From Methylocystis echinoides (lineage in GTDB: Bacteria > Pseudomonadota > Alphaproteobacteria > Rhizobiales > Beijerinckiaceae), in contig NZ_CP156084.1 in NCBI RefSeq assembly GCF_040687965.1, positions 2,108,501 through 2,172,500 on the forward strand: a DNA stretch of 64,000 nt, read 5' to 3'. The position numbers were made by a program, and so were the translations under genes. Positions 1 through 64,000 of the stretch are shown here, piece by piece. Below the pieces are notes generated by a model that worked only from the letters and a program-made list of their open reading frames with translations, made no database searches and had not been told where the DNA came from. Numbering within the stretch: position 1 is the first letter of the stretch; every line of letters begins with the position of its first letter.

Positions 1-33
1 GATCGGGCGCCGATGCGCCGCAGGAGATAACAA

Positions 34-2397
34 ATGTTACGCTTGCTTCTTTCGCGCGGCGTCTGCGCCGGCGCGCTTGCCTTTGCCCCTTCTTCCCTGG
101 CGATGGCTCAGCAAACCCTCCCGACGATCGAGATCGGCGGCGTGCGAGGGAAGCCGAAGCCCGTTCCCGGCGAAAACGGCGGCAGCGGCGGCGCCGCCAC
201 GGGCGCCGCGGCGCCCGGTCCCAATGCCGGTTCGGGATCATCCGTCGCGTCGCGCTTTGCGAGCGTGCCCAGAACGCCGACTGAGGGATATGTCGTCCAC
301 AACGTGACCACCGGCGCGAAGATGGACGTCCCGCTGAGAGAATTGCCCGTCTCGGTTGGCGTCGTTCCGCGGCAGGTCATCGTCGACCAGAACACGACGC
401 TGGTCCAGGAAGCGCTCGAGAACGTTTCGGGCGTCCAGTCCAACAACACCGACACGGCCGGATATAATTTCAACATTCGCGGCTTCCAGGTTCTGAATTT
501 CTTCCGCAACAATCTGAAGGCCGACGGTTTCAACTTTGATACCGCCAATATCGAGCGTATCGAAGTGCTCAAGGGTCCCGCGTCGGTGCTTTACGGACGC
601 TCCGAGCCTGGCGGCATCATCAATCTGATTACCAAAGAGCCGCTTGGCGCCCCGCGCTACGTTTTGGAGCAGCAGTTCGGTTCATTCAACTATTATCGCA
701 CGCAATGGGATCTGTCTGCGCCGATCGACCAGGTGGAGGGCCTCGCTTACCGCGTGTCGGGCGCTTATCAGAATAACGGCTCGTTCCGAACCTTCCAGGG
801 CGGCGAACGCGTCCTTGTCGCGCCTGTCATCGCCTACCGGCCGACGGAATGGACAGATTTTACACTAGACACGCAATATTTCGGCCAAAGGGCGCAGTCC
901 GACGTCGGGATACCCACAATCGGCCCCGCTCCCGCTCCCGTTCCGCTCAGCCGCTCCTTTCAGGAGCCGACCGATCCCATTGATTCGAGCGATAACGTAA
1001 CTGTTAGCTATCGCTTTCGACAAAACCTGAACGAGGACTGGAAGGTCACGAACAGGTTTCTTTACGCCCATAGCAGTCTGCAAGGGGTCAACCTGTCGGC
1101 GTCCTGCTCGACGCCATTCTGTGTCGACCCCGACTGGCAGACTCTCCAACGTCTCACCCAAACCCAAACGGTCAGCGGCCAGACATTTTCGACCAACATC
1201 GACCTCGAAGGAAAATTCCTCGCGCTCGGCGGAAGACATAATTTTCTGATGGGCCTCGACTATTACAACAATAACTTCTCCTATTACGCCGGCGGTGGCG
1301 CGGGGCTTTACCCGATCAATATAGTCAACCCCGTCTACGGCGGCGTGCCCGACTACGCCTATTGGGACGCGATTGCAGGCTCAGGCTTCAAATATCATTC
1401 CTCGACCCTGACGCGTCAGAAAGGCTTTTACGTTCAGGATCTGGTCACCTATTTTGAGCGTCTGCACATTTTGCTGGGGGCCCGCTATGACGTCGCCGAT
1501 CAGACGGCCGGCTTCTCTAGCAGCTGTTGCGGCGATTACACAGCGACTCAGCAGGCGGCGATCGACGCGCGCCTTGCGGCGGACACCGCCGTTGACACAG
1601 CCTGGAGCCCGCGCGCCGGTTTCGTCCTCGATGTCCTTCCGCAGGTGAGCGTCTATGCGAACTACTCGCGCTCCTTCGGCGTCGGAAATGGCTTCTCCGC
1701 CACCGGCGCGCCGCTTGGACCACAAAGGGGCCTGCAGTGGGAGGCTGGACTGAAAGCCGAACCTCTTCCCGGCCTTAATGCGACCCTCGCTTTCTATCAG
1801 ATCACCAAGTCGGGCGTGCCGACCCGCGATTTCGCGGGTGGTCCTGGGGCTTTCATCCTGGCTGGCCTGCAGCGCAGCCGCGGCGTCGAACTCGACGTCC
1901 TCGGCGCGATCACCGACCGGCTCGCGGTTACCGCGAACTACGCCTATATCGACGCCAAGGTTATTGCGGACAATCCCTTCAACCCGCTCAATCCCTTCGG
2001 CATTCTCGATCCTTTGATTTTCGGGCAACAGGGCGGTCTGCTCGGACGTCACAGAGACAATGTCCCGCGTCACTCCGGCAAAGTCTTCCTGACGTATGAT
2101 TTTGGCGACAACGGCCTTGGTTTCCGAGTAGGCGGAGGCGTCACCGCCGCGACGCGCGCGTGGGGCGACATCCAGAATACGTTCCTGCTGCCTGGGTGGG
2201 CGCGGCTAGACGCCTTTGCAAGTTATGCGACCTTGTTCGAAGGCCACAAGCTAACCGCGCAGTTGAATTTGAAGAATATCAATAATGCGCAGTATTTCGT
2301 TGGGCCGGACAACTTCTTCAACAACTTTTCCGCGCCGTACTCCAGCATTCCCGCCAAGCCCTTCACCGCGACGGGGACGGTAAGAATGGAGTTTTAG
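34..2397 (+). CDS. TonB-dependent siderophore receptor
   Basis: Outer-membrane receptor expected to take up a ferric siderophore or similar metal chelate, driven by TonB. The 787-residue product has a signal peptide (residues 1-25, ending AMAQ) and a TonB-box-like stretch LPTIEIGG just after it. A Gly/Ala/Pro-rich linker follows. The plug (about 100-210) has the family motifs RGFQV, IERIEVLKGPASVLYGR and PGGIINLITK. The rest is beta-barrel, with the usual C-terminal aromatic end (VRMEF). The ATG has an AGGAG box 7 bases upstream. The next gene starts 2 bases after the stop, so the two are surely cotranscribed. The length matches the FhuA/FoxA-type family. The ligand cannot be told from sequence; methanobactin (copper) cannot be excluded but nothing specific points to it. 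Confidence 0.93.
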   Translation: MLRLLLSRGVCAGALAFAPSSLAMAQQTLPTIEIGGVRGKPKPVPGENGGSGGAATGAAAPGPNAGSGSSVASRFASVPRTPTEGYVVHNVTTGAKMDVPLRELPVSVGVVPRQVIVDQNTTLVQEALENVSGVQSNNTDTAGYNFNIRGFQVLNFFRNNLKADGFNFDTANIERIEVLKGPASVLYGRSEPGGIINLITKEPLGAPRYVLEQQFGSFNYYRTQWDLSAPIDQVEGLAYRVSGAYQNNGSFRTFQGGERVLVAPVIAYRPTEWTDFTLDTQYFGQRAQSDVGIPTIGPAPAPVPLSRSFQEPTDPIDSSDNVTVSYRFRQNLNEDWKVTNRFLYAHSSLQGVNLSASCSTPFCVDPDWQTLQRLTQTQTVSGQTFSTNIDLEGKFLALGGRHNFLMGLDYYNNNFSYYAGGGAGLYPINIVNPVYGGVPDYAYWDAIAGSGFKYHSSTLTRQKGFYVQDLVTYFERLHILLGARYDVADQTAGFSSSCCGDYTATQQAAIDARLAADTAVDTAWSPRAGFVLDVLPQVSVYANYSRSFGVGNGFSATGAPLGPQRGLQWEAGLKAEPLPGLNATLAFYQITKSGVPTRDFAGGPGAFILAGLQRSRGVELDVLGAITDRLAVTANYAYIDAKVIADNPFNPLNPFGILDPLIFGQQGGLLGRHRDNVPRHSGKVFLTYDFGDNGLGFRVGGGVTAATRAWGDIQNTFLLPGWARLDAFASYATLFEGHKLTAQLNLKNINNAQYFVGPDNFFNNFSAPYSSIPAKPFTATGTVRMEF

Positions 2398-2399
2398 TC

Positions 2400-3620
2400 A
2401 TGGCGCGCGCGCTCCTGGTTTTGCTTCATCGATGGACCGGCTTGGCGATGGCGGGCTTCCTCATCATCGTTGGCGGGACGGGGAGCCTCCTCGCATTCTA
2501 CGGAGAATTGAACCATCTGTTAGCGCCTGAACTCTACGCCGACCTGCCGGGGACGGCAGGCCTCGACGCCGCCGCGCTCGCGCAGCGCGCCGAAGCGCTC
2601 GCGCCCAACGGGCAGGTCAATACGGTCTATTTCGGCTATGATTCTCTCGTCGAGATGAGCATGGAGTCGAAGAGCGGCGCAGCGCCGCTCGGTTTCGACT
2701 ACATTTATCTCGACCGGCGGACGGGCGCAGAACTCGGACGCCTGTTTTGGGGCGCCTTCCCGACGACGCGGGCGGGCGTCATGCCTTTTGTCTATCGCGT
2801 TCATATGACGCTTGCCGCCGGTGAAATCGGGGCTTGGCTACTCGGGCTCACCGCGCTCGTTTGGACGCTCGATTGCTTCGTGGCCTTCTATTTGACGCTG
2901 CCAGCGGCCGGCGAACGCAGCCGCAAGAGCTTTCTTGCACGCTGGAAGCCTGCATGGCTGGTCAAGGTCGCGGGATCGTTCTACCGAGTGAACTTCGACC
3001 TGCACAGGGCCGGAGGCCTATGGCTCTGGGCGTTCTTGCTGATTTTCGCCTGGTCGAGCGTCTACATGAATCTCAACGGGTTTTATTCGCGCGTCATGTC
3101 GCTCGTCTTCGCTTACGAGCAACCCTATTATTTCGCGCCAACTGTATCGCCGCCGCGCGATATCGAACCGCTGTCCTGGGAACGGGCGCAATCTCGAGGG
3201 CGTCAACTTATGGCGGAGCAGGCTCGCGCGCATGGGTTCGAGATCGAACGCGACCTCGCGCTCTATATTCTCCGCGACAAAGGCGTGTGGGAATATCGCG
3301 TGCGGTCGTCGCGGGACATCGGCGACAAATACGGGCAGACGTCGGTGTGGTTCGACGCCTCATCGGGGGCGCTGCGTGACGTCTCGCTGCCAACAGGGCA
3401 TCGCGCCGGCAATACGATCACGACGTGGCTTTACGAATTGCACAAAGCCAATGTCTTTGGTTTGACCTACAGAATTTTCGTGAGCCTTTTCGGCTTGCTG
3501 ATAATCATGCTCTCCGTGACCGGCGTTTACATCTGGTGGAAGAAGCGTTCGGCGCGGCGGGAGCGCGGTCGGCGCCCGGCGCCTGGCCGGGCGCGTGAAC
3601 GGGAGGAGGCCGCTTGTTGA
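2400..3620 (+). CDS. PepSY-associated TM protein, iron-uptake reductase type
   Basis: A 406-residue inner-membrane protein of the PepSY_TM family. It has an N-terminal helix (about 11-33, after LLHRWTGLAMAG), two middle helices (near 140-165 and 205-225) and a C-terminal helix (about 360-385) ending in a positively charged tail KKRSARRERGRR. The motif LHRWTGL at the start and the repeated YxxHM/LYELHKAN histidine regions are typical. Members beside siderophore receptors are thought to reduce ferric siderophores in the periplasm or membrane. The start lies 2 bases after the receptor stop, so translation is probably coupled. The reductase role rests on family and context, not on a catalytic motif I can point to. 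Confidence 0.85.
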   Translation: MARALLVLLHRWTGLAMAGFLIIVGGTGSLLAFYGELNHLLAPELYADLPGTAGLDAAALAQRAEALAPNGQVNTVYFGYDSLVEMSMESKSGAAPLGFDYIYLDRRTGAELGRLFWGAFPTTRAGVMPFVYRVHMTLAAGEIGAWLLGLTALVWTLDCFVAFYLTLPAAGERSRKSFLARWKPAWLVKVAGSFYRVNFDLHRAGGLWLWAFLLIFAWSSVYMNLNGFYSRVMSLVFAYEQPYYFAPTVSPPRDIEPLSWERAQSRGRQLMAEQARAHGFEIERDLALYILRDKGVWEYRVRSSRDIGDKYGQTSVWFDASSGALRDVSLPTGHRAGNTITTWLYELHKANVFGLTYRIFVSLFGLLIIMLSVTGVYIWWKKRSARRERGRRPAPGRAREREEAAC

Positions 3621-3679
3621 GTTTTTTCAAGCCGACGCACCCCTTGATTTGAACTCTGCAATTGCGCGTGGAGATCAGC

Positions 3680-4000
3680 ATGATTTTTGATCACGAAGGC
3701 CTTTCCCGCCTTATCGACCGCCTGCGCCGCGCCGGCCCGATCGGAGCCTATCCGCGGCAAGCGCTGCTCGCCTATCTTTGCGCCCAGGGCGCCGCTGGAC
3801 GGCGTACGCCGCGCCTGTTGGTGATCGACGTCTTCGACGGCGGCGGCGCGCATGGGCCGATGTGCCGCTTCTCGATTTGCGGCGACACGCGCGCGCAGAG
3901 CTTTGTCGCGCCGTTGAAGCACATCGCCGTCGACCGCAAATATCCGGCGGCGCGCGCGCTCGTGCGGCTCGTCTGCGACGGCGCGCCGACCGCTGCATGA
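3680..4000 (+). CDS. Small conserved-looking protein coupled to a TonB receptor
   Basis: I do not recognise this 106-residue protein. The frame is open from a TTG at 3662, but the ATG at 3680 has GGAGA 5 bases upstream and is the better start. It has no signal peptide or membrane segment. The N-terminal half is basic and amphipathic (SRLIDRLRRAG), the middle holds a hydrophobic strand LLVIDVFDGGG, and there are three cysteines. The stop codon overlaps the start of the next TonB receptor by 4 bases (ATGA), so the two proteins are probably made together. A role linked to that receptor is inference from position only. Confidence 0.7.
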   Translation: MIFDHEGLSRLIDRLRRAGPIGAYPRQALLAYLCAQGAAGRRTPRLLVIDVFDGGGAHGPMCRFSICGDTRAQSFVAPLKHIAVDRKYPAARALVRLVCDGAPTAA

Positions 4001-6162
4001 GGGCGGCGCGCCTCGTTCTCGTCCTGCTTCTCTGCGGCGGCCTCCCCGCGTCCGCCGCCGAAGGCGGGGACGAGCGCCGCGACGCCAGCGAAGAGATTGC
4101 CGCCGCACAGGGTTCGCGCGCGCGCGACGAGCGGCGCGCACACAAACAGCGGCCGCGTGCGGCGCGCGACCGACGCGACCGCGACCCGCAGGAGACAGGC
4201 GAGGGCCGGGACCAGGACAGATCTCGCGCGCAGCGCCGGGAGACGGCCGACGACAAACCAAAAGCCGCGCCGCGCGCGCAAACGCTCGGACGCGATCAGA
4301 GCGGCGTCTTCGTCAACGAGTCGGCTTCCAACGCCGCCTATTCGCCAAGCTTCGTCATGCGCGGCTTTCCTTCCGGCGTTACGCTCTTCGAGGGCGCTGC
4401 GCATGGCTTCACGGCGCAGGACGTCGATCTCTCGACCGTCGACCACGTCGAGTTCTTCAAGGGGCCGAGCGCCATGCTGTTCGGCAAGGCTCTCGGCGGC
4501 TATGGCGGGGCCGCCAATTATATTCGCAAGGCGCCGACGCTGGAGACTTTCAGCCGCGCGGCGACGAGCCTCGGCTCCTTCGGCCTCAAGCGTCTCACCG
4601 TCGACATCAACGTCCCGCTCACCGACGACAAGAACCTATTGTTCCGGCTGACCGGCTCGGCGCAGAGTCTGGGCAGCTTCGTCGACTTCGTGCGCACGCG
4701 CAGCTTCGACGTCGCGCCGATGCTCGCTTTCACCGCCGACAATGGCGACCGCGCCACGCTGCGCGCCGAGCACAATGGCGCGCGGCTGGTGTGGCGGGAC
4801 GGCGTGCCGGCCGATCCGATCTTCTTTGGAATTGCGCGCGAGTTCTACGCCGGCATTCCCGCCAATGAACATGAAACGCCCTTCTTCGACGATCTAACCT
4901 TCACCTATGAGCATGCGCTCGGCCCGAACTGGAGCGTTTCCGCCGTCGTGGATTATTTTCTCTACGCCAGTCGCTGGGGTTGGTTCACCGGCTGGGGCTA
5001 TGACGGCTTTCAGTCCGTCGTCTTCGGCAATCCGGCGCGCAGCCGCACCGCCAACCGCAGCTTCGACGCGCAACTGCGGCTCAACGGCCGGTTCGAGACG
5101 GGCTTTCTTTCCCACACGGTGTTCATGGCCGCCGAGCACTGGGATTATTTTTTCGGCTATTCCAATGACATGTTCCGCTATGAAGCGGCGCCGCTCAACA
5201 TCTTCTTCCCCGTCTATCCGCCGGGCGTCGATTATGCAGGCGCCTATTGGTCGAACGGCGTCGCCCGCGCAATCAGCCGGTCGGTCTACGGCCAGGACCT
5301 CATCGACCTCAATGAAAACTGGCGCATTCTTCTGGGCGGACGCTACGATCTTCTTTCACAGCGCGAGCGCGTGTTCGATCCCTCGGGCGCGCTCACGGGA
5401 GAGCCGACGGCGAGCCTGAGCAAGGGAATCGACGGCTATTTCTCGCCGCGCGCCGGCCTGTTGTTTCGGCCCGACGCCGAGACGCAGATCTTCGCCGCCT
5501 ATGGCAAGTCGCTCATTCCCAATACCGGCGTGCGGGTTCAAGGCGGCGAGACGCCGCCGCCGCAGCAGGATACGCAATATGAGCTTGGCGTGCGGCGCGA
5601 GCTCTTCGACCGCCGCGCGATCGTCGAGATCGGCCTGTTCGACATCACTCGCGACAATGTCGCCATCCCCAATCCGGCCAATCCCTCGGGCTTCTATTCG
5701 GTCGTGACCGGCCAGCAGCACAGCCATGGGATCGAGGCGAATGTAACGGCGCAGTTTACGCCCAATCTGCGTCTGACCGCCGGCGCGACCTTTCTGCATG
5801 CGCTCGTCACCAAAGACGACAACGTCCCCTCCCAGCAAGGCAGCGATCTTCTGGGCGCGCCGCGCCGCGTCTACAATGTCTCGCTCGCCTATACGCTGGA
5901 TTTCGGCCTCCTCGACGGCCTCGAACTCGGCGCGAGCTATTATTACGCCAGCCGCGCCGAAGCGACCCTGCCGAACACCCCCGGCTTCACCCTCCCGCCC
6001 CAGCAAATGCTCGGCGCGTCGCTTGGCTATAAGCTCAGCGACAATTTCAAATTCGAGGTCAACGCCGCAAATCTCACCAACCAGCAAAATTGGACCTCCA
6101 ACGGCGCGCTCTATCACGGCGAGCCCAGGTCCGTGTCGGGGAGCGTTATTTGCAAGTTCTAG
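3997..6162 (+). CDS. TonB-dependent receptor with charged N-terminal linker
   Basis: A 721-residue TonB-dependent outer-membrane receptor. The frame is open from 3778, but the ATG at 3997 overlaps the preceding stop (ATGA) and begins a clean signal peptide (MRAARLVLVLLLCGG, cleaved near PASAAEG), so it is taken as the start. Plug motifs are visible: SFVMRGF, VDHVEFFKGPSAMLFGK and GAANYIRKAP. Barrel strands fill the rest, ending SGSVICKF. Between signal and plug (about 22-90) lies an unusual, very charged Arg/Asp/Glu/Gln-rich stretch, and I see no clear TonB box. The substrate is unknown; the neighbouring receptor and PepSY protein suggest siderophore or metal uptake. No terminator is evident after it. 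Confidence 0.88.
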   Translation: MRAARLVLVLLLCGGLPASAAEGGDERRDASEEIAAAQGSRARDERRAHKQRPRAARDRRDRDPQETGEGRDQDRSRAQRRETADDKPKAAPRAQTLGRDQSGVFVNESASNAAYSPSFVMRGFPSGVTLFEGAAHGFTAQDVDLSTVDHVEFFKGPSAMLFGKALGGYGGAANYIRKAPTLETFSRAATSLGSFGLKRLTVDINVPLTDDKNLLFRLTGSAQSLGSFVDFVRTRSFDVAPMLAFTADNGDRATLRAEHNGARLVWRDGVPADPIFFGIAREFYAGIPANEHETPFFDDLTFTYEHALGPNWSVSAVVDYFLYASRWGWFTGWGYDGFQSVVFGNPARSRTANRSFDAQLRLNGRFETGFLSHTVFMAAEHWDYFFGYSNDMFRYEAAPLNIFFPVYPPGVDYAGAYWSNGVARAISRSVYGQDLIDLNENWRILLGGRYDLLSQRERVFDPSGALTGEPTASLSKGIDGYFSPRAGLLFRPDAETQIFAAYGKSLIPNTGVRVQGGETPPPQQDTQYELGVRRELFDRRAIVEIGLFDITRDNVAIPNPANPSGFYSVVTGQQHSHGIEANVTAQFTPNLRLTAGATFLHALVTKDDNVPSQQGSDLLGAPRRVYNVSLAYTLDFGLLDGLELGASYYYASRAEATLPNTPGFTLPPQQMLGASLGYKLSDNFKFEVNAANLTNQQNWTSNGALYHGEPRSVSGSVICKF

Positions 6163-6459
6163 TTTTTCCGCCGTGCATTCCAACGACTAATCATTCGCGA
6201 GCGAAGACGCGCGCAAAACAAAGCTGAAGCCAAAGAGCCGGCGCGACCTCCGCTTGAGGAGTATTACATTCGCAACATTTCCCTCCCGACGCGCTTCGCC
6301 TCGAGAAACCATCGATGATCTCGATTGTTTTCAACATGTCTGCCACCGACTGTGGCGTGACGCTCCAGCTGGCGGCAGCCGCCAATATGGCCTGCAGCTT
6401 AGCGCCCGCCGCTTCCCGCCGGGGGTTTTTGCCCCAGCTAAACGGAGAGGAACATCGCC
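6163..6459. other. Intergenic region, about 300 bases
   Basis: Between the second receptor and the small protein at 6460. I see no convincing gene, terminator or promoter. Open frames on both strands here have poor starts and low-complexity Arg/Ser/Ala composition typical of high-GC shadow frames. Confidence 0.5.
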
Positions 6460-6744
6460 ATGCGCTACAGCCGTCTACACAGCCAGACCGCCAAAGAACT
6501 CGCCTTGTCTGCGGCGCGGCGCTTGACGCTGCTCGCGCTGACGACGCCGCCGCAGGAATTCGAGCGACTATGCCCGACCGAGATCGAGGATTTCGAGACC
6601 CAGCGCGATCTTGCCGCAGATGAAATGCATCTGGGGCATGGCAAGCTGAGGTCCATGTTCGAGGAGGACGCGCTCGACGCCTTCGAAGCCGAGACAAACC
6701 GAATCCGGTCGTCGATTGCGGTTCCGACCTTCATTGAGCAGTAA
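6460..6744 (+). CDS. Small hypothetical protein, 94 aa
   Basis: Not recognised. The ATG has a strong GGAGAGG box (6444-6450) at good spacing, the main reason for calling it a gene. The product is soluble-looking and helical, with a basic N-terminus (MRYSRLHSQ), a hydrophobic stretch around 17-27 (AARRLTLLALTT) and an acidic centre rich in Glu/Asp. It has no cysteine, signal peptide or known motif. It stands alone between a receptor gene and a convergent L,D-transpeptidase. Confidence 0.55.
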   Translation: MRYSRLHSQTAKELALSAARRLTLLALTTPPQEFERLCPTEIEDFETQRDLAADEMHLGHGKLRSMFEEDALDAFEAETNRIRSSIAVPTFIEQ

Positions 6745-7031
6745 GGCTCTCGTGATGCGGTTCTCTTCTAACGGGGCTCGTGGCGCGCACCCGGCGCTTG
6801 CAGAGGATCGAAGCGCCTATTGGCAGGGGCGCAATATTCTTTCGCCGTACACATGCATGCGGGGGAGACGTTTCTTGGATGCGTAGCGCGACGCCGCTCA
6901 ACTCGATTGCGCCTTGTGCACATGCCCTGACGAGCGCCCCTTCTCCATGGTCCATCTTGGCCGCAATGTAGCTGCTCGCCGACGTCTTCCGTGAAGAGGG
7001 CAGTGGCCATGTCATGAGGGGCGACGCTCAA

Positions 7032-7583
7032 TCAGGGCTGCATGATGACAGTCGTCCCCACGCTCACGCGCTCGAACAAATCGGTCACGTCCTCGTTACG
7101 CATGCGGATACAGCCATAAGACGCGGCCGTGCCAATCGAAGCGCGCATCTTGTTGGTCGTGCCGTGGATCGCGACCTGATCGCCATCGAGCAGCATCGCG
7201 CGGGTCCCCATCGGATTGTTCGGCGCCCCGCCGGGGATCACATCGGGCAACTCGGGGTGGTCGGCGCGGACATCGGTCGGCGGCGTCCAGTCGGGATTGG
7301 TGAACTTCTCGCGGATCGAAGTGACCCCGAACCACTCCTTGCCGTGCTTCGGCACTGCGACCGGGTAGCTGATCGTGCTGCCGTCATTCTGCACCAGGAA
7401 GAGGCGGCGCTGGGAGACGCTGACGACAATCGTGCCCGGGGCCACGTTTTCGAAGACGGCTGTGCGATGTGATCTGGTGTGCTCGGATGAGATGGCGGCA
7501 GAAGCGGGCGTCGTGGACGCCGCAGCGGTGAATGTGAGGATGGCGGCGGCGGCGGCGCCGGCGACGACTTTGCGAATGTTCAT
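7032..7583 (-). CDS. L,D-transpeptidase (YkuD fold)
   Basis: A 183-residue exported L,D-transpeptidase that would form 3-3 peptidoglycan cross-links or anchor proteins to the wall. The start is set at 7583 because GGAGGGAAC lies just upstream and the protein then begins with a signal peptide (MNIRKVVAGAAAAAILTF, cleaved near ASA). The frame is open further upstream but without export sequence or SD. The catalytic region reads IHGT...SYGCIRM, the family HXX14-17[S/T]HGCIR motif with Tyr in place of His before Gly. The nucleophile is the Cys. It is monocistronic, divergent from the radical SAM gene at 7800. Confidence 0.92.
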   Translation of the reverse strand: MNIRKVVAGAAAAAILTFTAAASTTPASAAISSEHTRSHRTAVFENVAPGTIVVSVSQRRLFLVQNDGSTISYPVAVPKHGKEWFGVTSIREKFTNPDWTPPTDVRADHPELPDVIPGGAPNNPMGTRAMLLDGDQVAIHGTTNKMRASIGTAASYGCIRMRNEDVTDLFERVSVGTTVIMQP

Positions 7584-7799
7584 TGTTCCCTCCAAGGAAG
7601 TCGATGTTTTAGTGGAAAGAACGTAGCTGCCGTCCGTCCGCAGCGGCGTGCGCCGTCGCACGATCCGAGCTCGGCGGGATCGCGGCAGTCATCTCAACAG
7701 TAAAGAGCAGGAGCAGAAGATTTAAGGGATTCATAGCCTCCAGCGAGGAAACGCTTCAGCTTGTCTCCCCAATTTCGAAGTGAGATATTGGAGTAATTA

Positions 7800-9386
7800 A
7801 TGGCGGCGGGTTCGGTCATGACTACGGTTTATCTTATTAATCCAATGGCCGATTTTCCCACTTACTTTGGCGCCGAGGCGCTCGCGGCTCGAGGCGGGCC
7901 GGGCGGCGTGATGATGGCGGATCTCGCCTGTTCGACTGTTGCGGCGTTGGCCCCTTCGGATTTCAAGGTCGAGATTTGCGACGAGAGCGCCTCCCGCGTC
8001 GACTTCGATCATCCGGCCGACTGGATCGCGATCACGGGCAAGGTCAGCCAGCGCCAGCGCATGACGGCGATCGCTGACGAATTCCGCAGGCGCGGCAAAC
8101 GCGTCATTATCGGCGGTCCTTATGCAAGTCTCTCCCCGGAACGGCTGCGCGGCCATTGTGACGTCATGGTGTGCGGAGAAGCAGAGGAGATCGCCAGCGC
8201 CCTGTTTTCAGATTTGCGGGCCGGAAAGCCTAAGGACGCTTATTTTGGCGACAAGCCGTCTTTAGCGCTGTCTCCCGCGCCCCGCTGGGACCTCTATCGC
8301 AACGACCGCGCCATGCTTGGCGCCGTGCAAACTTCCCGCGGATGCCCGTTCGAATGCGAATTCTGCGACGTTATCCAATATCTCGGGCGCAAGCAGCGGC
8401 ACAAACCCATCGCCAATGTCATCAGCGAGCTCGAGGCGCTCTGGGCCCTGGGCTATCGCACGACGTTTCTGGCCGATGATAATTTCACCGCCTATCGGGC
8501 GCATTGCAAGGAGCTGCTTGCGGCAATCGCAAAGTGGCGTCGCGGCCACCCGATGGAGTTCGTCACCCAGATCTCCATCGACGCGACGCGTGACGACGAA
8601 TTGATCGATCTGTGTGTGGCCGCAGGGTTGACGCAAGTGTTCATCGGCATCGAGACGCCGAACCTGGAAAGCCTTCGTGAAACGGGAAAAAGGCAGAACC
8701 TCAAGATCAGCCTCATTGAGGAGGTTCAAAAGCTCGTCGAGCGCGGGATCTCGGTCATGGGAGGAATGATCGTTGGTTTCGACCATGACGGGCCCGACAT
8801 CTTTCGACAGCAGTATGAATTCGCGATGGCGACGCCCATTCCCATATTCAGCCTTGGCGGTCTGATGGCTTCCGAGGCGACGCCCCTATACGATCGCATC
8901 TTGCGCGAGGGACGACTCCTCACGGGCGGCATCGAGACCCAGGCCGTGCCATGGAGCTCCAATATCAAGTGCAAAACCATGAGCATGGAAGAGCTGCATG
9001 AGGGAATGCAGAACCTCTGCAATGCGCTTTATTCGCCGCCGGCCTTAACCGCGCGCATGCTCCGTCTGATCGACAGCTTCGGGCGACGTCGCAATGGACC
9101 GGCGTCCGAGCCGACCGATTCGAACGCGCTGCGCGAGATCGAAAGGCAGTCAATGCAGGTCGCCATGCAAGTGCGTAATTATGGCGAGTCGGAGGGTCGG
9201 ATGTGGAACAAAATCTGGGGCGCAGCCGTACGTAAGCCCGAGACGATGACCATCGTTGGCCGCATCATGTTCCAATACGCCCAAGCGCGCTACATGTTCG
9301 AGAAAGGCAATTATTGGGAGCCCAGCCTCGCGACGGCCCCCGCGCCGCAAAAGGCGGAGCGCGTCGCCGCCATGTCGGATGCGTAG
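7800..9386 (+). CDS. B12-binding-domain radical SAM protein
   Basis: A 528-residue enzyme with an N-terminal Rossmann-like B12-binding domain (about 8-145; AITGKVSQ, IIGGPYAS, CGEAEE). A radical SAM core follows, with the 4Fe-4S motif C182-x3-C186-x2-C189 (SRGCPFECEFC). The C-terminal region (about 370-520) resembles the DUF4070 extension found in cobalamin-dependent methylases and in hopanoid enzymes such as HpnP and HpnJ. It is likely a methyltransferase or C-C bond-forming enzyme acting on a lipid or secondary metabolite; the substrate cannot be told. The ATG at 7800 has GGAG 8 bases upstream; a second ATG at 7818 is possible. It has no partner genes on its strand, and the convergent gene behind it is a VOC protein. 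Confidence 0.85.
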   Translation: MAAGSVMTTVYLINPMADFPTYFGAEALAARGGPGGVMMADLACSTVAALAPSDFKVEICDESASRVDFDHPADWIAITGKVSQRQRMTAIADEFRRRGKRVIIGGPYASLSPERLRGHCDVMVCGEAEEIASALFSDLRAGKPKDAYFGDKPSLALSPAPRWDLYRNDRAMLGAVQTSRGCPFECEFCDVIQYLGRKQRHKPIANVISELEALWALGYRTTFLADDNFTAYRAHCKELLAAIAKWRRGHPMEFVTQISIDATRDDELIDLCVAAGLTQVFIGIETPNLESLRETGKRQNLKISLIEEVQKLVERGISVMGGMIVGFDHDGPDIFRQQYEFAMATPIPIFSLGGLMASEATPLYDRILREGRLLTGGIETQAVPWSSNIKCKTMSMEELHEGMQNLCNALYSPPALTARMLRLIDSFGRRRNGPASEPTDSNALREIERQSMQVAMQVRNYGESEGRMWNKIWGAAVRKPETMTIVGRIMFQYAQARYMFEKGNYWEPSLATAPAPQKAERVAAMSDA

Positions 9387-9443
9387 GACTGTCGTTCTAG
9401 CGTTTTTCTCGACGAGAATTGCAAGACCGCTCGCGCTGGTCCG

Positions 9444-9815
9444 TCACTGTGGAACCGTCATGAGCTCCATGAGGTGGCTGTCTGGCGTCTCGAAATACAC
9501 TCCCCGGCCTCCGCCCCAGTCATTCAGCTTTCGGTCGCTTCGGCTCCAGGGCGCGCTGCCGAAGGCCAACCCCTTATCCTTGACTCGTCCGAGAATAGCA
9601 TCGAATTCAGCGTCGCTGACATGGAAAGCATAATGCTGAGCGTCGAATGACGCCGCGTCGGCGAACAAAAGCGTCAAAGTGTCATTCACCCGCACTGGCG
9701 CAAAGTGGTCGGCATCCGCTTCTACGAAGGCTAGACCAAAGACGTCAGCAAACCAGCGCGCCGCATCCTGCTTGTTGTGAGCAGAAACGATCGTGTGGTT
9801 GAGACGAATGGTCAT
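9444..9815 (-). CDS. VOC (glyoxalase/bleomycin resistance) family protein
   Basis: A 123-residue single-module vicinal-oxygen-chelate protein. It shows the typical beta-alpha-beta-beta-beta pattern: LNHTIVSAHN at the start, DVFGLAFVEAD, then YAFHVSD in the middle and GVYFETPDSHLMELMT at the end. Candidate metal ligands are His7, the central His of FHVSD and the Glu of LMELMT. Enzymes of this family isomerise, cleave or bind small electrophiles; the substrate is not predictable. It is convergent with the radical SAM gene. Confidence 0.85.
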   Translation of the reverse strand: MTIRLNHTIVSAHNKQDAARWFADVFGLAFVEADADHFAPVRVNDTLTLLFADAASFDAQHYAFHVSDAEFDAILGRVKDKGLAFGSAPWSRSDRKLNDWGGGRGVYFETPDSHLMELMTVPQ

Positions 9816-10241
9816 TGGCTAGATCCTCCTGTCAAACCCCGCAACCCGCCGGGTAAGCGCGCAGCGACACTTACGCCCATTGCCCACGAGGTCCATCAGA
9901 TTGGCGTAGCGGTAGAGATGGTCAAAATCCTCCAAAAAGCCGAATACGGCTCGACATTCAGCTCGGACCAGGAGCGGAGCTGACGTTCCAGCGGCAAGCC
10001 GTGCTCTGCGAGTGGATTAAAAGGCATGGGTCTCTCCGACGTTGCGCGGAGCAAACTTTTCTGGCGTCCGTCGGTTCGTACTTCGCCGCAAGGCGTCCAA
10101 TTAATTCGCGCAGCGCTTGCCGCTCAAGGGACGCCTATGAAGCGCCACGCGGGCGGGCGCGCGTGCGGCTCCCGCGCCCATAACTCAGCGTTGGCCCACG
10201 GCCTTCCCGAACGCCATCACGACATCTTGGCGGGCCAATAA
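9816..10241. other. Gene-poor intergenic region
   Basis: About 425 bases between two minus-strand genes. Short open frames exist on the plus strand, but they lack ribosome-binding sites and have shadow-frame composition. No repeat, tRNA-like fold or mobile-element end was recognised. Confidence 0.5.
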
Positions 10242-11453
10242 TTACTTTGTTTGGAAGCCGGGGGGAGCATTCTCCCATGGGTAGCCGTTCTTCGCTTTGT
10301 CGAATGCGTAGCGATAGAGAGCCGTCATATAAGCGCGATCAAAGTCCGCCGGATGCGGGGCGTTGAAATCCTCGCCGATATAGGCGATTCTGAAAGAGCT
10401 GCCGCCGCGCTTGGCGATCATGTACATTTTATACAAGTCACCGGCGCCGCTGTAACTCGTGAGAACAGAGACGGCCTTCTGCGCTACAGACAGCGTCTGG
10501 CGATCAACGTCGCTCCAATCCGCTCTCAGCTTCCCATTTCTGATGACGTAGGTCTCGACTTTTCTTCTAAAGCCCTCGGCTTCCCGCGCCTTCTCGGGAT
10601 TGTATGCGGAAGGGGAGATGAACGACTGACTGACGGCGCCGCCATCCACGTGAAGTTCCTGATAGCGCTTGCCGTTGACCTCGACGTCGAAGAGGACGGG
10701 CGGGAACGCGGCGGGGATCGCCGCCGATGCGAGGAGGATGTGTCTGATGAGCTCGAGGGCCTCCGGGCGCCCGCTCGCCGCTATGGCCCCGATATTCCAG
10801 AATACGGGCCGCCCCGCGTCGAGATCGGTGGTCTGGATCGCGAGCAACCGGCCCTTCTGATACTCGGCCGCGACTTTCTCCATCAGCGCTTCGGTGAAGT
10901 AATGTGAAATGGTTTGATAGAGCGGGGTCGTATCTGACAACGCGTCCTGCGCAACGGCGGCGACGGGCAAAAACCTCTCTTCGAAAACGCGCGACGCGTC
11001 CATTTGGGTGTAAACTTCAGTCAGTAGAGGATCATATTCCGGTCCCAGAAAGGCATAGATGGCGATGAGAGCGCCCGTGCTGACGCCCGTCACCAATTTG
11101 AAGGCCGGCCGGTCGCCATGCGCTGTCCACCCCACGAGCAGCCCTGCGCCAAACGCGCCATTATCTCCCCCGCCTGATAAAGCGAGCAGATGAGCGGTCG
11201 GCAGCACGCCGCCTCTCTTGACGCCCAGATGTCTGGCCTCGCGAAGGAGCGCCTGTTCCTGCACGCGCTCGATCGACCCCAGCTCATCGCCGAAAAAGCG
11301 GGCGTCCGGGATCCCGAGCACAGTCGCCGCCCGCCTCTCCCCGGGTGGGACGGCGGCCTGTCTGTCCAGCAAAGAGCAGGCCGCGAGCAGGACGGGCAGA
11401 AAGAGGATCAATCCGATCGAGCGTCGAAACGACTTGAAGTTGGCAAAAAGCAT
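10242..11453 (-). CDS. Patatin-like phospholipase lipoprotein
   Basis: A 403-residue lipid acyl hydrolase. The signal peptide ends in a lipobox (LLAAC, Cys26), so the protein is probably membrane-anchored. Patatin hallmarks are present: an oxyanion glycine loop SGGGDNGAFGAG (93-104), the nucleophile elbow GVSTG with Ser125, and a DGG motif (VDGGAVSQ) in the second half that supplies the catalytic Asp. The final part (DRAYMTALYRYAFDKA) is typical of the lipoprotein subgroup. It would hydrolyse phospholipid or neutral lipid acyl esters at the envelope. Apparently monocistronic. Confidence 0.9.
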   Translation of the reverse strand: MLFANFKSFRRSIGLILFLPVLLAACSLLDRQAAVPPGERRAATVLGIPDARFFGDELGSIERVQEQALLREARHLGVKRGGVLPTAHLLALSGGGDNGAFGAGLLVGWTAHGDRPAFKLVTGVSTGALIAIYAFLGPEYDPLLTEVYTQMDASRVFEERFLPVAAVAQDALSDTTPLYQTISHYFTEALMEKVAAEYQKGRLLAIQTTDLDAGRPVFWNIGAIAASGRPEALELIRHILLASAAIPAAFPPVLFDVEVNGKRYQELHVDGGAVSQSFISPSAYNPEKAREAEGFRRKVETYVIRNGKLRADWSDVDRQTLSVAQKAVSVLTSYSGAGDLYKMYMIAKRGGSSFRIAYIGEDFNAPHPADFDRAYMTALYRYAFDKAKNGYPWENAPPGFQTK

Positions 11454-11566
11454 CGGTGAAGAATTCGCGGGTTGGCGACGCCAGCATGCCCTTATCCGGT
11501 CGTTTCGACAAGGCCGAGGCGCCGCCTTCAGAGCCTCGACCTACGCTTTTTGAGGCGTGGCTTGGG

Positions 11567-12574
11567 CTAAGAAAGCTCCCGAGCGACCGGAATGTCGTCG
11601 CAACTGCGCAAGTCGCCGTTCAAGCGCTCGATCACGCGCTCGATCGCTTCCGTTTTGTCGGCATATCTTTCTTTTATTGTTTCGAAATTGCGCTTGTCGT
11701 TCGCGCTTCTCGCTTGAGCGCCGAACATCAGCGTTCCTTGCCCGCCTACGCCGATCTCAAAATCGGGGGCGTCATGTAACCCCACATGGTGGCCTGCAAG
11801 CCATGCTTTGAAGCATATGTCATGGTCGAGATGGACGCCCGGCTGGCCGGGCTTACTGAAGCTCTGATCGAAGCCTCCGAGAGATCGAAACACGTCTCGC
11901 CTGAAGAAAATCGGCCCGATCCCCACGCTATGGACAAACATGAAGCGCATGTTCAAATCTGGCTCAACGAATGGAATGGGCCGGACATTCCAATGCGCGG
12001 CGAGCGGAAGCGCTTGATGTCCGAAGAGCTTTGTCGCGGCGCTCGGATCGGGCGCGGAGAGATCCCACATGATTCCAATCCAGCTTCCCAGGATCGCGAG
12101 CTTGGGATAACGCTCGAAGAGCGCAAGCGCGTCGCTGACCCATTTACCGCTTGGATCTGGAAGATCGTCGTCTTGCAGCACGCAGACGATATCGCCTCGC
12201 GCATAATCGATGGCGCGATTATAGGACCGGATCTCGTGGATATCGTTTGATCTGATCACAAAATCGTTGGGACGGGTCAGCCGCCGCAGCCATTCTCTCT
12301 CCGATCCATCGATTGAGCCATCCTCGCAGATGATGATTTCTTGCGCCTGAGTCTGTCTGAGACGCGACGTAATCGGAACGATGTTCCCTCGGTGGTTGAA
12401 CGACAAGAGCACCAAGGACAAATTCGGAGAGTCGGTATATTTGAACGGCGACGCCGCCTTCAATTCCTTGCGATGCTTCACCCTCGCAGCCAGACACCTT
12501 TTGTACAGCCACGATGAATAAAGGTTGAGGCTGCTCAAGATTGGAAGCAGTAATCGCGCCAGAATATCGCCCAT
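11567..12574 (-). CDS. Family 2 glycosyltransferase (GT-A fold)
   Basis: A 335-residue glycosyltransferase. The frame is open upstream to 12817, but that part is Arg-rich and would overlap the divergent gene. The ATG at 12574 has GGAG and AGG nearby, and the protein then starts with a hydrophobic segment (MGDILARLLLPILSS). GT2 features are LSLVLLSFNHR, the donor-binding CEDGSIDGS and the metal-binding DxD-type LQDDDLPDP, then a GGFDQSFSKPG acceptor-side motif and an HLDHDICFKAWLAG helix. It would transfer a sugar from a nucleotide donor to a surface glycan or lipid. It is isolated and divergent from the TIR gene. Confidence 0.85.
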   Translation of the reverse strand: MGDILARLLLPILSSLNLYSSWLYKRCLAARVKHRKELKAASPFKYTDSPNLSLVLLSFNHRGNIVPITSRLRQTQAQEIIICEDGSIDGSEREWLRRLTRPNDFVIRSNDIHEIRSYNRAIDYARGDIVCVLQDDDLPDPSGKWVSDALALFERYPKLAILGSWIGIMWDLSAPDPSAATKLFGHQALPLAAHWNVRPIPFVEPDLNMRFMFVHSVGIGPIFFRRDVFRSLGGFDQSFSKPGQPGVHLDHDICFKAWLAGHHVGLHDAPDFEIGVGGQGTLMFGAQARSANDKRNFETIKERYADKTEAIERVIERLNGDLRSCDDIPVARELS

Positions 12575-12845
12575 CCTACCTATTCTCCGTAGCCTTCGTC
12601 GCTCGAAATTGCAGCGCTTGCAGGCAATGTGAGGCCTGCGGCGCATTTTAGGCTCCAACATGCCCGGATATGACGTTTTCCACAAGGTTGGCGCCGCCGC
12701 CCGCGTCACGCGCAAGAGACGCGAGCGCGGCTTTACTCCTCCTTGCATTGGGCCAAAGTAGAGGCGGTCTTTCCGTCGATCTGCCCCCGCTTCGCCATTC
12801 TTGCGTCGTACCGTCACACTGGGTCGGACGCCCGTCTGGGGACCA

Positions 12846-15800
12846 ATGATGCTGCCCGTGTGCCTGTCGTATTCAGAGGATAACCGCCGGGAAGGAAACG
12901 CGGTCCGCGCCTGGCTCGAAGAAAGCGGATGGACCGGCGTCTACACAGAAACCGCCTGGACGCCTGATGATCAGGGCGGCGATCGCCGATCGGATGAGCG
13001 ACTCGTCCGCTGCGAAGCCGTCGTGTTCCTCGTGACGCGAAGTTGGCTGGCGGACGATCGCTGTCGGTTCGCCTATTGGCTCTCGAGCAGTCTTGGCAAG
13101 CGGATATTCTGCGCTCTGGTCGAGCCTCTCTCGCTCGATGACCTGCCCAAATGGGTCGCCAAGCGCGGGCAGATTTTCCCATTGGCTCCGAGCGACGCCG
13201 ACGATCGCGCGGTTCTTGGCGGCAAAACGGAGCACGGCGACGCCTTTGAGGTCGTCCTTTCGTCCAAGGGGCTCGACGCTTTCAAGGCCGCGCTCGGCGA
13301 GGCCCGGCTGACGGCGCACGTTTTCGCCTGGCCGCCTCAGGACGAACCCGATCGCGCGCCTTATCGCGGGCTCGAGCCTTTGGAGGCGGCGGACGCCGGC
13401 ATTTTCTTCGGCCGGGACGCCGAGCTGCTCGACGCGCTCGACAGGCTTCGCAGCCTGGCGCAGGCGGGGCCGGGGCGGTTTCTTGCGCTCATCGGCGAAG
13501 GGGGCGTCGGGAAAACCTCGTTTCTAAGTGCGGGCCTCTGGCCTCGGCTGGCTCGCGACGGTGAACATTTCTTCCCTCTTCCGGTCATCCGACCCGACGG
13601 AGGACCGCTGTTCGGGCCGAAGGGATTGGCTGCAGCGCTCTCAGAGGCGGCCCGTCACAGCGGGCGCGAGCTTTCCGAGACCCGCATCCGCGACGCAATT
13701 GCTGGCGGGCCGGAATCTTGTCGAGACTTGCTTGCGGATTTCTCGAGGCAGGAGGGTCCCCCCACGCTCGTCCTCGCTGTCGACGACGCGGAACAGCTGC
13801 TTCGCGACGATGAAGAGACCGGGCAATTTCTGACGTTATTGGCTGGCCTCGCCAGCGAAGATCGTCCTGCCGCAATCGTGATCCTCACGATTCGCCCCGG
13901 GGAGTTCGGCGCGCTTTGGCGCAGGGGGCCTTTCAGCCGCTTCCGGCCCCGTCTTTTTATGCTGCCGGACATGTCCAAAGACGCCTATAGAGCGGCGATC
14001 GAGGGCCCGTTGCAACGGCTTCCTTCGCCTGGGCGCTGGGAGATCGAGCCCTCTTTGGTGGAGACTCTCCTCGCCGACCTCGACAAGACCGGCGCCGCCG
14101 CCTTGCCGCTTCTCGCTTTCGCCTTACAGGCGCTCTACCGCCTTTGCTCGGACGCAAAGCTCGTCATGGCGGCGGATTATCAAAGATGCGGGCGGCTGCA
14201 GGGAGCAATCGACGCTGCGGCAGGTCGCGTCCTTGCGATAGCTGGCGCCGATCCCGACTTGCCGAGAGACCGCGACGCCCGCCTGTCCTTGTTGCGCAGG
14301 GGACTCGTTCCTTGGCTGGCGTGCAGCGTTCCGGGATCGTCGACCGCGAAGCGGCGCCGCGCGCGCGCCAGGGAAATCCCGCTCGACTCGATTCCCATGA
14401 TCGAGCTTCTCGTCGAAGAGCGGCTGGCGACGCGGGGCGTCGATGCGGTTTCGGGCGAAGCGACCTACGAACTTGCACATGATGTGTTGCTCGATCGCTG
14501 GACGCTTCTGAGGGACTGGATCGCCGCTGAACGCCGCCTCGACGCGACGCTGGAGACCCTGCAGCGCGCAGCGCGCGATTGGGACGCGCATGGGCGCGCC
14601 CATGACTGGGCGAAGCATGCCGGAAGTGAGCTCCAGGGCGCGGAAAGTCTCTACGCGCAACCGGAGTTCCTGTCGCGCCTGGAGGCCACGGACCGCGCCT
14701 ATCTGCTCGCCTGTCGAGAAAAGGAAAAATCTCTCCAGAAGTCCGATCGGCTGCGGATCCCGGAAGAGGAGCGGGCCGCCAAGACGAGCGCCTATGCCCA
14801 ACGCGACGCGCAAAGCGTTCGACGCTTGAAAATCTTTGCTTGGGCTGGCCTCGCAACGACGCTCGCTTCCGTCGCGGTCGCCGCCTGGCTCTGGCAATCA
14901 CTGGCCAAAAGTGAGCGGCAGGCAGCGGCCAGGCTCGAGGAATCGGAAGCGGCGCTTGCGGCTGCGGTCGGCTCGATCAATCGAAGCATGGACGGTCTTG
15001 CGCGAAAACTCGCCGGCCAGCCGGAAAGCCAGGCGTCGCTCGTCGTGGATGTTTTCAACCAGCTCAACTCCTTGCAAGAGAAGCTCGGGGCCTACCCGGC
15101 AAACGCCGTCGAGCTGCGCCGCAGTCAGTCGGTCGCGCTCAACCATATTTCGGAGGTGCGCCTCGCTAAGGGCGATATTGAAGGCGCGCGCGCCGCGGCG
15201 GGTCGCTCGGTCGCTCTAATGCAAGCGCTGTCCGAGTCTCGTCCTGCGGATGACGGATGGCGGCGCGATCTGTCGGTCAGTTACGAGAAGCTCGGCGACG
15301 CCCAGGCCGCGTCGGGAGATTTGGCGGGGGCCCGGAAATCCTATGCGGACGATCTTGCGATCGCGAAAAAGCTCCTGTCGGCTGCGCCCGAGAATCCGCA
15401 AAGACGCTGGGACATGTCGGTAAGCTACGAAAAACTGGGCGACGTTCAGCTCGCGCAAGGGGACGTCGACGGCGCGCTCGAGTCCTATGGAAACGACCGG
15501 GCGATCCGGGAGGCGCTGACGGCCGCAAATCCCGAGAATGAAGCCTGGCGGCGCGGCCTTGCCGTCAGCTATGAAAAGCTTGGCGTGACGCTCGCGAAAC
15601 GGCGCGAAGTTCCCCAGGCGATCGCCGCTTTCGAGGGGGCGCTGGAAATCTACCGGACGCTTGCGCACGCCAACCCCGGCGACGCGCAAACCGCCGCCTA
15701 TGCGGTCGTCCCGCATTGGTGGCTCGCCGACTTGGACAAGGCCAAGACGCGCGAACATCTCGCCGCAGCCCTCGCGATCCTGCAACCTCTGGCGGATTCC

Positions 15801-15890
15801 GGGCATTTGAGCGAGGATAAGCGCAAGTGGATGACCCAGATCAAGGCGACGATGGCGGCCCTCGAGCCGCCCTTGCCGGCAAGACGCTAA
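12846..15890 (+). CDS. TIR - nSTAND NTPase - TM - TPR protein (NLR-like)
   Basis: A 1014-residue multidomain signalling protein. Domains in order: a TIR-like domain (about 3-110; VCLSYSEDNR, then CEAVVFLVTRSWLADDRCRF); an nSTAND1-type NTPase (about 170-560) opened by YRGLEPLEAADAGIFFGR, with Walker A GEGGVGKTS at 217-225 and a Walker-B-like LVLAVDDAEQLL; a winged-helix-like part ending ELAHDVLLDRW; one transmembrane helix (about 662-685); and C-terminal TPR repeats (SVSYEKLGDAQAASGDLAGA and relatives). STAND proteins with TIR effectors often act in antiphage defence. In this TIR the usual catalytic Glu, three residues after Cys73, is Ala76, so NADase activity is doubtful. The start was chosen at ATG 12846/12849, where the TIR begins. 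Confidence 0.85.
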   Translation: MMLPVCLSYSEDNRREGNAVRAWLEESGWTGVYTETAWTPDDQGGDRRSDERLVRCEAVVFLVTRSWLADDRCRFAYWLSSSLGKRIFCALVEPLSLDDLPKWVAKRGQIFPLAPSDADDRAVLGGKTEHGDAFEVVLSSKGLDAFKAALGEARLTAHVFAWPPQDEPDRAPYRGLEPLEAADAGIFFGRDAELLDALDRLRSLAQAGPGRFLALIGEGGVGKTSFLSAGLWPRLARDGEHFFPLPVIRPDGGPLFGPKGLAAALSEAARHSGRELSETRIRDAIAGGPESCRDLLADFSRQEGPPTLVLAVDDAEQLLRDDEETGQFLTLLAGLASEDRPAAIVILTIRPGEFGALWRRGPFSRFRPRLFMLPDMSKDAYRAAIEGPLQRLPSPGRWEIEPSLVETLLADLDKTGAAALPLLAFALQALYRLCSDAKLVMAADYQRCGRLQGAIDAAAGRVLAIAGADPDLPRDRDARLSLLRRGLVPWLACSVPGSSTAKRRRARAREIPLDSIPMIELLVEERLATRGVDAVSGEATYELAHDVLLDRWTLLRDWIAAERRLDATLETLQRAARDWDAHGRAHDWAKHAGSELQGAESLYAQPEFLSRLEATDRAYLLACREKEKSLQKSDRLRIPEEERAAKTSAYAQRDAQSVRRLKIFAWAGLATTLASVAVAAWLWQSLAKSERQAAARLEESEAALAAAVGSINRSMDGLARKLAGQPESQASLVVDVFNQLNSLQEKLGAYPANAVELRRSQSVALNHISEVRLAKGDIEGARAAAGRSVALMQALSESRPADDGWRRDLSVSYEKLGDAQAASGDLAGARKSYADDLAIAKKLLSAAPENPQRRWDMSVSYEKLGDVQLAQGDVDGALESYGNDRAIREALTAANPENEAWRRGLAVSYEKLGVTLAKRREVPQAIAAFEGALEIYRTLAHANPGDAQTAAYAVVPHWWLADLDKAKTREHLAAALAILQPLADSGHLSEDKRKWMTQIKATMAALEPPLPARR

Positions 15891-15939
15891 AAAAAGCCGA
15901 AGGCGCCGCATATATGACGCCTGTGAAGAGGAGTTCCAG

Positions 15940-16644
15940 GTGAAAGCCGGCGGATTAAAGGGGCTCGACGCCTTATGGCGCGCCATGGGCGGCGCCGCCT
16001 TCTTCGTGCTTTCTTGCTCAGGCGACGCTCTGGCGCAGATCTATGGCCCGCCGCCTTCTCCCTATGACGATCCCGTGCCGCCGGCCCCGATCGCTCCCCA
16101 TGCGCATCCGATCGACGGCCCGGATGACGACGATTTCGACGCGCCGGAGCTCGATCCAGAGGAGATGATGTATCACAGGCGCCGCGGTCTGGTTGTCGCT
16201 CCAGAATTCGACGAGCCGGATTGGCGCCGCCCGCGTCATTGGGAGCCGCCTCCGCCAGGCCCCCGAGCAGGGAGAAGCTTGGTGAAAGCGGGCCCCTTGC
16301 GCGCGGCGCCTCGGGCGACGCGGCCATCGCGTGAGGTCCGAGCCGCCCCCGTCGCCCGGAAGGCCGCTGTGATTGCGTCGCCAGCGCCTCGCGCCGTCTC
16401 GCCTCCGCCGGCGAAACGGGCGAAAGCGCTGCCGCCCGCGGTCTCCTCAGCCGCCCGGCCGCCGCCGCCCGCGGTCTCCTCAGCCGCCCGCACGCCGCCG
16501 CCCGCGGTCTCCTCAGCCGCCCGCACGCCGCCGCCCGCGGCCCCGAACGCGTCAGGCGCTCCTTCCGCAGCGCAGCAAAAAGGCTTTGGCCCCCCTACCG
16601 CTCTGATGAACGCCACCGAAGGCAAGTCGAATATGGAGAGGTAA
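15940..16644 (+). CDS. Exported Pro-rich low-complexity protein
   Basis: Not recognised. A 234-residue product starting at GTG 15940 with AGGAG upstream. An N-terminal hydrophobic segment (about 15-32, GGAAFFVLSCSGDALAQ) looks like a signal peptide. The mature part is disordered: Pro/Asp-rich (YGPPPSPYDD, DGPDDDDFDAPELD) and then Ala/Pro/Arg-rich, with three tandem copies of an 11-residue unit PPAVSSAARTP. It may be a periplasmic or surface linker protein. It follows the TIR-STAND gene by 49 bases, so cotranscription is possible. Confidence 0.6.
   Translation: MKAGGLKGLDALWRAMGGAAFFVLSCSGDALAQIYGPPPSPYDDPVPPAPIAPHAHPIDGPDDDDFDAPELDPEEMMYHRRRGLVVAPEFDEPDWRRPRHWEPPPPGPRAGRSLVKAGPLRAAPRATRPSREVRAAPVARKAAVIASPAPRAVSPPPAKRAKALPPAVSSAARPPPPAVSSAARTPPPAVSSAARTPPPAAPNASGAPSAAQQKGFGPPTALMNATEGKSNMER
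16432..16540 (+). repeat. 33-bp in-frame tandem repeat
   Basis: Three complete copies and one partial copy of a 33-base unit beginning CCGCCCGCGGTCTCCTCAG (starts at 16432, 16465, 16498, 16531), encoding PPAVSSAAR[TP]P. Copies are nearly identical, so this is a recent or homogenised expansion inside the Pro-rich gene. Confidence 0.9.
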
Positions 16645-16748
16645 ACGCGGTTCGAGCGGACGGCGCGAAAATCTGCTAAGACTTCCTGAATTCGGGACGC
16701 GCACGCCAATGCGCCTCGGATCGAGGCCCGGAACGACCAAGAGGACAC

Positions 16749-17018
16749 ATGGATCGACAGGAACAAATTCTTATCGAGGCCTTGGCCAAGGTCGACGATT
16801 ATGGCGACATTGCGCCGGCCCATGTGCAGGATCCGATGACCATGGTGCTTCGGCAGCGGGCCCTGCTGGCGGATCTGATGCGCTGGGACGACGCGCGGGG
16901 CCGTTACGTGCTGACCGGCACGGGCCGAGGCCGCCTCACCGCGCGCCACCGTGCGCAGAGCTCTGTCGTCCCATTCGGACGTCGGACGGAAAAAAACGAC
17001 AAGATCAAAAAGGCGTAA
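16749..17018 (+). CDS. Small hypothetical protein, 89 aa
   Basis: Not recognised. The ATG follows AAGAGG at good spacing. The product is soluble: a helical acidic N-terminus (MDRQEQILIEALAKVDDYGD), a middle with LRQRALLADLMRWDDARGRY, and a basic tail (FGRRTEKNDKIKKA). It has no membrane segment or cysteine. It sits between two small exported proteins on the same strand. Confidence 0.6.
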   Translation: MDRQEQILIEALAKVDDYGDIAPAHVQDPMTMVLRQRALLADLMRWDDARGRYVLTGTGRGRLTARHRAQSSVVPFGRRTEKNDKIKKA

Positions 17019-17056
17019 GCGCCGCCAATCCGCGCTGTCACGGAGGAGGAATTCGC

Positions 17057-17410
17057 ATGACCATATCATCCAAGAGTGTGCTTACCGCCGTTCTTGCCGC
17101 TGCGACCGCCTTCCCGGCGCTGACGACAGACGCTTTCGCCGGCCCCCTGTCGATAACGAGCCCTGCGACAGTCGGACTGCAGGGGTCGACGGAGCAGGTC
17201 TGGTATCGAGGCGGCGGCTATTACCGTCGCGGCTATTATCCCGGCTATTACCGCAGGGGCTACAGCTATAATCCGGGCGCCGCCGTCGCCGCCGGAGCCG
17301 TTCTCGGCATCGCTGGCGCCGCCGCCGCCGCGGCGGCCGCGCAAAACAACTATTACTATAATTATCCGGGGTACTACGCCTATCCCGGATACGGCTATTA
17401 CGGCTGGTAA
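17057..17410 (+). CDS. Exported Tyr/Gly/Ala-rich protein
   Basis: A 117-residue protein with a clear signal peptide (MTISSKSVLTAVLAAATAF, cleaved near AFA) and a strong GGAGGAGG box at 17042-17049. The mature part holds Tyr-Arg-Gly repeats (YYRRGYYPGYYRRGY), one hydrophobic alanine-rich helix (AAVAAGAVLGIAGAAAAAAAA, about residues 75-95) and a C-terminal Tyr/Pro/Gly tail (NYPGYYAYPGYGYYGW). Proteins of this build are common in Rhizobiales and have no agreed function; envelope association is likely. A hairpin terminator follows at once. Confidence 0.75.
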   Translation: MTISSKSVLTAVLAAATAFPALTTDAFAGPLSITSPATVGLQGSTEQVWYRGGGYYRRGYYPGYYRRGYSYNPGAAVAAGAVLGIAGAAAAAAAAQNNYYYNYPGYYAYPGYGYYGW

Positions 17411-17419
17411 GCGCACGAG

Positions 17420-17449
17420 CGAAAGCGGCGCAAAACGTCGCCGCTTTCG
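17420..17449. terminator. Shared bidirectional hairpin terminator
   Basis: An 11-base perfect stem CGAAAGCGGCG / CGCCGCTTTCG with an 8-base loop, between two convergent genes (ends at 17410 and 17470). The A-rich left and T-rich right arms let it serve both strands. Confidence 0.75.
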
Positions 17450-17469
17450 TATTCGAGCAAGCCCCCGAC

Positions 17470-19587
17470 TTACGCTGCTTTCGCGGTGAGCGCGCTGAGC
17501 CCGCCGTTTTCGATCCTGTAGACCCGGTCCACCATCGGCAGCAGTTTTTCACTGTGCGTGACGAATAATTTGGCCGCCGGAAAGGCCATCAGCGACTTCA
17601 CCAGCCGTTCTTCGGACGCCGCGTCGAGATTCGCGGTGACCTCGTCGAGAAGGAGCAGGCGCGGCCGACGGCAGAGCGCGCGTGCGAGCAGCAGACGACG
17701 CCGTTGTCCGGTTGAGAGGATCGCGCTTTCATTCGTCACGCGCGTCGCAAGTCCCTGCGGCAACCGGAGCACGTCGTCGAGAAGCCCGACGGTTTCGAGC
17801 GCCTCCTCGATCGTCGACATGGCGATCGAGGGAGAAAACATGCTCAGATTATCCAGAACGCTTCCGGCGATGACGCCGTCATCCGCGAAAACGGCTCCAA
17901 TGTTCATCCGATACGGATAGAGGCCGAATTCTTCCAGCGGCCGATCGTCCACCAGAAACTGGCCTTTTTCGGCGTGGTGGAGGCTGGCGACGATTTTGAG
18001 AAGCGAAGATTTGCCGCATCCTGAAGGGCCGACAATGGCGAGCGACTCGCCCCTTGCGATGTCGATGTCGAAATCGACGTTGGAAAGCAACGGCTTCGTA
18101 TTCTGCCCAAACGCCACCGACACGCCGCGCAGGCTGACCTTGCGTCGGATCGGGCGGGCGATGGTCGCGCCGGTCGTATGAGTTTCGGTCTTTTCGCTGA
18201 GAATGTCGTCGAGCCGATTGAAATGAACCCGCATGATCGACAGGTTCAAAAGGCTGAGGATCATGGCGTTCATGTTGAAAAAGAACGAATTGCGCAAGGT
18301 GAAGAAGGCATAGAGGACGCCGAGCGAAATCGTGCTCTTCATCGTGTCGCTGACGCCCATATACAACGTGACGACGGTCCCAATCATGAAAATCAGATGC
18401 AACAGGAGATCTGTGTCGATCGACAGTTTTTTCGAGGCGTAGCTCTTATTTGCAAAGCGCGCGAAATTCTCGAACCATTTCAGCCCGAAGAACTCGGCCG
18501 TGTTGTGCGCCTTGAGCGAGTCGATGCGCCGAAGCCCGTCGAGCAGGAGCGCCTGTTCCTCACTGCGCGCCTCGAGCGTTTCGAGGGTGCGCATGGCGAT
18601 TTTCGGATAGGTGACGAGGCGCAAGACAATCGCCGCGGCCAGCGTCAGGATGGAGACGAAGGCCATGGACGGCGAATAATAAAACATGAGCAGAACGACC
18701 ATGAAGGACATGACGCCGTCCGCGATCGTGTCGATAAATCCGGAGACGATGAAGGTCTTGATGTGGTCGATCGATGACAGCCTCGTAACGAAATCGCCAG
18801 TGTGGCGCGCCTCGAAATAGCGGAGCGGCAGCCGGAAGGCGTGCCCGATGATATTGCGCGTGAAGTGGATTTCAAACATCGTCGCGGCGCGTGCCGTCAC
18901 GACGTCCCGCAGCCATCTGCTCAGCGCCTCGAACGACATGAACAGCCCGAGGCCCAACATCACGATGGTGAGCAGGTCGAGATCGAATTGAGGAATGACG
19001 ACGTCGAGCGCGATCTCCAGCAGGATGGGCGTCGCCAGAGAGAATAGACTCGCGGCAAAGGAAAGGACCGTAATGATCGCGATGACGTGTTCCAGGCCGC
19101 GACAGGAGCGGAAGACTTCCCAGAAGACGGAATTGTCCTTGGCCTTGACGCTGCTGAAATCGACTCTCGGCTCGAATTCGAGCGCCACGCCGCTGAAGTG
19201 ACGCTCGACGTCGTCGCGGGTGTAAATCCTCAGACCAAAGGCGGGATCGTGGATTTTGAAGACGCCGCCGCGCGAGACCTCTTCGAGCACGACGAAGTGG
19301 TCGCCGTTCCAATGAAGCAGCGCCGGGCATCTGAGATTCTTCAGCTCGCCGACATTCGATACGGCGAAGCCCTGCGCGTCGAGATCGAGCCGTCCCGCCA
19401 GTTCGACGATATCGGCAAGACTCAGCCCGCGCATGGAAACCGACACGAGAGAGCGCAAGTAAGAGACGCTGATATCGTGCTTGTGGTAATTGGCGATCAT
19501 CGCCACGCAGGCGAGACCACACTCCATCGCTTCATTTTGAAGAATCGTCTTGACGCGTTTCCGCATCTGCAGAATTTGCAGGCTCAT
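17470..19587 (-). CDS. Peptidase C39-containing ABC exporter (bacteriocin type)
   Basis: A 705-residue exporter that should cleave double-glycine leader peptides and export the core. The N-terminal C39 cysteine protease (1-125) has all expected residues: Gln17, Cys23 (AMECGLACVAM), His97 (GDHFVVLEE) and Asp114 (IHDPAFG). A six-helix transmembrane domain follows (about 160-440). The ABC domain comes last, with Walker A GPSGCGKSSL, signature LSTGQRRRLL and Walker B LLLLDEVTANLD. The start ATG overlaps the true end of the HlyD gene (ATGA), showing translational coupling. The likely substrates are the two short GG-leader peptides encoded upstream on the same strand at 21914-22595. The operon ends at the hairpin at 17420-17449. 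Confidence 0.93.
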   Translation of the reverse strand: MSLQILQMRKRVKTILQNEAMECGLACVAMIANYHKHDISVSYLRSLVSVSMRGLSLADIVELAGRLDLDAQGFAVSNVGELKNLRCPALLHWNGDHFVVLEEVSRGGVFKIHDPAFGLRIYTRDDVERHFSGVALEFEPRVDFSSVKAKDNSVFWEVFRSCRGLEHVIAIITVLSFAASLFSLATPILLEIALDVVIPQFDLDLLTIVMLGLGLFMSFEALSRWLRDVVTARAATMFEIHFTRNIIGHAFRLPLRYFEARHTGDFVTRLSSIDHIKTFIVSGFIDTIADGVMSFMVVLLMFYYSPSMAFVSILTLAAAIVLRLVTYPKIAMRTLETLEARSEEQALLLDGLRRIDSLKAHNTAEFFGLKWFENFARFANKSYASKKLSIDTDLLLHLIFMIGTVVTLYMGVSDTMKSTISLGVLYAFFTLRNSFFFNMNAMILSLLNLSIMRVHFNRLDDILSEKTETHTTGATIARPIRRKVSLRGVSVAFGQNTKPLLSNVDFDIDIARGESLAIVGPSGCGKSSLLKIVASLHHAEKGQFLVDDRPLEEFGLYPYRMNIGAVFADDGVIAGSVLDNLSMFSPSIAMSTIEEALETVGLLDDVLRLPQGLATRVTNESAILSTGQRRRLLLARALCRRPRLLLLDEVTANLDAASEERLVKSLMAFPAAKLFVTHSEKLLPMVDRVYRIENGGLSALTAKAA

Positions 19588-20910
19588 CCACGCCGCCGCA
19601 TCGCCCGGATCGGATCGAGGACCCAGTCGATCAGCTGCCGGTTTTCGACGACGATTTCAGCAGTCAGCGTGGCGCCCACGGTCAACGCACGTTTCTGGCC
19701 ATAGGCGATGACCGAAGGCTCGTCTGGCTGCACTTCGATGCGATATTCGGATTGAAGGGGCAGGGGGCCGCGGATCGGCGCCTTCAGCCGAGCGCAACGA
19801 CGTCGGGATGTTGAACGCGGCCGACGAAATATATTTGATCGTGCCGTGATACACTCCGAATGTCTTGAAAGGAAAAGCGTCGTATTTGAGCACGACCCGC
19901 TGGCCGATCCTGGCAAGACCGACGGCGCGCGCCGGCGCGTCGAGGATGACGATCAGATCGGAGTCGGGGGCGCCGATCCCGGCGATGAATTGTCCCGTTT
20001 GCACGGAGTCGCCGACTTTGTTCATGAGCGCCAGAACGGTTCCGTCCGACTGCGCTTGGACGACGAGCGCGCTATCGGCTCTCACCGAGGCAAGCTTGCT
20101 GTCGATCGACGAAATCGCGTTTTCGGCGGCGGTCTTCTGACTGAGCTTGTCGGCGATAAGGCTGGCGAGCTGTCGCTCCTTCTCCATCTTCAGCCGTTTA
20201 TATTCGATGCGCTTCAGATGGATTTCAGAGAGCTGCCGTTCGTAATCGAAGCTGACGCGTTCATGGCTTTCGAGATTGTCGCGCGTCGCATAGCCGGTCT
20301 CGACGTAGCGGCGCAATCGTTGAACGACCGACTGGGCGTTGCCGAGCGCGCGCTGGATCGAGGCTTCCTGTCGATCGAGCGCTTCCAGCAAGGCTTTCTC
20401 CTCGCGCAACTGGTCGTGCTTTTCTATCTCGGCCTGCGTGAGAAAGGCCTCGAGCCTCGCGACCTCGGCGACATGGCGCAGCCGGGTCTGTTCGAGATTG
20501 CGCATCTCGGCCGCGACCGTGGTCTCGCCGCCCGACGTCGCCTCGCGCAGCCGCAGCGCGTAAATCGGCTGGCCGATCGTCACCCTGTCGCCTTGCTTGA
20601 CGAATATCTCGCGAATGACGCCGGCCTGCGGCGCATCGAGGCGTGAAAAGCCGCCGCTGGTTGCGACGTAGCCGCGCACGGTTTCGAATTTCGAAAAGCG
20701 TCCCAACCAGAGGCCGGCAAGAACCGAGAGAACCAGCGCCGCAAACAGGCCGGCGAGGATTTTGGAAGTCAGGTTCTGGCGAACGTCGATCGTCTGCGCA
20801 ACGCGCGAAAAGCTCTGCCGATCGTTGATCGGATCCGCGCTCACCGCCGGCGCGCGGACGCTCTCCGTTGGCGACCGGCCCCCGACTGTGGCGAATTCGT
20901 CGATGCTCAC
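19584..20910 (-). CDS. HlyD/MFP secretion adaptor, interrupted by a frameshift
   Basis: Periplasmic adaptor partner of the C39 ABC exporter. It starts at GTG 20910, which overlaps the upstream stop (GTGA). It has one transmembrane helix (about 54-73), a barrel-sandwich half (FSRLDAPQAGVIREIFVKQGD), a long coiled coil (about 135-250) and the second half (QSDGTVLALMNKVGDSVQTG). Read straight through, the frame ends in an unrelated Arg/Pro-rich tail at 19657. Skipping one base near 19788-19789 restores the family C-terminus (LKAPIRGPLPLQSEYRIEVQ ... LIDWVLDPIRAMRRRG), ending at 19584 exactly on the ABC start. Restored length is 441 residues. This is either a sequencing error or a real disrupting mutation. 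Confidence 0.85.
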
Positions 20911-21794
20911 GCGGCGGCTCCGGGAGGGACATATTCAGAAAAGCGACTCCACATGATCCATTGGTCCGGAGCGGCGAGAACGGAGCGTTCGATGTGGCGG
21001 CGCAGGATGGCGCAGACACGGGCCTTCTCCCGTTCGCCGACATCGACGCATTCGAACGGTTGCCCCAGCGACAGCGTGTCGCCGTCGAGCGAGGAATGGA
21101 TGGCGAGCGGCGCGACCGTCGCCTCGATCATCCGCGCGAAGGAGACGACCCCGAGCGCAAGCTGCGCGGGCGCGCCGAAAAGTTCAGTGTCATAGGCGCC
21201 CCCGAAGGTGCCGGGCAGGTCGATAAAAAACACGATGATCGCGCCTTCTCGGCCGTAACGGGCGGCGTCGATGTAGTTATTTTTGTGCGCGATATTCAAA
21301 AAACGAATGTCCACGCCGATTTCGCAGATGCGCTTGATGACTCGCGTTTCGATCTCGCTGTCGTCGCTCGCGCGCAGAATGAGCATGCGCCGGCCCGGGA
21401 AGTAGTCGCGCATGATGCGTGCAAAGGCCAATGCGAAAAACCCCGTATGCACGGGAGCGAGCACGACCGACTTTTGCGATTGAGACAGTTGCGCAAGAAG
21501 GTTGGGGTCGACGATATCGACGCAGCTCGCGTCTTGCGAGACCTGCTCCGTGCTGCGCAAGAGCATCGCAAGCCATTCGAGACTGAGCAGATCGTCGTGA
21601 TAGATCGACTCCCTGTCGAGTCTTTGCGCTTCGGCGTGCGACAGCCTCAGCACATCGCGGAAATAGCGGTTGTAGCCAAATCCGACGGGCCGCTTCGCCA
21701 ATTGCTGGTATCGCCACGCCAGCCGCAACGCGCGCCGTCGCGCCCACAATGGCAGGCGTGCGACCGATTCGATTACGGGCGAGTCGACTCTCAT
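20907..21794 (-). CDS. LpxL/HtrB-like acyltransferase-fold protein
   Basis: A 295-residue protein resembling lauroyl/myristoyl acyltransferases of the lipid A type. The core is VVLAPVHTGFFALAFARI, then IIVFFIDLPGTFGG...ELFGAPAQLALGVVSFARMIEATVAPLAIH, matching the order of the LpxL catalytic and substrate-binding blocks. The His116 position would open the HX4[DE] motif, but the acid is replaced by Ala121, so activity or chemistry may differ. Its stop overlaps the HlyD start (GTGA), placing it in the export operon. The context (GG-leader peptides rich in Lys and Cys, an ACP and a ketosynthase upstream) suggests it could acylate the exported peptide. That is inference; a lipid role is the alternative. 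Confidence 0.6.
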   Translation of the reverse strand: MRVDSPVIESVARLPLWARRRALRLAWRYQQLAKRPVGFGYNRYFRDVLRLSHAEAQRLDRESIYHDDLLSLEWLAMLLRSTEQVSQDASCVDIVDPNLLAQLSQSQKSVVLAPVHTGFFALAFARIMRDYFPGRRMLILRASDDSEIETRVIKRICEIGVDIRFLNIAHKNNYIDAARYGREGAIIVFFIDLPGTFGGAYDTELFGAPAQLALGVVSFARMIEATVAPLAIHSSLDGDTLSLGQPFECVDVGEREKARVCAILRRHIERSVLAAPDQWIMWSRFSEYVPPGAAA

Positions 21795-21846
21795 CCTCAG
21801 AGAATTAAGTCGGCCATCGTTTGAGTCTGGTTAACGGCCAAGCTCA

Positions 21847-21883
21847 AGAAAAAGCCCGCCCGAGTCCAGCGGCTCGGGCGGGC
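21847..21883 (-). terminator. Rho-independent terminator after GG-peptide 1
   Basis: On the minus strand: an 11-base perfect stem GCCCGCCCGAG / CTCGGGCGGGC with an 8-base loop, followed by TTTTTCTT. It lies between the peptide gene (stop 21914) and the acyltransferase (start 21794). Most transcripts of the precursor should therefore end before the export genes. Confidence 0.85.
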
Positions 21884-21913
21884 GGGATGGAACGCAAGAG
21901 CATTCAATCCGAA

Positions 21914-22021
21914 TTAGCACTTCTTCTTCTTGTGCTTGGGCTGATCGCAGCAGCCGCCGCCATTGCCGCCGCCGCCACCGCCAACGATCTGCTGCAGTTC
22001 CTTGGTGTCGAGCTTCTTCAT
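21914..22021 (-). CDS. Double-glycine leader precursor peptide 1 (35 aa)
   Basis: A short gene found by reading the minus strand directly. The leader MKKLDTKELQQIVGG is a textbook GG (C39-cleaved) leader, with Leu and Ile at the expected spacing before Gly-Gly. After cleavage the core would be 20 residues: GGGGNGGGCCDQPKHKKKKC, with Gly-rich start, adjacent cysteines, a Lys/His tail and a C-terminal Cys. A strong SD (AAGGGAG, 22029-22035) lies 7 bases before the ATG. A terminator follows. The downstream acyltransferase-HlyD-C39 exporter is the natural processing and export partner. The activity is unknown: bacteriocin, metal-binding or signalling peptide, possibly modified. Confidence 0.85.
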   Translation of the reverse strand: MKKLDTKELQQIVGGGGGGNGGGCCDQPKHKKKKC

Positions 22022-22042
22022 CTGGCAACTCCCTTCGAATTC

Positions 22043-22063
22043 GACGGCCTGTAACGGGCCGTC
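22043..22063 (-). promoter_or_regulatory. 5'-UTR stem-loop before peptide 1
   Basis: Minus-strand hairpin GACGGCC - 7-base loop - GGCCGTC, placed just upstream of the SD. Peptide 2 has a stem-loop of different sequence at the equivalent place, so the pairing rather than the bases is kept. Confidence 0.55.
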
Positions 22064-22154
22064 TGGGGAAGGCTTAATCCAACCCTTCAATAGTATGGCA
22101 GAACTACTTCAGCGCTGCAATAAAAAATTAGTAAAAAGCTCTAGAAAATTGCAT

Positions 22155-22174
22155 TGTTTCAATGCGTTACAAGC
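22155..22174 (-). promoter_or_regulatory. Conserved upstream box, copy 1
   Basis: The plus-strand block TGTTTCAATGCGTTACAAGC matches TGTTTCGATGTATTACAGC upstream of peptide 2, in an otherwise AT-rich diverged stretch. In this copy it overlaps a perfect inverted repeat GCATTG-TTT-CAATGC (22151-22165). It lies about 130 bases before the peptide start: a candidate operator or promoter element. Confidence 0.45.
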
Positions 22175-22424
22175 ATATGTGCCTTTTTGATACAGTTGGC
22201 GCCAGTCTTCGTGTCAATTACACATGAGAATAAACTCAGTGTTAAGGTTAACGCGCAGCGCAAGACTTGTTCGGCGCGTTTCTGGCGCCGCCGCAACTGC
22301 GTCATGAAGGGATTTCAGGAGGGCGCTTTCGCGCGCGCCGGGTTCGGCGCGTCGCCACCGGCGGGTCAGCGGAGCCGCGCCGGACGACGCCCGGCTCCCA
22401 TTGAGCCGGGTCAACGATCAGACC

Positions 22425-22451
22425 CCGCCCGAGTCCGTGCAACTCGGGCGG
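22425..22451 (-). terminator. Hairpin after GG-peptide 2
   Basis: A 10-base stem CCGCCCGAGT / ACTCGGGCGG with a 7-base loop, 34 bases after the peptide 2 stop on the minus strand. It is the counterpart of the terminator at 21847-21883 but has no T-run, so readthrough into the peptide 1 unit is likely. Confidence 0.55.
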
Positions 22452-22484
22452 AAAGGAGCGCGCGCGGGTGCGCCTGGTCAAAAA

Positions 22485-22595
22485 TCAGCATCTCTTCTTT
22501 TTGTGCTTGGGCTGATTGCAGCCATCCGAGCAACCGTTGCCGCCGCCGCAGCCGCCGGTGATCTGCTTGAGGTCTTTGGTGTCGAGCTTCTTCAT
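22485..22595 (-). CDS. Double-glycine leader precursor peptide 2 (36 aa)
   Basis: Paralogue of peptide 1. The leader MKKLDTKDLKQITGG ends in Gly-Gly. The core starts CGGGNGCSDGCN and ends QPKHKKKRC, giving four cysteines (Cys16, 22, 26, 36). The Gly/Cys middle differs from peptide 1, while the QPKHKKK[KR]C tail and the leader are conserved, as expected of precursor families with variable cores. The SD AAAGGGAG precedes the ATG as in peptide 1. The C39 exporter on the same strand is the probable processing enzyme. No modification enzyme of a known RiPP class (LanM, YcaO, radical SAM) lies next to it. Confidence 0.85.
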   Translation of the reverse strand: MKKLDTKDLKQITGGCGGGNGCSDGCNQPKHKKKRC

Positions 22596-22616
22596 TTGAT
22601 AACTCCCTTTGAGCTT

Positions 22617-22634
22617 GGCGGCGTATCCGCCGCC
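22617..22634 (-). promoter_or_regulatory. 5'-UTR stem-loop before peptide 2
   Basis: Stem GGCGGCG / CGCCGCC with a 4-base loop, at the same place relative to the SD as the hairpin at 22043-22063 but with different paired bases. It is preceded in both copies by the identical block GGATTAAGCC-TTCCCC. Confidence 0.55.
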
Positions 22635-22724
22635 GGGGAAGGCTTAATCCAACCCTTCAGCAGTATTGCAAAACTACTTAGACTTTGCAATAAAAAAATC
22701 CATAAATACCTGAAAAATATTCGC

Positions 22725-22743
22725 TGTTTCGATGTATTACAGC
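22725..22743 (-). promoter_or_regulatory. Conserved upstream box, copy 2
   Basis: Counterpart of the box at 22155-22174 (shared consensus TGTTTCRATGYRTTACA), 570 bases away, in the same position relative to peptide 2. The palindrome seen in copy 1 is not perfect here. Confidence 0.45.
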
Positions 22744-23051
22744 TAGTATTTCAGTGCGATACATTTACGATCCTTGTTAATTCTATTCTTGTGTCAAAAT
22801 AAGCGTGCAATTCTCTTTACGGACCTGGTACAGCTTTTCCTTAACGCGCCGCCTTCCTGGCGCCGCCGCATCGGCAGTCGTGAGGGGAGTGTTCGGGACG
22901 GTCGCGCTGCGTTCACGCGTGAAAATCGAGCGCGTCACAGGCGCAAGGCCCGCTTTGGGCGCGCAATCGCGTCTGTTGGCGGCTGCTCGATGGAGGTCGC
23001 AGAAATCCGGCGCCCGCCCGCCGGCCGGCGCGTTCAGCGGAGGCGCGCGCT

Positions 23052-24248
23052 TTAGATTTTCTGGAAGGCCAATGCGGCGTTCAGACCGCCGAAGGCGAAA
23101 GAGTTCGACAAGGCGACATCGATCTCCATGGCGCGCGGCTGATTTGGGATCACGTCGATCCCGCAGGCGGGATCCGGCTCGTCGAAATTGGCGGTCGGGG
23201 GCGCAACGCTTCGCTGCATCGCCAATATCGTGGCGACCGCTTCGAAAGCCCCGGCGGCGCCGAGCGGATGGCCGGTAACGCCTTTTGTGGAGGAGACGGG
23301 CGGCGTCCGCTCCGCGCCGAAGAGCAGTTTCAGCGCTTGCGTCTCCGTTGCGTCGTTCGAGCGGGTGCCGGTGCCGTGCGCGTTGACGTAATCGACGCGG
23401 CCCGGTTCGATCCGGGCGTCGGCCAAAGCGTCGCGCATCGCGCGCGCCATGCCGTCACGCGTCGGCGCCACAATGTCTCCGGCGTCTGAGTTGCAGGCGA
23501 AGCCCGCGACCGCGACATCCGGCCTGAGTCCTCGAGCGCGCGCATGCGCTTCGGATTCGAGAACGAGCGCGGCGGCGCCTTCCGAAATCATCAAGCCGTC
23601 GCGTGTGCGCGAGAACGGCCGACACTTCACGAAGCTCATGACTTTCAAAGCGTGCCACGCGAGCACCGTTCCTTGAGACAAAGGCGCTTCGGTTCCGACG
23701 GCGACGGCGACGTCGGCGAGGCCGCCGCGTATCAGCTGGGCCGCGAATCCGATGGCGTGCGCCGAGGAGGCGCAGGCGCTGGAGACGGTGAACGCCGGCC
23801 CCTTCAGTCCGAAGGCGAGCGCCACCCAACTTGCCGTCGAGCTGATCATCGAGCGCACGATCGTCAGGGGATGCGCGCGCGGCACGCCCTGGCGGAAAAG
23901 GCGCTCATACTGCGCCTCGATACTATTCATCCCCCCGGCGGCTGTGCCGGTGACGACGGCGATGCGCTCCGCAGCGCAGCCTTCCGTCAGAAGACCGGCG
24001 GACGCCAGCGCTTTCTCCGCCGCGCTCAACGCGAAAAGCGCCGTGCGGTCGCAGGCGGCGAGCGAGGAAGGCGAAAGCCTGTCGAAGGCGACGCTTTCCC
24101 CGATTGCGCCGACGCGGAGCGCGAACCCCGGGGCGGCGTCTGTGACCGAGAAAATGTCCTTCCCGGTCAGCAGCGCTTGCCAATAGTCGTCGAGAGTCGC
24201 GCCGCAGGGAGAAACGACGCCCATGCCCGTGACGACGACGCGCGTCAT
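23052..24248 (-). CDS. Beta-ketoacyl-ACP synthase (FabF/NodE-like)
   Basis: A 398-residue condensing enzyme that extends acyl chains on ACP. The full KAS triad is visible: Cys159 (VSSACASSAH), His291 (NAHGTGTRSND) and His327 (GVTGHPLGAAG), with the conserved Lys322. The C-terminal NSFAFGGLNAALAF is typical of KAS II. The start overlaps the stop of the ACP gene (ATGA), so the pair works together. Such a dedicated ACP+KAS pair outside the main fab cluster resembles NodF/NodE, which build special fatty acids. It is on the same strand as, and upstream of, the GG-peptide and acyltransferase genes, about 450 bases before peptide 2. It could supply a special acyl chain to that system (inference). 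Confidence 0.9.
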   Translation of the reverse strand: MTRVVVTGMGVVSPCGATLDDYWQALLTGKDIFSVTDAAPGFALRVGAIGESVAFDRLSPSSLAACDRTALFALSAAEKALASAGLLTEGCAAERIAVVTGTAAGGMNSIEAQYERLFRQGVPRAHPLTIVRSMISSTASWVALAFGLKGPAFTVSSACASSAHAIGFAAQLIRGGLADVAVAVGTEAPLSQGTVLAWHALKVMSFVKCRPFSRTRDGLMISEGAAALVLESEAHARARGLRPDVAVAGFACNSDAGDIVAPTRDGMARAMRDALADARIEPGRVDYVNAHGTGTRSNDATETQALKLLFGAERTPPVSSTKGVTGHPLGAAGAFEAVATILAMQRSVAPPTANFDEPDPACGIDVIPNQPRAMEIDVALSNSFAFGGLNAALAFQKI

Positions 24249-24523
24249 TTGAGAGCGCCGGCGCCGTTGTCGATCTGGCCGACGATCAGGCTGCCGAGTT
24301 CCTGAATCGTCGTGTCCGACGTCAGACTGGTGTTGGCGTTGAGGCTGACGACAATCCCATATTTATCCTCAACCTGAAACACGAGTTCGACAACGTCGAA
24401 CGAGTCGAGCCCGGCATCCTGAACCTTCGTCGCGCCGTTCCAGCTCTCTCCGGCGTTCTGCGTATGTTTGCGGATGATCTCGATGAGATCGGATATCACG
24501 GTTTGCAGATCGGGTGTGTTCAT
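24245..24523 (-). CDS. Acyl carrier protein, dedicated
   Basis: A 92-residue acyl carrier protein. The 4'-phosphopantetheine site is Ser41 in GLDSFDVVEL, flanked by the usual four-helix pattern (LQTVISDLIEIIRKH at the start, LVFQVEDKYGIVV after the Ser). The length equals that of NodF-type carriers rather than the roughly 78-residue housekeeping AcpP. It overlaps the downstream ketosynthase by 4 bases. It would carry the chain extended by that enzyme. Confidence 0.9.
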   Translation of the reverse strand: MNTPDLQTVISDLIEIIRKHTQNAGESWNGATKVQDAGLDSFDVVELVFQVEDKYGIVVSLNANTSLTSDTTIQELGSLIVGQIDNGAGALK

Positions 24524-24646
24524 CGTCGTTCGCCCTGTGAGCTTTTCGCAACCATATGCTTAAGCTCAAGTCAGGGAGTTTCAATCGATTTCGGCTTTTA
24601 TAGTTATCGTCGACCCGGGCGCGCTTTGACGCCGGAGGATGGAGGA

Positions 24647-25687
24647 TCAGTAGCCTGTCATCTCGAGATAGCCCTCGCCGCTTTGTGAGCCGGCGATGGA
24701 GATCGGCCCTTCCCAATAAGAGAAGGTCGTTCCCATCCAGCTTTTCGGATTGAGCGGCGAGGTCTCGACATCGAGCCCGTGGCTTTTCACCTGCAGGCGC
24801 CAGCGCGTCGGCACGCTTTTCCCGTTGATCGCCGTCTCGGCGCGCGGCGTCAGCGAGATATCCTCATCGGCCAACAGGCGCGTCGTTCCGTCCGCTGCGA
24901 TCCAGTTGCCTGAACAATGCGTGTCGGCGCCGCGGAAGCGATAGACCATGACTTTCTCGCCGCTCGCCAGATGCAGCGAAAACCAGTCCCAGCCTTTCTG
25001 GTCCGGCGCGAGCGACTGGCTGCTCCACTCGCGGTCCATCCAGGCGCGGCCGGTGACCTTTATCTCACGCCCGTCGAAGGAAAGCGCGCCGTCAACGGAG
25101 AGGAAGGGCGCGCTGTAGTAATGCGAGGCCTGACCCGTGCTCGCTTTCAGGCTGAAGCCCACGTCGCCCTGCAGAACGAATGGGCCTTGGCGCGTCAGAT
25201 CAAGATTATACGAGAAATGCGGGCCGCGCGCCGTGACGCGGGCCTGGGTGAAGCCGTCGTCCTTCGCCTCGAACGCCCAGTCGTCGATAAAGGCCAAGAA
25301 GGGCGCGGCCGCGACGCCGGCCTGCCCGACGCCGCCCCGCGCCATGGTCTGGGCGAATTCATGTCGCGTCGCGCTCGTCGCGGCGGCGTGGCCCATGAAG
25401 ACGTTGCGGTCGCCCCAGCCCGCGCCGGCGCCGGGCTCCAGCGCATGGCGAAAAAGCGTCCATTGCACGCCGTATGTCGCGCCATCGGCGCCTTGCAGAT
25501 TGGCGGTGAGATACCACCACTCGGTGCGAAAGGTCGGATGCGGCCCGTGGTCTTTGGGAAAAACGATGGGGGTTCCGGGCTTCGGCGCGTCGAAGCCCGG
25601 CGCGGGCGAAGAAAGACCGCCATAGCCTTGCGCCTGCGCGAGCGCCGGCAGCAGCAGGCCGAGAAAGGCGAGCTTCTTACCTTTCAT
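24647..25687 (-). CDS. AttH/CrtC-like lipocalin-fold protein
   Basis: A 346-residue exported protein of the lipocalin-like AttH family, related to carotenoid 1,2-hydratase CrtC. It has a signal peptide (MKGKKLAFLGLLLPALAQAQG), the hallmark HPTFRTEWWYLTANLQ, a central WMDREWSSQ and a C-terminal SYWEGPISIAG. The start overlaps the end of the ABC permease gene by 11 bases. With the ABC permease and ATPase it forms a unit like the attEFGH set, thought to handle lipid or lipoprotein transport across the envelope. Substrate unknown. Confidence 0.85.
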   Translation of the reverse strand: MKGKKLAFLGLLLPALAQAQGYGGLSSPAPGFDAPKPGTPIVFPKDHGPHPTFRTEWWYLTANLQGADGATYGVQWTLFRHALEPGAGAGWGDRNVFMGHAAATSATRHEFAQTMARGGVGQAGVAAAPFLAFIDDWAFEAKDDGFTQARVTARGPHFSYNLDLTRQGPFVLQGDVGFSLKASTGQASHYYSAPFLSVDGALSFDGREIKVTGRAWMDREWSSQSLAPDQKGWDWFSLHLASGEKVMVYRFRGADTHCSGNWIAADGTTRLLADEDISLTPRAETAINGKSVPTRWRLQVKSHGLDVETSPLNPKSWMGTTFSYWEGPISIAGSQSGEGYLEMTGY

Positions 25688-28142
25688 TGGCGAAAACCTT
25701 CAAGAGATCGACGGGCGCGCTGCGCGCAAGCCGCAGCGCCGGGACGAGCGCGGCGCATAGCGCGGTGAGCAATGCGACGACGACAACTTCCGCCCATTGC
25801 GCGGGAAAGACATGCATCGGCAAGCGCCAGCCGAAGGCCGCGACATTGACGATGGCGACGAGCGCCCATGTCATGAAGAGCCCGAGCGGAATGGCGACGA
25901 GCGCCGCGCCCCCGGAAAAGAGCAAAATGCGCAAAAGCTCCAGGCCGGCCAGGCGGCGACGCGTCACGCCGATGGCCCAGACCGGCGCAATATGGGCGAT
26001 GCGCAGATTGCTCAGCGTCAGCAGGCTCGAGAACAAGGCGATGGCGGCGACGATGAGCGTTAACGTATCGAGCGCCGCCGTCACCGTGAAGGTGCGCTCG
26101 AAAATGTCCGTCGAGATTCTCTTCACTTCGGAATTGTCGATGAGCCGCGCGATCCGCGCGCCGAAGCGGCGGCGCATCTCCTCCATCACGCGGGCGACGT
26201 CGTCCCGCGCCACGCGCAGCGAATAATGCACGCGCGACGCGTCGCTGAATTGCTGCGCGAGTCGCGCGTGATCGAGACGCATTTGTCCGCGCGGATTGCC
26301 GTAGTCGGGAAAAACCCCGACGATCCGCGCGCGCCACGCGTCCCTTTGCGTTGGGACGTCGATCGTCGATCCAACGCCGACGCCGAGACGGCGCGCGAGC
26401 TGCTCGCTGATCAGGATGGCGTCTTCCTCGTGAAGCGCGCGCCAGGCCCCTGCGCCGCCGTCGAGCAGCGTGAAATGCGCGGAATAGGTTTCATGCGGCG
26501 CGAGGCCGATGATTTCGACCGGCCAGTTGGACAGGCGCGTCTTCGCCCGCCAGACGGGAAGAATTGCTGTGATCTCTGGCCGCTTCTGCGCCCAGGCCTC
26601 AATGTCGGCGGCGTCCGCCGGCGTCGCCGCCTCGTAGTAAATCTCTGCGATCAGCCGTGCGTCGAGCCAGCCGGTGAAGGTCTGGCGGAAGCCTTCGACC
26701 ATGCCGCCGACGCCGATATTCGTGGCGAGCGCCAGCAAAAGCGCCTTGAGGGCGAGCGACAGGCCGGCGATTTCCTGGCGGCCGTCGGCAAAGAACCAGC
26801 GCGCGAGCGGCCGCCGCGCAAAGCGCTCGCCAAGGGCGAGGAGCGCGGCGAGGGCGATCGGCAGGAAGAGCGCCGCCGCAAGCAGGACGGCCGCGATGAC
26901 GAGAAAGCCCATGAGCAGCCCATCCGCCGCGCGATAGAAGACTGCTGCGGCGGTCAGCGCCAGCGTCGCCAACGCGGCTTGGCGCCACAAATAGCGGTAA
27001 TGCGCCGCGCGCCAGGCAATTGGCCGCGCGACCGACAGCACCGGCAGGCGCAATGTCTTTGCAAGGCCGCCGCCGGCGGCGAACAGCGCGCCGGCGCCCG
27101 CCATCGCGAGGCCCGACAGCCAGAATCGCGTGCCGAGCGCGAGTTCGCCGGAGAGCGCCGCGCCATAGAGCCCTTCGAGACTGGCCGCGACGTCGGGCAG
27201 CAGCGCGGCGGCGATGAGATAGCCGCCGGCGACGCCCAATCCGCCAGCAACCAGCGTGAAGAGGAGAAGCTCGCAGAACAGCGCGACGGCGAGCGTCGGC
27301 GCTGAGACGCCGAGCGCGCGCAACGTGCGCACCATGGGCAGGCGCTGCTCGAAGGCGAGGCCGAAGGAGGCCGAGACGATGAAGAAGCCGACCAGAAAGG
27401 CGAGCAGGCCGAAGGCGGTCAAATTGAGGTGAAAGCTGTCCGTGAGACGCGACAGGTCGCTTTCCTCGTCGGGTTCGACGAGTCGCAGATCCTCGACCGC
27501 GAGGTCGCGCAGCCGCGCCGCGTCGAGCGGCGTCTCGGGCGAGACGAGCAGCCGCGAGAGCCGCTCGGGCTTGTCGAGCGCTTTCTGCGCGACGCCGATA
27601 TCGACGATAAGCGTCCCCGGCGGCGCCGCCTCCAAAGCGGCGACAGGCGGCAGCCGGAAGCCGCGCTCCGTCGTCGCCTGCGCGCCCTCCGCCAACTGCA
27701 GCGCGCTCAACGTCTCTGGGCTGGCGAAAGCGCGGCCCGCGCCGGTGAGAATTTTCTCGGCCTCGTCGTTGTCGCGCAGGGGCCCAAGCGGCGTCGAGCG
27801 CGGAAGCGTGAGCGGCTCGACGCCAATGAGCCGGGCGTTCTTGTCGCCAATGCGCAGGGCGCCTTCGAGCGCCGGCGAGACCTTCACGCCCGCGCGTCTG
27901 AGCTTGACGAAAACCTCCTGCGGGAACGGGCCGCCGCGCGCCCCGACGAGGTTTTGCGTCTCGCCGCCGGAGAAGACGCGGGCCGCGCTGTCGTAGCTCT
28001 TGCGCGCCTGGGCGTTGAGCGCCTGCACGCCGCTCCACAGCGCGGTGGCGATGGCGAGTCCGATCACGAGCGTCGCCAGATTGGCCTTGTGGCGGCGCCA
28101 ATGGCTCATGAGCGCAAGAAAGGTATAGAGCGCCTCTCTCAT
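25677..28142 (-). CDS. FtsX-like ABC transporter permease (large)
   Basis: An 821-residue permease with two FtsX/MacB-type halves. It has an N-terminal helix (about 17-42) and a large periplasmic loop to about 235, then helices near 238-265, 285-315, 335-360, 390-435 and 460-480. A second periplasmic domain runs about 500-690, and three final helices follow. This matches LolC/LolE-like and AttF/AttG-like permeases that move lipids or lipoproteins from the outer leaflet rather than pump through a channel. The gene overlaps the upstream ATPase stop by 4 bases and the AttH start by 11. Confidence 0.88.
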   Translation of the reverse strand: MREALYTFLALMSHWRRHKANLATLVIGLAIATALWSGVQALNAQARKSYDSAARVFSGGETQNLVGARGGPFPQEVFVKLRRAGVKVSPALEGALRIGDKNARLIGVEPLTLPRSTPLGPLRDNDEAEKILTGAGRAFASPETLSALQLAEGAQATTERGFRLPPVAALEAAPPGTLIVDIGVAQKALDKPERLSRLLVSPETPLDAARLRDLAVEDLRLVEPDEESDLSRLTDSFHLNLTAFGLLAFLVGFFIVSASFGLAFEQRLPMVRTLRALGVSAPTLAVALFCELLLFTLVAGGLGVAGGYLIAAALLPDVAASLEGLYGAALSGELALGTRFWLSGLAMAGAGALFAAGGGLAKTLRLPVLSVARPIAWRAAHYRYLWRQAALATLALTAAAVFYRAADGLLMGFLVIAAVLLAAALFLPIALAALLALGERFARRPLARWFFADGRQEIAGLSLALKALLLALATNIGVGGMVEGFRQTFTGWLDARLIAEIYYEAATPADAADIEAWAQKRPEITAILPVWRAKTRLSNWPVEIIGLAPHETYSAHFTLLDGGAGAWRALHEEDAILISEQLARRLGVGVGSTIDVPTQRDAWRARIVGVFPDYGNPRGQMRLDHARLAQQFSDASRVHYSLRVARDDVARVMEEMRRRFGARIARLIDNSEVKRISTDIFERTFTVTAALDTLTLIVAAIALFSSLLTLSNLRIAHIAPVWAIGVTRRRLAGLELLRILLFSGGAALVAIPLGLFMTWALVAIVNVAAFGWRLPMHVFPAQWAEVVVVALLTALCAALVPALRLARSAPVDLLKVFANER

Positions 28143-28852
28143 GCCGACGCGAGCGCCCCCGCTTCCAGAACCACGCGGCGCTCGAGCCGCGCCGCGAGCC
28201 GCGCGCTATGCGTCACCATGAGGAAAGCGCAGCCCGTCTCGGCGACGAGGTCGAGCGTCAGCGCCAGCACTGCGTCCCCCGCCGCCTCGTCGAGATTGCC
28301 CGTCGGCTCGTCGGCGAGCAGCAGCTTCGGCCGCACGGCGAGCGCCCGGCCGACGGCGACGCGCTGCTGCTGGCCGCCCGACAACTCCTCGGGATAGCGC
28401 GACTCGAGCGCCGCGAGGCCGAGCCGATCGGTCAGGCGCTCTTGCCAGAGCGGATCGAAGCGACCGGCGAGCCGCGCCTGAAAGGCGAGATTTTCCGCGA
28501 CCGTGAGGCTGGCGATGAGGTTGAACTGCTGGAAGACGAAGCCAACCGTCTCGCGCCGCAGTCCCGCGCGCGCCGCCTCGGACAGGCGGCAAATATTGAC
28601 GCCGTCGATGAAGATCGCGCCGCCGTCGGCGTCGTCCAACGCCCCGATGAGGTGGAGCAGGGTGCTCTTGCCGCTCCCCGACTCGCCCATCAACGCCAGG
28701 GTTCCGCCTGCGGCAAGCGACAGGTCGACGCCCGCGAGCACGGGCAGGGGCCCCTGCGGCGTTGCATAGGATTTGCGCAGACCGACGACGCTGAGCAAAG
28801 GAGATATCGGATTGCGCGCAGTGGACTCGGCGTTTGCCGTACAGGCGTTCAA
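28139..28852 (-). CDS. ABC transporter ATP-binding protein (LolD/MacB type)
   Basis: A 237-residue ATPase partner of the FtsX-like permease. It shows Walker A GESGSGKSTLL, Q-loop FVFQQFNLI, signature LSGGQQQRVAVGRAL, Walker B LLLADEPTGNLD and the H-loop MVTHSARLA. The frame starts at TTG 28852 with no clear SD; a start nearer 28798 is possible, and nothing is lost from the ATPase fold either way. It is the first gene of the three-gene operon with the permease and the AttH-like protein. Confidence 0.9.
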   Translation of the reverse strand: MNACTANAESTARNPISPLLSVVGLRKSYATPQGPLPVLAGVDLSLAAGGTLALMGESGSGKSTLLHLIGALDDADGGAIFIDGVNICRLSEAARAGLRRETVGFVFQQFNLIASLTVAENLAFQARLAGRFDPLWQERLTDRLGLAALESRYPEELSGGQQQRVAVGRALAVRPKLLLADEPTGNLDEAAGDAVLALTLDLVAETGCAFLMVTHSARLAARLERRVVLEAGALASA

Positions 28853-28973
28853 GCGGCGGGCCTTCTGGCTGGCGGTTCAGGACGCGAACCTGCCCGGCAG
28901 GTCCGCATCCTGATATAGGCGAAAGCCTCGCGCGGCGCCCGTCGGCTTTAGGACATTTACGTCAAAAAGCCGG

Positions 28974-29450
28974 TCAATGAGCGCCCTCGGCGAGCGCCGC
29001 GATCACAGGCCAGCCGACGCTCCCCGCCGGATCGACGTCCGCGAGAATTCTCAGGAGCGCGTCGGCGGCCGACCGATCGCCGCGCTTCAGTTCGATGAAG
29101 CTCAACGCCTTGAGGGTGAAGAGCGCGAAACGCGCCGGCCCGTCCGCATGGGATTGGCCCTTCGGCCAGAGCTTGGGATCGCCGGGCCAGCCCGCCTGCC
29201 GCGCCGCTTCCCGCAGGCCTTCCAGGGCCGCGGCTTTGGCGGTTTCGAGATTGCCCATGTAAGTGTGGATTTTATAAAGGCAGAAATAGGCGGGAAGGGC
29301 CTCCGGCGCGAGGTCGAGCGCCTGTCGGAAGAGGCGATCGGCGCGCAGCCTGTCGCTTCGATACGCCACGACGCCCTGTTGCAGGAGCGTATCGACCGGG
29401 CCGGGCAGGCCGCCAAAATCGACGCCTTCGGCTTCGCGAAAAATATCCAT
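28974..29450 (-). CDS. Small TPR-like hypothetical protein
   Basis: About 158 residues from the ATG at 29450 (MDIFREAEGVDF); a longer start at 29501 gives 175 residues, and neither has a strong SD. The central part, with DTLLQQGVVAYRSDRLRADRLFRQALDLAPEALPAYFCLYKIHTYMGN read at about residues 20-68, has the helix-pair spacing of tetratricopeptide repeats. A second pair covers the C-terminal half (FIELKRGDRSAADALLRIL). It is soluble and likely a protein-protein adaptor. It is divergent from the DNA repair operon at 29647. Confidence 0.7.
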   Translation of the reverse strand: MDIFREAEGVDFGGLPGPVDTLLQQGVVAYRSDRLRADRLFRQALDLAPEALPAYFCLYKIHTYMGNLETAKAAALEGLREAARQAGWPGDPKLWPKGQSHADGPARFALFTLKALSFIELKRGDRSAADALLRILADVDPAGSVGWPVIAALAEGAH

Positions 29451-29551
29451 GTTGGTTGCAATCCATCCAAGGTGTTTCCCGATGAGACGGCACGCAAACA
29501 TGGCGCCAGCAATCTGGCGCGAAGCTTACTTTGTCGCGCCCAAACGGCGAA

Positions 29552-29588
29552 GCCTCGACGACGCCTCGACGACGCCTCGACGACGCCT
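29552..29588. repeat. 11-bp tandem repeat before the exonuclease gene
   Basis: Three perfect copies and a partial fourth of GCCTCGACGAC, in the divergent spacer about 60 bases before the exonuclease start. Confidence 0.9.
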
Positions 29589-29646
29589 TGCCGGACTTCT
29601 CCGCAAAACCCATTTTGACAGTCGAGCATCATAGCGCAGCGACTGG

Positions 29647-30666
29647 ATGGATCTGATCACCGCGACGCCGCAGGGCCTCTACTGCCCGAGAGGCGACTTC
29701 TACATCGACCCCTGGCGGCCGGTCGCGCGCGCCATTATCACCCATGGCCATTCGGATCATGCGCGCTGGGGTTCGGAGCGCTACCTTTGCCAGCGCGACT
29801 GCGCGCCGATCCTGCGTAAGCGCCTGGGCGATATTTCCGTCGAGGCGGTCGATTATGGTCAGCGGATCGATATTAATGGCGTGGCCGTCTCGCTTCATCC
29901 GGCCGGCCATGTGCTGGGCTCGGCGCAAGTGCGCGTCGACCATGGCGGGGAGGTCTGGGTCGCCTCCGGCGACTACAAGACCGAGCCCGACGGGGTGAGC
30001 GCGCCCTTCGAGGCGCTGCGTTGCGATGTTTTCATCACGGAATCGACCTTCGGCCTGCCAATCTATCGCTGGCGTCCGCAGGCGGATATCATGACCGAGA
30101 TCAATGATTGGTGGCGGGAAAACGCGGAAGCTGGCCGCGCCAGCGTCATTTTTGCCTATGGGCTCGGCAAGGCGCAGCGGCTCCTCGCCCATCTCGATCC
30201 CGCCATCGGCCCGATCGTCTCTCACGGCGCCATCGAGCCGATCACCGACATCTACCGCGCCCAAGGCGTCGCGCTGCCGCCAACGACGCTCGTTTCTCAG
30301 ATGAGCGGCAAGGACGCCTTCGCCCGCGCCCTTATTGTTGCGCCGCCCTCCGCCGCTGGGACCGCCTGGATGCGTCGCTTCGGCGATTATTCGGACGCCT
30401 TCGCGAGCGGCTGGATGCAGATCCGCGGGAACCGGCGCCGGCGCGGCCTCGACCAGGGGTTTCCCCTGTCCGATCACGCCGACTGGCCCGGCCTTCTCGA
30501 CGCGATCCACGCGACCGGCGCGACGCGTGTTTACGTCACCCATGGCGCCGCTGGCGCGCTGACGCGCTACCTGCGCGAAACCGGCCTCGACGCGCGCACG
30601 ATGCATACCGAATATGGCGAGGAGGAAGCGGAGAGCGGGGCGCAGGACGCGCAGGAGGCGTCGTGA
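29647..30666 (+). CDS. Ligase-associated MBL-fold DNA exonuclease
   Basis: A 339-residue metallo-beta-lactamase/beta-CASP-type nuclease found with ATP-dependent ligase and Lhr-type helicase in proteobacteria. The metal motif ITHGHSDHARWG (HxHxDH) is near residue 35. Later metal ligands lie in HPAGHVLGSAQV and SGDYKTE, and the beta-CASP part ends SDHADWPGLLDAI and YVTHG. Its role is nucleic-acid end processing in DNA repair. The stop overlaps the ligase GTG start (GTGA). It is the first gene of a four-gene operon. Confidence 0.9.
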   Translation: MDLITATPQGLYCPRGDFYIDPWRPVARAIITHGHSDHARWGSERYLCQRDCAPILRKRLGDISVEAVDYGQRIDINGVAVSLHPAGHVLGSAQVRVDHGGEVWVASGDYKTEPDGVSAPFEALRCDVFITESTFGLPIYRWRPQADIMTEINDWWRENAEAGRASVIFAYGLGKAQRLLAHLDPAIGPIVSHGAIEPITDIYRAQGVALPPTTLVSQMSGKDAFARALIVAPPSAAGTAWMRRFGDYSDAFASGWMQIRGNRRRRGLDQGFPLSDHADWPGLLDAIHATGATRVYVTHGAAGALTRYLRETGLDARTMHTEYGEEEAESGAQDAQEAS

Positions 30667-32393
30667 AGGCCTTCGCCGCGCTCTATCGCGCGCTTGACGC
30701 CGCGACCGCCATCAAGCGCAAGCAGCAGGCGCTCGGAGACTATCTGCGCGCCGCCATGGATGACCCGACCGAACATGCGAGCGCCGCCTGGGCGGTTTAT
30801 TTTCTCGCCGGCGGCAAGCCGCGCCAGCTCGCGCCGACAAAGTTGCTGCGCCGCCTCGCGCAGGAGGAGGCCGAGCTTCCCGAATGGCTTTTCGACGAAT
30901 GCTATCACGCGGTCGGCGATCTTGCCGAGACCCTGGCGCTGCTCTTGCCGCTCGGCGGCGCGATCGAGGAGGTCTCGCTCGACGCGTGGATGCGCGTCCG
31001 CCTTCTGCCGCTGCGTCTATTGCCGGAAGAGGAGAAATACGCGCAGCTCTGTGAATGGACCCGCGCGCTGCCGCAGCCGCAGCGGCTCGTGTTCTTCAAG
31101 CTCATTACCGGCGAACTGCGGGTCGGGGTTTCCCGGCTGCAGGTGACCCAGGCGCTGGCGCTCGCCGCCGGCGTCGATCAGACGCGCATGGCGCAACGCA
31201 TGATGGGCTATACGCAGGCGGGGCGCGCGCCGACCGCCACGGATTTCGCGGCGTTGACCGCGCCCGCAAGCGCCGACGAAGACGCGGCGTTGAAGGAAGG
31301 CCAGCCCTATCCCTTTTATCTCGCGCATCCTTTCCAGCGGCCGGTCGAGGAGATGGCCGAGGTCCTGGGGCCCGTCGACGACTGGATCGTCGAATGGAAA
31401 TTTGATGGCGTCCGCGCCCAATACGTCCAACGCGGCGGGCGCTTCGCGCTGTGGTCGCGCGGCGAGGAGCTTGTCACGGACTCCTATCCCGAGCTGGCCG
31501 AACTTTCCCGCTGGCTTCCAGACGGCGTCGCGCTCGACGGCGAACTCGTCGTGATGCGCACGGAGGGAGCCGCCTCGCCGCAGGATCTTGCAGGACTGCG
31601 ACCCTTCGCGCTGTTGCAGCAGCGTTTGGGGCGCAAGGTCGTCACCGCGAAAATCTTGCGCGAGCTGCCGGTCGCGTTCATCGCTTACGATCTTCTCGAA
31701 CAGGACAGCGCCGATCTGCGACCGTCTCCGCAGATCGAACGGCGCCGGCTACTCGAGACCTTCATCGCCGGCGCCTTGTCGCGCGCTTGCGATTTCGGCG
31801 TCGCTCTGCCGCTGCGCTTGAGTCCTCTCCTGACAGCGCCGGACTGGCCGTCGCTTTATGCAAGGCGCGAGGACGCGCGCGCGCTCGGCGTCGAGGGCAT
31901 GATCTTGAAAGCGCGCGCCGGCGCTTATGGCGTCGGGCGTCGCAAGGGCTCCGATCGCGACAATGTGTGGTGGAAATGGAAGCTCGATCCGATGAGCGTG
32001 GACGCGGTGCTGATCTACGCCCAGCGCGGCCACGGGCGGCGCTCCGGCGTATATAGTGATTATACGTTCGCCGTATGGAGCGATTCGCCGGAGGCGCGCG
32101 AGCGCATGCTCATTCCCTTCGCCAAGGCCTATTCGGGGCTGACAGATGAAGAGATGCGCGCGGTCGACGCCATCATTCGCAAGACGACGGTTGAAACTTT
32201 CGGCCCGGTGCGCAGCGTGAAACCCACGCTCGTCTTCGAACTCGGCTTCGAAGGCATCGCCGAGAGCAAGCGTCACAGAAGCGGCGTCGCCGTGCGTTTC
32301 CCGCGCATGCTGCGCTGGCGGCTCGACAAGCCGGTTGAAGAAGCCGACACGCTGCAGACGCTGCGCGAACTCTTGCCGGCGCAACATGCTTGA
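30663..32393 (+). CDS. ATP-dependent DNA ligase
   Basis: A 576-residue ATP-dependent ligase. The open frame runs far upstream, but GTG 30663, overlapping the exonuclease stop, gives a normal N-terminus ([16 protein letters not shown], after the initiating residue). It has an N-terminal DNA-binding domain (1-200), then a nucleotidyltransferase domain with the adenylated lysine in [10 protein letters not shown]. Other motifs are LDGELVV (motif III type), [10 protein letters not shown] (IV) and [15 protein letters not shown] (V). A C-terminal OB fold contains the [15 protein letters not shown] and PRMLRWR stretches. It seals nicks in the repair pathway shared with its neighbours. The helicase start overlaps its end by 8 bases. 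Confidence 0.92.
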
Positions 32394-34851
32394 GCGGATC
32401 GACGCGGCGGACGCGGTTGCGCAATTGTTCAAGGCGCGCGGCTGGCGGCCCTTCGACTTTCAGAAAGACGTTTGGGCGCGCATGGCGGCGGGCGAGAGCG
32501 GCCTGCTGCACGCCACGACCGGCTCCGGCAAGACCCTCGCCGTCGCGCTCGGCGCCTGGCACGCGCTGCTTCAGGAAGAGGTCCAGGGCCTGACATTGCT
32601 CTGGGTCACGCCGATGCGCGCGCTCGCCGCCGACACGATGCGCGCGCTCGGCGAGGCGCTCGACGCTTTGGAGACGCTTGATCCGACGAGCCCGCGCTGG
32701 ACCCGGGGCCTTCGCACCGGCGACACCTCGTCCAGTCAGCGCGCCGCGCAAAGCCGCAAGCCCCCGACGCTCCTCGTCACGACGCCCGAAAGCCTGTCGC
32801 TTCTGCTCTCGCGCGAGAATGCGCAGGACTATTTTTCACATCTTCGCTTTGTCGTCGTCGACGAATGGCACGAGCTCCTGGGCAACAAGCGCGGCGTGCA
32901 GACTCAGTTGGCGCTGGCGCGCCTGCGCCGCTGGCGTCCCGGCCTCGTGACCTGGGGCATGTCGGCGACGCTTGGCGATCTTCAAGCGGCAAAACGCACG
33001 CTGCTCGGGCCGCGCGGCGCGGGGGCGCTCGTCGAGGCGCGATTGAAGAAGAAGCTCATCATCGACACGCTCATCCCCGACGCGCCGGAGCGTTTTCCGT
33101 GGGCCGGCCATCTCGGCGTCAAAATGGCCCCGCAGGTCGTCGCCGAGATCGAGGCGCACAAAAGCACCCTCGTCTTCACCAACACACGCGCGCAGGCGGA
33201 GCTGTGGCGGCAACATCTGTTGCGGCTGCGTCCCGATTGGGAAGATTGCGTCGCCATCCATCACGGTTCGCTTGCGCAGGAGGAGCGCGACGCGGTGGAG
33301 CGAGCCCTGAAGGTCGGCGACCTCAAGGCGGTCGTCTGCACCTCCAGTCTCGATCTCGGCGTCGATTTTCTTCCTGTCGAGCGCGTGCTGCAAATCGGCT
33401 CGCCGAAGGGCGTGGCGCGTCTGCTTCAACGCGCCGGCCGCAGCGGCCATGCGCCGGGCCGCGTCTCGCGCGTGACGATGGTCCCGAGCCACAGTCTCGA
33501 ACTCGTCGAATCCGCCGCGGCGCAGGCGGCGATCCGCAGGGGCCGCGTCGAAAGCCGCGTCTCGCCGGTCGCGCCGCTCGACGTGCTGGCGCAGCATCTC
33601 GTGACGGTTGGAATGGGCGGCGGCTTCCTGCCTGATGATCTCCTGGCGGAAGTGCGCGAGACCGTCGCTTACGAAACTCTCTCGGACGAGAGCTGGCGCT
33701 GGTGCCTCGATTTCGTCCGGCAGGGCGGCCCGACGCTGCGGGCCTATCCCGATTACCGCCGCGTCGTTCCGGACGCCAAGGGCGTTTGGCGGGTGCGCGA
33801 CAAACGGCTTGCATTGCGTCACCGCCTTAACATCGGGGCCATCGTCTCCGACGCGAGCGTCATGGTGCAATATGCGCCGCGCGGGCAGAAGCTCGGGACC
33901 GTCGAGGAAAGCTTCGTTGCGCGCATGAAGCCCGGCGACAAGTTCTGGTTCGCCGGCCGGTTGCTCGAACTCGTGAGCGTGCGCGACCTTACCGCCTTTG
34001 TGAAGAAGGGGGCGGGCGGCGGCGCGACGCCGCGCTGGATGGGCGGGCGCATGCCGCTGTCGACGACGCTCGCCGACGAAATGGTCGAAACCCTCGCGCG
34101 CGCCGCCGAAGGCGACATCGCCTCTCCGGAAATGCGCGCGGCGGCGCCGCTCATCAAATTGCAGCAGCGCTGGTCCGCCTTGCCGACTCCGCAGACGCTG
34201 CTCGCCGAGACGCTGAAATCGCGCGAAGGCTGGCATCTTTTTCTCTATCCCTTCGCGGGGCGCAATGCGCATCTGGGTCTCGCGAGCCTCATCGCCTGGC
34301 GCGCCGCGCAGATCGCGCCCGGCACGTTCTCCATCGCCGTCAACGATTACGGCTTCGAATTGCTGAGCGCCGGCGCGCGCGACTGGGCGGCTGATCTGCC
34401 GCGCCTCATCGCCGCCCACAGTCTCGGCGCGACGCGCGACGAGGTCGTCCAGAGCCTCAACGCCGCGGAACTCGCCCGCCGCCGGTTCCGCGATATCGCA
34501 CAAATCGCCGGGCTCGTGATCACGGGCTATCCCGGCGAACGCAAAAGCGCACGGCAGTTGCAAGCCTCGTCCAGCCTGTTCTACGACGTCTTTCGCAAAT
34601 ACGATCCCGAGAACGGCTTGCTGCAACAGGCCGAGCGGGAGCTTTTGGAAGACGAGCTCGACGTGCGGCGGCTGCATGAGGCGTTGACGAGAATGAACGC
34701 GCGGCGTCTGGACTGCGTCGCTTTGAGGCGCTGCTCGCCCCTGGCCTTTCCGCTCATCGCCGAGCGCTTCCGCGAGAGCCTGAGCACGGAAAGCTTCAAC
34801 GCCCGCATCGAGCGCCTGCTCGCGCAGCTCAATTCCGCCGCCGACGCATGA
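32386..34851 (+). CDS. Ligase-associated Lhr-type DEAD/DEAH helicase
   Basis: An 821-residue superfamily 2 helicase of the Lhr-core type. The start at ATG 32386 removes a basic upstream extension and overlaps the ligase stop. Helicase motifs: Q-motif region FDFQKDVW, Walker [11 protein letters not shown], Ia [10 protein letters not shown], DEx[31 protein letters not shown] and [21 protein letters not shown]. The C-terminal winged-helix and Lhr-specific part runs from about 430 ([26 protein letters not shown]). It unwinds or reanneals DNA/RNA-DNA substrates in repair together with the nuclease and ligase. Confidence 0.93.
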
Positions 34852-35513
34852 CCTCAGGCGCATTGTCTTATAACCATCGCGGTCTCGCGCTGCTGCCGCA
34901 GCGCGCGGCATGGCAGGCGGAGACGCGCACGCTGTGGATCGCCGATTTGCATCTCGGCAAGGCGGCAAGCTTTCGCGCGCTCGGTCAGCCCGTGCCGCGC
35001 GGCACCACGCAGGAGAACCTGCGCCGGCTCGGCGCGCTCATCGACGCCCACGCCGCGCGCCGTCTCGTCGTGCTCGGCGATTTCCTGCACGGGCGGCTGG
35101 CGCGCTCGTCAGGCCTTTTCGCGCAATTGCGGGAGTGGCGCGCTGCGCGCGGCGATCTCGACTGCATCGTCGTGCGCGGCAATCACGACGCGCGCGCCGG
35201 CGACCCGCCCGCGGATTGCGGGTTCACGAGCGTCGACGAGCCCTTTGCGCTCAACGGCGTCGAAGGGTGGCACGATGCGCCGCCGCCCGGCGATATCGAC
35301 GGTCCGACGCTCCTTTCCGGCCACATCCACCCGGTCGCGTGGCTCTCCGGGCCGGGCCGGGACAGGCTGCGGCTGCCCGTATTCTGCCTGCGTGGACGTG
35401 AGATCGTTCTGCCCTGCTTTGGCGAATTCACCGGCGGCCATGCGGTTGATCCGCGCGACTGGGGCCAGCTCGTGGTGACGACCGGAACGCGCGTCTTCGC
35501 GCTTCCCCCCTAG
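34848..35513 (+). CDS. pdeM: Ligase-associated DNA damage response endonuclease PdeM
   Basis: A 221-residue calcineurin-like metallophosphoesterase. Motifs run in order: [35 protein letters not shown]. That gives the two-metal site Asp/His, Asp, Asn-His and His-x-His of this fold. The start overlaps the helicase stop (ATGA). Position and length match the PdeM proteins that accompany Lhr-type helicase, ligase and MBL exonuclease. It is the last gene of the operon; the next gene starts 48 bases later with its own leader. Confidence 0.9.
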
Positions 35514-35561
35514 GGGCCGCCACATTTTGCGCGGCGGCGCGAAGGCGCTAAGAAGCCGCGC

Positions 35562-37850
35562 ATGACGACGACCCTTTCGCGAAAGCCAGCAACCGAAACA
35601 CGCGAGGAGCCCTATGCGCTCGCCGCCGCGCTCTTTGTCGCCTGCGGACTCTTGCTCGCCTTTCCCTGGCTTTCGGGCCGCGTGACGATCCCCTGGGACG
35701 CCAAGGCGCATTTCCAGCCGCAGTTCGCTTTTCTCGCCCATGCGCTGCATTCCGGCCAGTCGCCCTTCTGGACGCCGAACGTCTTCGCCGGCATGCCGCA
35801 GATCGCCGACCCGCAGTCGCTGATCTTCGCGCCCTTCTTCCTGATCGCCGCGGCGCTCGTTCCGGAGCCCTCCTTCATTCTGGAAGACGCCATTGTCTTC
35901 GGCATGCTCATCATGGGCGGCCTGGGGTTCATGGCCTATGTCCGCGACCGCGGCTGGAGCGCGGCGGGCGGGCTTCTGGCGGCGCTGGCTTTCGCTTTCG
36001 GCGGGTCGGCGGCCTGGCGCATTCAGCATACCGGGCAGATCATGAGCTTCTCCTGGCTCCCCGTCGCTTTGTGGCTGCTGGCGCGCGCCCTCGATCGGCG
36101 CTCGGCCGCCTATGGCGCCGCGGCCGGGGCGGTCGCGGCGTTCATGGTCCTCGGGCGCGATCAGGTCGCTTTTCTCGGCGCGCTGCTGCTTGCCGCTTAC
36201 GCCGTGTATCGCGTCGCCACCGACGCGAGGCCCCTCGAGAGCGCCGTCGCGCCGCTCCTCGCCGGCGGCGTGGTCGGCGCGGCGATCGTCGCGTTGCCGC
36301 TCGCCTTCACCCTCGAACTCGCCGCCCATTCCAACCGTCCGGAGATCAGCCTCGACGGCGCGCATAAGGGATCGCTGCCGCCGGCCTCCTTTTTCACACT
36401 GCTTTCCGCCAACATGTTCGGCACAGACGGCCCGCTCGCCGACTTTTGGGGCCCGCCCGTCGGCGAGCCCGACCTCTATCTCGCGCGCAACATGACGGAC
36501 GTTTACGCGAGCGCGCTCGCCGTCGCGGCGATCGTCGGCGCGATGGGGCGCCGCTGTCTCGCGCAAAGGGAAGCGCGCTTCTTCTTCGGAGCCCTCGTCT
36601 TTTTCACGCTCTATGCGCTCGGGCGCTATACGCCCGCCTTCGCGCTTTTCTATCATATTCCCGGCGTCGACCTGTGGCGTCGCCCGGCCGACGCCACCTT
36701 CCTCTTCGACATCGCCCTCGCAGTCCTCGCGGGCTATTCCTTCACCCTGATCGAGCGCGGCGACGCGCAGCCGCGCGCCGGCTGGCTGACGCTGATTTTC
36801 GCTTGCCTCTTCGGGCTCGCCGCCTTCTACGCCGCCTCGAGGGACCATCTCGCGCAAGCGGCGGTCCCTCTCGCGACAAGCGCGGCTTTTGCCGCCGCGG
36901 CCGGCGCGCTGATCATTCTCACGCGCATGGGCAAGCTCAACGGCGCCGCGCGCGTCCTCGCCGTCGCCGCCCTGGTGACGGGGGATCTCGCCTTCAACAA
37001 CGGCCCGAACGAATCAACCGCCTTGCCGCCCGAGCAATTCGAGGCGCTTCGCGCCAATTCGAAGGACCCCGTCATCCAGTTTCTCGAGGGCAAGCTCGCC
37101 GAGAACCCCGCGCCCGATCGGCGCGACCGCATCGAACTCGCCGCAATCGACTTCCACTGGCCCAACGTCCCGCTCGTCCATGGCTTCGAACATGACCTCG
37201 GCTATAATCCCATCCGCCTGAAGGTGCTGGAGGACGCGACTGGCGCCGGCGACCATCTGGCGCTGCCCGAGCAGCGCGAATTCACCAAGCTTTATCCCAG
37301 CTACCGCTCGCCGCTCTCCGACATGCTCGGTCTTCGGTACGTCGCGACCGGGGTCCCGATCGAAGCAATCGACAAGCGCTACCGGCCCGGCGACTTCGCT
37401 GAGCTGACCCGCATCGGCAAGGTGCGCATCTACGAGAACAAAAGCGCCTTCCCGCGCGTGATGGTCGCAACCTGCGCCCTGCACGTCGATTTCGCGGCTT
37501 TGGAGAAAAGCGGCGAATGGCCCGAGGCCGACTACCGCGAAACCGTTCTGCTCGAAGAGCCGCCGATCTGCCATTCACGCAAGGGCCTGCCGCCCGACGC
37601 CGCGCGGGCGCGGATTCTTTCTTATGGCAATACGGAGATCTTGGTCGAAGCCCAAGCGCCGTCGGGCGGCGGCTGGCTCGTCCTGTATGATGTCTGGCAT
37701 CCCTGGTGGTTCGCGACACGGGACGGGGAGGAGGCCGAAATCTTGCGGGCGAATGCGATGTTTCGCGCGGTCCCGATCCCCGAGGGGCGCCATGAGGTGC
37801 GCTTTGTGTTCAGGCCTTTCGCGGGGTTGATGCGGGAGATCGGGGGCTAA
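35562..37850 (+). CDS. Large polytopic membrane protein, YfhO/GT-C-like
   Basis: A 762-residue integral membrane protein with about 12 transmembrane helices between residues 20 and 480. Between the first helices is a loop with WDAKAHFQPQFAF and FWTPNVFAGMPQIADPQSLIFAP, typical of YfhO-like and other GT-C glycosyltransferases acting with polyprenyl donors (the acidic residue in the first loop is Asp). A soluble periplasmic C-terminal domain (about 500-750) ends in a beta-rich part (GGWLVLYDVWHPWWFATRDG) common in YfhO proteins. It may move sugars onto lipids or surface polymers. The stop overlaps the convergent beta-RFAP synthase stop by 4 bases. Confidence 0.7.
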   Translation: MTTTLSRKPATETREEPYALAAALFVACGLLLAFPWLSGRVTIPWDAKAHFQPQFAFLAHALHSGQSPFWTPNVFAGMPQIADPQSLIFAPFFLIAAALVPEPSFILEDAIVFGMLIMGGLGFMAYVRDRGWSAAGGLLAALAFAFGGSAAWRIQHTGQIMSFSWLPVALWLLARALDRRSAAYGAAAGAVAAFMVLGRDQVAFLGALLLAAYAVYRVATDARPLESAVAPLLAGGVVGAAIVALPLAFTLELAAHSNRPEISLDGAHKGSLPPASFFTLLSANMFGTDGPLADFWGPPVGEPDLYLARNMTDVYASALAVAAIVGAMGRRCLAQREARFFFGALVFFTLYALGRYTPAFALFYHIPGVDLWRRPADATFLFDIALAVLAGYSFTLIERGDAQPRAGWLTLIFACLFGLAAFYAASRDHLAQAAVPLATSAAFAAAAGALIILTRMGKLNGAARVLAVAALVTGDLAFNNGPNESTALPPEQFEALRANSKDPVIQFLEGKLAENPAPDRRDRIELAAIDFHWPNVPLVHGFEHDLGYNPIRLKVLEDATGAGDHLALPEQREFTKLYPSYRSPLSDMLGLRYVATGVPIEAIDKRYRPGDFAELTRIGKVRIYENKSAFPRVMVATCALHVDFAALEKSGEWPEADYRETVLLEEPPICHSRKGLPPDAARARILSYGNTEILVEAQAPSGGGWLVLYDVWHPWWFATRDGEEAEILRANAMFRAVPIPEGRHEVRFVFRPFAGLMREIGG

Positions 37851-38815
37851 GCCACTTGCGCATAAACTGCGTCGATCCTCGCGCCGTGGTTGAGCCCCTT
37901 GCGGATCGATATTTCCAGCCCCGCCGCGCGCGCCTCTGGCTCAATCTGCGTTAGCAGCCGCCGCGCCGCGGCTTCGCTCTCCACAAAGGCGAAGCCTGTC
38001 GGCCCCCAGGAGGTCTGGCCGCCGCCCGTTGCGCCCGCGCGGGTCAAGCCGCCGATCGCCGCCTCGACTTTCGCGCTGGCGAAGCGCCGCCCGCCCTGGC
38101 GCGGGGCGAAATAATCGCCGACGATTTCCTGGATGCGCGTCACGGCGGCGCCGAAGGGGCCGAGGTCCCGCTCGGCCAGCGCCGGGAGCGCCTGCATCAG
38201 CACCAGCCGGCACAGTTCGCCGCTTTCGGCGGCGCTCGACGGAGGCAAAGCGACGAAAGCCTCCTTTTCATCCGTCCCATGGAGGCCGACGGCCGTCGGG
38301 TCGCAGACGAGCAAGACGCGCCAGTCCTCCGGAAATTCGGCGCGCGCGATGACGGGGGGCGTCTGCGTCTGTGGCCCGCGCCCGCCGTCCACAACGAGGC
38401 CCCCGGTGACGAACAGCCCGGCGCCGAGCCCCGAGCGGGCGCCTCGCGACATGAGCGCGGCGTCGGCGGCGGCGTCATGCGGCAGGTCGTGAAGCCGCCG
38501 CATCGCAGCCGCGATGGCGAGCGCGAGCTGAGTGCCGGAGCCGAAGCCAGAATGGGCCGGAATGGCTTCCTCGATCGTCAGCTCGTGACAGTCTCCCGGC
38601 GCAAGCGCCGCCTCGGCCTTGGCCAAAAGCTGCGCCGCCCGCGCCTGTTCCGGCCCGGTAACGCTATTCTGCGGCGCTGGGGAGAGAGTGAGTCGGGTCG
38701 CAGGCGCGTCGAGCGACAGGCCGAGGCTGCCGAATTTGCGCCCGACGCCGCCGTTCATGTCGAGAAAACCCAGATGCAGCCGGGCCGTCGCCGTGACGCT
38801 CACTTGTGCCGACAT
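37847..38815 (-). CDS. mptG: Beta-ribofuranosylaminobenzene 5'-phosphate synthase
   Basis: A 322-residue GHMP-type protein that condenses PRPP with 4-hydroxybenzoate or 4-aminobenzoate in tetrahydromethanopterin biosynthesis, a C1 cofactor used by methylotrophs for formaldehyde oxidation. Visible features: TARLHLGFLDMNGG at the start, the GHMP glycine/serine loop IPAHSGFGSGTQLALAIA, SGLGAGLFVTGGLVVDGG, and the late GATGGGQTSWGPTGFAF. The length and these blocks match Orf4/MptG of methylotrophs. It is divergent from the pterin genes at 38924-40628, consistent with a cofactor cluster next to pmoCAB. Confidence 0.9.
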   Translation of the reverse strand: MSAQVSVTATARLHLGFLDMNGGVGRKFGSLGLSLDAPATRLTLSPAPQNSVTGPEQARAAQLLAKAEAALAPGDCHELTIEEAIPAHSGFGSGTQLALAIAAAMRRLHDLPHDAAADAALMSRGARSGLGAGLFVTGGLVVDGGRGPQTQTPPVIARAEFPEDWRVLLVCDPTAVGLHGTDEKEAFVALPPSSAAESGELCRLVLMQALPALAERDLGPFGAAVTRIQEIVGDYFAPRQGGRRFASAKVEAAIGGLTRAGATGGGQTSWGPTGFAFVESEAAARRLLTQIEPEARAAGLEISIRKGLNHGARIDAVYAQVA

Positions 38816-38923
38816 GGGGCTCCTGTCCGTCGATCGCGCAAGACTTCACGCTCGTTTAGGCTATATCTGCCTTTGGCGAAAGAAGCCGCCCGCCGACCGC
38901 GGGCGCCGGGGAGGAAAGCTTTC

Positions 38924-39298
38924 ATGAGCAAGGAAGAAAAAGCGCTGCCGGAGAATGAGGTGGTCGAGCGGCTGGGCCGGGAGCTGCCGCATTGGCGCTA
39001 TGAAAACGGCTGGATTCGCCGACGCTACAAGACCCACAGCTGGAAGGGCACGCTGATGGTCATCAATACCGTGGGCCATCTCGCCGAGGCCGCCTGGCAT
39101 CATCCCGATATTGCCGCCTCTTACGCCTGGGTCGAGGTCAAGCTGATGACCCATACCGCAAAGGGCATCACCGACAAGGACTTCGACCTCGCAAAGAAGA
39201 TCGAGGAAGTCGTCGGCTGGCGGCCCGGCAAGGAGGGCGGCCCGCTCGAAGGCACCCCGGAGACCGATCAGCGCTTCGCCTACATTAAATATGACTGA
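38924..39298 (+). CDS. Pterin-4a-carbinolamine dehydratase-like protein
   Basis: A 124-residue member of the 4a-hydroxytetrahydrobiopterin dehydratase family. The ATG is preceded by GGGGAGGAAAG. The signature AEAAWHHPDIAASYAWVEVKLMTHTAKGITDKDFDLA contains the expected histidine pair and Trp/Asp positions, read at about residues 55-91. In methylotrophs, PCD-like proteins occur with tetrahydromethanopterin genes; the exact reaction there is unsettled. It overlaps folP by 8 bases and faces mptG divergently. Confidence 0.85.
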   Translation: MSKEEKALPENEVVERLGRELPHWRYENGWIRRRYKTHSWKGTLMVINTVGHLAEAAWHHPDIAASYAWVEVKLMTHTAKGITDKDFDLAKKIEEVVGWRPGKEGGPLEGTPETDQRFAYIKYD

Positions 39299-40145
39299 GC
39301 CTTTGTCGTTCGACCGGGCCGCGATCGCCGCCGCCCGGGATCGATTTTTCGAGCCCATCGGTCGGCGTCCCGTCATCATGGGCATCGTCAACGTCACCCC
39401 CGATTCCTTCTCGGACGGGGGACTGTTCGTCTCGAGGGCGGCGGCGCTGGCCCAGGCGACGAAGCTCGCCGCCGGCGGGGCCGACATTGTCGACGTCGGG
39501 GCCGAATCGACCCGGCCCGGACACACGCCGGTCCCGGCGGAGGAGGAATGGGCGCGGCTCGAGCCGCTGCTCTCCGCGCTAGTGCGAGAGGCGGGCGTTC
39601 CGGTTTCGATTGACACTTATAAGGCGATCACCGCGCGGCGCGCGCTGTCGGTCGGCGTCGCGGTCGTTAACGACGTCTGGGGCCTGCAGCGCGATCCCGA
39701 CATGGCGCCGGCCATCGCCGAGGCGGGGGCGGGGGTCGTCGTGATGCACAACCGCTCCGAGACGGATCCCGGAATCGACATCGTCTCGGACATGCTGCGC
39801 TTTTTCGAGCGCTCGCTCGACATCGCCCGGCGCGCGGGCGTGAGCGAGGCCCATCTGGCGCTCGACCCCGGCATTGGCTTCGGCAAGAGCCGGAGTCAGA
39901 ATTTCGACGCGCTGCGGGCCACTTCGAGGCTACTTGAGCTCGGCTTTCCGCTGCTGATCGGCGTCTCGCGAAAGTCGATCTTCAAGGGACTGCCGGATGG
40001 ATTGATTGAAGGGCGTCTGGTCGGCACGCTCGCCGCGAATCTGATCGCCGCCGGCGCCGGGGCGCAGATTTTCCGCGTTCACGACGTCGCCGAGCATCGC
40101 GCGGCCTTCGAGGTGTTCACGGCCTTGGGCGGCGCGAAAGGGTGA
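39291..40145 (+). CDS. folP: Dihydropteroate synthase
   Basis: A 284-residue TIM-barrel enzyme joining hydroxymethyl-dihydropterin pyrophosphate with p-aminobenzoate. Family motifs: IMGIVNVTPDSFSDGG, DIVDVGAESTRPG, VSIDTYKA, NDVWGLQ, VVVMHNR, LDPGIGFGKS and the phosphate-binding LIGVSRKSIF. It overlaps the PCD-like gene and is followed 3 bases later by folK. The set can feed folate, and possibly methanopterin, synthesis. Confidence 0.95.
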   Translation: MTEPLSFDRAAIAAARDRFFEPIGRRPVIMGIVNVTPDSFSDGGLFVSRAAALAQATKLAAGGADIVDVGAESTRPGHTPVPAEEEWARLEPLLSALVREAGVPVSIDTYKAITARRALSVGVAVVNDVWGLQRDPDMAPAIAEAGAGVVVMHNRSETDPGIDIVSDMLRFFERSLDIARRAGVSEAHLALDPGIGFGKSRSQNFDALRATSRLLELGFPLLIGVSRKSIFKGLPDGLIEGRLVGTLAANLIAAGAGAQIFRVHDVAEHRAAFEVFTALGGAKG

Positions 40146-40148
40146 ACC

Positions 40149-40628
40149 ATGCGCGTGGGGTTTGGACTAGGCAGCAATATCGGCGACAAGCCCGAGAATA
40201 TTCGCAAGGCTCTGGCGCTGCTGGAAGAACGCGGAATCGCCCGGCTGAGCGCCGTCTCCCGCATCTACCGGACGCCGCCCTGGGGCGTGCTCGACCAGGG
40301 CGATTTCGCCAACGCCTGCGCCATCGGCGAGACGAGTCTTTCGCCCTATGAACTGCTGGCGGCGGTCAAGACGATCGAGGCCGACATGGGCCGGGAGCCT
40401 ACCCGCCGCTGGGGGCCGCGGCTCATTGACGTCGACATTCTTTTCTTGGGCGACCACACGCTCGACGACCCCGAATTGACGCTGCCGCACAAGGAGCTTT
40501 TCGGGCGTGGATTCGTGCTGCTGCCGCTGGCGGAGATCGCGCCAGACCTCGTGCTCGACGGCGCGCCCGTCGCAGAGGCGCTGACGGCGGTCGACGTCGC
40601 CGGGGTCAGACCCTGGACGGAAGGTTAA
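40149..40628 (+). CDS. folK: 6-hydroxymethyl-7,8-dihydropterin pyrophosphokinase
   Basis: A 159-residue HPPK. The motif GFGLGSNIGDKPENIRKAL opens the protein, and SRIYRTPPWGVLDQGDFANA follows. The ATP and metal residues sit in GREPTRRWGPRLIDVDILFLG and LPHKELFGRGFVLLPLAEIAPD, read at about residues 79-140. It activates the pterin substrate for FolP. It is the last gene before the long pmoC leader. Confidence 0.95.
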   Translation: MRVGFGLGSNIGDKPENIRKALALLEERGIARLSAVSRIYRTPPWGVLDQGDFANACAIGETSLSPYELLAAVKTIEADMGREPTRRWGPRLIDVDILFLGDHTLDDPELTLPHKELFGRGFVLLPLAEIAPDLVLDGAPVAEALTAVDVAGVRPWTEG

Positions 40629-41190
40629 TTCGCCTACCCCCGATGGTGGTATTACCGCAGCGCAGCATGCAAAGGCCGGCGGCTCGCCTCAAGTCTTGCC
40701 AAACCGCTGTAAAACCCGGCGTTTTTTGGCTTATTGCGCTGTCTAAGGAAACGGCCGAAGGCCCGTTGCCGCGCCGAATAGGGTAGGTAAAAAGCCATCC
40801 ACTGGGGTTGTTATTACTATTCGATAGACAGCATTTTGCTATACCAAGGGATATTGTCATTATGCTGGTGAGGGGGAATGGTTGGGCCACGCTAAACGGG
40901 GTTTTCTGGGCTGTTCCCTTAGGGTGGCCTAGTGGGCTTTGTTTAGGCGGCGACGTCGGTGTTCGTCCGATAACAACAAGCGGCAGGATTGGATGTTCGG
41001 TCTTTCGGGAAATTTTTCTGAAGGCTGCATGTCCGATGGCCGCGTCAAGAAAGGGCGGTATGGCGTGGGGCGACCTTTAGGGGGCCCTGCCTAACGTTTT
41101 AAGACAAACGAGGACGAAGCAGCTCTGTTCTGGGAGGCGGAGCGATACCGGTCACGCGCATATCCCTGGGAGCACATAGGAGGAGTTAAT
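40629..41190 (+). promoter_or_regulatory. Long leader/promoter region of pmoCAB
   Basis: 562 bases without a gene. An AT-rich island at 40795-40870 stands out (TTGTTATTACTATTCGATAG and GCATTTTGCTATACC); it contains TAGACA at 40825, near the -35 consensus, but no convincing -10 at 17 bases. It is the best candidate for the pmoC promoter, which would leave a 5' leader of about 300 bases. A weak stem GGCCAC/GTGGCC (40885-40890/40924-40929) lies in that leader. The ribosome site TAGGAGGAG is at 41178-41186. Confidence 0.45.
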
Positions 41191-41958
41191 ATGGCTTCGA
41201 CGACGAGCGCAGCTGCTGGCGCAGCTGCTGAGGTACAAATAGTCGATCTTCGCGGAATGTGGATCGGCCTTGCGGTCCTCAACATCTTCTATCTGATCGT
41301 GCGCATTTACGAGCAGGTCTACGGCTGGCGCGCTGGCCTGGATTCGTTCGCGCCGGAGTTCCAGACCTACTGGATGTCGATCCTTTGGACCGAGATCCCG
41401 CTGGAGCTGGTCTCTGGTCTGGGCCTTGCGGGCTATCTCTGGAAGACCCGCGACCGCAACGTCGACGCGGTGACGCCGCGCGAAGAGATGCGCCGCCTGG
41501 TGGTTCTGGTTCAGTGGCTTGTCGTTTACGGCATCGCCATTTACTGGGGCGCGTCGTTCTTCACGGAGCAGGACGGCACCTGGCACATGACGGTGATTCG
41601 CGACACGGACTTCACGCCGTCGCACATCATCGAGTTCTACATGAGCTATCCGATCTATTCGGTGATCGCGGTTGGCGCGTTCTTCTATGCGAAGACCCGC
41701 ATTCCGTATTTTGCTCATGGCTACTCGCTGGCGTTCCTGATCGTCGCCATCGGCCCGTTCATGATCATCCCGAACGTTGGCCTGAACGAGTGGGGCCACA
41801 CCTTCTGGTTCATGGAAGAGCTGTTCGTCGCTCCGCTGCACTGGGGCTTCGTGTTCTTCGGCTGGATGGCCCTGGGCGTCTTCGGCGTCGTGCTGCAGAT
41901 CCTGATGCGCATTCATGCGCTGATCGGCAAGGAAGGCGTCGCCCTCCTGACCGAGTAA
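41191..41958 (+). CDS. pmoC: Particulate methane monooxygenase subunit C
   Basis: A 255-residue membrane subunit of pMMO, which oxidises methane to methanol in intracytoplasmic membranes. Several transmembrane helices are visible (WIGLAVLNIFYLIVRIY, LVVYGIAIYWGASFF, MSYPIYSVIAVGAFFY, SLAFLIVAIGPFMIIPNVG, and a final LHWGFVFFGWMALGVFGVVL). The conserved polar block VIRDTDFTPSHIIEFY holds Asp/His metal-site residues of PmoC, and NEWGHTFWFMEE is strongly conserved. The length is normal. It has a very strong SD. It is the first gene of pmoCAB; expression is expected to be high and copper-dependent from family knowledge. Confidence 0.97.
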   Translation: MASTTSAAAGAAAEVQIVDLRGMWIGLAVLNIFYLIVRIYEQVYGWRAGLDSFAPEFQTYWMSILWTEIPLELVSGLGLAGYLWKTRDRNVDAVTPREEMRRLVVLVQWLVVYGIAIYWGASFFTEQDGTWHMTVIRDTDFTPSHIIEFYMSYPIYSVIAVGAFFYAKTRIPYFAHGYSLAFLIVAIGPFMIIPNVGLNEWGHTFWFMEELFVAPLHWGFVFFGWMALGVFGVVLQILMRIHALIGKEGVALLTE

Positions 41959-42289
41959 TCGGACAAAGGCCGCCCGCGCCCGGTTGGCGCGGGCGGACGG
42001 TTCCGGCGGGATTTTCGCTTACACCACTGACACGAGAAGGCTTTTGATCTGCCGTGACTTTCGGCGGGGGCTGGTTTTTCGTGTCGCGGCTCGGGGGGTT
42101 CGCCCCCGGCTCGGGAAGGGGAAGGTTTCGCGGCGCACGTTTCGCGTTGCGCAAAAGAAAACCGAACGCGGGCGTTTCGAGAGGGCGCATCGGGTTTGGA
42201 CGCGGGTCCGGGGCTTTCGTTCCGTCCTGCGGCAAAAAGAAAGCTCGGAGCCCACGATGGCTTTCCGAGAAACACCAAGGAGAAGAGTG
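41959..42289 (+). other. pmoC-pmoA spacer
   Basis: 331 bases without a gene. It begins with the hairpin listed at 41970-41996. The rest is G-rich and open in several frames, but has no SD-preceded start until pmoA; the frame joined to pmoA upstream is a shadow. Unlike the genes, it shows no codon bias. Confidence 0.6.
41970..41996 (+). promoter_or_regulatory. Strong hairpin just after pmoC
   Basis: An 11-base perfect stem CCGCCCGCGCC / GGCGCGGGCGG with a 5-base loop, 12 bases after the pmoC stop and with no T-run. It more likely protects or processes the pmoC 3' end, or attenuates, than terminates, because pmoA and pmoB follow. Confidence 0.75.
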
Positions 42290-43048
42290 ATGTCACAATC
42301 GAAAAGCGGGGGGGCGGTCGGTCCGTTCAACTCCGTCGCCGAGGCGGCGGGTTGCGTTCAGACGACGGACTGGATGCTTCTTGTGTTGCTGTTTTTCGCC
42401 GTTCTGGGCGGCTATCACGTCCACTTCATGCTGACGGCGGGCGACTGGGACTTCTGGGTTGACTGGAAGGATCGTCGTATGTGGCCGACGGTCGTGCCGA
42501 TTCTGGGCGTGACCTTCTGCGCGGCGTCGCAGGCTTTCTGGTGGGTGAACTTCCGTCTGCCGTTCGGCGCGGTGTTCGCGGCTCTCGGCCTCCTGATTGG
42601 CGAGTGGATCAACCGCTACGTCAACTTCTGGGGCTGGACCTACTTCCCGATCAGCCTTGTGTTCCCGTCCGCTCTGATCGTTCCGGCGATCTGGCTCGAC
42701 GTGATCCTGCTTCTGTCGGGCTCCTATGTGATCACGGCGGTTGTCGGTTCGCTGGGCTGGGGTCTGCTGTTCTACCCGAACAACTGGCCGGCGATCGCCG
42801 CCTTCCACCAGGCGACCGAGCAGCATGGTCAGCTGATGACCCTCGCCGACCTGATCGGCCTCCACTACGTCCGCACGTCGATGCCGGAATACATCCGCAT
42901 GGTCGAGCGCGGCACGCTGCGCACGTTCGGTAAGGACGTTGTGCCGGTTGCGGCGTTCTTCTCGGGCTTCGTCTCGATGATGGTGTATTTCCTGTGGTGG
43001 TTCATGGGTCGCTGGTATTCCACGACCAAGGTCATCGACTCCATCTAA
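42290..43048 (+). CDS. pmoA: Particulate methane monooxygenase subunit A
   Basis: A 252-residue membrane subunit of pMMO, the usual marker gene for methanotrophs. The ATG at 42290 has AAGGAGA upstream; the frame is open from 41984, but that part is spacer. Conserved PmoA blocks are seen: GGYHVHFMLTAGDWDFWVDWKDRRMWPTV (residues about 42-70), WWVNFRLPFGA, GEWINRYVNFWGWTYFP, HQATEQHGQLMTLADLIG and the C-terminal MVYFLWWFMGRWYST. The sequence reads as the type II Methylosinus/Methylocystis pMMO1 form. Confidence 0.98.
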   Translation: MSQSKSGGAVGPFNSVAEAAGCVQTTDWMLLVLLFFAVLGGYHVHFMLTAGDWDFWVDWKDRRMWPTVVPILGVTFCAASQAFWWVNFRLPFGAVFAALGLLIGEWINRYVNFWGWTYFPISLVFPSALIVPAIWLDVILLLSGSYVITAVVGSLGWGLLFYPNNWPAIAAFHQATEQHGQLMTLADLIGLHYVRTSMPEYIRMVERGTLRTFGKDVVPVAAFFSGFVSMMVYFLWWFMGRWYSTTKVIDSI

Positions 43049-43057
43049 TGCGGGCTG

Positions 43058-43085
43058 GGCCGCGGTTTTGAAACGGGTCGCGGCC
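43058..43085 (+). promoter_or_regulatory. Hairpin in the pmoA-pmoB spacer
   Basis: Stem GGCCGCG / CGCGGCC with a 14-base loop, starting 10 bases after the pmoA stop. It mirrors the position of the pmoC-pmoA hairpin but is weaker. Confidence 0.5.
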
Positions 43086-43214
43086 TGTCTCGAAGAGGAA
43101 AAGAACGCAAGTCCGCATGCGGCCGGGTCGACGATTTGGCTTCACGGCTTGCGAGGAAAAAAGTCGGCTGGCGCGCGAGGCGCCGGCCGGAAGAGGAACC
43201 TGGGAGGTTTGTTC

Positions 43215-44474
43215 ATGAAAAAGCTAGTCAAGCTCGCCGCCATTGGCGCGGCGGCTGCTGTGGCGGCGACGCTTGGAGCGGTTGCTCCGGCTTCGGCGCA
43301 CGGCGAGAAGTCGCAGCAGGCGTTCCTTCGCATGCGCACGCTGAACTGGTATGACGTTCAGTGGTCGAAGACGACGGTCAACGTCAACGAGGACATGGTT
43401 CTGTCCGGCAAGGTCCACGTCTTCTCGGCGTGGCCGCAGGCGGTCGCCAATCCGCGCGTGTCGTTCCTGAACGCCGGCGAGCCCGGCCCGGTTCTGGTTC
43501 GCACGGCGCAGTTCATCGGCGAGCAGTTTGCGCCGCGTTCGGTGTCGCTGGAGATCGGCAAGGATTACGCCTTCTCGATCAACCTGCGCGGCCGTCGCGC
43601 GGGCCGTTGGCACGTCCACGCCCAGATCAACGTTGAAGGCGGCGGTCCGATCATCGGCCCCGGCCAGTGGATTGAGATCAAGGGCGACATGAAGGACTTC
43701 ACCGACCCGGTGACGCTCCTCGACGGGTCGACCATTGACCTCGAGCACTACGGCATCAGCCGCGTTTATGCGTGGCATCTGCCGTGGATGGCGGTTGGCG
43801 CCGCCTGGATCCTGTTCTGGTTCATCCGGAAGGGCATCATCGCGTCCTACGTCAAGGTCGCGGAAGGCCGTCCTGATGACGTCATCGGCGATGACGACCG
43901 TCGTATCGGCGCGATCGTTCTCGCTTTGACGATCCTGGCGACCATCGTCGGCTACGCCGTGACGAACTCGACCTTCCCGCGCACGATCCCGCTTCAGGCC
44001 GGCTTGCAGAAGCCGCTGACGCCGATCGAGACGGAAGGCACGGCTGGCGTGGGCAAGGAGCAGGTGACGACCGAGCTGAACGGCGGCGTCTACAAGGTTC
44101 CGGGCCGTGAGCTGACGATCAACGTGAAGGTGAAGAACGGCACGTCTCAGCCGGTGCGCCTCGGCGAATACACCGCCGCTGGCCTGCGCTTCCTGAACCC
44201 GTCGGTGTTCACCTCGAAGCCTGACTTCCCGGACTACCTGCTTGCCGACCGCGGCCTGTCGAACGACGACACGATCGCGCCCGGCGAGTCGAAGGAGATC
44301 ACGGTGAAGATCCAGGACGCGCGTTGGGACATCGAGCGTCTGTCTGACCTGGCTTACGACACCGACAGCCAGATCGGCGGCCTGCTGTTCTTCTTCACGC
44401 CCGACGGCAAGCGCTTCGCGGCTGAAATCGGCGGCCCGGTGATTCCGAAGTTCGTCGCCGGCGACATGCCCTGA
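43215..44474 (+). CDS. pmoB: Particulate methane monooxygenase subunit B
   Basis: A 419-residue subunit with two periplasmic cupredoxin-like domains and two transmembrane helices. A signal peptide (MKKLVKLAAIGAAAAVAATL) is cleaved after SA, leaving His29 as the new N-terminus (HGEKSQQAF), the first ligand of the dicopper site. The other two are in RWHVHAQINVEGG. Helices are LPWMAVGAAWILFWFI and AIVLALTILATIVGYAV. The C-terminal domain starts near 290 and ends EIGGPVIPKFVAGDM. The start at 43215 has GGGAGG upstream. It is the last gene of the operon, followed by a strong terminator. Confidence 0.97.
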   Translation: MKKLVKLAAIGAAAAVAATLGAVAPASAHGEKSQQAFLRMRTLNWYDVQWSKTTVNVNEDMVLSGKVHVFSAWPQAVANPRVSFLNAGEPGPVLVRTAQFIGEQFAPRSVSLEIGKDYAFSINLRGRRAGRWHVHAQINVEGGGPIIGPGQWIEIKGDMKDFTDPVTLLDGSTIDLEHYGISRVYAWHLPWMAVGAAWILFWFIRKGIIASYVKVAEGRPDDVIGDDDRRIGAIVLALTILATIVGYAVTNSTFPRTIPLQAGLQKPLTPIETEGTAGVGKEQVTTELNGGVYKVPGRELTINVKVKNGTSQPVRLGEYTAAGLRFLNPSVFTSKPDFPDYLLADRGLSNDDTIAPGESKEITVKIQDARWDIERLSDLAYDTDSQIGGLLFFFTPDGKRFAAEIGGPVIPKFVAGDMP

Positions 44475-44502
44475 GCGAACAACGATCGCTAACCTAAAAA
44501 AG

Positions 44503-44540
44503 CCGGCCGGATCGAAAGATCCGGCCGGTTTCGCTTTTTG
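44503..44540 (+). terminator. Rho-independent terminator of pmoCAB
   Basis: Stem CCGGCCGGATC / GATCCGGCCGG closed by a GAAA tetraloop and followed by TTTCGCTTTTT, 28 bases after the pmoB stop. The rest of the spacer up to 44783 holds no gene that I can support. Confidence 0.93.
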
Positions 44541-44783
44541 CCCGGCAGAAGAAAGTCCAGCGGCTCGGGCTCGCCGCGAAGGACGCCTCGATCCTTTCGC
44601 GATCTGCACCGAAAAACGTCGGCCCGGCCAAAGCCGCGAATCGACCTCTGCCCTGCGCAAGCAAAAACTGGCCTCAAGAAAACGCGGAGAGCCTCGAGGG
44701 GCGCACGCCGCAACTTCCCTCGGCGGAGAAAAACACCGGCGTTTCGGCCAGCGAAAAGGATGCGCTTGCCGACTGGTCTCGAC

Positions 44784-45512
44784 TCAGCCGAAGGAGCGGA
44801 TCAGGCTTCCGATAAGCAGATTCCACCCATCGATCAGAATGAAGAACAGCACCTTCGCCGGCAGGGCGATCGTTGTCGGCGGCAACATCATCATGCCCAT
44901 CGACATTGTGATGATCGCGACGATGACGTCGATGGCCAGGAAGGGAACGACAATCAGGAAGCCGATCTCGAAGCCGCGCCGCAGTTCCGAGGTCATGAAG
45001 GCCGGCACGAGCACATCCAGGCGCGGCCCATCCTTGGCCGCGGCGGCGTCGGGCCTTCGCAAATCCTCGAATAGACGAAGGTCCTTCTCCCGAACATTCG
45101 CGAGCATGAACTGCCGAAACGGCTGCGATATGCGGTTGAACGCCTCAGCTTCTCCGATCTTGCCCTCGATGAGGGGCCGGACCCCCGTTTCCCAGGCCTT
45201 CTCGCCGCTCGGCGCCATCACGTAAAACGTCATGAACAGGGCGAGGCTGATCATCACGAGATTGGCCGGCGTGCTTTGCAACCCGAGACCCGCGCGCAGA
45301 AAGGAGAGGGCGATGGCGAAGCGCGTGAAACTCGTCACCATCACCAGCAGGCCCGGGGCGATGGACAGAACCGTCAGCGCGCCCATGAGCTGAATGAGGC
45401 GTCCGCTCGTCGCGCCGCCGGGATTTGGCAATAGCGCGTTCAGATCGAAGCCGTCGGCGGCGAGGCCAGCGTTCGGCGCAAGCAGAAGGGCGAAGAGAAG
45501 CGCCGCTCTCAT
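44784..45512 (-). CDS. fliP: Flagellar type III export protein FliP
   Basis: A 242-residue export-gate subunit of the flagellar type III apparatus. It has a signal peptide, then MGALTVLSIAPGLLVMVTSFTRFAIALSFLR and a second membrane block in which VPAFMTSELRRGFEIGFLIVVPFLAIDVIVA is the family signature (about residues 168-200). The C-terminal MMLPPTTIALPAKVLFFILIDGW is also typical. It overlaps the fliL stop (ATGA). It is the last gene of the flagellar run and convergent with pmoCAB. Confidence 0.95.
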   Translation of the reverse strand: MRAALLFALLLAPNAGLAADGFDLNALLPNPGGATSGRLIQLMGALTVLSIAPGLLVMVTSFTRFAIALSFLRAGLGLQSTPANLVMISLALFMTFYVMAPSGEKAWETGVRPLIEGKIGEAEAFNRISQPFRQFMLANVREKDLRLFEDLRRPDAAAAKDGPRLDVLVPAFMTSELRRGFEIGFLIVVPFLAIDVIVAIITMSMGMMMLPPTTIALPAKVLFFILIDGWNLLIGSLIRSFG

Positions 45513-46114
45513 TGGACGACCAAAGCCTCGATGATCAGCTCCCGGATGCGGCGTTCCGAACGCGTGGCGGCGCGCTCCGTCAATTCTTCCTGCAGCCGCC
45601 GTAAGCCGTCGGGACCTTCAATGGCCGGGAGGTCCAAGGTGCCGATGAAGGCTGTCATGTCCGACATCAGCATGGGGATGAGCGTATCGAGATGTTCCAG
45701 CTCGCCCGCGTCGTAGACGATGGCGGATTGGATGCGCACCAATGCGCGCTTCTCGCCGCCCAGATTGGCGACGACGGGAGGCAACTCCCTCACCTTCAGC
45801 TGCGCCGGCGCGGCTGGCTGCGCTGCTTCCTTGCCTTTCGCCGCGTCGTGGCCATGGGCCTTGCCAGCATGGTCGCCCTGGGCGCTTTCTTTGGGGGCGC
45901 CGTGTCCGTCCGCTCCAGCCTCTGCCGGCTCCTTTGCGGGCGCGCGCCCGCCCGCCTCGGGCAGTTCCGCCTTCGCGGAGTCTTTCGAGGCCAAGAGCGC
46001 ATAGCCGAGAAAGCCGCCGCCGCCGCCGCCCACGACGGTGACGGCGATGAGTGGGATCAGCAATTGCCGCCATCCGGCTGGCGCGTCTGTCGACTGTCGA
46101 TCGGTCTCCGCCAT
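45509..46114 (-). CDS. fliL: Flagellar basal body-associated protein FliL
   Basis: A 201-residue protein near the stator. The start at 46114 has GGAGG upstream and gives MAETDRQ, then one transmembrane helix (LLIPLIAVTVVGGGGGGFLGYALL). A linker rich in Ala/Glu/Lys/His/Gly follows (about 45-105), then the FliL domain (LPPVVANLGGEKRALVRIQSAIVY ... RRIRELIIEALVVQ, about 110-201). The open frame extends upstream into flgH but without homology. It overlaps fliP by 4 bases. Confidence 0.9.
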   Translation of the reverse strand: MAETDRQSTDAPAGWRQLLIPLIAVTVVGGGGGGFLGYALLASKDSAKAELPEAGGRAPAKEPAEAGADGHGAPKESAQGDHAGKAHGHDAAKGKEAAQPAAPAQLKVRELPPVVANLGGEKRALVRIQSAIVYDAGELEHLDTLIPMLMSDMTAFIGTLDLPAIEGPDGLRRLQEELTERAATRSERRIRELIIEALVVQ

Positions 46115-46128
46115 TGTGGCGCGCCTCC

Positions 46129-46857
46129 TCAGAACGGAACGAAAGTGTCGTAGAGCTGCTGACCCCAGGCGGGCTGCTGGACTTCGCTCAGCCGCCCGCG
46201 TCCACCATAGGAGACGCGCGCCTCGGCGATCTTGTCGTAGGAGATGGAATTGTCCTTGTTGATGTCGCGCGGACGCGCGATCCCGCCGATCGTGAGGATG
46301 CGCAATTCGCTGTTGACGCGAATTTCCTGAGATCCGTGCAAGACGAGATTGCCGTTCGGCATGACGGCCGTGACCACCGCGGCCAACGTGAATTTGATCT
46401 GCTCCGAGCGATTGATGGTGCCTTGGCCCTGCGTCTCGGACTTGTTGTCGATATCGTTTTGCCAGGCGCCCGTCTGCTTCGTCTGAGACGACGCGAGGCC
46501 GCCGAGCGCCGGAACGAGATCGAGCAGGAACGTCCATTTGGATTTGATCTTGGCTTCCCGTGAGCGGTCGGTCGAATTGCCGAGCACTGCGCGGTCGTCC
46601 ATTGAAATGACCACCGTGACGACGTCGCCGACGCTCATCGCCTTGACGTCCTTGAAAAGGTTCACGCGGTTTTCGTCGAGCTGCATGCCGGGCCCGAGCG
46701 AGGCGCCGCGCAGCGTTCCGACAGGCAATTGGTCATCGTAGAAATTGAGGCCGGAGCCGACCGGCGACATCAGCGGCTCGCGCGCAAAGTCGCGGGGGTC
46801 GGTCGCGCAGCCTGCGGCCGCAAGAGAGAGCGCGCAGGCGAGCGTCAAGCGCGTCAT
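46129..46857 (-). CDS. flgH: Flagellar L-ring protein FlgH
   Basis: A 242-residue outer-membrane lipoprotein forming the L ring. The lipobox AAAGC gives Cys17. Family blocks: NRVNLFKDVKAMSVGDVVTVVI, then GNSTDRSREAK, GQGTINRSEQIKFTLAAVVT, VMPNGNLVLHGSQEIRVNSELRILTIGGIARP (about residues 166-196) and SYGGRGRLSEVQQPAWG. The start overlaps the MotE stop by 4 bases, and fliL begins 14 bases later. Confidence 0.95.
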   Translation of the reverse strand: MTRLTLACALSLAAAGCATDPRDFAREPLMSPVGSGLNFYDDQLPVGTLRGASLGPGMQLDENRVNLFKDVKAMSVGDVVTVVISMDDRAVLGNSTDRSREAKIKSKWTFLLDLVPALGGLASSQTKQTGAWQNDIDNKSETQGQGTINRSEQIKFTLAAVVTAVMPNGNLVLHGSQEIRVNSELRILTIGGIARPRDINKDNSISYDKIAEARVSYGGRGRLSEVQQPAWGQQLYDTFVPF

Positions 46858-47390
46858 GGCTGTCTCGCGGCGCTGGACTTGCGCAAATCCGAGATTTTCT
46901 TGACGAGGGCCGCGCCGCGGGCGACCGATATTTCATTCAGGATCGCGCTCGAAACCTTTCCTTTGAGCTGCAGCAGCAGCGCCGCCGCGACGTCGTCATC
47001 GAGTTCAGACAGTTGCGCGGCGGCTGCTTCCGGCTTCATGCGCGCGTAAAGGCCAACGAGCGCCTCGCTCGCATTGCGCTCGAAGGAGTCAAGGCGGTCG
47101 ACAATGACGCGCAATTCATTCTGGCGGGTCTCGAGCGCCTGCAGCCGCGAGGTCACTTCGGTCTCGAGCCGCGCGAGCTCGTGGCGGCGCCGCTCCAGAC
47201 GCAGGGTCTCGACGGAAGCGGCGATGTCGGCGCAATAATGCTGTTCGTCGCGGACGCCCGCGCCCGGACCGGCTTCTGCGTCCGTCACGCGAACAAGCCA
47301 GAAGAGCAGGGGGATCATGGCGCTGGCGATCGCCTGGCGCCGCAGCGCGCCCACGCGCTTGATTCGCTTTAGTCCGAGTCGACTTGTCAT
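46854..47390 (-). CDS. motE: MotE-like flagellar protein (MgtE N-domain)
   Basis: A 178-residue exported protein. It has an N-terminal hydrophobic segment (about 20-36), a coiled coil (about 60-110, ETLRLERRRHELARLETEV) and a C-terminal MgtE-N-like domain (MKPEAAAAQLSELDDDVAAALLLQLKGKV). This matches MotE, a periplasmic chaperone for MotC in rhizobia, which sits just before flgH in those genomes. It overlaps flgH by 4 bases. Confidence 0.8.
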   Translation of the reverse strand: MTSRLGLKRIKRVGALRRQAIASAMIPLLFWLVRVTDAEAGPGAGVRDEQHYCADIAASVETLRLERRRHELARLETEVTSRLQALETRQNELRVIVDRLDSFERNASEALVGLYARMKPEAAAAQLSELDDDVAAALLLQLKGKVSSAILNEISVARGAALVKKISDLRKSSAARQP

Positions 47391-47443
47391 GGTTTGAAAA
47401 GCATTGACGACCCAAGCTTACGCGTGACTGGCGGGTGCGCGCG

Positions 47444-48763
47444 TCAGGAGAGAACGGCGGCGAGTTCCTGAATGACATTGGGCTTGGGCGGCGCGTCCGG
47501 CGCTTGCTGCAGCGCCTTGTAGATCGCCGGGGTCAGCTGCACGGCCCGGTCGAGCTCCGCGTCGCCGCCCGGCTGATAGCCGCCGAGCAGCCGCAGGTCC
47601 CGCGTATCCTCGAAGCGCGCCACGAGCGCGCGCGCCTTCGCCACGATCTCGCGCTCCGGCGGGCTCCAGACGCGGTCCGCGAGGCGCGAAATCGATTTCA
47701 ATATATTGATCGCGGGATAGCGGCCCTGTTCGGCGATCTCGCGCTCCAGAACGATGTGGCCGTCGAGCGTGCCGCGGATGCAGTCGGCGATCGGATCATT
47801 GTGATTGTCGCCGTCGACCAGCACCGAAAAGATCGCAGTGATCGAGCCGCCGCCGTCGAGGCCGGGGCCGGCCCGTTCGAGGAGGCGGGGGATATCGGCG
47901 AAGACGCTCGGCGCGAAGCCATTGGCCGCGGGCGGCTCGCCGGCGGCCAGCGCGATCTCGCGCAGCGCATGGGCGTAGCGCGTGACGGAGTCCATGATCA
48001 GCAGGACGGACTGGCCCTGGTCGCGGTAACTTTCGGCAATGGCCGTCGCGGCCAGCGGCGCCAGCCGTCGCATCATCGGGCTTTCGTCGCCCGTCGCGAC
48101 GACGACGACCGCATTGGCCGCACTTTGGCCGAGCGCCTCGGCGAGAAAGTCGCGCACCTCGCGTCCGCGCTCGCCGACGAGGCAGATCACCGCCGAGTCG
48201 AAAGCCGCAGAGCGCGTCATCATCGACAAAAGCGTGGATTTGCCCACGCCGGAACCGGCGAAGACGCCGACCCGCTGGCCGCGGCAGAGGGGCGTGAATG
48301 CGTCGATGGCGGCGACGCCTGTCGGCGCCGGCGCGTCGACTCGCGCGCGGGACATCGGGTTGGGCGGGGGCGCATCGAGCCCGCGCGTCGGCCCCTGGTT
48401 CAACGGGCCGAGCCCGTCGATGGGGCGGCCGAGCGCGTCGATGACGCGGCCCTTCCAGTCCAGGTGCGGCGCGATTTCGATGGGCCCCAGCCGCGTGACC
48501 CGGGCGCCGAGGCCGACCCCGGCGTTGCTTTCGAAGGATTTCACCAGCACCCCGGCGCGGTCGATGCGAATCGCCTGGCCGTGGCAGGAGCGTCCGGCGC
48601 CTTCTAGCAGCACGCAATCGTCGAGGCGCAGAAACTTCGACAATCCCTCGACGCGGAAATGCGACGGCGAGACTTCCGTGACGACGCCGCTGACGGAAAG
48701 CCGCGCGCCCCTGCGGGCGAAGGAGGCGACGGCGTCGCCGAGCCGCGTGAGCGCGTCCGCCAT
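47444..48763 (-). CDS. fliI: Flagellum-specific ATPase FliI
   Basis: A 439-residue export ATPase. Walker A is GVFAGSGVGKSTLL, with the neighbouring PLCRGQRVG. Other blocks are ICLVGERGREVRDFL, VVVVATGDESPMMRRLA, the Walker B LLIMDSVTRYAHALREIALA and GGSITAIFSVLVDGDNHNDPIAD. It energises export of flagellar proteins. The complete gene begins 6 bases after flgF and ends 53 bases before motE. Confidence 0.95.
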   Translation of the reverse strand: MADALTRLGDAVASFARRGARLSVSGVVTEVSPSHFRVEGLSKFLRLDDCVLLEGAGRSCHGQAIRIDRAGVLVKSFESNAGVGLGARVTRLGPIEIAPHLDWKGRVIDALGRPIDGLGPLNQGPTRGLDAPPPNPMSRARVDAPAPTGVAAIDAFTPLCRGQRVGVFAGSGVGKSTLLSMMTRSAAFDSAVICLVGERGREVRDFLAEALGQSAANAVVVVATGDESPMMRRLAPLAATAIAESYRDQGQSVLLIMDSVTRYAHALREIALAAGEPPAANGFAPSVFADIPRLLERAGPGLDGGGSITAIFSVLVDGDNHNDPIADCIRGTLDGHIVLEREIAEQGRYPAINILKSISRLADRVWSPPEREIVAKARALVARFEDTRDLRLLGGYQPGGDAELDRAVQLTPAIYKALQQAPDAPPKPNVIQELAAVLS

Positions 48764-48769
48764 AAACGC

Positions 48770-49492
48770 TCAGGCGCCGCCGAGCGTGCGGACGGCGGCG
48801 CGCTGCGAGGCGTCGAGCATGTCGTAGGCCGCGGCGGCGTTATCGAAGCTGCGATGCGCCAAAATCAACTTCGTCAACTCGCTCACCGGGCTGATATTGG
48901 CGTTCTCGAGATGGCCCTGCGCCACGCCGTTGAGCGTGAAGTTCACGATCGGCGTCGCCGGAATCGACGGAACGACGCTCGAATTTTCGCCGCGCCGCAG
49001 AGTCGCCGCCCCGTCGATCTGGAACAGGCCGACGGCGCCGAACTGGCGGTCGCCTTGCTGGATCATGCCGTCGCGAAAGATCATTGGCGCGCCAGCGGTC
49101 GGATCGAGCACAATGGGCGCATTGCCTGCGTCGAGCACCGGATGGCCCAGGAGGGTCTGGACGTCGCCCGTCTCCAGCATTTTGAAGCGGCCGTCTCGCG
49201 TATAGGCGACCCCTTGGGGCGTCTGGATCGCAAACCAGGCGTCGCCGACAACGGCGAGGTCCAAGGGATTGTCGGTCTTCGATAATGCGCCGGGGGCGCG
49301 GGAGATGAAATCTGCGCCGGCCGTGGCGTAGGCGGTCGGCGTCGGCGACGCCTTGGACAGCACGGTGTCGAAGCTCACGCCCGTGGCGCGGTAGCCGATG
49401 GTCGCGGCGTTGGCGACATTTTCGGCGATGGTCGTCAACCGTTTGTCCAATGCGACCTGGGAGGAGAGCGTGACGTAAAAGGCCGGTTGCAT
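48770..49492 (-). CDS. flgF: Flagellar basal-body rod protein FlgF
   Basis: A 240-residue proximal rod protein. N-terminal rod signature: YVTLSSQVALDKRLTTIAENVANAATIGYRATGVSFDT (about residues 6-43). Then come FISRAPGALSKTDNPLDLAVVGDAWFAIQTPQGVAYTRDGRF, typical of FlgE/F/G-type proteins, and a C-terminal ELTKLILAHRSFDNAAAAYDMLD. It is the first gene of the minus-strand flagellar run here. Confidence 0.93.
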   Translation of the reverse strand: MQPAFYVTLSSQVALDKRLTTIAENVANAATIGYRATGVSFDTVLSKASPTPTAYATAGADFISRAPGALSKTDNPLDLAVVGDAWFAIQTPQGVAYTRDGRFKMLETGDVQTLLGHPVLDAGNAPIVLDPTAGAPMIFRDGMIQQGDRQFGAVGLFQIDGAATLRRGENSSVVPSIPATPIVNFTLNGVAQGHLENANISPVSELTKLILAHRSFDNAAAAYDMLDASQRAAVRTLGGA

Positions 49493-49774
49493 GGCTTAGC
49501 CTTGCGTTTTCCAATTTTTAAGATGTTGGGCCGCGAAGCTTGTCCCAGCGGCGCCAGCCTCGCTCATGGAAAGCGCCGCTGTGGGCTCCCGACGGATCCA
49601 GCCGAGCCTAATTTTGAGCTTTGCTGAAAAAAACTGCAGACAAAACGTATTTTAGGCGGCGCTTGAACACATTTTTACTTGATCCGAGACCAATTTAACG
49701 CAAAGTTCGCGCAAGCGCCGCCCAGCCCCAATGAGCGGCGTTCCTGGTTCGTCGCCTTGGGCAGGGGCGCTGCA

Positions 49775-50650
49775 ATGTTCAAAAATATTCGTGAGAAATT
49801 GCTTTTCGCCAGCGTCGCGGCCGCGGCCGCGGTCATGGCTTGCGGCGCCTGGGCTTATGACAGCATCGGCGTCGCTTCCTATGTGCGCAATGACGTTAAT
49901 GGCGTGCTGCCAACCCGGACGGCGCTGATCAACGTCGGCGAGGGCATCGTCCGGGACGAGATCATCAAGACGACCCCCGACAGCGCGGCGAAGGTCGTTT
50001 TCACCGACAACACCAATCTGTCCATCGGGCCGAGTTCGGTGGTGAAGCTGGATAAATTCGTCTTTTCGGGAGAGTCGAGCTACCAGAAGGCGACGATCAA
50101 TATCGCCAAGGGCGCGCTGCGCTTCACGACCGGCAGTTCGGACAAGCACGCCTATGAGATAAAGTCCCCGGTCGCCACCATCGGCGTGCGCGGCACCGTC
50201 TTCGAATTCTCCTATTCCGGCTCCGGCCGCAGAGAAACGGTCGGAGAGACCTGCGCCGGCGGCAAGAACTGCAAATCGAAATGCTCGGACATTGGCGCCG
50301 GACAAAGCGCGACCATTCAGGGCAAAGAGGGCAGGTCGGTGATCAACGTCCTCGATGGCGTCGTTCACGTCTGTTCGCTGACGGCGGCGCAATTCGGGCC
50401 GCCCAACCAGATGATCGATTGCGCCGGGGCCATGTGCACGGCCGAGACCTTTGCTGAGGCCCAGCAACTGGGGATCCCCGGCGAGGGTTTGGGCTCGATC
50501 CTCGCGCCCGCCGCCGCAGCCGCAGCGATCGGCGGCGGAATCGGGGGCGGATTGGCCGGGCAGAACAACAACGCGCCGCTGACCTTCCCGCCGCGGATCA
50601 ACCAGCCGTACCCTGCGACGTCGACGGGACAACAGCAGCCGAACAACTAA
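49775..50650 (+). CDS. Exported FecR-domain protein
   Basis: A 291-residue protein with a signal peptide (FASVAAAAAVMACGAWAY) and a FecR-type beta domain (about 30-190: VRNDVNGVLPTRTALINVGEGIVRDEII, ATIGVRGTVFEFSY). A cysteine-rich loop CAGGKNCKSKC lies inside it. The C-terminal part is low-complexity Ala/Gly (AAAAAAIGGGIGGGLAG) and a Pro/Asn/Gln tail. There is no sigma factor or TonB receptor next to it, so it is not a classical FecR anti-sigma; it is likely a periplasmic or surface scaffold. The start was set at ATG 49775, where the signal peptide begins. Confidence 0.8.
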   Translation: MFKNIREKLLFASVAAAAAVMACGAWAYDSIGVASYVRNDVNGVLPTRTALINVGEGIVRDEIIKTTPDSAAKVVFTDNTNLSIGPSSVVKLDKFVFSGESSYQKATINIAKGALRFTTGSSDKHAYEIKSPVATIGVRGTVFEFSYSGSGRRETVGETCAGGKNCKSKCSDIGAGQSATIQGKEGRSVINVLDGVVHVCSLTAAQFGPPNQMIDCAGAMCTAETFAEAQQLGIPGEGLGSILAPAAAAAAIGGGIGGGLAGQNNNAPLTFPPRINQPYPATSTGQQQPNN

Positions 50651-50707
50651 AGACGGCGCGCGGCGCCGCAAGCGCGCCGCGCCGCAGGGCCTCCGCGAGG
50701 GCGCGGC

Positions 50708-51346
50708 TTAAGCGGAATCGCTCGCAAGCCGCTTCGCGTCGAAGATCCAGGGCAGCTTCACCAGCAAGGGCAGCTTCACCAGCACAAGCGTCGCCAGATA
50801 CTTTGCATATTCTTCGGCCCTCTCCCGCAGGGGATCGCCGTTGAGCGCATCCTCGACCGGATAGGGGATAATTCGCTGCTGTCCCAGCGTCGCCGATAAG
50901 AGCGCCAGCGCGCGCGCCATGTGAAGGCGGGACGTAATCAGCAGCACGGGACCCTCGATTTTCCGCTGCTGCAGCCAGGTCCGCGTTTCAAGAGCGTTGG
51001 CGGCGGTGTTGTCGGCCATTTCGCCCAACTCGACGCAGCAGGCCAGGAGCCGCGGCAGGTCTTTGATATTGGGGTTGCGCTCGGCGAAGAGCGGCGCGAA
51101 CCGCCCGGGAAAAATGCCGGCGCGACTGTTTGCGCCGGAAATGAACAGACGCGGCGCCGCGCCGGAGGCGGCGAGTTGGAGCCCGGCGTCGATGCGCTCG
51201 TGAGCGCCCGTGAAAACAACGGCCGCCGCCGCAGACTCGATGGACTGGGCCGGCGGCGCGCTGAAGGCGTCGAACGCCAGAAAACCGTAGGGCAGGCTGA
51301 GCAGGGCGGCGGCGAGGCAGACGCGTCCGGCGATCCGTACGAACAT
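50708..51346 (-). CDS. YdcF/SanA-like DUF218 membrane protein
   Basis: A 212-residue protein with an N-terminal membrane anchor (about 5-28) and a DUF218 domain. Features are AAVVFTGAHERIDAGLQLA, PRLFISGAN, the conserved ADNTAANALETRTWL and VLLITSRLHMARALALL. DUF218 proteins act in envelope polysaccharide or peptidoglycan precursor handling, by an unsettled reaction. The C-terminus contains a small duplication (KLPLLVKLPW) caused by an 18-base tandem repeat at 50750-50784. It follows ugd by 31 bases on the same strand. Confidence 0.8.
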   Translation of the reverse strand: MFVRIAGRVCLAAALLSLPYGFLAFDAFSAPPAQSIESAAAAVVFTGAHERIDAGLQLAASGAAPRLFISGANSRAGIFPGRFAPLFAERNPNIKDLPRLLACCVELGEMADNTAANALETRTWLQQRKIEGPVLLITSRLHMARALALLSATLGQQRIIPYPVEDALNGDPLRERAEEYAKYLATLVLVKLPLLVKLPWIFDAKRLASDSA

Positions 51347-51377
51347 GTCTTCCGAGCCCTCGCGCCGGAGCCCTACC

Positions 51378-52682
51378 TCACCTGCGTCCGACGCTCACAT
51401 AGGCGAAGCCATGCCTGCGGGCGTCCGCCGGGCGGTAAACGTTGCGCAGATCGACGAGGATGGGCTGCTTGAGCAGGCGCTTGACGCGCTCGAGATCGAG
51501 CGCGCGGAACGCGTCCCATTCCGTCACGATCGCCAGCGCGTCGGCGCCCTCGATCGCCGAATAGGCGTCCTCGTGGAAGATCACCTCCGGCATCAGCGGC
51601 CGCGCCTGCGCCATGCTCTCGGGATCATAGGCGTGCACCTCGGCGCCGTCGCCGGCGAGCGAGGCGACGATCGCCAGGGACGGCGCGTCGCGCATGTCGT
51701 CGGTGTTGGGCTTGAAGGCGAGTCCCAAGAGCGCGATGCGCTTGCCGCGCACCGAGCCGCCGAGCGCATGGATGATCTTGCGCGCCATGGCGCGCTTGCG
51801 CGAGTCATTGACGGCGACGACCGTCTCGACAATGCGCAGGCTCGATCCCTCGTCCTGTCCCGTCTTGATGAGCGCCAGCGTGTCCTTGGGGAAGCAGGAG
51901 CCGCCGTAGCCCGGCCCGGCGTGCAGAAACTTCGAGCCGATGCGCTTGTCGAGGCCGATGCCGCGGGCGACCTCTTGAACGTCGGCGCCGACCTTCTCGC
52001 AAAGGTCCGCAATCTCGTTGATGAAGGTGATCTTGGTCGCCAGAAAGGCGTTGGCGGCGTATTTGGTGAGTTCCGAAGTGCGGCGGCCGACGAAGACGAG
52101 CGGCGGCGCGTTGAGCGACAGCGGCCGATAGATCTCCTCCATGACCTCGCGGGCGCGCGGCTCCTCGACCCCGATCACCACGCGGTCGGGGCGTTTGAAG
52201 TCCTCGATGGCGGCGCCCTCGCGCAGGAATTCCGGGTTGGAGACGACCGCGAAGTCGGCTTTCGGATTCACCTCGCGAATGATGCGCTCCACCTCGTCGC
52301 CGGTGCCGACCGGCACGGTCGATTTGTTGACGACGACGGTAAACCCGTCGAGCGCCGAGGCGATCGTCTTGGCGGCGGCGTAAACGTAAGAAAGATCGGC
52401 GTGCCCGTCGCCGCGGCGCGATGGCGTGCCGACGGCGATGAACACCGCATCGGCGCCTTTCACGGCGGGCGCGAGTTCGGTCGTGAAGGCGAGGCGGCCC
52501 TGTTTGACGTTATTGGCGACGAGTTCGTCGAGGCCCGGTTCGTAAATCGGAATCTCGTTACGCTTCAACCGCTCGATTTTGCCGGCGTCGGAATCGACGC
52601 AAATCACATTGTGGCCAAAGTCCGCAAAGCACGCCCCGGAAACGAGTCCCACATAGCCGGAGCCGATCATCGTAATGTTCAT
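51378..52682 (-). CDS. ugd: UDP-glucose 6-dehydrogenase
   Basis: A 434-residue enzyme making UDP-glucuronate for surface polysaccharides. The Rossmann start is MIGSGYVGLVSGACFADFGHNVICVD (about residues 5-30); the substrate part has VNKSTVPVGTGDEV. The catalytic Cys is in GPGYGGSCFPKDTLAL, and a second Rossmann half has ALLGLAFKPNTDDMRDAPS. The length is normal. It is cotranscribed with the YdcF-like gene. Confidence 0.95.
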   Translation of the reverse strand: MNITMIGSGYVGLVSGACFADFGHNVICVDSDAGKIERLKRNEIPIYEPGLDELVANNVKQGRLAFTTELAPAVKGADAVFIAVGTPSRRGDGHADLSYVYAAAKTIASALDGFTVVVNKSTVPVGTGDEVERIIREVNPKADFAVVSNPEFLREGAAIEDFKRPDRVVIGVEEPRAREVMEEIYRPLSLNAPPLVFVGRRTSELTKYAANAFLATKITFINEIADLCEKVGADVQEVARGIGLDKRIGSKFLHAGPGYGGSCFPKDTLALIKTGQDEGSSLRIVETVVAVNDSRKRAMARKIIHALGGSVRGKRIALLGLAFKPNTDDMRDAPSLAIVASLAGDGAEVHAYDPESMAQARPLMPEVIFHEDAYSAIEGADALAIVTEWDAFRALDLERVKRLLKQPILVDLRNVYRPADARRHGFAYVSVGRR

Positions 52683-53275
52683 TTAGGAATGGTCCTCTCG
52701 AGAGCGCACGGAAAACCGTTGGAAGCCGTGCATAGTCATTGTTTCTGCCGCGTTTTTTGTCAATGTTCCGACGAAAGCCGCAGGCGTTCGGCAAGCTTAT
52801 CCGGGCCGGGCCTTTGGCGCGCAAAGTGTCGGTTGGCGCTTTTTCAGTAGAGCTTGTCTTCTCATTTGGGCGGGAGGGGGTTCATTCATCGTTTCGGCGA
52901 GGGAGTGCGCGTCGTTCACAACGCTTTTATGACCACGCATGAGCGAAAGCGTTCCTCAAGACTTGCGTAAGACCAAATCGGAGATCGTGACAGTCTCTCC
53001 CCGGCGCCGCCCATCCTGTCTTGCTGCAACGCAGAATAAAAGCGGGCGCGCGGCGGCGACGTCGACTTGCGACTTCGCGGGTGAAGCGAGCGAAGTAATG
53101 CCGTTATGCCGCGCCTCTTCGGAGACGACCTGGCTGCAGAGCGGCTCGATACCGAAAAAACCTACTTTCATCCATCGTTTCTCGGGTAAAGCATTTGACA
53201 ATCGCAGAGCTATAGCCGAATGGAAATGCGCGGCAAAAAATCAAAACAAGCCGAAGCAGGCGCTGCGGGGAAACA
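52683..53275. other. Gene-poor divergent spacer
   Basis: About 590 bases between ugd (minus) and the desaturase (plus). The open frames here lack SD sites and family features. It should hold the promoters of both genes, but I cannot place them. Confidence 0.5.
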
Positions 53276-54361
53276 TTGACCGAGACAATCGACATAACGG
53301 CCGGACGCCAGAGCGGTCCGGACGCGAGAGCGCTGGCCCAGCGCATGGCAATACTGAAAACTCAGGCGAAGGAAAAGGGTTATTTTAAAGTGCCCGCATG
53401 GGAGCAGGCGCTCCGTTGCGTTGAAGTCGTGGCCGTCCCGGCGCTTGCCTTTTTTCTGCTCTCGAAGGGCGGCGCCTTCGCCCTCGCCGGCGCGCTTCTC
53501 CTGGGGATGCATTACCCGCGCACCGCCTATCTCGGCCACGACCTCGCCCATAATCACTGGGGACCGCGAGACGACGCGAAACCGCGCTTCATGCTCGGCG
53601 TCGTGGCGCTATTTCAGGGGTTCGGCTCCGCCTGGTGGATCGAGAAGCATGAATTGCACCATTCTTTCCCCAACGGCTGCCGCGTGGGCGAAGACGGCGT
53701 GCTGGTCCCGATCGACGGCGACATCGATTCCGTGCCGTGGATCGTCTGGGACAAAGCGCTCGTCGACTATAACAGCAAGGCGTGCAAATCGACCTGGCAA
53801 CGGCTTCTCTCCTATGTGATGCCGCGCTTTCAGGTGCCGCTGTTCTTCCCGCTGCTCTCGCTCGCCCGTTTCAATTGGAGCTGGCAGAGCATCGAGACCG
53901 CTGCGCGCCGGGGACTGAACCTCGAGGCGGCGCTTTGCGTCGCCCATTGGGCGCTCGGACTGACGCTCGCGGGCTTTCTGACGCCGGGCCCGGCCTGGAC
54001 GGGCTGGCTCTGGTTTCTCTGCGCGCAACTGCTCGGCGGATTTATCCTCGCCTTCGTCTTCGTCCTCAATCACACCGGGATGGAGGTCTATGACGCGACA
54101 GAGGCGAAAGGCTTTTATGACCGGCAGGCGCGCTCGACGCGCAACACGCCGACCTCCGCTTTTCTGGACTGGCTGACCGGCGGCCTCAACAGCCAGATCG
54201 AACATCACATGTACCCCACGATGGCCCGCCGCAATCTGCCCAAGATGCGCGAAGCCACCCGCAAAGCCATGATCGATTGCGGCTACGTTTACGAGGAGTT
54301 GAAGAACGGCGAGGCCATGGCCGCCGTTCTCCTCGCGCTCGGCGAGGCGGCCAGGGCCTGA
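53276..54361 (+). CDS. Membrane fatty acid desaturase
   Basis: A 361-residue integral desaturase inserting a double bond in acyl chains of membrane lipids. The three histidine boxes are present: HDLAHNH (about 87), HELHHSFPN (about 125) and QIEHHMYP (about 306). Hydrophobic pairs flank them, near 50-75 and 215-265. The start is TTG 53276 with GGGGAA upstream; an ATG at 53345 would lose only a non-conserved N-terminus. It could adjust membrane fluidity of intracytoplasmic membranes; the chain position is not predictable. Confidence 0.88.
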   Translation: MTETIDITAGRQSGPDARALAQRMAILKTQAKEKGYFKVPAWEQALRCVEVVAVPALAFFLLSKGGAFALAGALLLGMHYPRTAYLGHDLAHNHWGPRDDAKPRFMLGVVALFQGFGSAWWIEKHELHHSFPNGCRVGEDGVLVPIDGDIDSVPWIVWDKALVDYNSKACKSTWQRLLSYVMPRFQVPLFFPLLSLARFNWSWQSIETAARRGLNLEAALCVAHWALGLTLAGFLTPGPAWTGWLWFLCAQLLGGFILAFVFVLNHTGMEVYDATEAKGFYDRQARSTRNTPTSAFLDWLTGGLNSQIEHHMYPTMARRNLPKMREATRKAMIDCGYVYEELKNGEAMAAVLLALGEAARA

Positions 54362-54562
54362 CGCGCGCCGGGCGCTCCGCCCTTCCTGCAAGCGCAGCGA
54401 GGCAATCCGCGGCCGGAGCGGCGCGGCTTGCTTCGCGCGCCCCCCGCGCGACGACGAGACCGTCCCTTGGACGCCGTCCCTTGTTTCAAATAAAACATGC
54501 GGGCGAGCATTTGAGAGGATCGAGCGGCTCCGGCCCTTCTTCCTGGAGAAAGGGCGCTGGCC

Positions 54563-56416
54563 ATGGCGGAGGCGAACAATAAAAGGGAGTGGCGCTTCGA
54601 TCTCGGCTATTTCCTCCTGGCCGCGATCGCCATTTTGGTCTTTCAGCAACTCTGGGAGACCTATGGGGAAACCAACGTCGTCCCCTACAGCGAATTTTAC
54701 GATCTCCTGCGGGAGGGCAAGCTCGCCGACGTCCAGGTCGGCGACCGAGCCGTGCGCGCGACGCTGAAAGCGCCGCTGCCCGATGGCAAGAAACAAGTGG
54801 TTGCGGTCCGGGTCGATCCGAATTTCGCGCAGGAGCTCGAGGCCGCCAAAGTCGTCTATTCGGGACAGGTCCAGCAAGGCTGGATCTCGACGCTTCTGTC
54901 GTGGGTCGTCCCGGCCGCCATTTTCTTTTTCATCTGGAGTTATCTCGCTCGGCGGGTCGGGCAGGGCCTCGGCTCGGTGATGTCGGTCGGCCAGAGCCGC
55001 GCCAAGATCTTCGTGGAGACCGACATCAAAGTCGGTTTCAAGGACGTCGCCGGCGTCGACGAAGCCAAGGAAGAACTTCAGGAAATCGTCGCCTTCCTGA
55101 AAGATCCCGTCACTTATGGGCGTCTCGGCGCCCATGTGCCCAAAGGCATCCTGCTCGTCGGGCCGCCGGGTACCGGCAAGACTTTGCTCGCGCGCGCCGT
55201 CGCCGGAGAGGCGGGCGTCCCGTTCTTCTCGATCAACGGCTCAGAATTCGTGGAGATGTTCGTCGGTGTCGGCGCCGCGCGCGTGCGTGATCTGTTCAAT
55301 CAGGCGCGCGGGGCGGCGCCTTGCATCATCTTCATCGACGAACTCGACGCGCTGGGCCGCGCCCGCGGCATTTCCGGGCTGAGCGGCGGGCACGACGAAA
55401 AGGAGCAGACGCTCAATCAGCTGTTGAGCGAACTCGACGGATTCGACCCGACGGTCGGCGTCGTCCTCCTCGCCGCCACAAACCGCCCGGAAGTGCTCGA
55501 CCCGGCGCTCTTGAGGGCGGGCCGTTTCGACCGTCAGATTTCGGTTGATCGACCCGACAAGAACGGCCGTCTCGCCATCCTCGGCGTGCATCTGACGCGC
55601 ATCAAGCTCGCGCCAGACGTCGATCCGGCGAAAATCGCAGCCATGACCCCGGGTTTCACGGGCGCCGACATCGCCAATCTCGTCAATGAGGCGGCGATGC
55701 TCGCGACGCGGCGCAAGGCCAGCGCCGTCACGCTCGAAGACTTCACGGCGGCGATCGAGCGTCTGCTCGCGGGGCCGGAGAAGCGCAAGCGTATTCTCAA
55801 TCCCCGTGAAAAGCGCATCGTCGCCTATCACGAGATGGGCCACGCCATCGTCGCCATGGCGCTGCCGGACGTCGATCCGATCAAGAAGGTCTCGATCGTG
55901 CCGCGCGGAATCGGAGCGCTCGGCTACACCATGCAAATGCCGACCGAAGACCGCTATCTGATGACGCGCAGCGAACTCGTGAATCGCATGACCGTGCTGC
56001 TCGGCGGGCGGGCGGCGGAAATGCTCGTCTTCAAGGAGGCGACGACGGGCGCCGCCGACGATTTGCAGCGCGCAACGGAGATGGCGCGCGCCATGGTCAC
56101 GCGCTACGGCATGGAACAGGAGATCGGCCAGGCGTCGTTCGTCGTCGAGCGCCCGCGTTATCTCGATCTCCAGGGCCTTGGCCCGCAGCAATCCGAAATG
56201 AGCGACGAGACCAATGCGCGGATCGACGGCGCCATCAACAGTCTCGTCGAACAAGCCTTCCGTCGCGCGATGGAGATCCTCGCGGGCTGCGCGACGGTGC
56301 ATGTCGATTGGGCCGAGCGCCTGCTCGATCAGGAAACCTTCGGCGAGAGCGATCTCGCCAAGATTTACGCCGAGGTGAGAGGCGCGATGCAAAGCCGCAA
56401 TGCTGCGGCTTCTTGA
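54563..56416 (+). CDS. FtsH-type ATP-dependent zinc metalloprotease
   Basis: A 617-residue membrane AAA protease degrading misfolded or regulatory proteins. Two transmembrane helices (about 14-30 and 112-130) frame a small periplasmic domain. AAA motifs: Walker [14 protein letters not shown], pore loop [17 protein letters not shown], Walker [13 protein letters not shown], second region [22 protein letters not shown]. The zinc site is [10 protein letters not shown] (HExxH), with the distal Asp in [13 protein letters not shown]. The usual FtsH has HEAGH; Met here is a mild variation. The start is preceded by GGAGAAAGG. It is probably an accessory paralogue, so no symbol is given. Confidence 0.92.
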
Positions 56417-56443
56417 CGAAGCCGCCGGCGCGCCGGCGTCGTC

Positions 56444-57595
56444 TCAATGCTCCGGATCGATGAAAAAGGATGGCGGAGCGGCGCCCCCGGCAATGCATTC
56501 CAGCACCACCCCCGCGGCCGACAAGGCTTCTCCGATCGTCACGTCCATGTCGAGATAGCGATAGGTCCCGAGACGGCCGATGAAGCTGACGCCGCGGGTT
56601 TCCCGCGCCAGGCTGATATAATCCTGCAGCAGTCGTTGCTCCTTCGCCTGCCGGATCGGGTAATAGGGAATGTCGGTCGGCCTGCAGTCGCGGCTATATT
56701 CGCGGTAGCAAATCGTGTTTTCGAAATTCTGCTTCTCCCAGGGCGCGAAATGCTTGTGTTCGGTAATGCGCGTGAAAGGGACGCCGGCGTCGCAATAATT
56801 CATCACCGCCGTTCCCTGAAAGTCTCCCGGTGAGTGAAATTTTTCGAAGTCCAAGGTGCGGTAGTTGAGCCGGCCGAGACGGAAGTCGAAAAAGCGGTCG
56901 ATGGGGCCGCTGTAAAGAACGTGTTCGAAGCTTTCGGACAGGGACTCGAAGGTCGTCTCCCGGCGCAGTTCGACATTCGGCGCATCCAAAATCGCGGCGA
57001 TAAACGGGGTGTAGCCGTCCTTCGGCATGCCCTGATAGCGATGCGCGAAATAGCTGTCGTCGTAATCGAAGCGCAAGGGCAGACGCTTGAGAACCGAGGC
57101 CGGCAAGTCGACGGGCTCGAGTCCCCATTGCTTGCGTGTATATCCTTCGAAGAACGCCTCGTAGAGCTCCTTGCCAATCATGGCGTGCGCCTGCTCTTGG
57201 AAATTGCGCGGCGACAAGTTGTTGACGGCCCTCTCCTGAATAAAAGCGCGCGCCTGCGAAGGGCTCATCGTCGTGTGGAAGAACTGGTTGATGGTCAAGA
57301 GATTGATCGGCAGCGAATAGACGCGCCCGCGGGCCACCGCTTGAACCCGGTGCGCATAGGGCATCATCGTGCAAAAGCGCTGCACATAGCGCCAGACCGC
57401 CTCGTCGGAAGTATGAAAGATATGCGGTCCGTAGAGATGCGCCATGATTCCGGTCGCGGCGTCGCGCTCGGTTGCGCAATTCCCGCCGATGCGCGTCCGT
57501 TCGTCCACGACGAGCACGGCATGCCCGGCTTCGCCCAGGGCGCGGGCGACCACGGCGCCGCTGAGCCCGGCTCCGACAACACAATATCGCGCCAA
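56444..57595 (-). CDS. glf: UDP-galactopyranose mutase
   Basis: A 383-residue flavoenzyme converting UDP-galactopyranose to UDP-galactofuranose for surface glycans. The FAD-binding start is YCVVGAGLSGAVVARALGEAGHAVLVVDER (about residues 4-33). The family blocks RIGGNCATE, YGPHIFHTSDEAVW, YTRKQWG, GMPKDGYTPF and YSGPIDRFFDFRLGRLNYRTL follow, and the C-terminal part has GRLGTYRYLDMD. The frame is open from 57625, but TTG 57595 has AAGGAGG 6 bases before it and is taken as the start. It is convergent with the ftsH-like gene. Confidence 0.93.
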   Translation of the reverse strand: MARYCVVGAGLSGAVVARALGEAGHAVLVVDERTRIGGNCATERDAATGIMAHLYGPHIFHTSDEAVWRYVQRFCTMMPYAHRVQAVARGRVYSLPINLLTINQFFHTTMSPSQARAFIQERAVNNLSPRNFQEQAHAMIGKELYEAFFEGYTRKQWGLEPVDLPASVLKRLPLRFDYDDSYFAHRYQGMPKDGYTPFIAAILDAPNVELRRETTFESLSESFEHVLYSGPIDRFFDFRLGRLNYRTLDFEKFHSPGDFQGTAVMNYCDAGVPFTRITEHKHFAPWEKQNFENTICYREYSRDCRPTDIPYYPIRQAKEQRLLQDYISLARETRGVSFIGRLGTYRYLDMDVTIGEALSAAGVVLECIAGGAAPPSFFIDPEH

Positions 57596-58118
57596 GAACA
57601 GCCTCCTTCGGATTGCAGCGCGCAATGCGCATGGGGCGCGACAACGCCCTCTTAACCACCTTAGACGCGCAAGGCTGGCGCGAGGCTGATCTGTCGTGGG
57701 GGTAATTTTTCAAGAAGAAGCGCGCACATAAGTAAGTATACATTCAGGAGGCGCAAGGCGGAGGAAAGTAATCATCCGGTAGAACCGCGACGTGTTCATC
57801 TTCTCTTAAGGCGCTCGATTTAAACCAGCTCCTATTGACCGCTAATTGGCGGCCTGGCTCTCGTGTTGGCGGGGCAGATGATCTGCTCCTTTCGGCCCAT
57901 GACGCTGTCGGGATGCTTTTCCCCCGACAGCGAAACAAGGCGCCGCTCCGCACGACGGTGTTTTCGCAAAACCCGCACTCGTGGCTCGAAGCCCTCACCG
58001 CAACGGTTTCCGGCGGGGCCCTTCGCGCCGGACCGACCATGCCGCCTGACGGACGCGCGTCCGCATGGGCTGGCCGGGCTGCGACACGAGCAGATCCAAA
58101 CCTTTCAGGGGCTGGCCA
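57596..58118. other. Divergent spacer before the octad-repeat gene
   Basis: About 520 bases with no supported gene. It includes the leader of the octad gene and the promoter side of glf. An AT-rich part lies at 57700-57745. The minus-strand open frame that enters from the repeat gene is a by-product of the 24-base repeats. Confidence 0.5.
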
Positions 58119-61100
58119 ATGACCTCGATCATCAACTCGCTTTCCGCCAAACAGATCGCGCTTCTTTCGACCGACACGGTCTCTAAGCTGACGACCGACG
58201 ACATCGCCGCAATGAAGACCGCTCAGGTCGCCGCCTTGTCGTCGACGCAGCTGGCGGCGCTGTCGACGGATGATTTGCGCGCCTTCACGACCCAGCAGTT
58301 CTCGGCGATAAGCGCCAGCGCGATCGCGGGGCTCACCAGCGTTCACATCAGCGCCATGACCACCGCCGAGGTGGCCGCGCTCTCGACCGCGCAGCTCGCG
58401 AAGATCGTCGCCTCTTACATTGACGACCTCTCCACCGATCAGGTCGCCGTGATGACGACGGCGCAGATCGCCGCCCTGTCGACGTCGCAGGCCGCCGCCA
58501 TGGAGACGGCGGACGTCGCCGTCTTGACCGGGGCGCAGGCCGCCGCTTTCAGCGCCAAGAGCCTTGCGGCTCTGTCGACCGACCAGGTCGTCGCTTTGAC
58601 GACCGCCGCCATCGCGGGTCTGACAACGACGCAGATCAAGGCCCTGACCTCGACCCAGATCAGCGCGCTCTCCACCGACCAGGCGGCGGCGCTGACGACG
58701 ACCCAGATCGCCGCCTTCGCCTCCTCTCAGATCGGCGGCCTGACGACGGACAGCGTCGCGGCCCTTTCGACCGGGCAGATCGCGGCGCTTGCGTCGAAGA
58801 CCGTCTCCGGTCTGACGTCCGCGCAGATCGTCGCGATCTCGACCGATCAGGCGGCGGCGCTGACGACCGCGCAGGTCGCTTCTCTCACGACGGCTCAGGC
58901 CGCCGCGCTCGAGACGGCGGACCTCGCGGCGCTCTCCACCGCGCAGACCGCGGCCCTGTCCAGTAAGGACATTGCGGTTCTCTCGACGGATCAGGTCTCC
59001 GCGATTGAAACGGCTGACCTCGCCGCCCTCTCGACGGGTCAGATCGGCGCGCTCACGACGGCGCAGATCGCCGTGCTCTCGACCGATCAGGTCGCGGCGC
59101 TGACGACGACCCAGATGAGCGCTCTGTCGTCCAAGCAGATCGCCGCCCTGACGACGACGGACCTCGCCGCGCTTTCGACCGCCCAGATCGCCGCGATCAA
59201 GACCGCCGCAATCGCCGGTCTCACCACCGCGCAGGTGGGCTCCATCTCGACCGATCAGGCGGCGGCGCTCTCGACTGCGCAGGTCTCCGTGCTGTCGACG
59301 AGCCAGGCCGCCGCGCTCTCGACCGACAGCATCGTCGCTTTGTCGACGGGCCAGTTCGCGGCCATGACCGCCAAGGATCTCGCCGCGCTCGTTTCGTCGC
59401 AAATCGCCGCCATCGAAACGACGGACCTCGCCGCGCTGTCCAGCACGCAGATCGCCGCCTTCACCACGGCGCAGATCGCCAATCTGTCCACCGGCCAGGC
59501 GGCGGCCCTGACAACGGCGCAGATCGCAGCGTTTTCCTCCACGCAGGTCGGCGCGCTGACCACCGACGACATCGCCGCGCTGTCGACGGCCCAGATCGCC
59601 GCCGTGAACGCCAAATCCGTGGCTGGCCTGACCACGGCGCAGATCGCCGCCTTCACCACGGATCAGGCCGCCGCGCTCACGACTGCGCAAGTGGCCGCGC
59701 TGTCGACCAAGCAGGCCGCCGCGCTCGAGACGGCCGACCTCGCGGCGCTCTCCACGACGCAGATTGCGTCGCTCTCCAGCAAGGGCGTCGCGGCGTTGAC
59801 GACCGACCAGGTCGCGGCCATGGAGACCGCCGATCTCGCGGTTCTGTCGACGGGCCAGATCGGCGCGCTGACAAGCGCGCAGGTCGCCGCTTTGTCCACG
59901 GATCAGGCCGCCGCCCTGACCACGACGCAGCTTAGCGCCCTGTCCTCGAAGCAGCTCGGCGCCTTGACCACTGACGGGGTCGGCGCGCTGTCGACGGGTC
60001 AGGTCGCCGCGCTCAGCTCAAAGGCCTTCGCCGGCTTGACGACGGCTCAGGTCGCAAGCTTCTCCACCGATCAGATCGCCGCCCTGAGCACCGCCCAGAT
60101 CGGCGCCCTGTCGACGAGCCAGGCGGCCGCTATTGAAACGGCCGACATCGCCGCGCTCTCGACCGGCCAGATCGCCGCGCTCTCCTCCAAGGGCGTCTCG
60201 GTGCTGACCACGGATCAAATCGCCGCGCTCACCACGGCGGAGGTCGCGGCGCTCACCACGGCGCAAATCGGCTCCCTGACCACCGTGCAGATCGCTGCGC
60301 TCTCGACCGATCAGACAGCCGCGCTGACCACCACGCAGGTTTCGACGCTTTCGTCGAAGCAGCTCGGCGTGCTGAAGACCGACGACGTCGTCGCGCTGTC
60401 GACGGATCAACTCGCGGCAGTCAACTCCAAGTCGCTGGCCGGTCTCACCACGGCGCAGGTCGGCGTGATTTCGACGGCGCAGGCCGCCGCGCTCACGACG
60501 GCGCAGGTCGCCTCCCTGTCGTCGACACAGATTGGCGCTTTGTCCACTGACGACGTCGCCGCGCTGTCGACCGCCCAGCTGGCGGCGGTCGGCGTCAAGG
60601 CTTTCGCCGCCCTGACGACGGACCAGATTGTCGCCATCTCGACGGATCAGGTCGCCGCCTTGACGACGGCCCAGATCGCCGCGCTGACGACGGCTCAGGC
60701 GGCCGCGATCGAAACGGCCGACCTCGCGGCCCTCTCCACCAGCCAGATCGGGGCGTTGACGACGAAGGGCCTCGCGGCGCTCTCGGCGCTGCAGATCCTC
60801 GCGCTCGAAACCGCCGACGCGACTGCGCTGTCGACGTCGCAGGTCGCCGCGCTCACAACGACTCAGGTCGCCGCGCTCTCGACGGACCAGGTTGTCGCAT
60901 TGACGACCAGCCAGATCGCCGCCTTGTCGTCGGGCCAGCTCGCCGCGCTGACGACGGCGGACGTCGCGGCGCTCTCTACGGCGCAGGTCGCCGCGCTGAG
61001 CACGCGCGCTCTCCCGGGCCTGACCAGCGATCAAGTGGTCGCCCTCTCGACCGACCAGGCGGCGGCGTTGACCACCGCCCAGATCGCAGGCCTCTCGACG

Positions 61101-62531
61101 GCGCAGGCTGCGGCGATCGAGACGACCGACCTCGTGGCGCTGTCGACGTCCCAGATCGCCGCCTTGAGCAACAGGAGCGTCGCGGCGCTGACGACGGATC
61201 AGGTCGCCGCTCTGTCGACCGCTGAGGTCGCCGCGCTGAGCTCCGGCCAGACCGGCGCGCTGACGACGGCGCAGATCGCCGTGCTCTCGACCGATCAGGC
61301 CGCGGCGCTGACGACGACCCAGGTCGCGACGTTCTCCTCGGCGCAGCTCGGCTCCCTGACGACCGACAATCTGGCCGCGCTCTCGACCAGCCAGGTCGCC
61401 GCCGTCAAGGTCGCCTCGCTCTCCGGCCTCAACGCCAATCAGGTTGGCGCGCTGTCGACCGGCCAGGCCGCCGCGCTGACGACCGCGCAGGTCGCCGCTC
61501 TGTCCTCGACCCAGCTCGGCGCGCTGGAGACGGACGACGTCGCGGCGCTGTCGACGAGCCAGGTCGCCGCCGTGTCGGTTTCGGCGCTTGCCGGATTGAC
61601 GACGAATCAAGTCGTCGCGCTGTCGACCGATCAGGCCGCCGCGCTCGGCACGGCGCAGATCGCCGCCCTCTCGACGGCCCAGGCCGCGGCAATCGAAACG
61701 GCCGACCTCGCCGTCTTGTCAACGGCGCAGGTCTCCGCGCTGAGCACAAGAGCGGTGGCGATCCTCTCGACGGATCAGATCGGCGCCCTGACGACGACAG
61801 AGCTCGCGGCGTTCAAGACGAGCCAGATCGGCGCGTTGACGACGACCCAGCTCGGGGCGCTCACCACCGATCAGTCCGCGGCGTTGTCCACGTCGCAGGT
61901 CGCCACATTGTCCTCGGCGCAGATCGCCGGGCTGTCGACGGCGAGCCTCGCCGCTCTCTCGACGGGCCAGATCGCCGCCGTCACCACCGCGGCGGTGGGC
62001 GGCCTGACGACCGACCAGATCGGCGCGCTCTCGACCGCTCAGGCAGCGGCGCTCACCACGGGTCAGGTTGGGGCGCTCTCCACGGCGCAGGCGGCCGCCC
62101 TGACGACGGACGACATCGCGGCGCTGTCGACGGCTCAGTTCGCCGCCTTCAGCGCAGCCGACGTCGCCTCCTTGCTGACGACCCAGATCGCGGCGGTCAC
62201 CACCTCCCAGGTCGTGGCCCTGACCACGGCTCAGGCGGCGGCGCTGACCACCGAGCAGGTCGAGGCCCTCTCGACGGACCAGGCCGCCGCGCTGGAGACG
62301 ACCGACCTCGCGGCGCTGTCGTCCAGACAGATCGGCGCGCTGGAAACGGCGGATTTCGCCGCGCTGACGTCGAGTCAGCTCGGCGCGATCAGCACCTCGG
62401 GCCTCTCCGGTCTCACGACGGACGACATCGGCGCCTTAAGCACCGCGCAAGCCGACGGCTTTACGTCTTCTCAGCTGCAGGCGCTGAACGGCGACATACT
62501 GAACGCGCTGTTTAGGCTCTACAACGGCTGA
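58119..62531 (+). CDS. Giant octapeptide-repeat protein (182 repeats)
   Basis: A 1470-residue protein. After a 7-residue start (MTSIINS) it consists of exactly 182 octads of consensus L[ST]T-x-Q-[IVA]-A-A with no phase break, then a 7-residue end (LFRLYNG). ATG 58119 is chosen because the repeats begin at once; upstream residues in the same frame are unrelated. There is no signal peptide, membrane helix, cysteine or RTX motif. The regular spacing of one large hydrophobic residue per eight and Ser/Thr in positions 2-3 suggests a solenoid rod, for example a beta-solenoid of three octads per turn or repeated N-capped helices. I do not know its function; a surface, adhesin or filament role is a guess. 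A GT41 glycosyltransferase follows. Confidence 0.85.
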   Translation: MTSIINSLSAKQIALLSTDTVSKLTTDDIAAMKTAQVAALSSTQLAALSTDDLRAFTTQQFSAISASAIAGLTSVHISAMTTAEVAALSTAQLAKIVASYIDDLSTDQVAVMTTAQIAALSTSQAAAMETADVAVLTGAQAAAFSAKSLAALSTDQVVALTTAAIAGLTTTQIKALTSTQISALSTDQAAALTTTQIAAFASSQIGGLTTDSVAALSTGQIAALASKTVSGLTSAQIVAISTDQAAALTTAQVASLTTAQAAALETADLAALSTAQTAALSSKDIAVLSTDQVSAIETADLAALSTGQIGALTTAQIAVLSTDQVAALTTTQMSALSSKQIAALTTTDLAALSTAQIAAIKTAAIAGLTTAQVGSISTDQAAALSTAQVSVLSTSQAAALSTDSIVALSTGQFAAMTAKDLAALVSSQIAAIETTDLAALSSTQIAAFTTAQIANLSTGQAAALTTAQIAAFSSTQVGALTTDDIAALSTAQIAAVNAKSVAGLTTAQIAAFTTDQAAALTTAQVAALSTKQAAALETADLAALSTTQIASLSSKGVAALTTDQVAAMETADLAVLSTGQIGALTSAQVAALSTDQAAALTTTQLSALSSKQLGALTTDGVGALSTGQVAALSSKAFAGLTTAQVASFSTDQIAALSTAQIGALSTSQAAAIETADIAALSTGQIAALSSKGVSVLTTDQIAALTTAEVAALTTAQIGSLTTVQIAALSTDQTAALTTTQVSTLSSKQLGVLKTDDVVALSTDQLAAVNSKSLAGLTTAQVGVISTAQAAALTTAQVASLSSTQIGALSTDDVAALSTAQLAAVGVKAFAALTTDQIVAISTDQVAALTTAQIAALTTAQAAAIETADLAALSTSQIGALTTKGLAALSALQILALETADATALSTSQVAALTTTQVAALSTDQVVALTTSQIAALSSGQLAALTTADVAALSTAQVAALSTRALPGLTSDQVVALSTDQAAALTTAQIAGLSTAQAAAIETTDLVALSTSQIAALSNRSVAALTTDQVAALSTAEVAALSSGQTGALTTAQIAVLSTDQAAALTTTQVATFSSAQLGSLTTDNLAALSTSQVAAVKVASLSGLNANQVGALSTGQAAALTTAQVAALSSTQLGALETDDVAALSTSQVAAVSVSALAGLTTNQVVALSTDQAAALGTAQIAALSTAQAAAIETADLAVLSTAQVSALSTRAVAILSTDQIGALTTTELAAFKTSQIGALTTTQLGALTTDQSAALSTSQVATLSSAQIAGLSTASLAALSTGQIAAVTTAAVGGLTTDQIGALSTAQAAALTTGQVGALSTAQAAALTTDDIAALSTAQFAAFSAADVASLLTTQIAAVTTSQVVALTTAQAAALTTEQVEALSTDQAAALETTDLAALSSRQIGALETADFAALTSSQLGAISTSGLSGLTTDDIGALSTAQADGFTSSQLQALNGDILNALFRLYNG
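58140..62507 (+). repeat. 24-bp octad repeats in higher-order modules
   Basis: 182 consecutive 24-base units. Octads ending in Gly or otherwise odd (such as VNAKSVAG, LSSKAFAG, VNSKSLAG) mark longer modules of 17 octads (408 bases) and later short ones of 7 octads, so the array grew by duplication of whole modules. Codon choice differs between copies, so the protein repeat is under selection. Confidence 0.85.
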
Positions 62532-62638
62532 CGCGCCTCTAGCGAAGATCGCAGCGCCGGCGGAGCACCCGATCCGCCGGCGCCTCTTGTAGCGTCGTGC
62601 GTCGCGTTGGTCGTCTTTCGCCAAACGATGGGAACCGC

Positions 62639-64000
62639 ATGCTCGCGCCCGCAACGTCTCCCGAAGCTATCGCGCAATTCTTCCAGCAGGAAACCGAAAA
62701 GGCGCGGTCGGGCCAGCAGCCGCTCGCCGAGCTGTTTGGCGCCGCCGAGACCCTGTCTTCGGCCAACCAGCCTCGGCTCACCGTCGAGCTTTACAAGATT
62801 TGGATCGCATTCAGCGACGCCAATCCGCTCGCATATATGGCCTATTTCAACCTCGCCATTCTTCTGCGCCGCCTCGACGATCACGCCGGCGCCATCAATG
62901 CGCTTGCCGAATGCGCGCGTCTCGAGCCGAAGTTCTGGCAGGCGCGCATAAATCTCGGCCGCGTCTTCGAAGACAGCGGCTTCCTCGTCAAGGCGCTGGA
63001 ACAGTGGAATCTCGCCGTCGCCGGCCTTTCCGGCGTGACCGCCGAGACGCTGAAGCTGAAACTTCTCGCGCTCCAGCAGTCGGGTCGGGTGCTCGAGGCG
63101 GCGGAAAGGTTCGACGCGGCGGAACACATGCTCAAACAGGCGATGGAGCTCCGACCCGATCTGACCGAATCGACCCAGCACTGGCTGGCGCTGCGTCAGC
63201 GGCAGTGCAAATGGCCGGTCGCCGCGCCGTCCGAATATGTCACGAAGCGCCAGCTCCTCGACGGAATGTCGCCGATTTCGCTGGCGCTTTTCGCCGACGA
63301 TCCGTTGTTTCAGCTCGCCAAGGCCTATCGTTATAATAAGACGCTCGTGGGACGCCCGACGATCCGCCCGCTGCGCTCGCCTGCGGAATGCGGAGAAACC
63401 GCGGGGGAGCGGCTGCGCATCGGCTATGTCTCTTCCGATCTCCGAGAGCACGCCGTCGGCTTCGCGCTGGTGGAGCTTTTCGAATTACATGATCGAAGCA
63501 AGTTTGAAATTTTCGCCTATTACTTCGGCGACGACAGGCCGGCCGATGAAACGCAGGCGCGTTTCAAGGCGGCCGTGGATCACTGGACCGACATCGCCAA
63601 ACTCGATGACGACCGCGCGGCGATGGAGATCGCTGAGGACCGGATCGACATTCTGGTGGATCTCAACGGCTACACCAAACATGCCCGCGCCGGCGTCTTC
63701 GCGCGGCGGCCGGCGCCCGTTATCGTGAACTGGTGCGGCTATCCCGGCACGATGGGAAGCCCGTATCACCATTATCTCATTGCCGACGCGCATATCGTTC
63801 CGCCGGAAAACGAGCTCTACTATTCGGAAAAAGTCTTGCGGCTCGCCTGCAATCAGCCGCTCGACCGCAAGCGGAAGATCGCATGGGACGCGTTGACGCG
63901 CGCCGACGAAGGATTGCCGCAGGACGCCTTCGTCTTCTGCTGCCTCAACGGCATGCAGAAGATCACGCCGGAAATGTTTTCGCTCTGGATGACGATCCTG
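62639..64000 (+). CDS. SPINDLY/OGT-like (GT41) O-glycosyltransferase, partial
   Basis: 454 residues are in the window and the gene runs off its end. The N-terminal half (about 20-190) is TPR: NPLAYMAYFNLAILLRRLDDHAGAINALAE and PKFWQARINLGRVFEDSG (about residues 60-115). The catalytic GT41 domain starts near 250 with GERLRIGYVSSDLREHAVGF, then DILVDLNGYTKHARAGVFARRPAPVIVNWCGYPGTMGSPYHHYLIADAHIVPPE (about residues 340-393), the standard OGT blocks. The enzyme would transfer GlcNAc or another sugar to Ser/Thr of cytoplasmic proteins. It lies 107 bases after the Ser/Thr-rich octad protein, a likely substrate by position. The ATG at 62639 has only a weak SD. Confidence 0.88.
   Translation, partial: MLAPATSPEAIAQFFQQETEKARSGQQPLAELFGAAETLSSANQPRLTVELYKIWIAFSDANPLAYMAYFNLAILLRRLDDHAGAINALAECARLEPKFWQARINLGRVFEDSGFLVKALEQWNLAVAGLSGVTAETLKLKLLALQQSGRVLEAAERFDAAEHMLKQAMELRPDLTESTQHWLALRQRQCKWPVAAPSEYVTKRQLLDGMSPISLALFADDPLFQLAKAYRYNKTLVGRPTIRPLRSPAECGETAGERLRIGYVSSDLREHAVGFALVELFELHDRSKFEIFAYYFGDDRPADETQARFKAAVDHWTDIAKLDDDRAAMEIAEDRIDILVDLNGYTKHARAGVFARRPAPVIVNWCGYPGTMGSPYHHYLIADAHIVPPENELYYSEKVLRLACNQPLDRKRKIAWDALTRADEGLPQDAFVFCCLNGMQKITPEMFSLWMTIL

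Follow-up and report, generated by a model that had tools for sequence, protein, structure and literature searches.

What is made by a locus that places on a single strand genes for two Gly-Gly (GG) leader peptides, an acyltransferase (AT), a HlyD adaptor, a C39-ABC exporter, a beta-ketoacyl-ACP synthase (KAS) and an acyl carrier protein (ACP)? The locus was analyzed in a window of 64 kb, i.e. the whole stretch of DNA under study. The parts listed in the original prediction were all recovered at their positions on the minus strand (Table 1). Our main reading, to which we give a probability of roughly 60%, is that they form a self-contained system making and exporting lipidated ribosomal peptides, acylation being the step that we infer. 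The Gly-Gly leaders proposed for both short genes were confirmed by NCBIfam TIGR01847 (cut-off 15.7), with 22.0 bits for peptide 1 and 19.5 bits for peptide 2; with Pfam ComC (cut-off 20.4) peptide 1 was above the cut-off (21.1 bits) and peptide 2 below it (18.4 bits). A strict leader pattern, defined with both peptides already known, matched only these two genes in the 64 kb, compared with 10 matches in total in 40 dinucleotide shuffles (mean 0.25). No third close copy of the peptides was found in the genome (next match at E 0.746), which contains one C39 domain. As for terminator-like sites, 7 were counted against a shuffle mean of 4.9 (sd 2.4), an unclear excess.

Table 1. Features of the locus, with coordinates in the window.
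Feature	Coordinates	Strand	Length	Sequence	Evidence or remark
C39 peptidase-ABC exporter	17470..19587	-	705 aa		PF03412, PF00664, PF00005
HlyD-family adaptor	19584..20910	-			two frames: 19657-20910 and C-terminus within 19584-19916
LpxL/PatA-fold acyltransferase (AT)	20907..21794	-			His116 and Asp192; structure model, Foldseek
Terminator-like hairpin, possible attenuator	21854..21883	-			between peptide 1 and AT; 11-pair stem and T run
GG-leader precursor peptide 1	21914..22021	-	35 aa	MKKLDTKELQQIVGG / GGGGNGGGCCDQPKHKKKKC	TIGR01847, Pfam ComC
GG-leader precursor peptide 2	22485..22595	-	36 aa	MKKLDTKDLKQITGG / CGGGNGCSDGCNQPKHKKKRC	TIGR01847, leader pattern, shuffle test
Beta-ketoacyl-ACP synthase (KAS)	23052..24248	-	398 aa		overlaps ACP; PF00109/PF02801
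Acyl carrier protein (ACP)	24245..24523	-	92 aa		PF00550, 23.2 bits (cut-off 20.8)

As predicted, the catalytic residues of the C39-ABC protein (Q17, C23, H97 and D114) are all intact, and its Walker A (GPSGCGKS) and signature (LSTGQ) motifs were read; among 8 aligned loci the catalytic Asp position is occupied by Asn in the Sphingomonadales MAG. The proposed operon of AT, HlyD and C39-ABC is present as regards its genes, but the HlyD frame is not intact: frame -1 corresponds to residues 70-417 of the Leaf112 HlyD and frame -2 to residues 417-475, with a break close to the C-terminus, at about 19765, in a region with C/G runs. This break may be either a sequencing error or a real lesion, and in the latter case the exporter of this strain may be impaired. 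No TolC match was found within the 64-kb window; TolC is present near 7 of the 9 loci described below.

The AT proved to be the marker of a rare system, found at 9 distinct loci in Methylobacterium, Rhizobium, a Sphingomonadales MAG, a further genome of the same order and the window methanotroph; viral_contigs contained no AT relatives. A distant match in genome G001 (20% identity; E 3.4e-17 with AT query A3) was not counted, because inspection by eye of the called genes around it revealed no C39 exporter. Each of the 9 loci has a C39-ABC exporter, HlyD, one or more GG-type peptides, and adjacent genes for ACP and KAS (the G352 KAS, split across two ORFs, was counted as present and excluded from the KAS alignments and tree). 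The family sample contained 38 further C39 matches, 20 of which were examined as control loci; none of these 20 has AT, KAS or ACP nearby. In this comparison the presence of AT is circular, as the search for loci started from it, and the profiles applied to the controls derive from the positives; the informative parts are KAS, ACP, exporter and peptides. The ninth locus, in Rhizobium SSA_523, was found by AT alone after the models had been built, and all other parts are present there. GG-leader ORFs also occur at 2 of the 20 control loci, as expected for C39 exporters, so that a GG peptide by itself does not identify the AT system. The suspected link between peptides, exporter, AT and ACP/KAS is strongly supported by these counts. 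The separation of ACP/KAS from the peptides, put forward earlier as a caveat at about 450 bases, is real (456 bases to the nearest peptide gene); it is answered by loci in which ACP/KAS abut AT-HlyD-C39, namely the tight single operon ACP-KAS-AT-HlyD-C39 of Rhizobium C4 and the contiguous AT-HlyD-C39-ACP-KAS of the Sphingomonadales MAG. Relatives keeping the exporter with the peptides lost, named beforehand as contrary evidence, were not seen: no AT locus is without a peptide, and five sampled genomes of the same genus lack both exporter and AT.

The phosphopantetheine Ser (DS) of the ACP is invariant across 8 aligned loci, as are the catalytic Cys and both His of the KAS across 7. With the KAS of 7 further AT loci the window KAS shares 43-59% identity, and with its own paralogs at most 44%. 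Its identity reaches 51% with a Xanthomonas sacchari KAS and 48% with a Streptomyces KAS; judging from these values the KAS appears to form no clean clade of the system, as these two are as close as some members. We also considered a nod cluster, whose genes we take to be NodF, NodE, NodN and NodJ. KAS identity is 43.4% to NodE and likewise 43.4% to one of its own paralogs, and the assignment of the KAS as NodE was dropped because the tree, which contains long-branch rows, did not resolve; we claim only an analogy. The window ACP is 21% identical to NodF over 53 residues. Near 3 of the 9 AT loci there is a MaoC gene, whose identity to the MaoC of the nod cluster is 43-46%. There is none in the 64-kb window, and the sole candidate of the window genome, a 32% match far from the locus, was rejected.

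For the AT we used the start given in Table 1, the gene caller having put it later. The five structure models range in pLDDT from 66.7 to 87.3, and Foldseek with the AT model (pLDDT 87.3) retrieved PatA and LpxM with a probability of 1.00 and a best E of about 2e-11. A search of solved-structure sequences with AT query A3 gave only matches at E>1, to an unrelated protein, so that the evidence for the fold is that of Foldseek. With PF03279 (Lip_A_acyltrans, cut-off 22.3) the window AT falls below the cut-off at 17.0 bits, and the 4 orthologs scanned are all above it (31-42). His116 and Asp192 are invariant in 7 aligned rows, their spacing of 76 being kept at the ninth locus too, and in the alignment with LpxL they fall on a His and an Asp of rows L034-L036, the only rows on which this motif reading is based (row L033, taken in a wrong frame, was ignored).

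These observations suggest the following mechanism. KAS and ACP, with MaoC where present, would synthesize or modify an acyl chain carried by the dedicated ACP, as their families and co-occurrence suggest. The AT would move the acyl group from acyl-ACP onto the core of the GG precursor in the cytosol via His116/Asp192, a step for which the fold is taken from a model, the residues from an alignment, and the peptide is the putative acceptor. The C39 domain would then cut after Gly-Gly, and ABC-HlyD with a TolC-type channel would export the product. Such cleavage and ABC-HlyD-TolC export are standard for these families. KAS and ACP may instead supply a different acceptor.

To what extent do the peptides point to a site of acylation? 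Those of the relatives were called from leader resemblance and position, with patterns loosened stepwise. They were obtained as follows: the Leaf112 peptides and one G352 peptide with the first leader pattern; the M. haplocladii peptides and the second G352 peptide by reading the sequence; the MAG peptide with a mis-set pattern; the C4 peptide with the corrected pattern; the NFR03 peptide with a filter demanding a C-terminal Cys; and the R. lemnae peptide from the ORF list. The L018 ORFs were read directly. A TIGR01847 scan of 6 peptides of the relatives gave no match at E 0.1. Among side chains able to accept an acyl group, Cys alone is common to all 12 cores. The last Cys lies within the final two residues in 11 of the 12 cores, one of the 12 having been selected by the C-terminal-Cys filter, and directly follows Lys or Arg in 8 of these 11. 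Core conservation is poor, and the MAG core has 88 aa and no Lys, so that a single chemistry across loci is an assumption. The most specific form of our reading, in which an LpxL-superfamily enzyme with its own Nod-like ACP/KAS(/MaoC) module would S-acylate short GG peptides on the Cys near their C-terminus, ahead of export by C39, and would define a new class of lipidated ribosomal peptides, is in our opinion quite unlikely to hold in full.

Could the AT be catalytically dead, and provide the exporter with a leader-binding or membrane scaffold? The acid of its HX4[DE] motif, the absence of which had been noted as a caveat, is indeed missing: the 7 aligned rows all have Ala or Pro at this position, and the PDB title of LpxM E127A terms this residue catalytic. 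However, the catalytic pair of PatA is His126/Glu200: H126A and E200A are inactive, whereas D131A retains 37% of the activity. The sequence spacing of His116/Asp192, the putative catalytic pair of the AT, is near that of the PatA pair. The lack of the HX4[DE] acid carries little weight, since a different acid serves in PatA and its apparent counterpart is invariant here; moreover, a dedicated ACP and KAS would have no point beside a dead enzyme, and we find the scaffold role very improbable. That the locus would simply export a bacteriocin or signal peptide of the ordinary kind, next to unrelated fatty-acid genes that lie there by chance, could be argued from the interval between ACP/KAS and the closest peptide gene in the window; it is hardly credible in view of KAS and ACP at every AT locus and at no control locus, of contiguous operons in two lineages, and of the fact that no AT and C39 locus without KAS/ACP was seen among the 9.

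It may also be that the peptides are exported unmodified and that AT, ACP and KAS modify a lipid, either to remodel the membrane in self-protection against the peptide or to make a distinct lipid that would leave through the same pump. Secretion in unmodified form is common among GG peptides, the closest solved relatives of the AT (PatA, LpxM) acylate lipids, and an aminotransferase near 5 of the 9 AT loci could point to a small amino-lipid. Acylation of lipid A itself is unlikely: three AT-bearing genomes (Leaf112, M. haplocladii and G352) own a separate strong PF03279 LpxL besides the AT, and the five same-genus genomes have neither AT nor any PF03279 match at E 0.1. Another lipid substrate is possible; no PF03279 protein besides the AT is encoded in the window genome (none matched at E 0.001), which leaves room for a lipid role of the AT in this strain. 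A lipid-only role would leave unexplained the fixed tie to a C39 peptide exporter, and we regard it as rather unlikely.

If the lipidated-peptide reading is true, it describes a natural lipopeptide route in which a fatty chain is added to tiny ribosome-made peptides by a lipid-A-type enzyme, followed by trimming and export, with a lipidation enzyme fold new to ribosomal peptides. It would suggest that the Nod-factor trick (private ACP and ketosynthase, special chain, secreted molecule) is also applied to peptides, and the combination AT, C39 and ACP/KAS would be a genomic handle for finding further systems. Leaf112 would be a simple test bed, because its two precursors encode one identical core, with a calculated monoisotopic mass of 2282.049 Da when reduced and 2520.279 Da with C16:0 added; the calculated values for the window strain are 1957.903 and 2175.951 Da.

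In the literature we found no description of a route in which a lipid-A-type enzyme acylates ribosomal peptides before trimming and export. Selidamides and other GNAT-lipidated RiPPs, according to PMC13060382, rely on GNAT enzymes, mostly with lanthipeptide synthetases. These GNAT-lipidated RiPPs (kamptornamide, phaeornamide, nostolysamides; lipolanthines, goadvionins, lipoavitides) resemble the present system by a ribosomal precursor with a leader, a dedicated fatty-acyl transfer and often an ABC transporter gene; here we find instead an LpxL/PatA-fold AT, 15-residue GG-type leaders and a dedicated ACP/KAS, and the scan of nine locus ORFs yielded neither a GNAT nor a lanthipeptide synthetase. 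NHLM/NHLP export (TIGR03796/TIGR03794) has a similar C39-ABC and HlyD, whereas the exporter studied here scores 404.1 with TIGR03796 (NHLM/NHLP bacteriocin export), below the cut-off of 853.3, and is associated with short GG leaders. With PatA and LpxL/LpxM (PF03279) the AT has in common the fold, the His/Asp pair and a QW-type C-terminal motif; it differs by the lack of the HX4[DE] acid, by an identity of 15-16% to solved chains of this type and by its tie to a peptide exporter. The NodF/NodE/NodN, NodA and NodIJ set is alike in its adjacent ACP/KAS, its own acyltransferase and its own exporter, and the MaoC in its cluster has a counterpart near 3 of the 9 AT loci; NodA gave no meaningful match with the SSA_523 AT, and the acceptor of the Nod factor is a chitooligosaccharide, compared with a probable short ribosomal peptide here. 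In HlyC-HlyB-HlyD-TolC, a secreted RTX polypeptide undergoes acyl-ACP-dependent acylation and is then exported by ABC-HlyD-TolC, by means of an acyltransferase whose fold differs from that of the AT. The proposed acylation of a type I secretion substrate ahead of export is the shared feature, whereas the present system has a cargo of 20-30 residues in most loci, a C39 domain with catalytic residues, a GG leader, and its own ACP and KAS.

The distribution of a putative peptide acylation and export system, in which an LpxL/PatA-fold acyltransferase (AT) accompanies a C39 peptidase-ABC exporter (C39-ABC), an HlyD adaptor, a beta-ketoacyl-ACP synthase (KAS), an acyl carrier protein (ACP) and peptides with Gly-Gly (GG) leaders, was analyzed. 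Nine distinct AT loci were found: the window, Methylobacterium Leaf112, M. haplocladii, G352 (a sampled genome of a different family but the same order), Rhizobium NFR03, Rhizobium C4, R. lemnae, a Sphingomonadales MAG and Rhizobium SSA_523. C39-ABC, HlyD, AT, KAS and ACP were present at all nine (the ACP by profile; plain BLAST with the window ACP detects it at 7), as was at least one GG-type peptide, for 12 precursors altogether. The relatives' peptides were called by leader resemblance and position, with patterns relaxed stepwise; none of the six scanned matched TIGR01847 at E 0.1. SSA_523, which went into none of the models, was located through its AT alone and carries all remaining parts. 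Extras vary within the stretches examined: TolC (7/9), class III aminotransferase (5/9) and MaoC (3/9). In Leaf112 (locus L008, 10562-10858, minus strand) two precursors with different leaders share the same 23-residue core.

The system is real, rare and conserved. AT matches belonging to it occur in 3 of 149 family genomes (one further match, in G001, is distant), 4 of 397 order, 3 of 398 phylum and 1 of 385 class genomes (besides the distant G001); these samples overlap, each count includes the window's own genome, and all are lower bounds because only the best candidates of a first pass were scored. A scan of GTDB contigs gave six AT loci, two of them identical to those of sampled genomes G083 and G130, and a protein search of plasmids added SSA_523. 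AT and C39 are both absent from the five other same-genus genomes of the family sample.

Features of the window and Rhizobium C4 loci, in order of transcription for the window
Locus	Feature	Position	Strand	Remark
Window	ACP	24523-24245	-	first in transcription order
Window	KAS	24248-23052	-	second, after ACP
Window	GG peptide 2	22595-22485	-	456 bases after KAS
Window	GG peptide 1	22021-21914	-	after GG peptide 2
Window	hairpin	21883-21854	-	between GG peptide 1 and AT
Window	AT	21794-20907	-	after hairpin
Window	HlyD	from 20910	-	after AT
Window	C39-ABC	19587-17470	-	last in transcription order
Window	pmoC, pmoA, pmoB-type genes (particulate methane monooxygenase)	41257-44474	+	PF04896, PF02461, PF04744
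Rhizobium C4	ACP	8436-8723		head-to-tail run
Rhizobium C4	KAS	8723-9910		head-to-tail run
Rhizobium C4	AT	9914-10846		head-to-tail run
Rhizobium C4	HlyD	10833-12170		head-to-tail run
Rhizobium C4	C39	12167-14305		head-to-tail run

The pmoCAB-type genes identify the host as a methanotroph. Both window peptides, originally noted for their Gly-Gly leaders, score over the GG-leader model. A strict leader pattern, composed after the peptides were already known, matches exactly these two ORFs in the 64 kb (mean 0.25 in 40 shuffles). Their upstream stretches resemble each other, as if the genes had been duplicated together with their promoter; the 4.35 Mb genome holds one C39 domain in total, and no third close peptide copy was found in it. 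The gap of about 450 bases between ACP/KAS and the peptides, raised as a caveat, is present in the window; in the MAG, AT-HlyD-C39-ACP-KAS follow one another without interruption, directly after a GG precursor. The Rhizobium C4 peptide lies about 5 kb from its operon, near TolC. Elsewhere in the window, a patatin-like phospholipase gene (10242-11453, minus) lies about 6 kb past the exporter end of the locus. A large protein (12846-15890, plus) with an nSTAND1 NTPase (1.5e-59), a sub-threshold TIR_2 and a TPR-like end has no PADLOC match; it is a STAND-type sensor, possibly for defence. A 1470-aa protein (58119-62531, plus) matches the ALTTAQ repeat (PF20080) in 50 stretches.

The family sample contains 41 C39 matches in 34 of 148 genomes, 38 of them outside AT loci, and the best 20 of these 38 served as controls, with flanks of up to about 10 kb per side (less where a contig stopped short, in one case 5.4 kb). 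Profiles at E 1e-4 found AT, KAS or ACP at 0/20 controls versus 8/8 AT loci; because the profiles were built from AT loci, this is circular for AT and of limited sensitivity for ACP, while a FabF-type KAS should still be detectable. A GG-leader ORF stands at 2/20 controls, so a GG peptide is not by itself specific to the system. Identity to the window C39 is 37-62% among AT loci versus 25-33% among controls; the MAG C39 has Asn at the catalytic Asp position.

The AT was modelled with AlphaFold2 from seven sequences; across the five models pLDDT ranged from 66.7 (worst) to 87.3 (best). Foldseek retrieved PatA and LpxM with a probability of 1.00, E values down to about 2e-11 and a TM of 0.62-0.65 by query length. 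The window AT falls under the PF03279 cut-off, and all four scanned orthologs exceed it. The HX4[DE] acid is indeed missing, as originally noted: Ala or Pro occupies its position in 7/7 aligned rows. In PatA (PMC4792965) the charge relay is His126-Glu200: activity is lost in H126A and E200A but stays at 37% in D131A of the HX4D motif, and HtrB and MsbB are suggested by the authors to use a block-3 acid as well. In the AT, His116 and Asp192 are invariant in 7/7 rows, correspond to the His and an Asp in canonical LpxL rows, and are 76 residues apart, in SSA_523 too (74 in PatA); from these sequence features we infer that His116 pairs with Asp192.

Several readings of the locus were weighed. The most likely job of the system, with a probability of roughly 0.6, is to acylate and export small peptides. 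The AT is probably not the lipid A enzyme: Leaf112, M. haplocladii and G352 all encode a strong LpxL (E 1e-35 to 1e-38) in addition to the AT. No match to PF03279, the lipid A secondary acyltransferase family, was found in the window genome or in five same-genus genomes; the latter lack the AT, which therefore is not their lipid A enzyme, and a lipid role in the window strain alone is possible. The adaptor is present in the operon as predicted, with its frame broken around 19765, where C/G runs occur: the final ~58 residues match those of relatives when read in a different frame, whereas HlyD is a single ORF at the other eight loci. Export in the window strain may thus be impaired, or the assembly may be in error.

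Were the peptides acylated, a candidate site would be Cys, by a thioester, the sole side-chain option common to all cores if one chemistry serves all. Apart from SSA_523, Cys occurs in 11/11 cores, Lys in 10 (not the MAG core), Ser in 10 and Thr in 7; window peptide 1 has no Ser, Thr or Tyr. The twelfth core, from SSA_523, also has Cys. The last Cys falls among the final two residues in 11/12 cores (exception, R. lemnae), a count that includes one core twice, from the two Leaf112 precursors, and the NFR03 core, which was selected by a filter requiring such a Cys. These Cys could have other uses, in disulfides or metal binding. Acylation at the N-terminus could take place only after cleavage, a step coupled to export.

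Among the titles and abstracts listed in searches of mainly open-access literature, none describes such a system. Two sources describe known lipidated RiPPs, of GNAT and lipoprotein-pathway types (PMC13060382, PMC12636315). The KAS Cys/His/His is intact in seven aligned sequences and the ACP Ser in eight. Identity to the window KAS is 43-59% among system members, 51% in Xanthomonas sacchari and 48% in Streptomyces, the latter two being as near as some members. On the X. sacchari plasmid (L090, 9920-11440) a related KAS/ACP pair stands beside a GNAT, an arginase-family protein and a class III aminotransferase, with HlyD and TolC genes also present; it looks like another private acyl module, for a different product. 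A plasmid search with the KAS returned 101 records, 73 from Rhizobium; the one examined is a nod cluster, in which NodA, B, C and I are accompanied by ACP, KAS and MaoC, which we take to be NodF, NodE and NodN. Identity between the MaoC proteins of the system and of the nod cluster is 43-46%, and between the ACPs up to 41% over 58 residues (SSA_523; the window ACP, 21% over 53). The KAS tree gives no grouping of the system with NodE, so the ACP/KAS module would work like the Nod acyl module by functional analogy.
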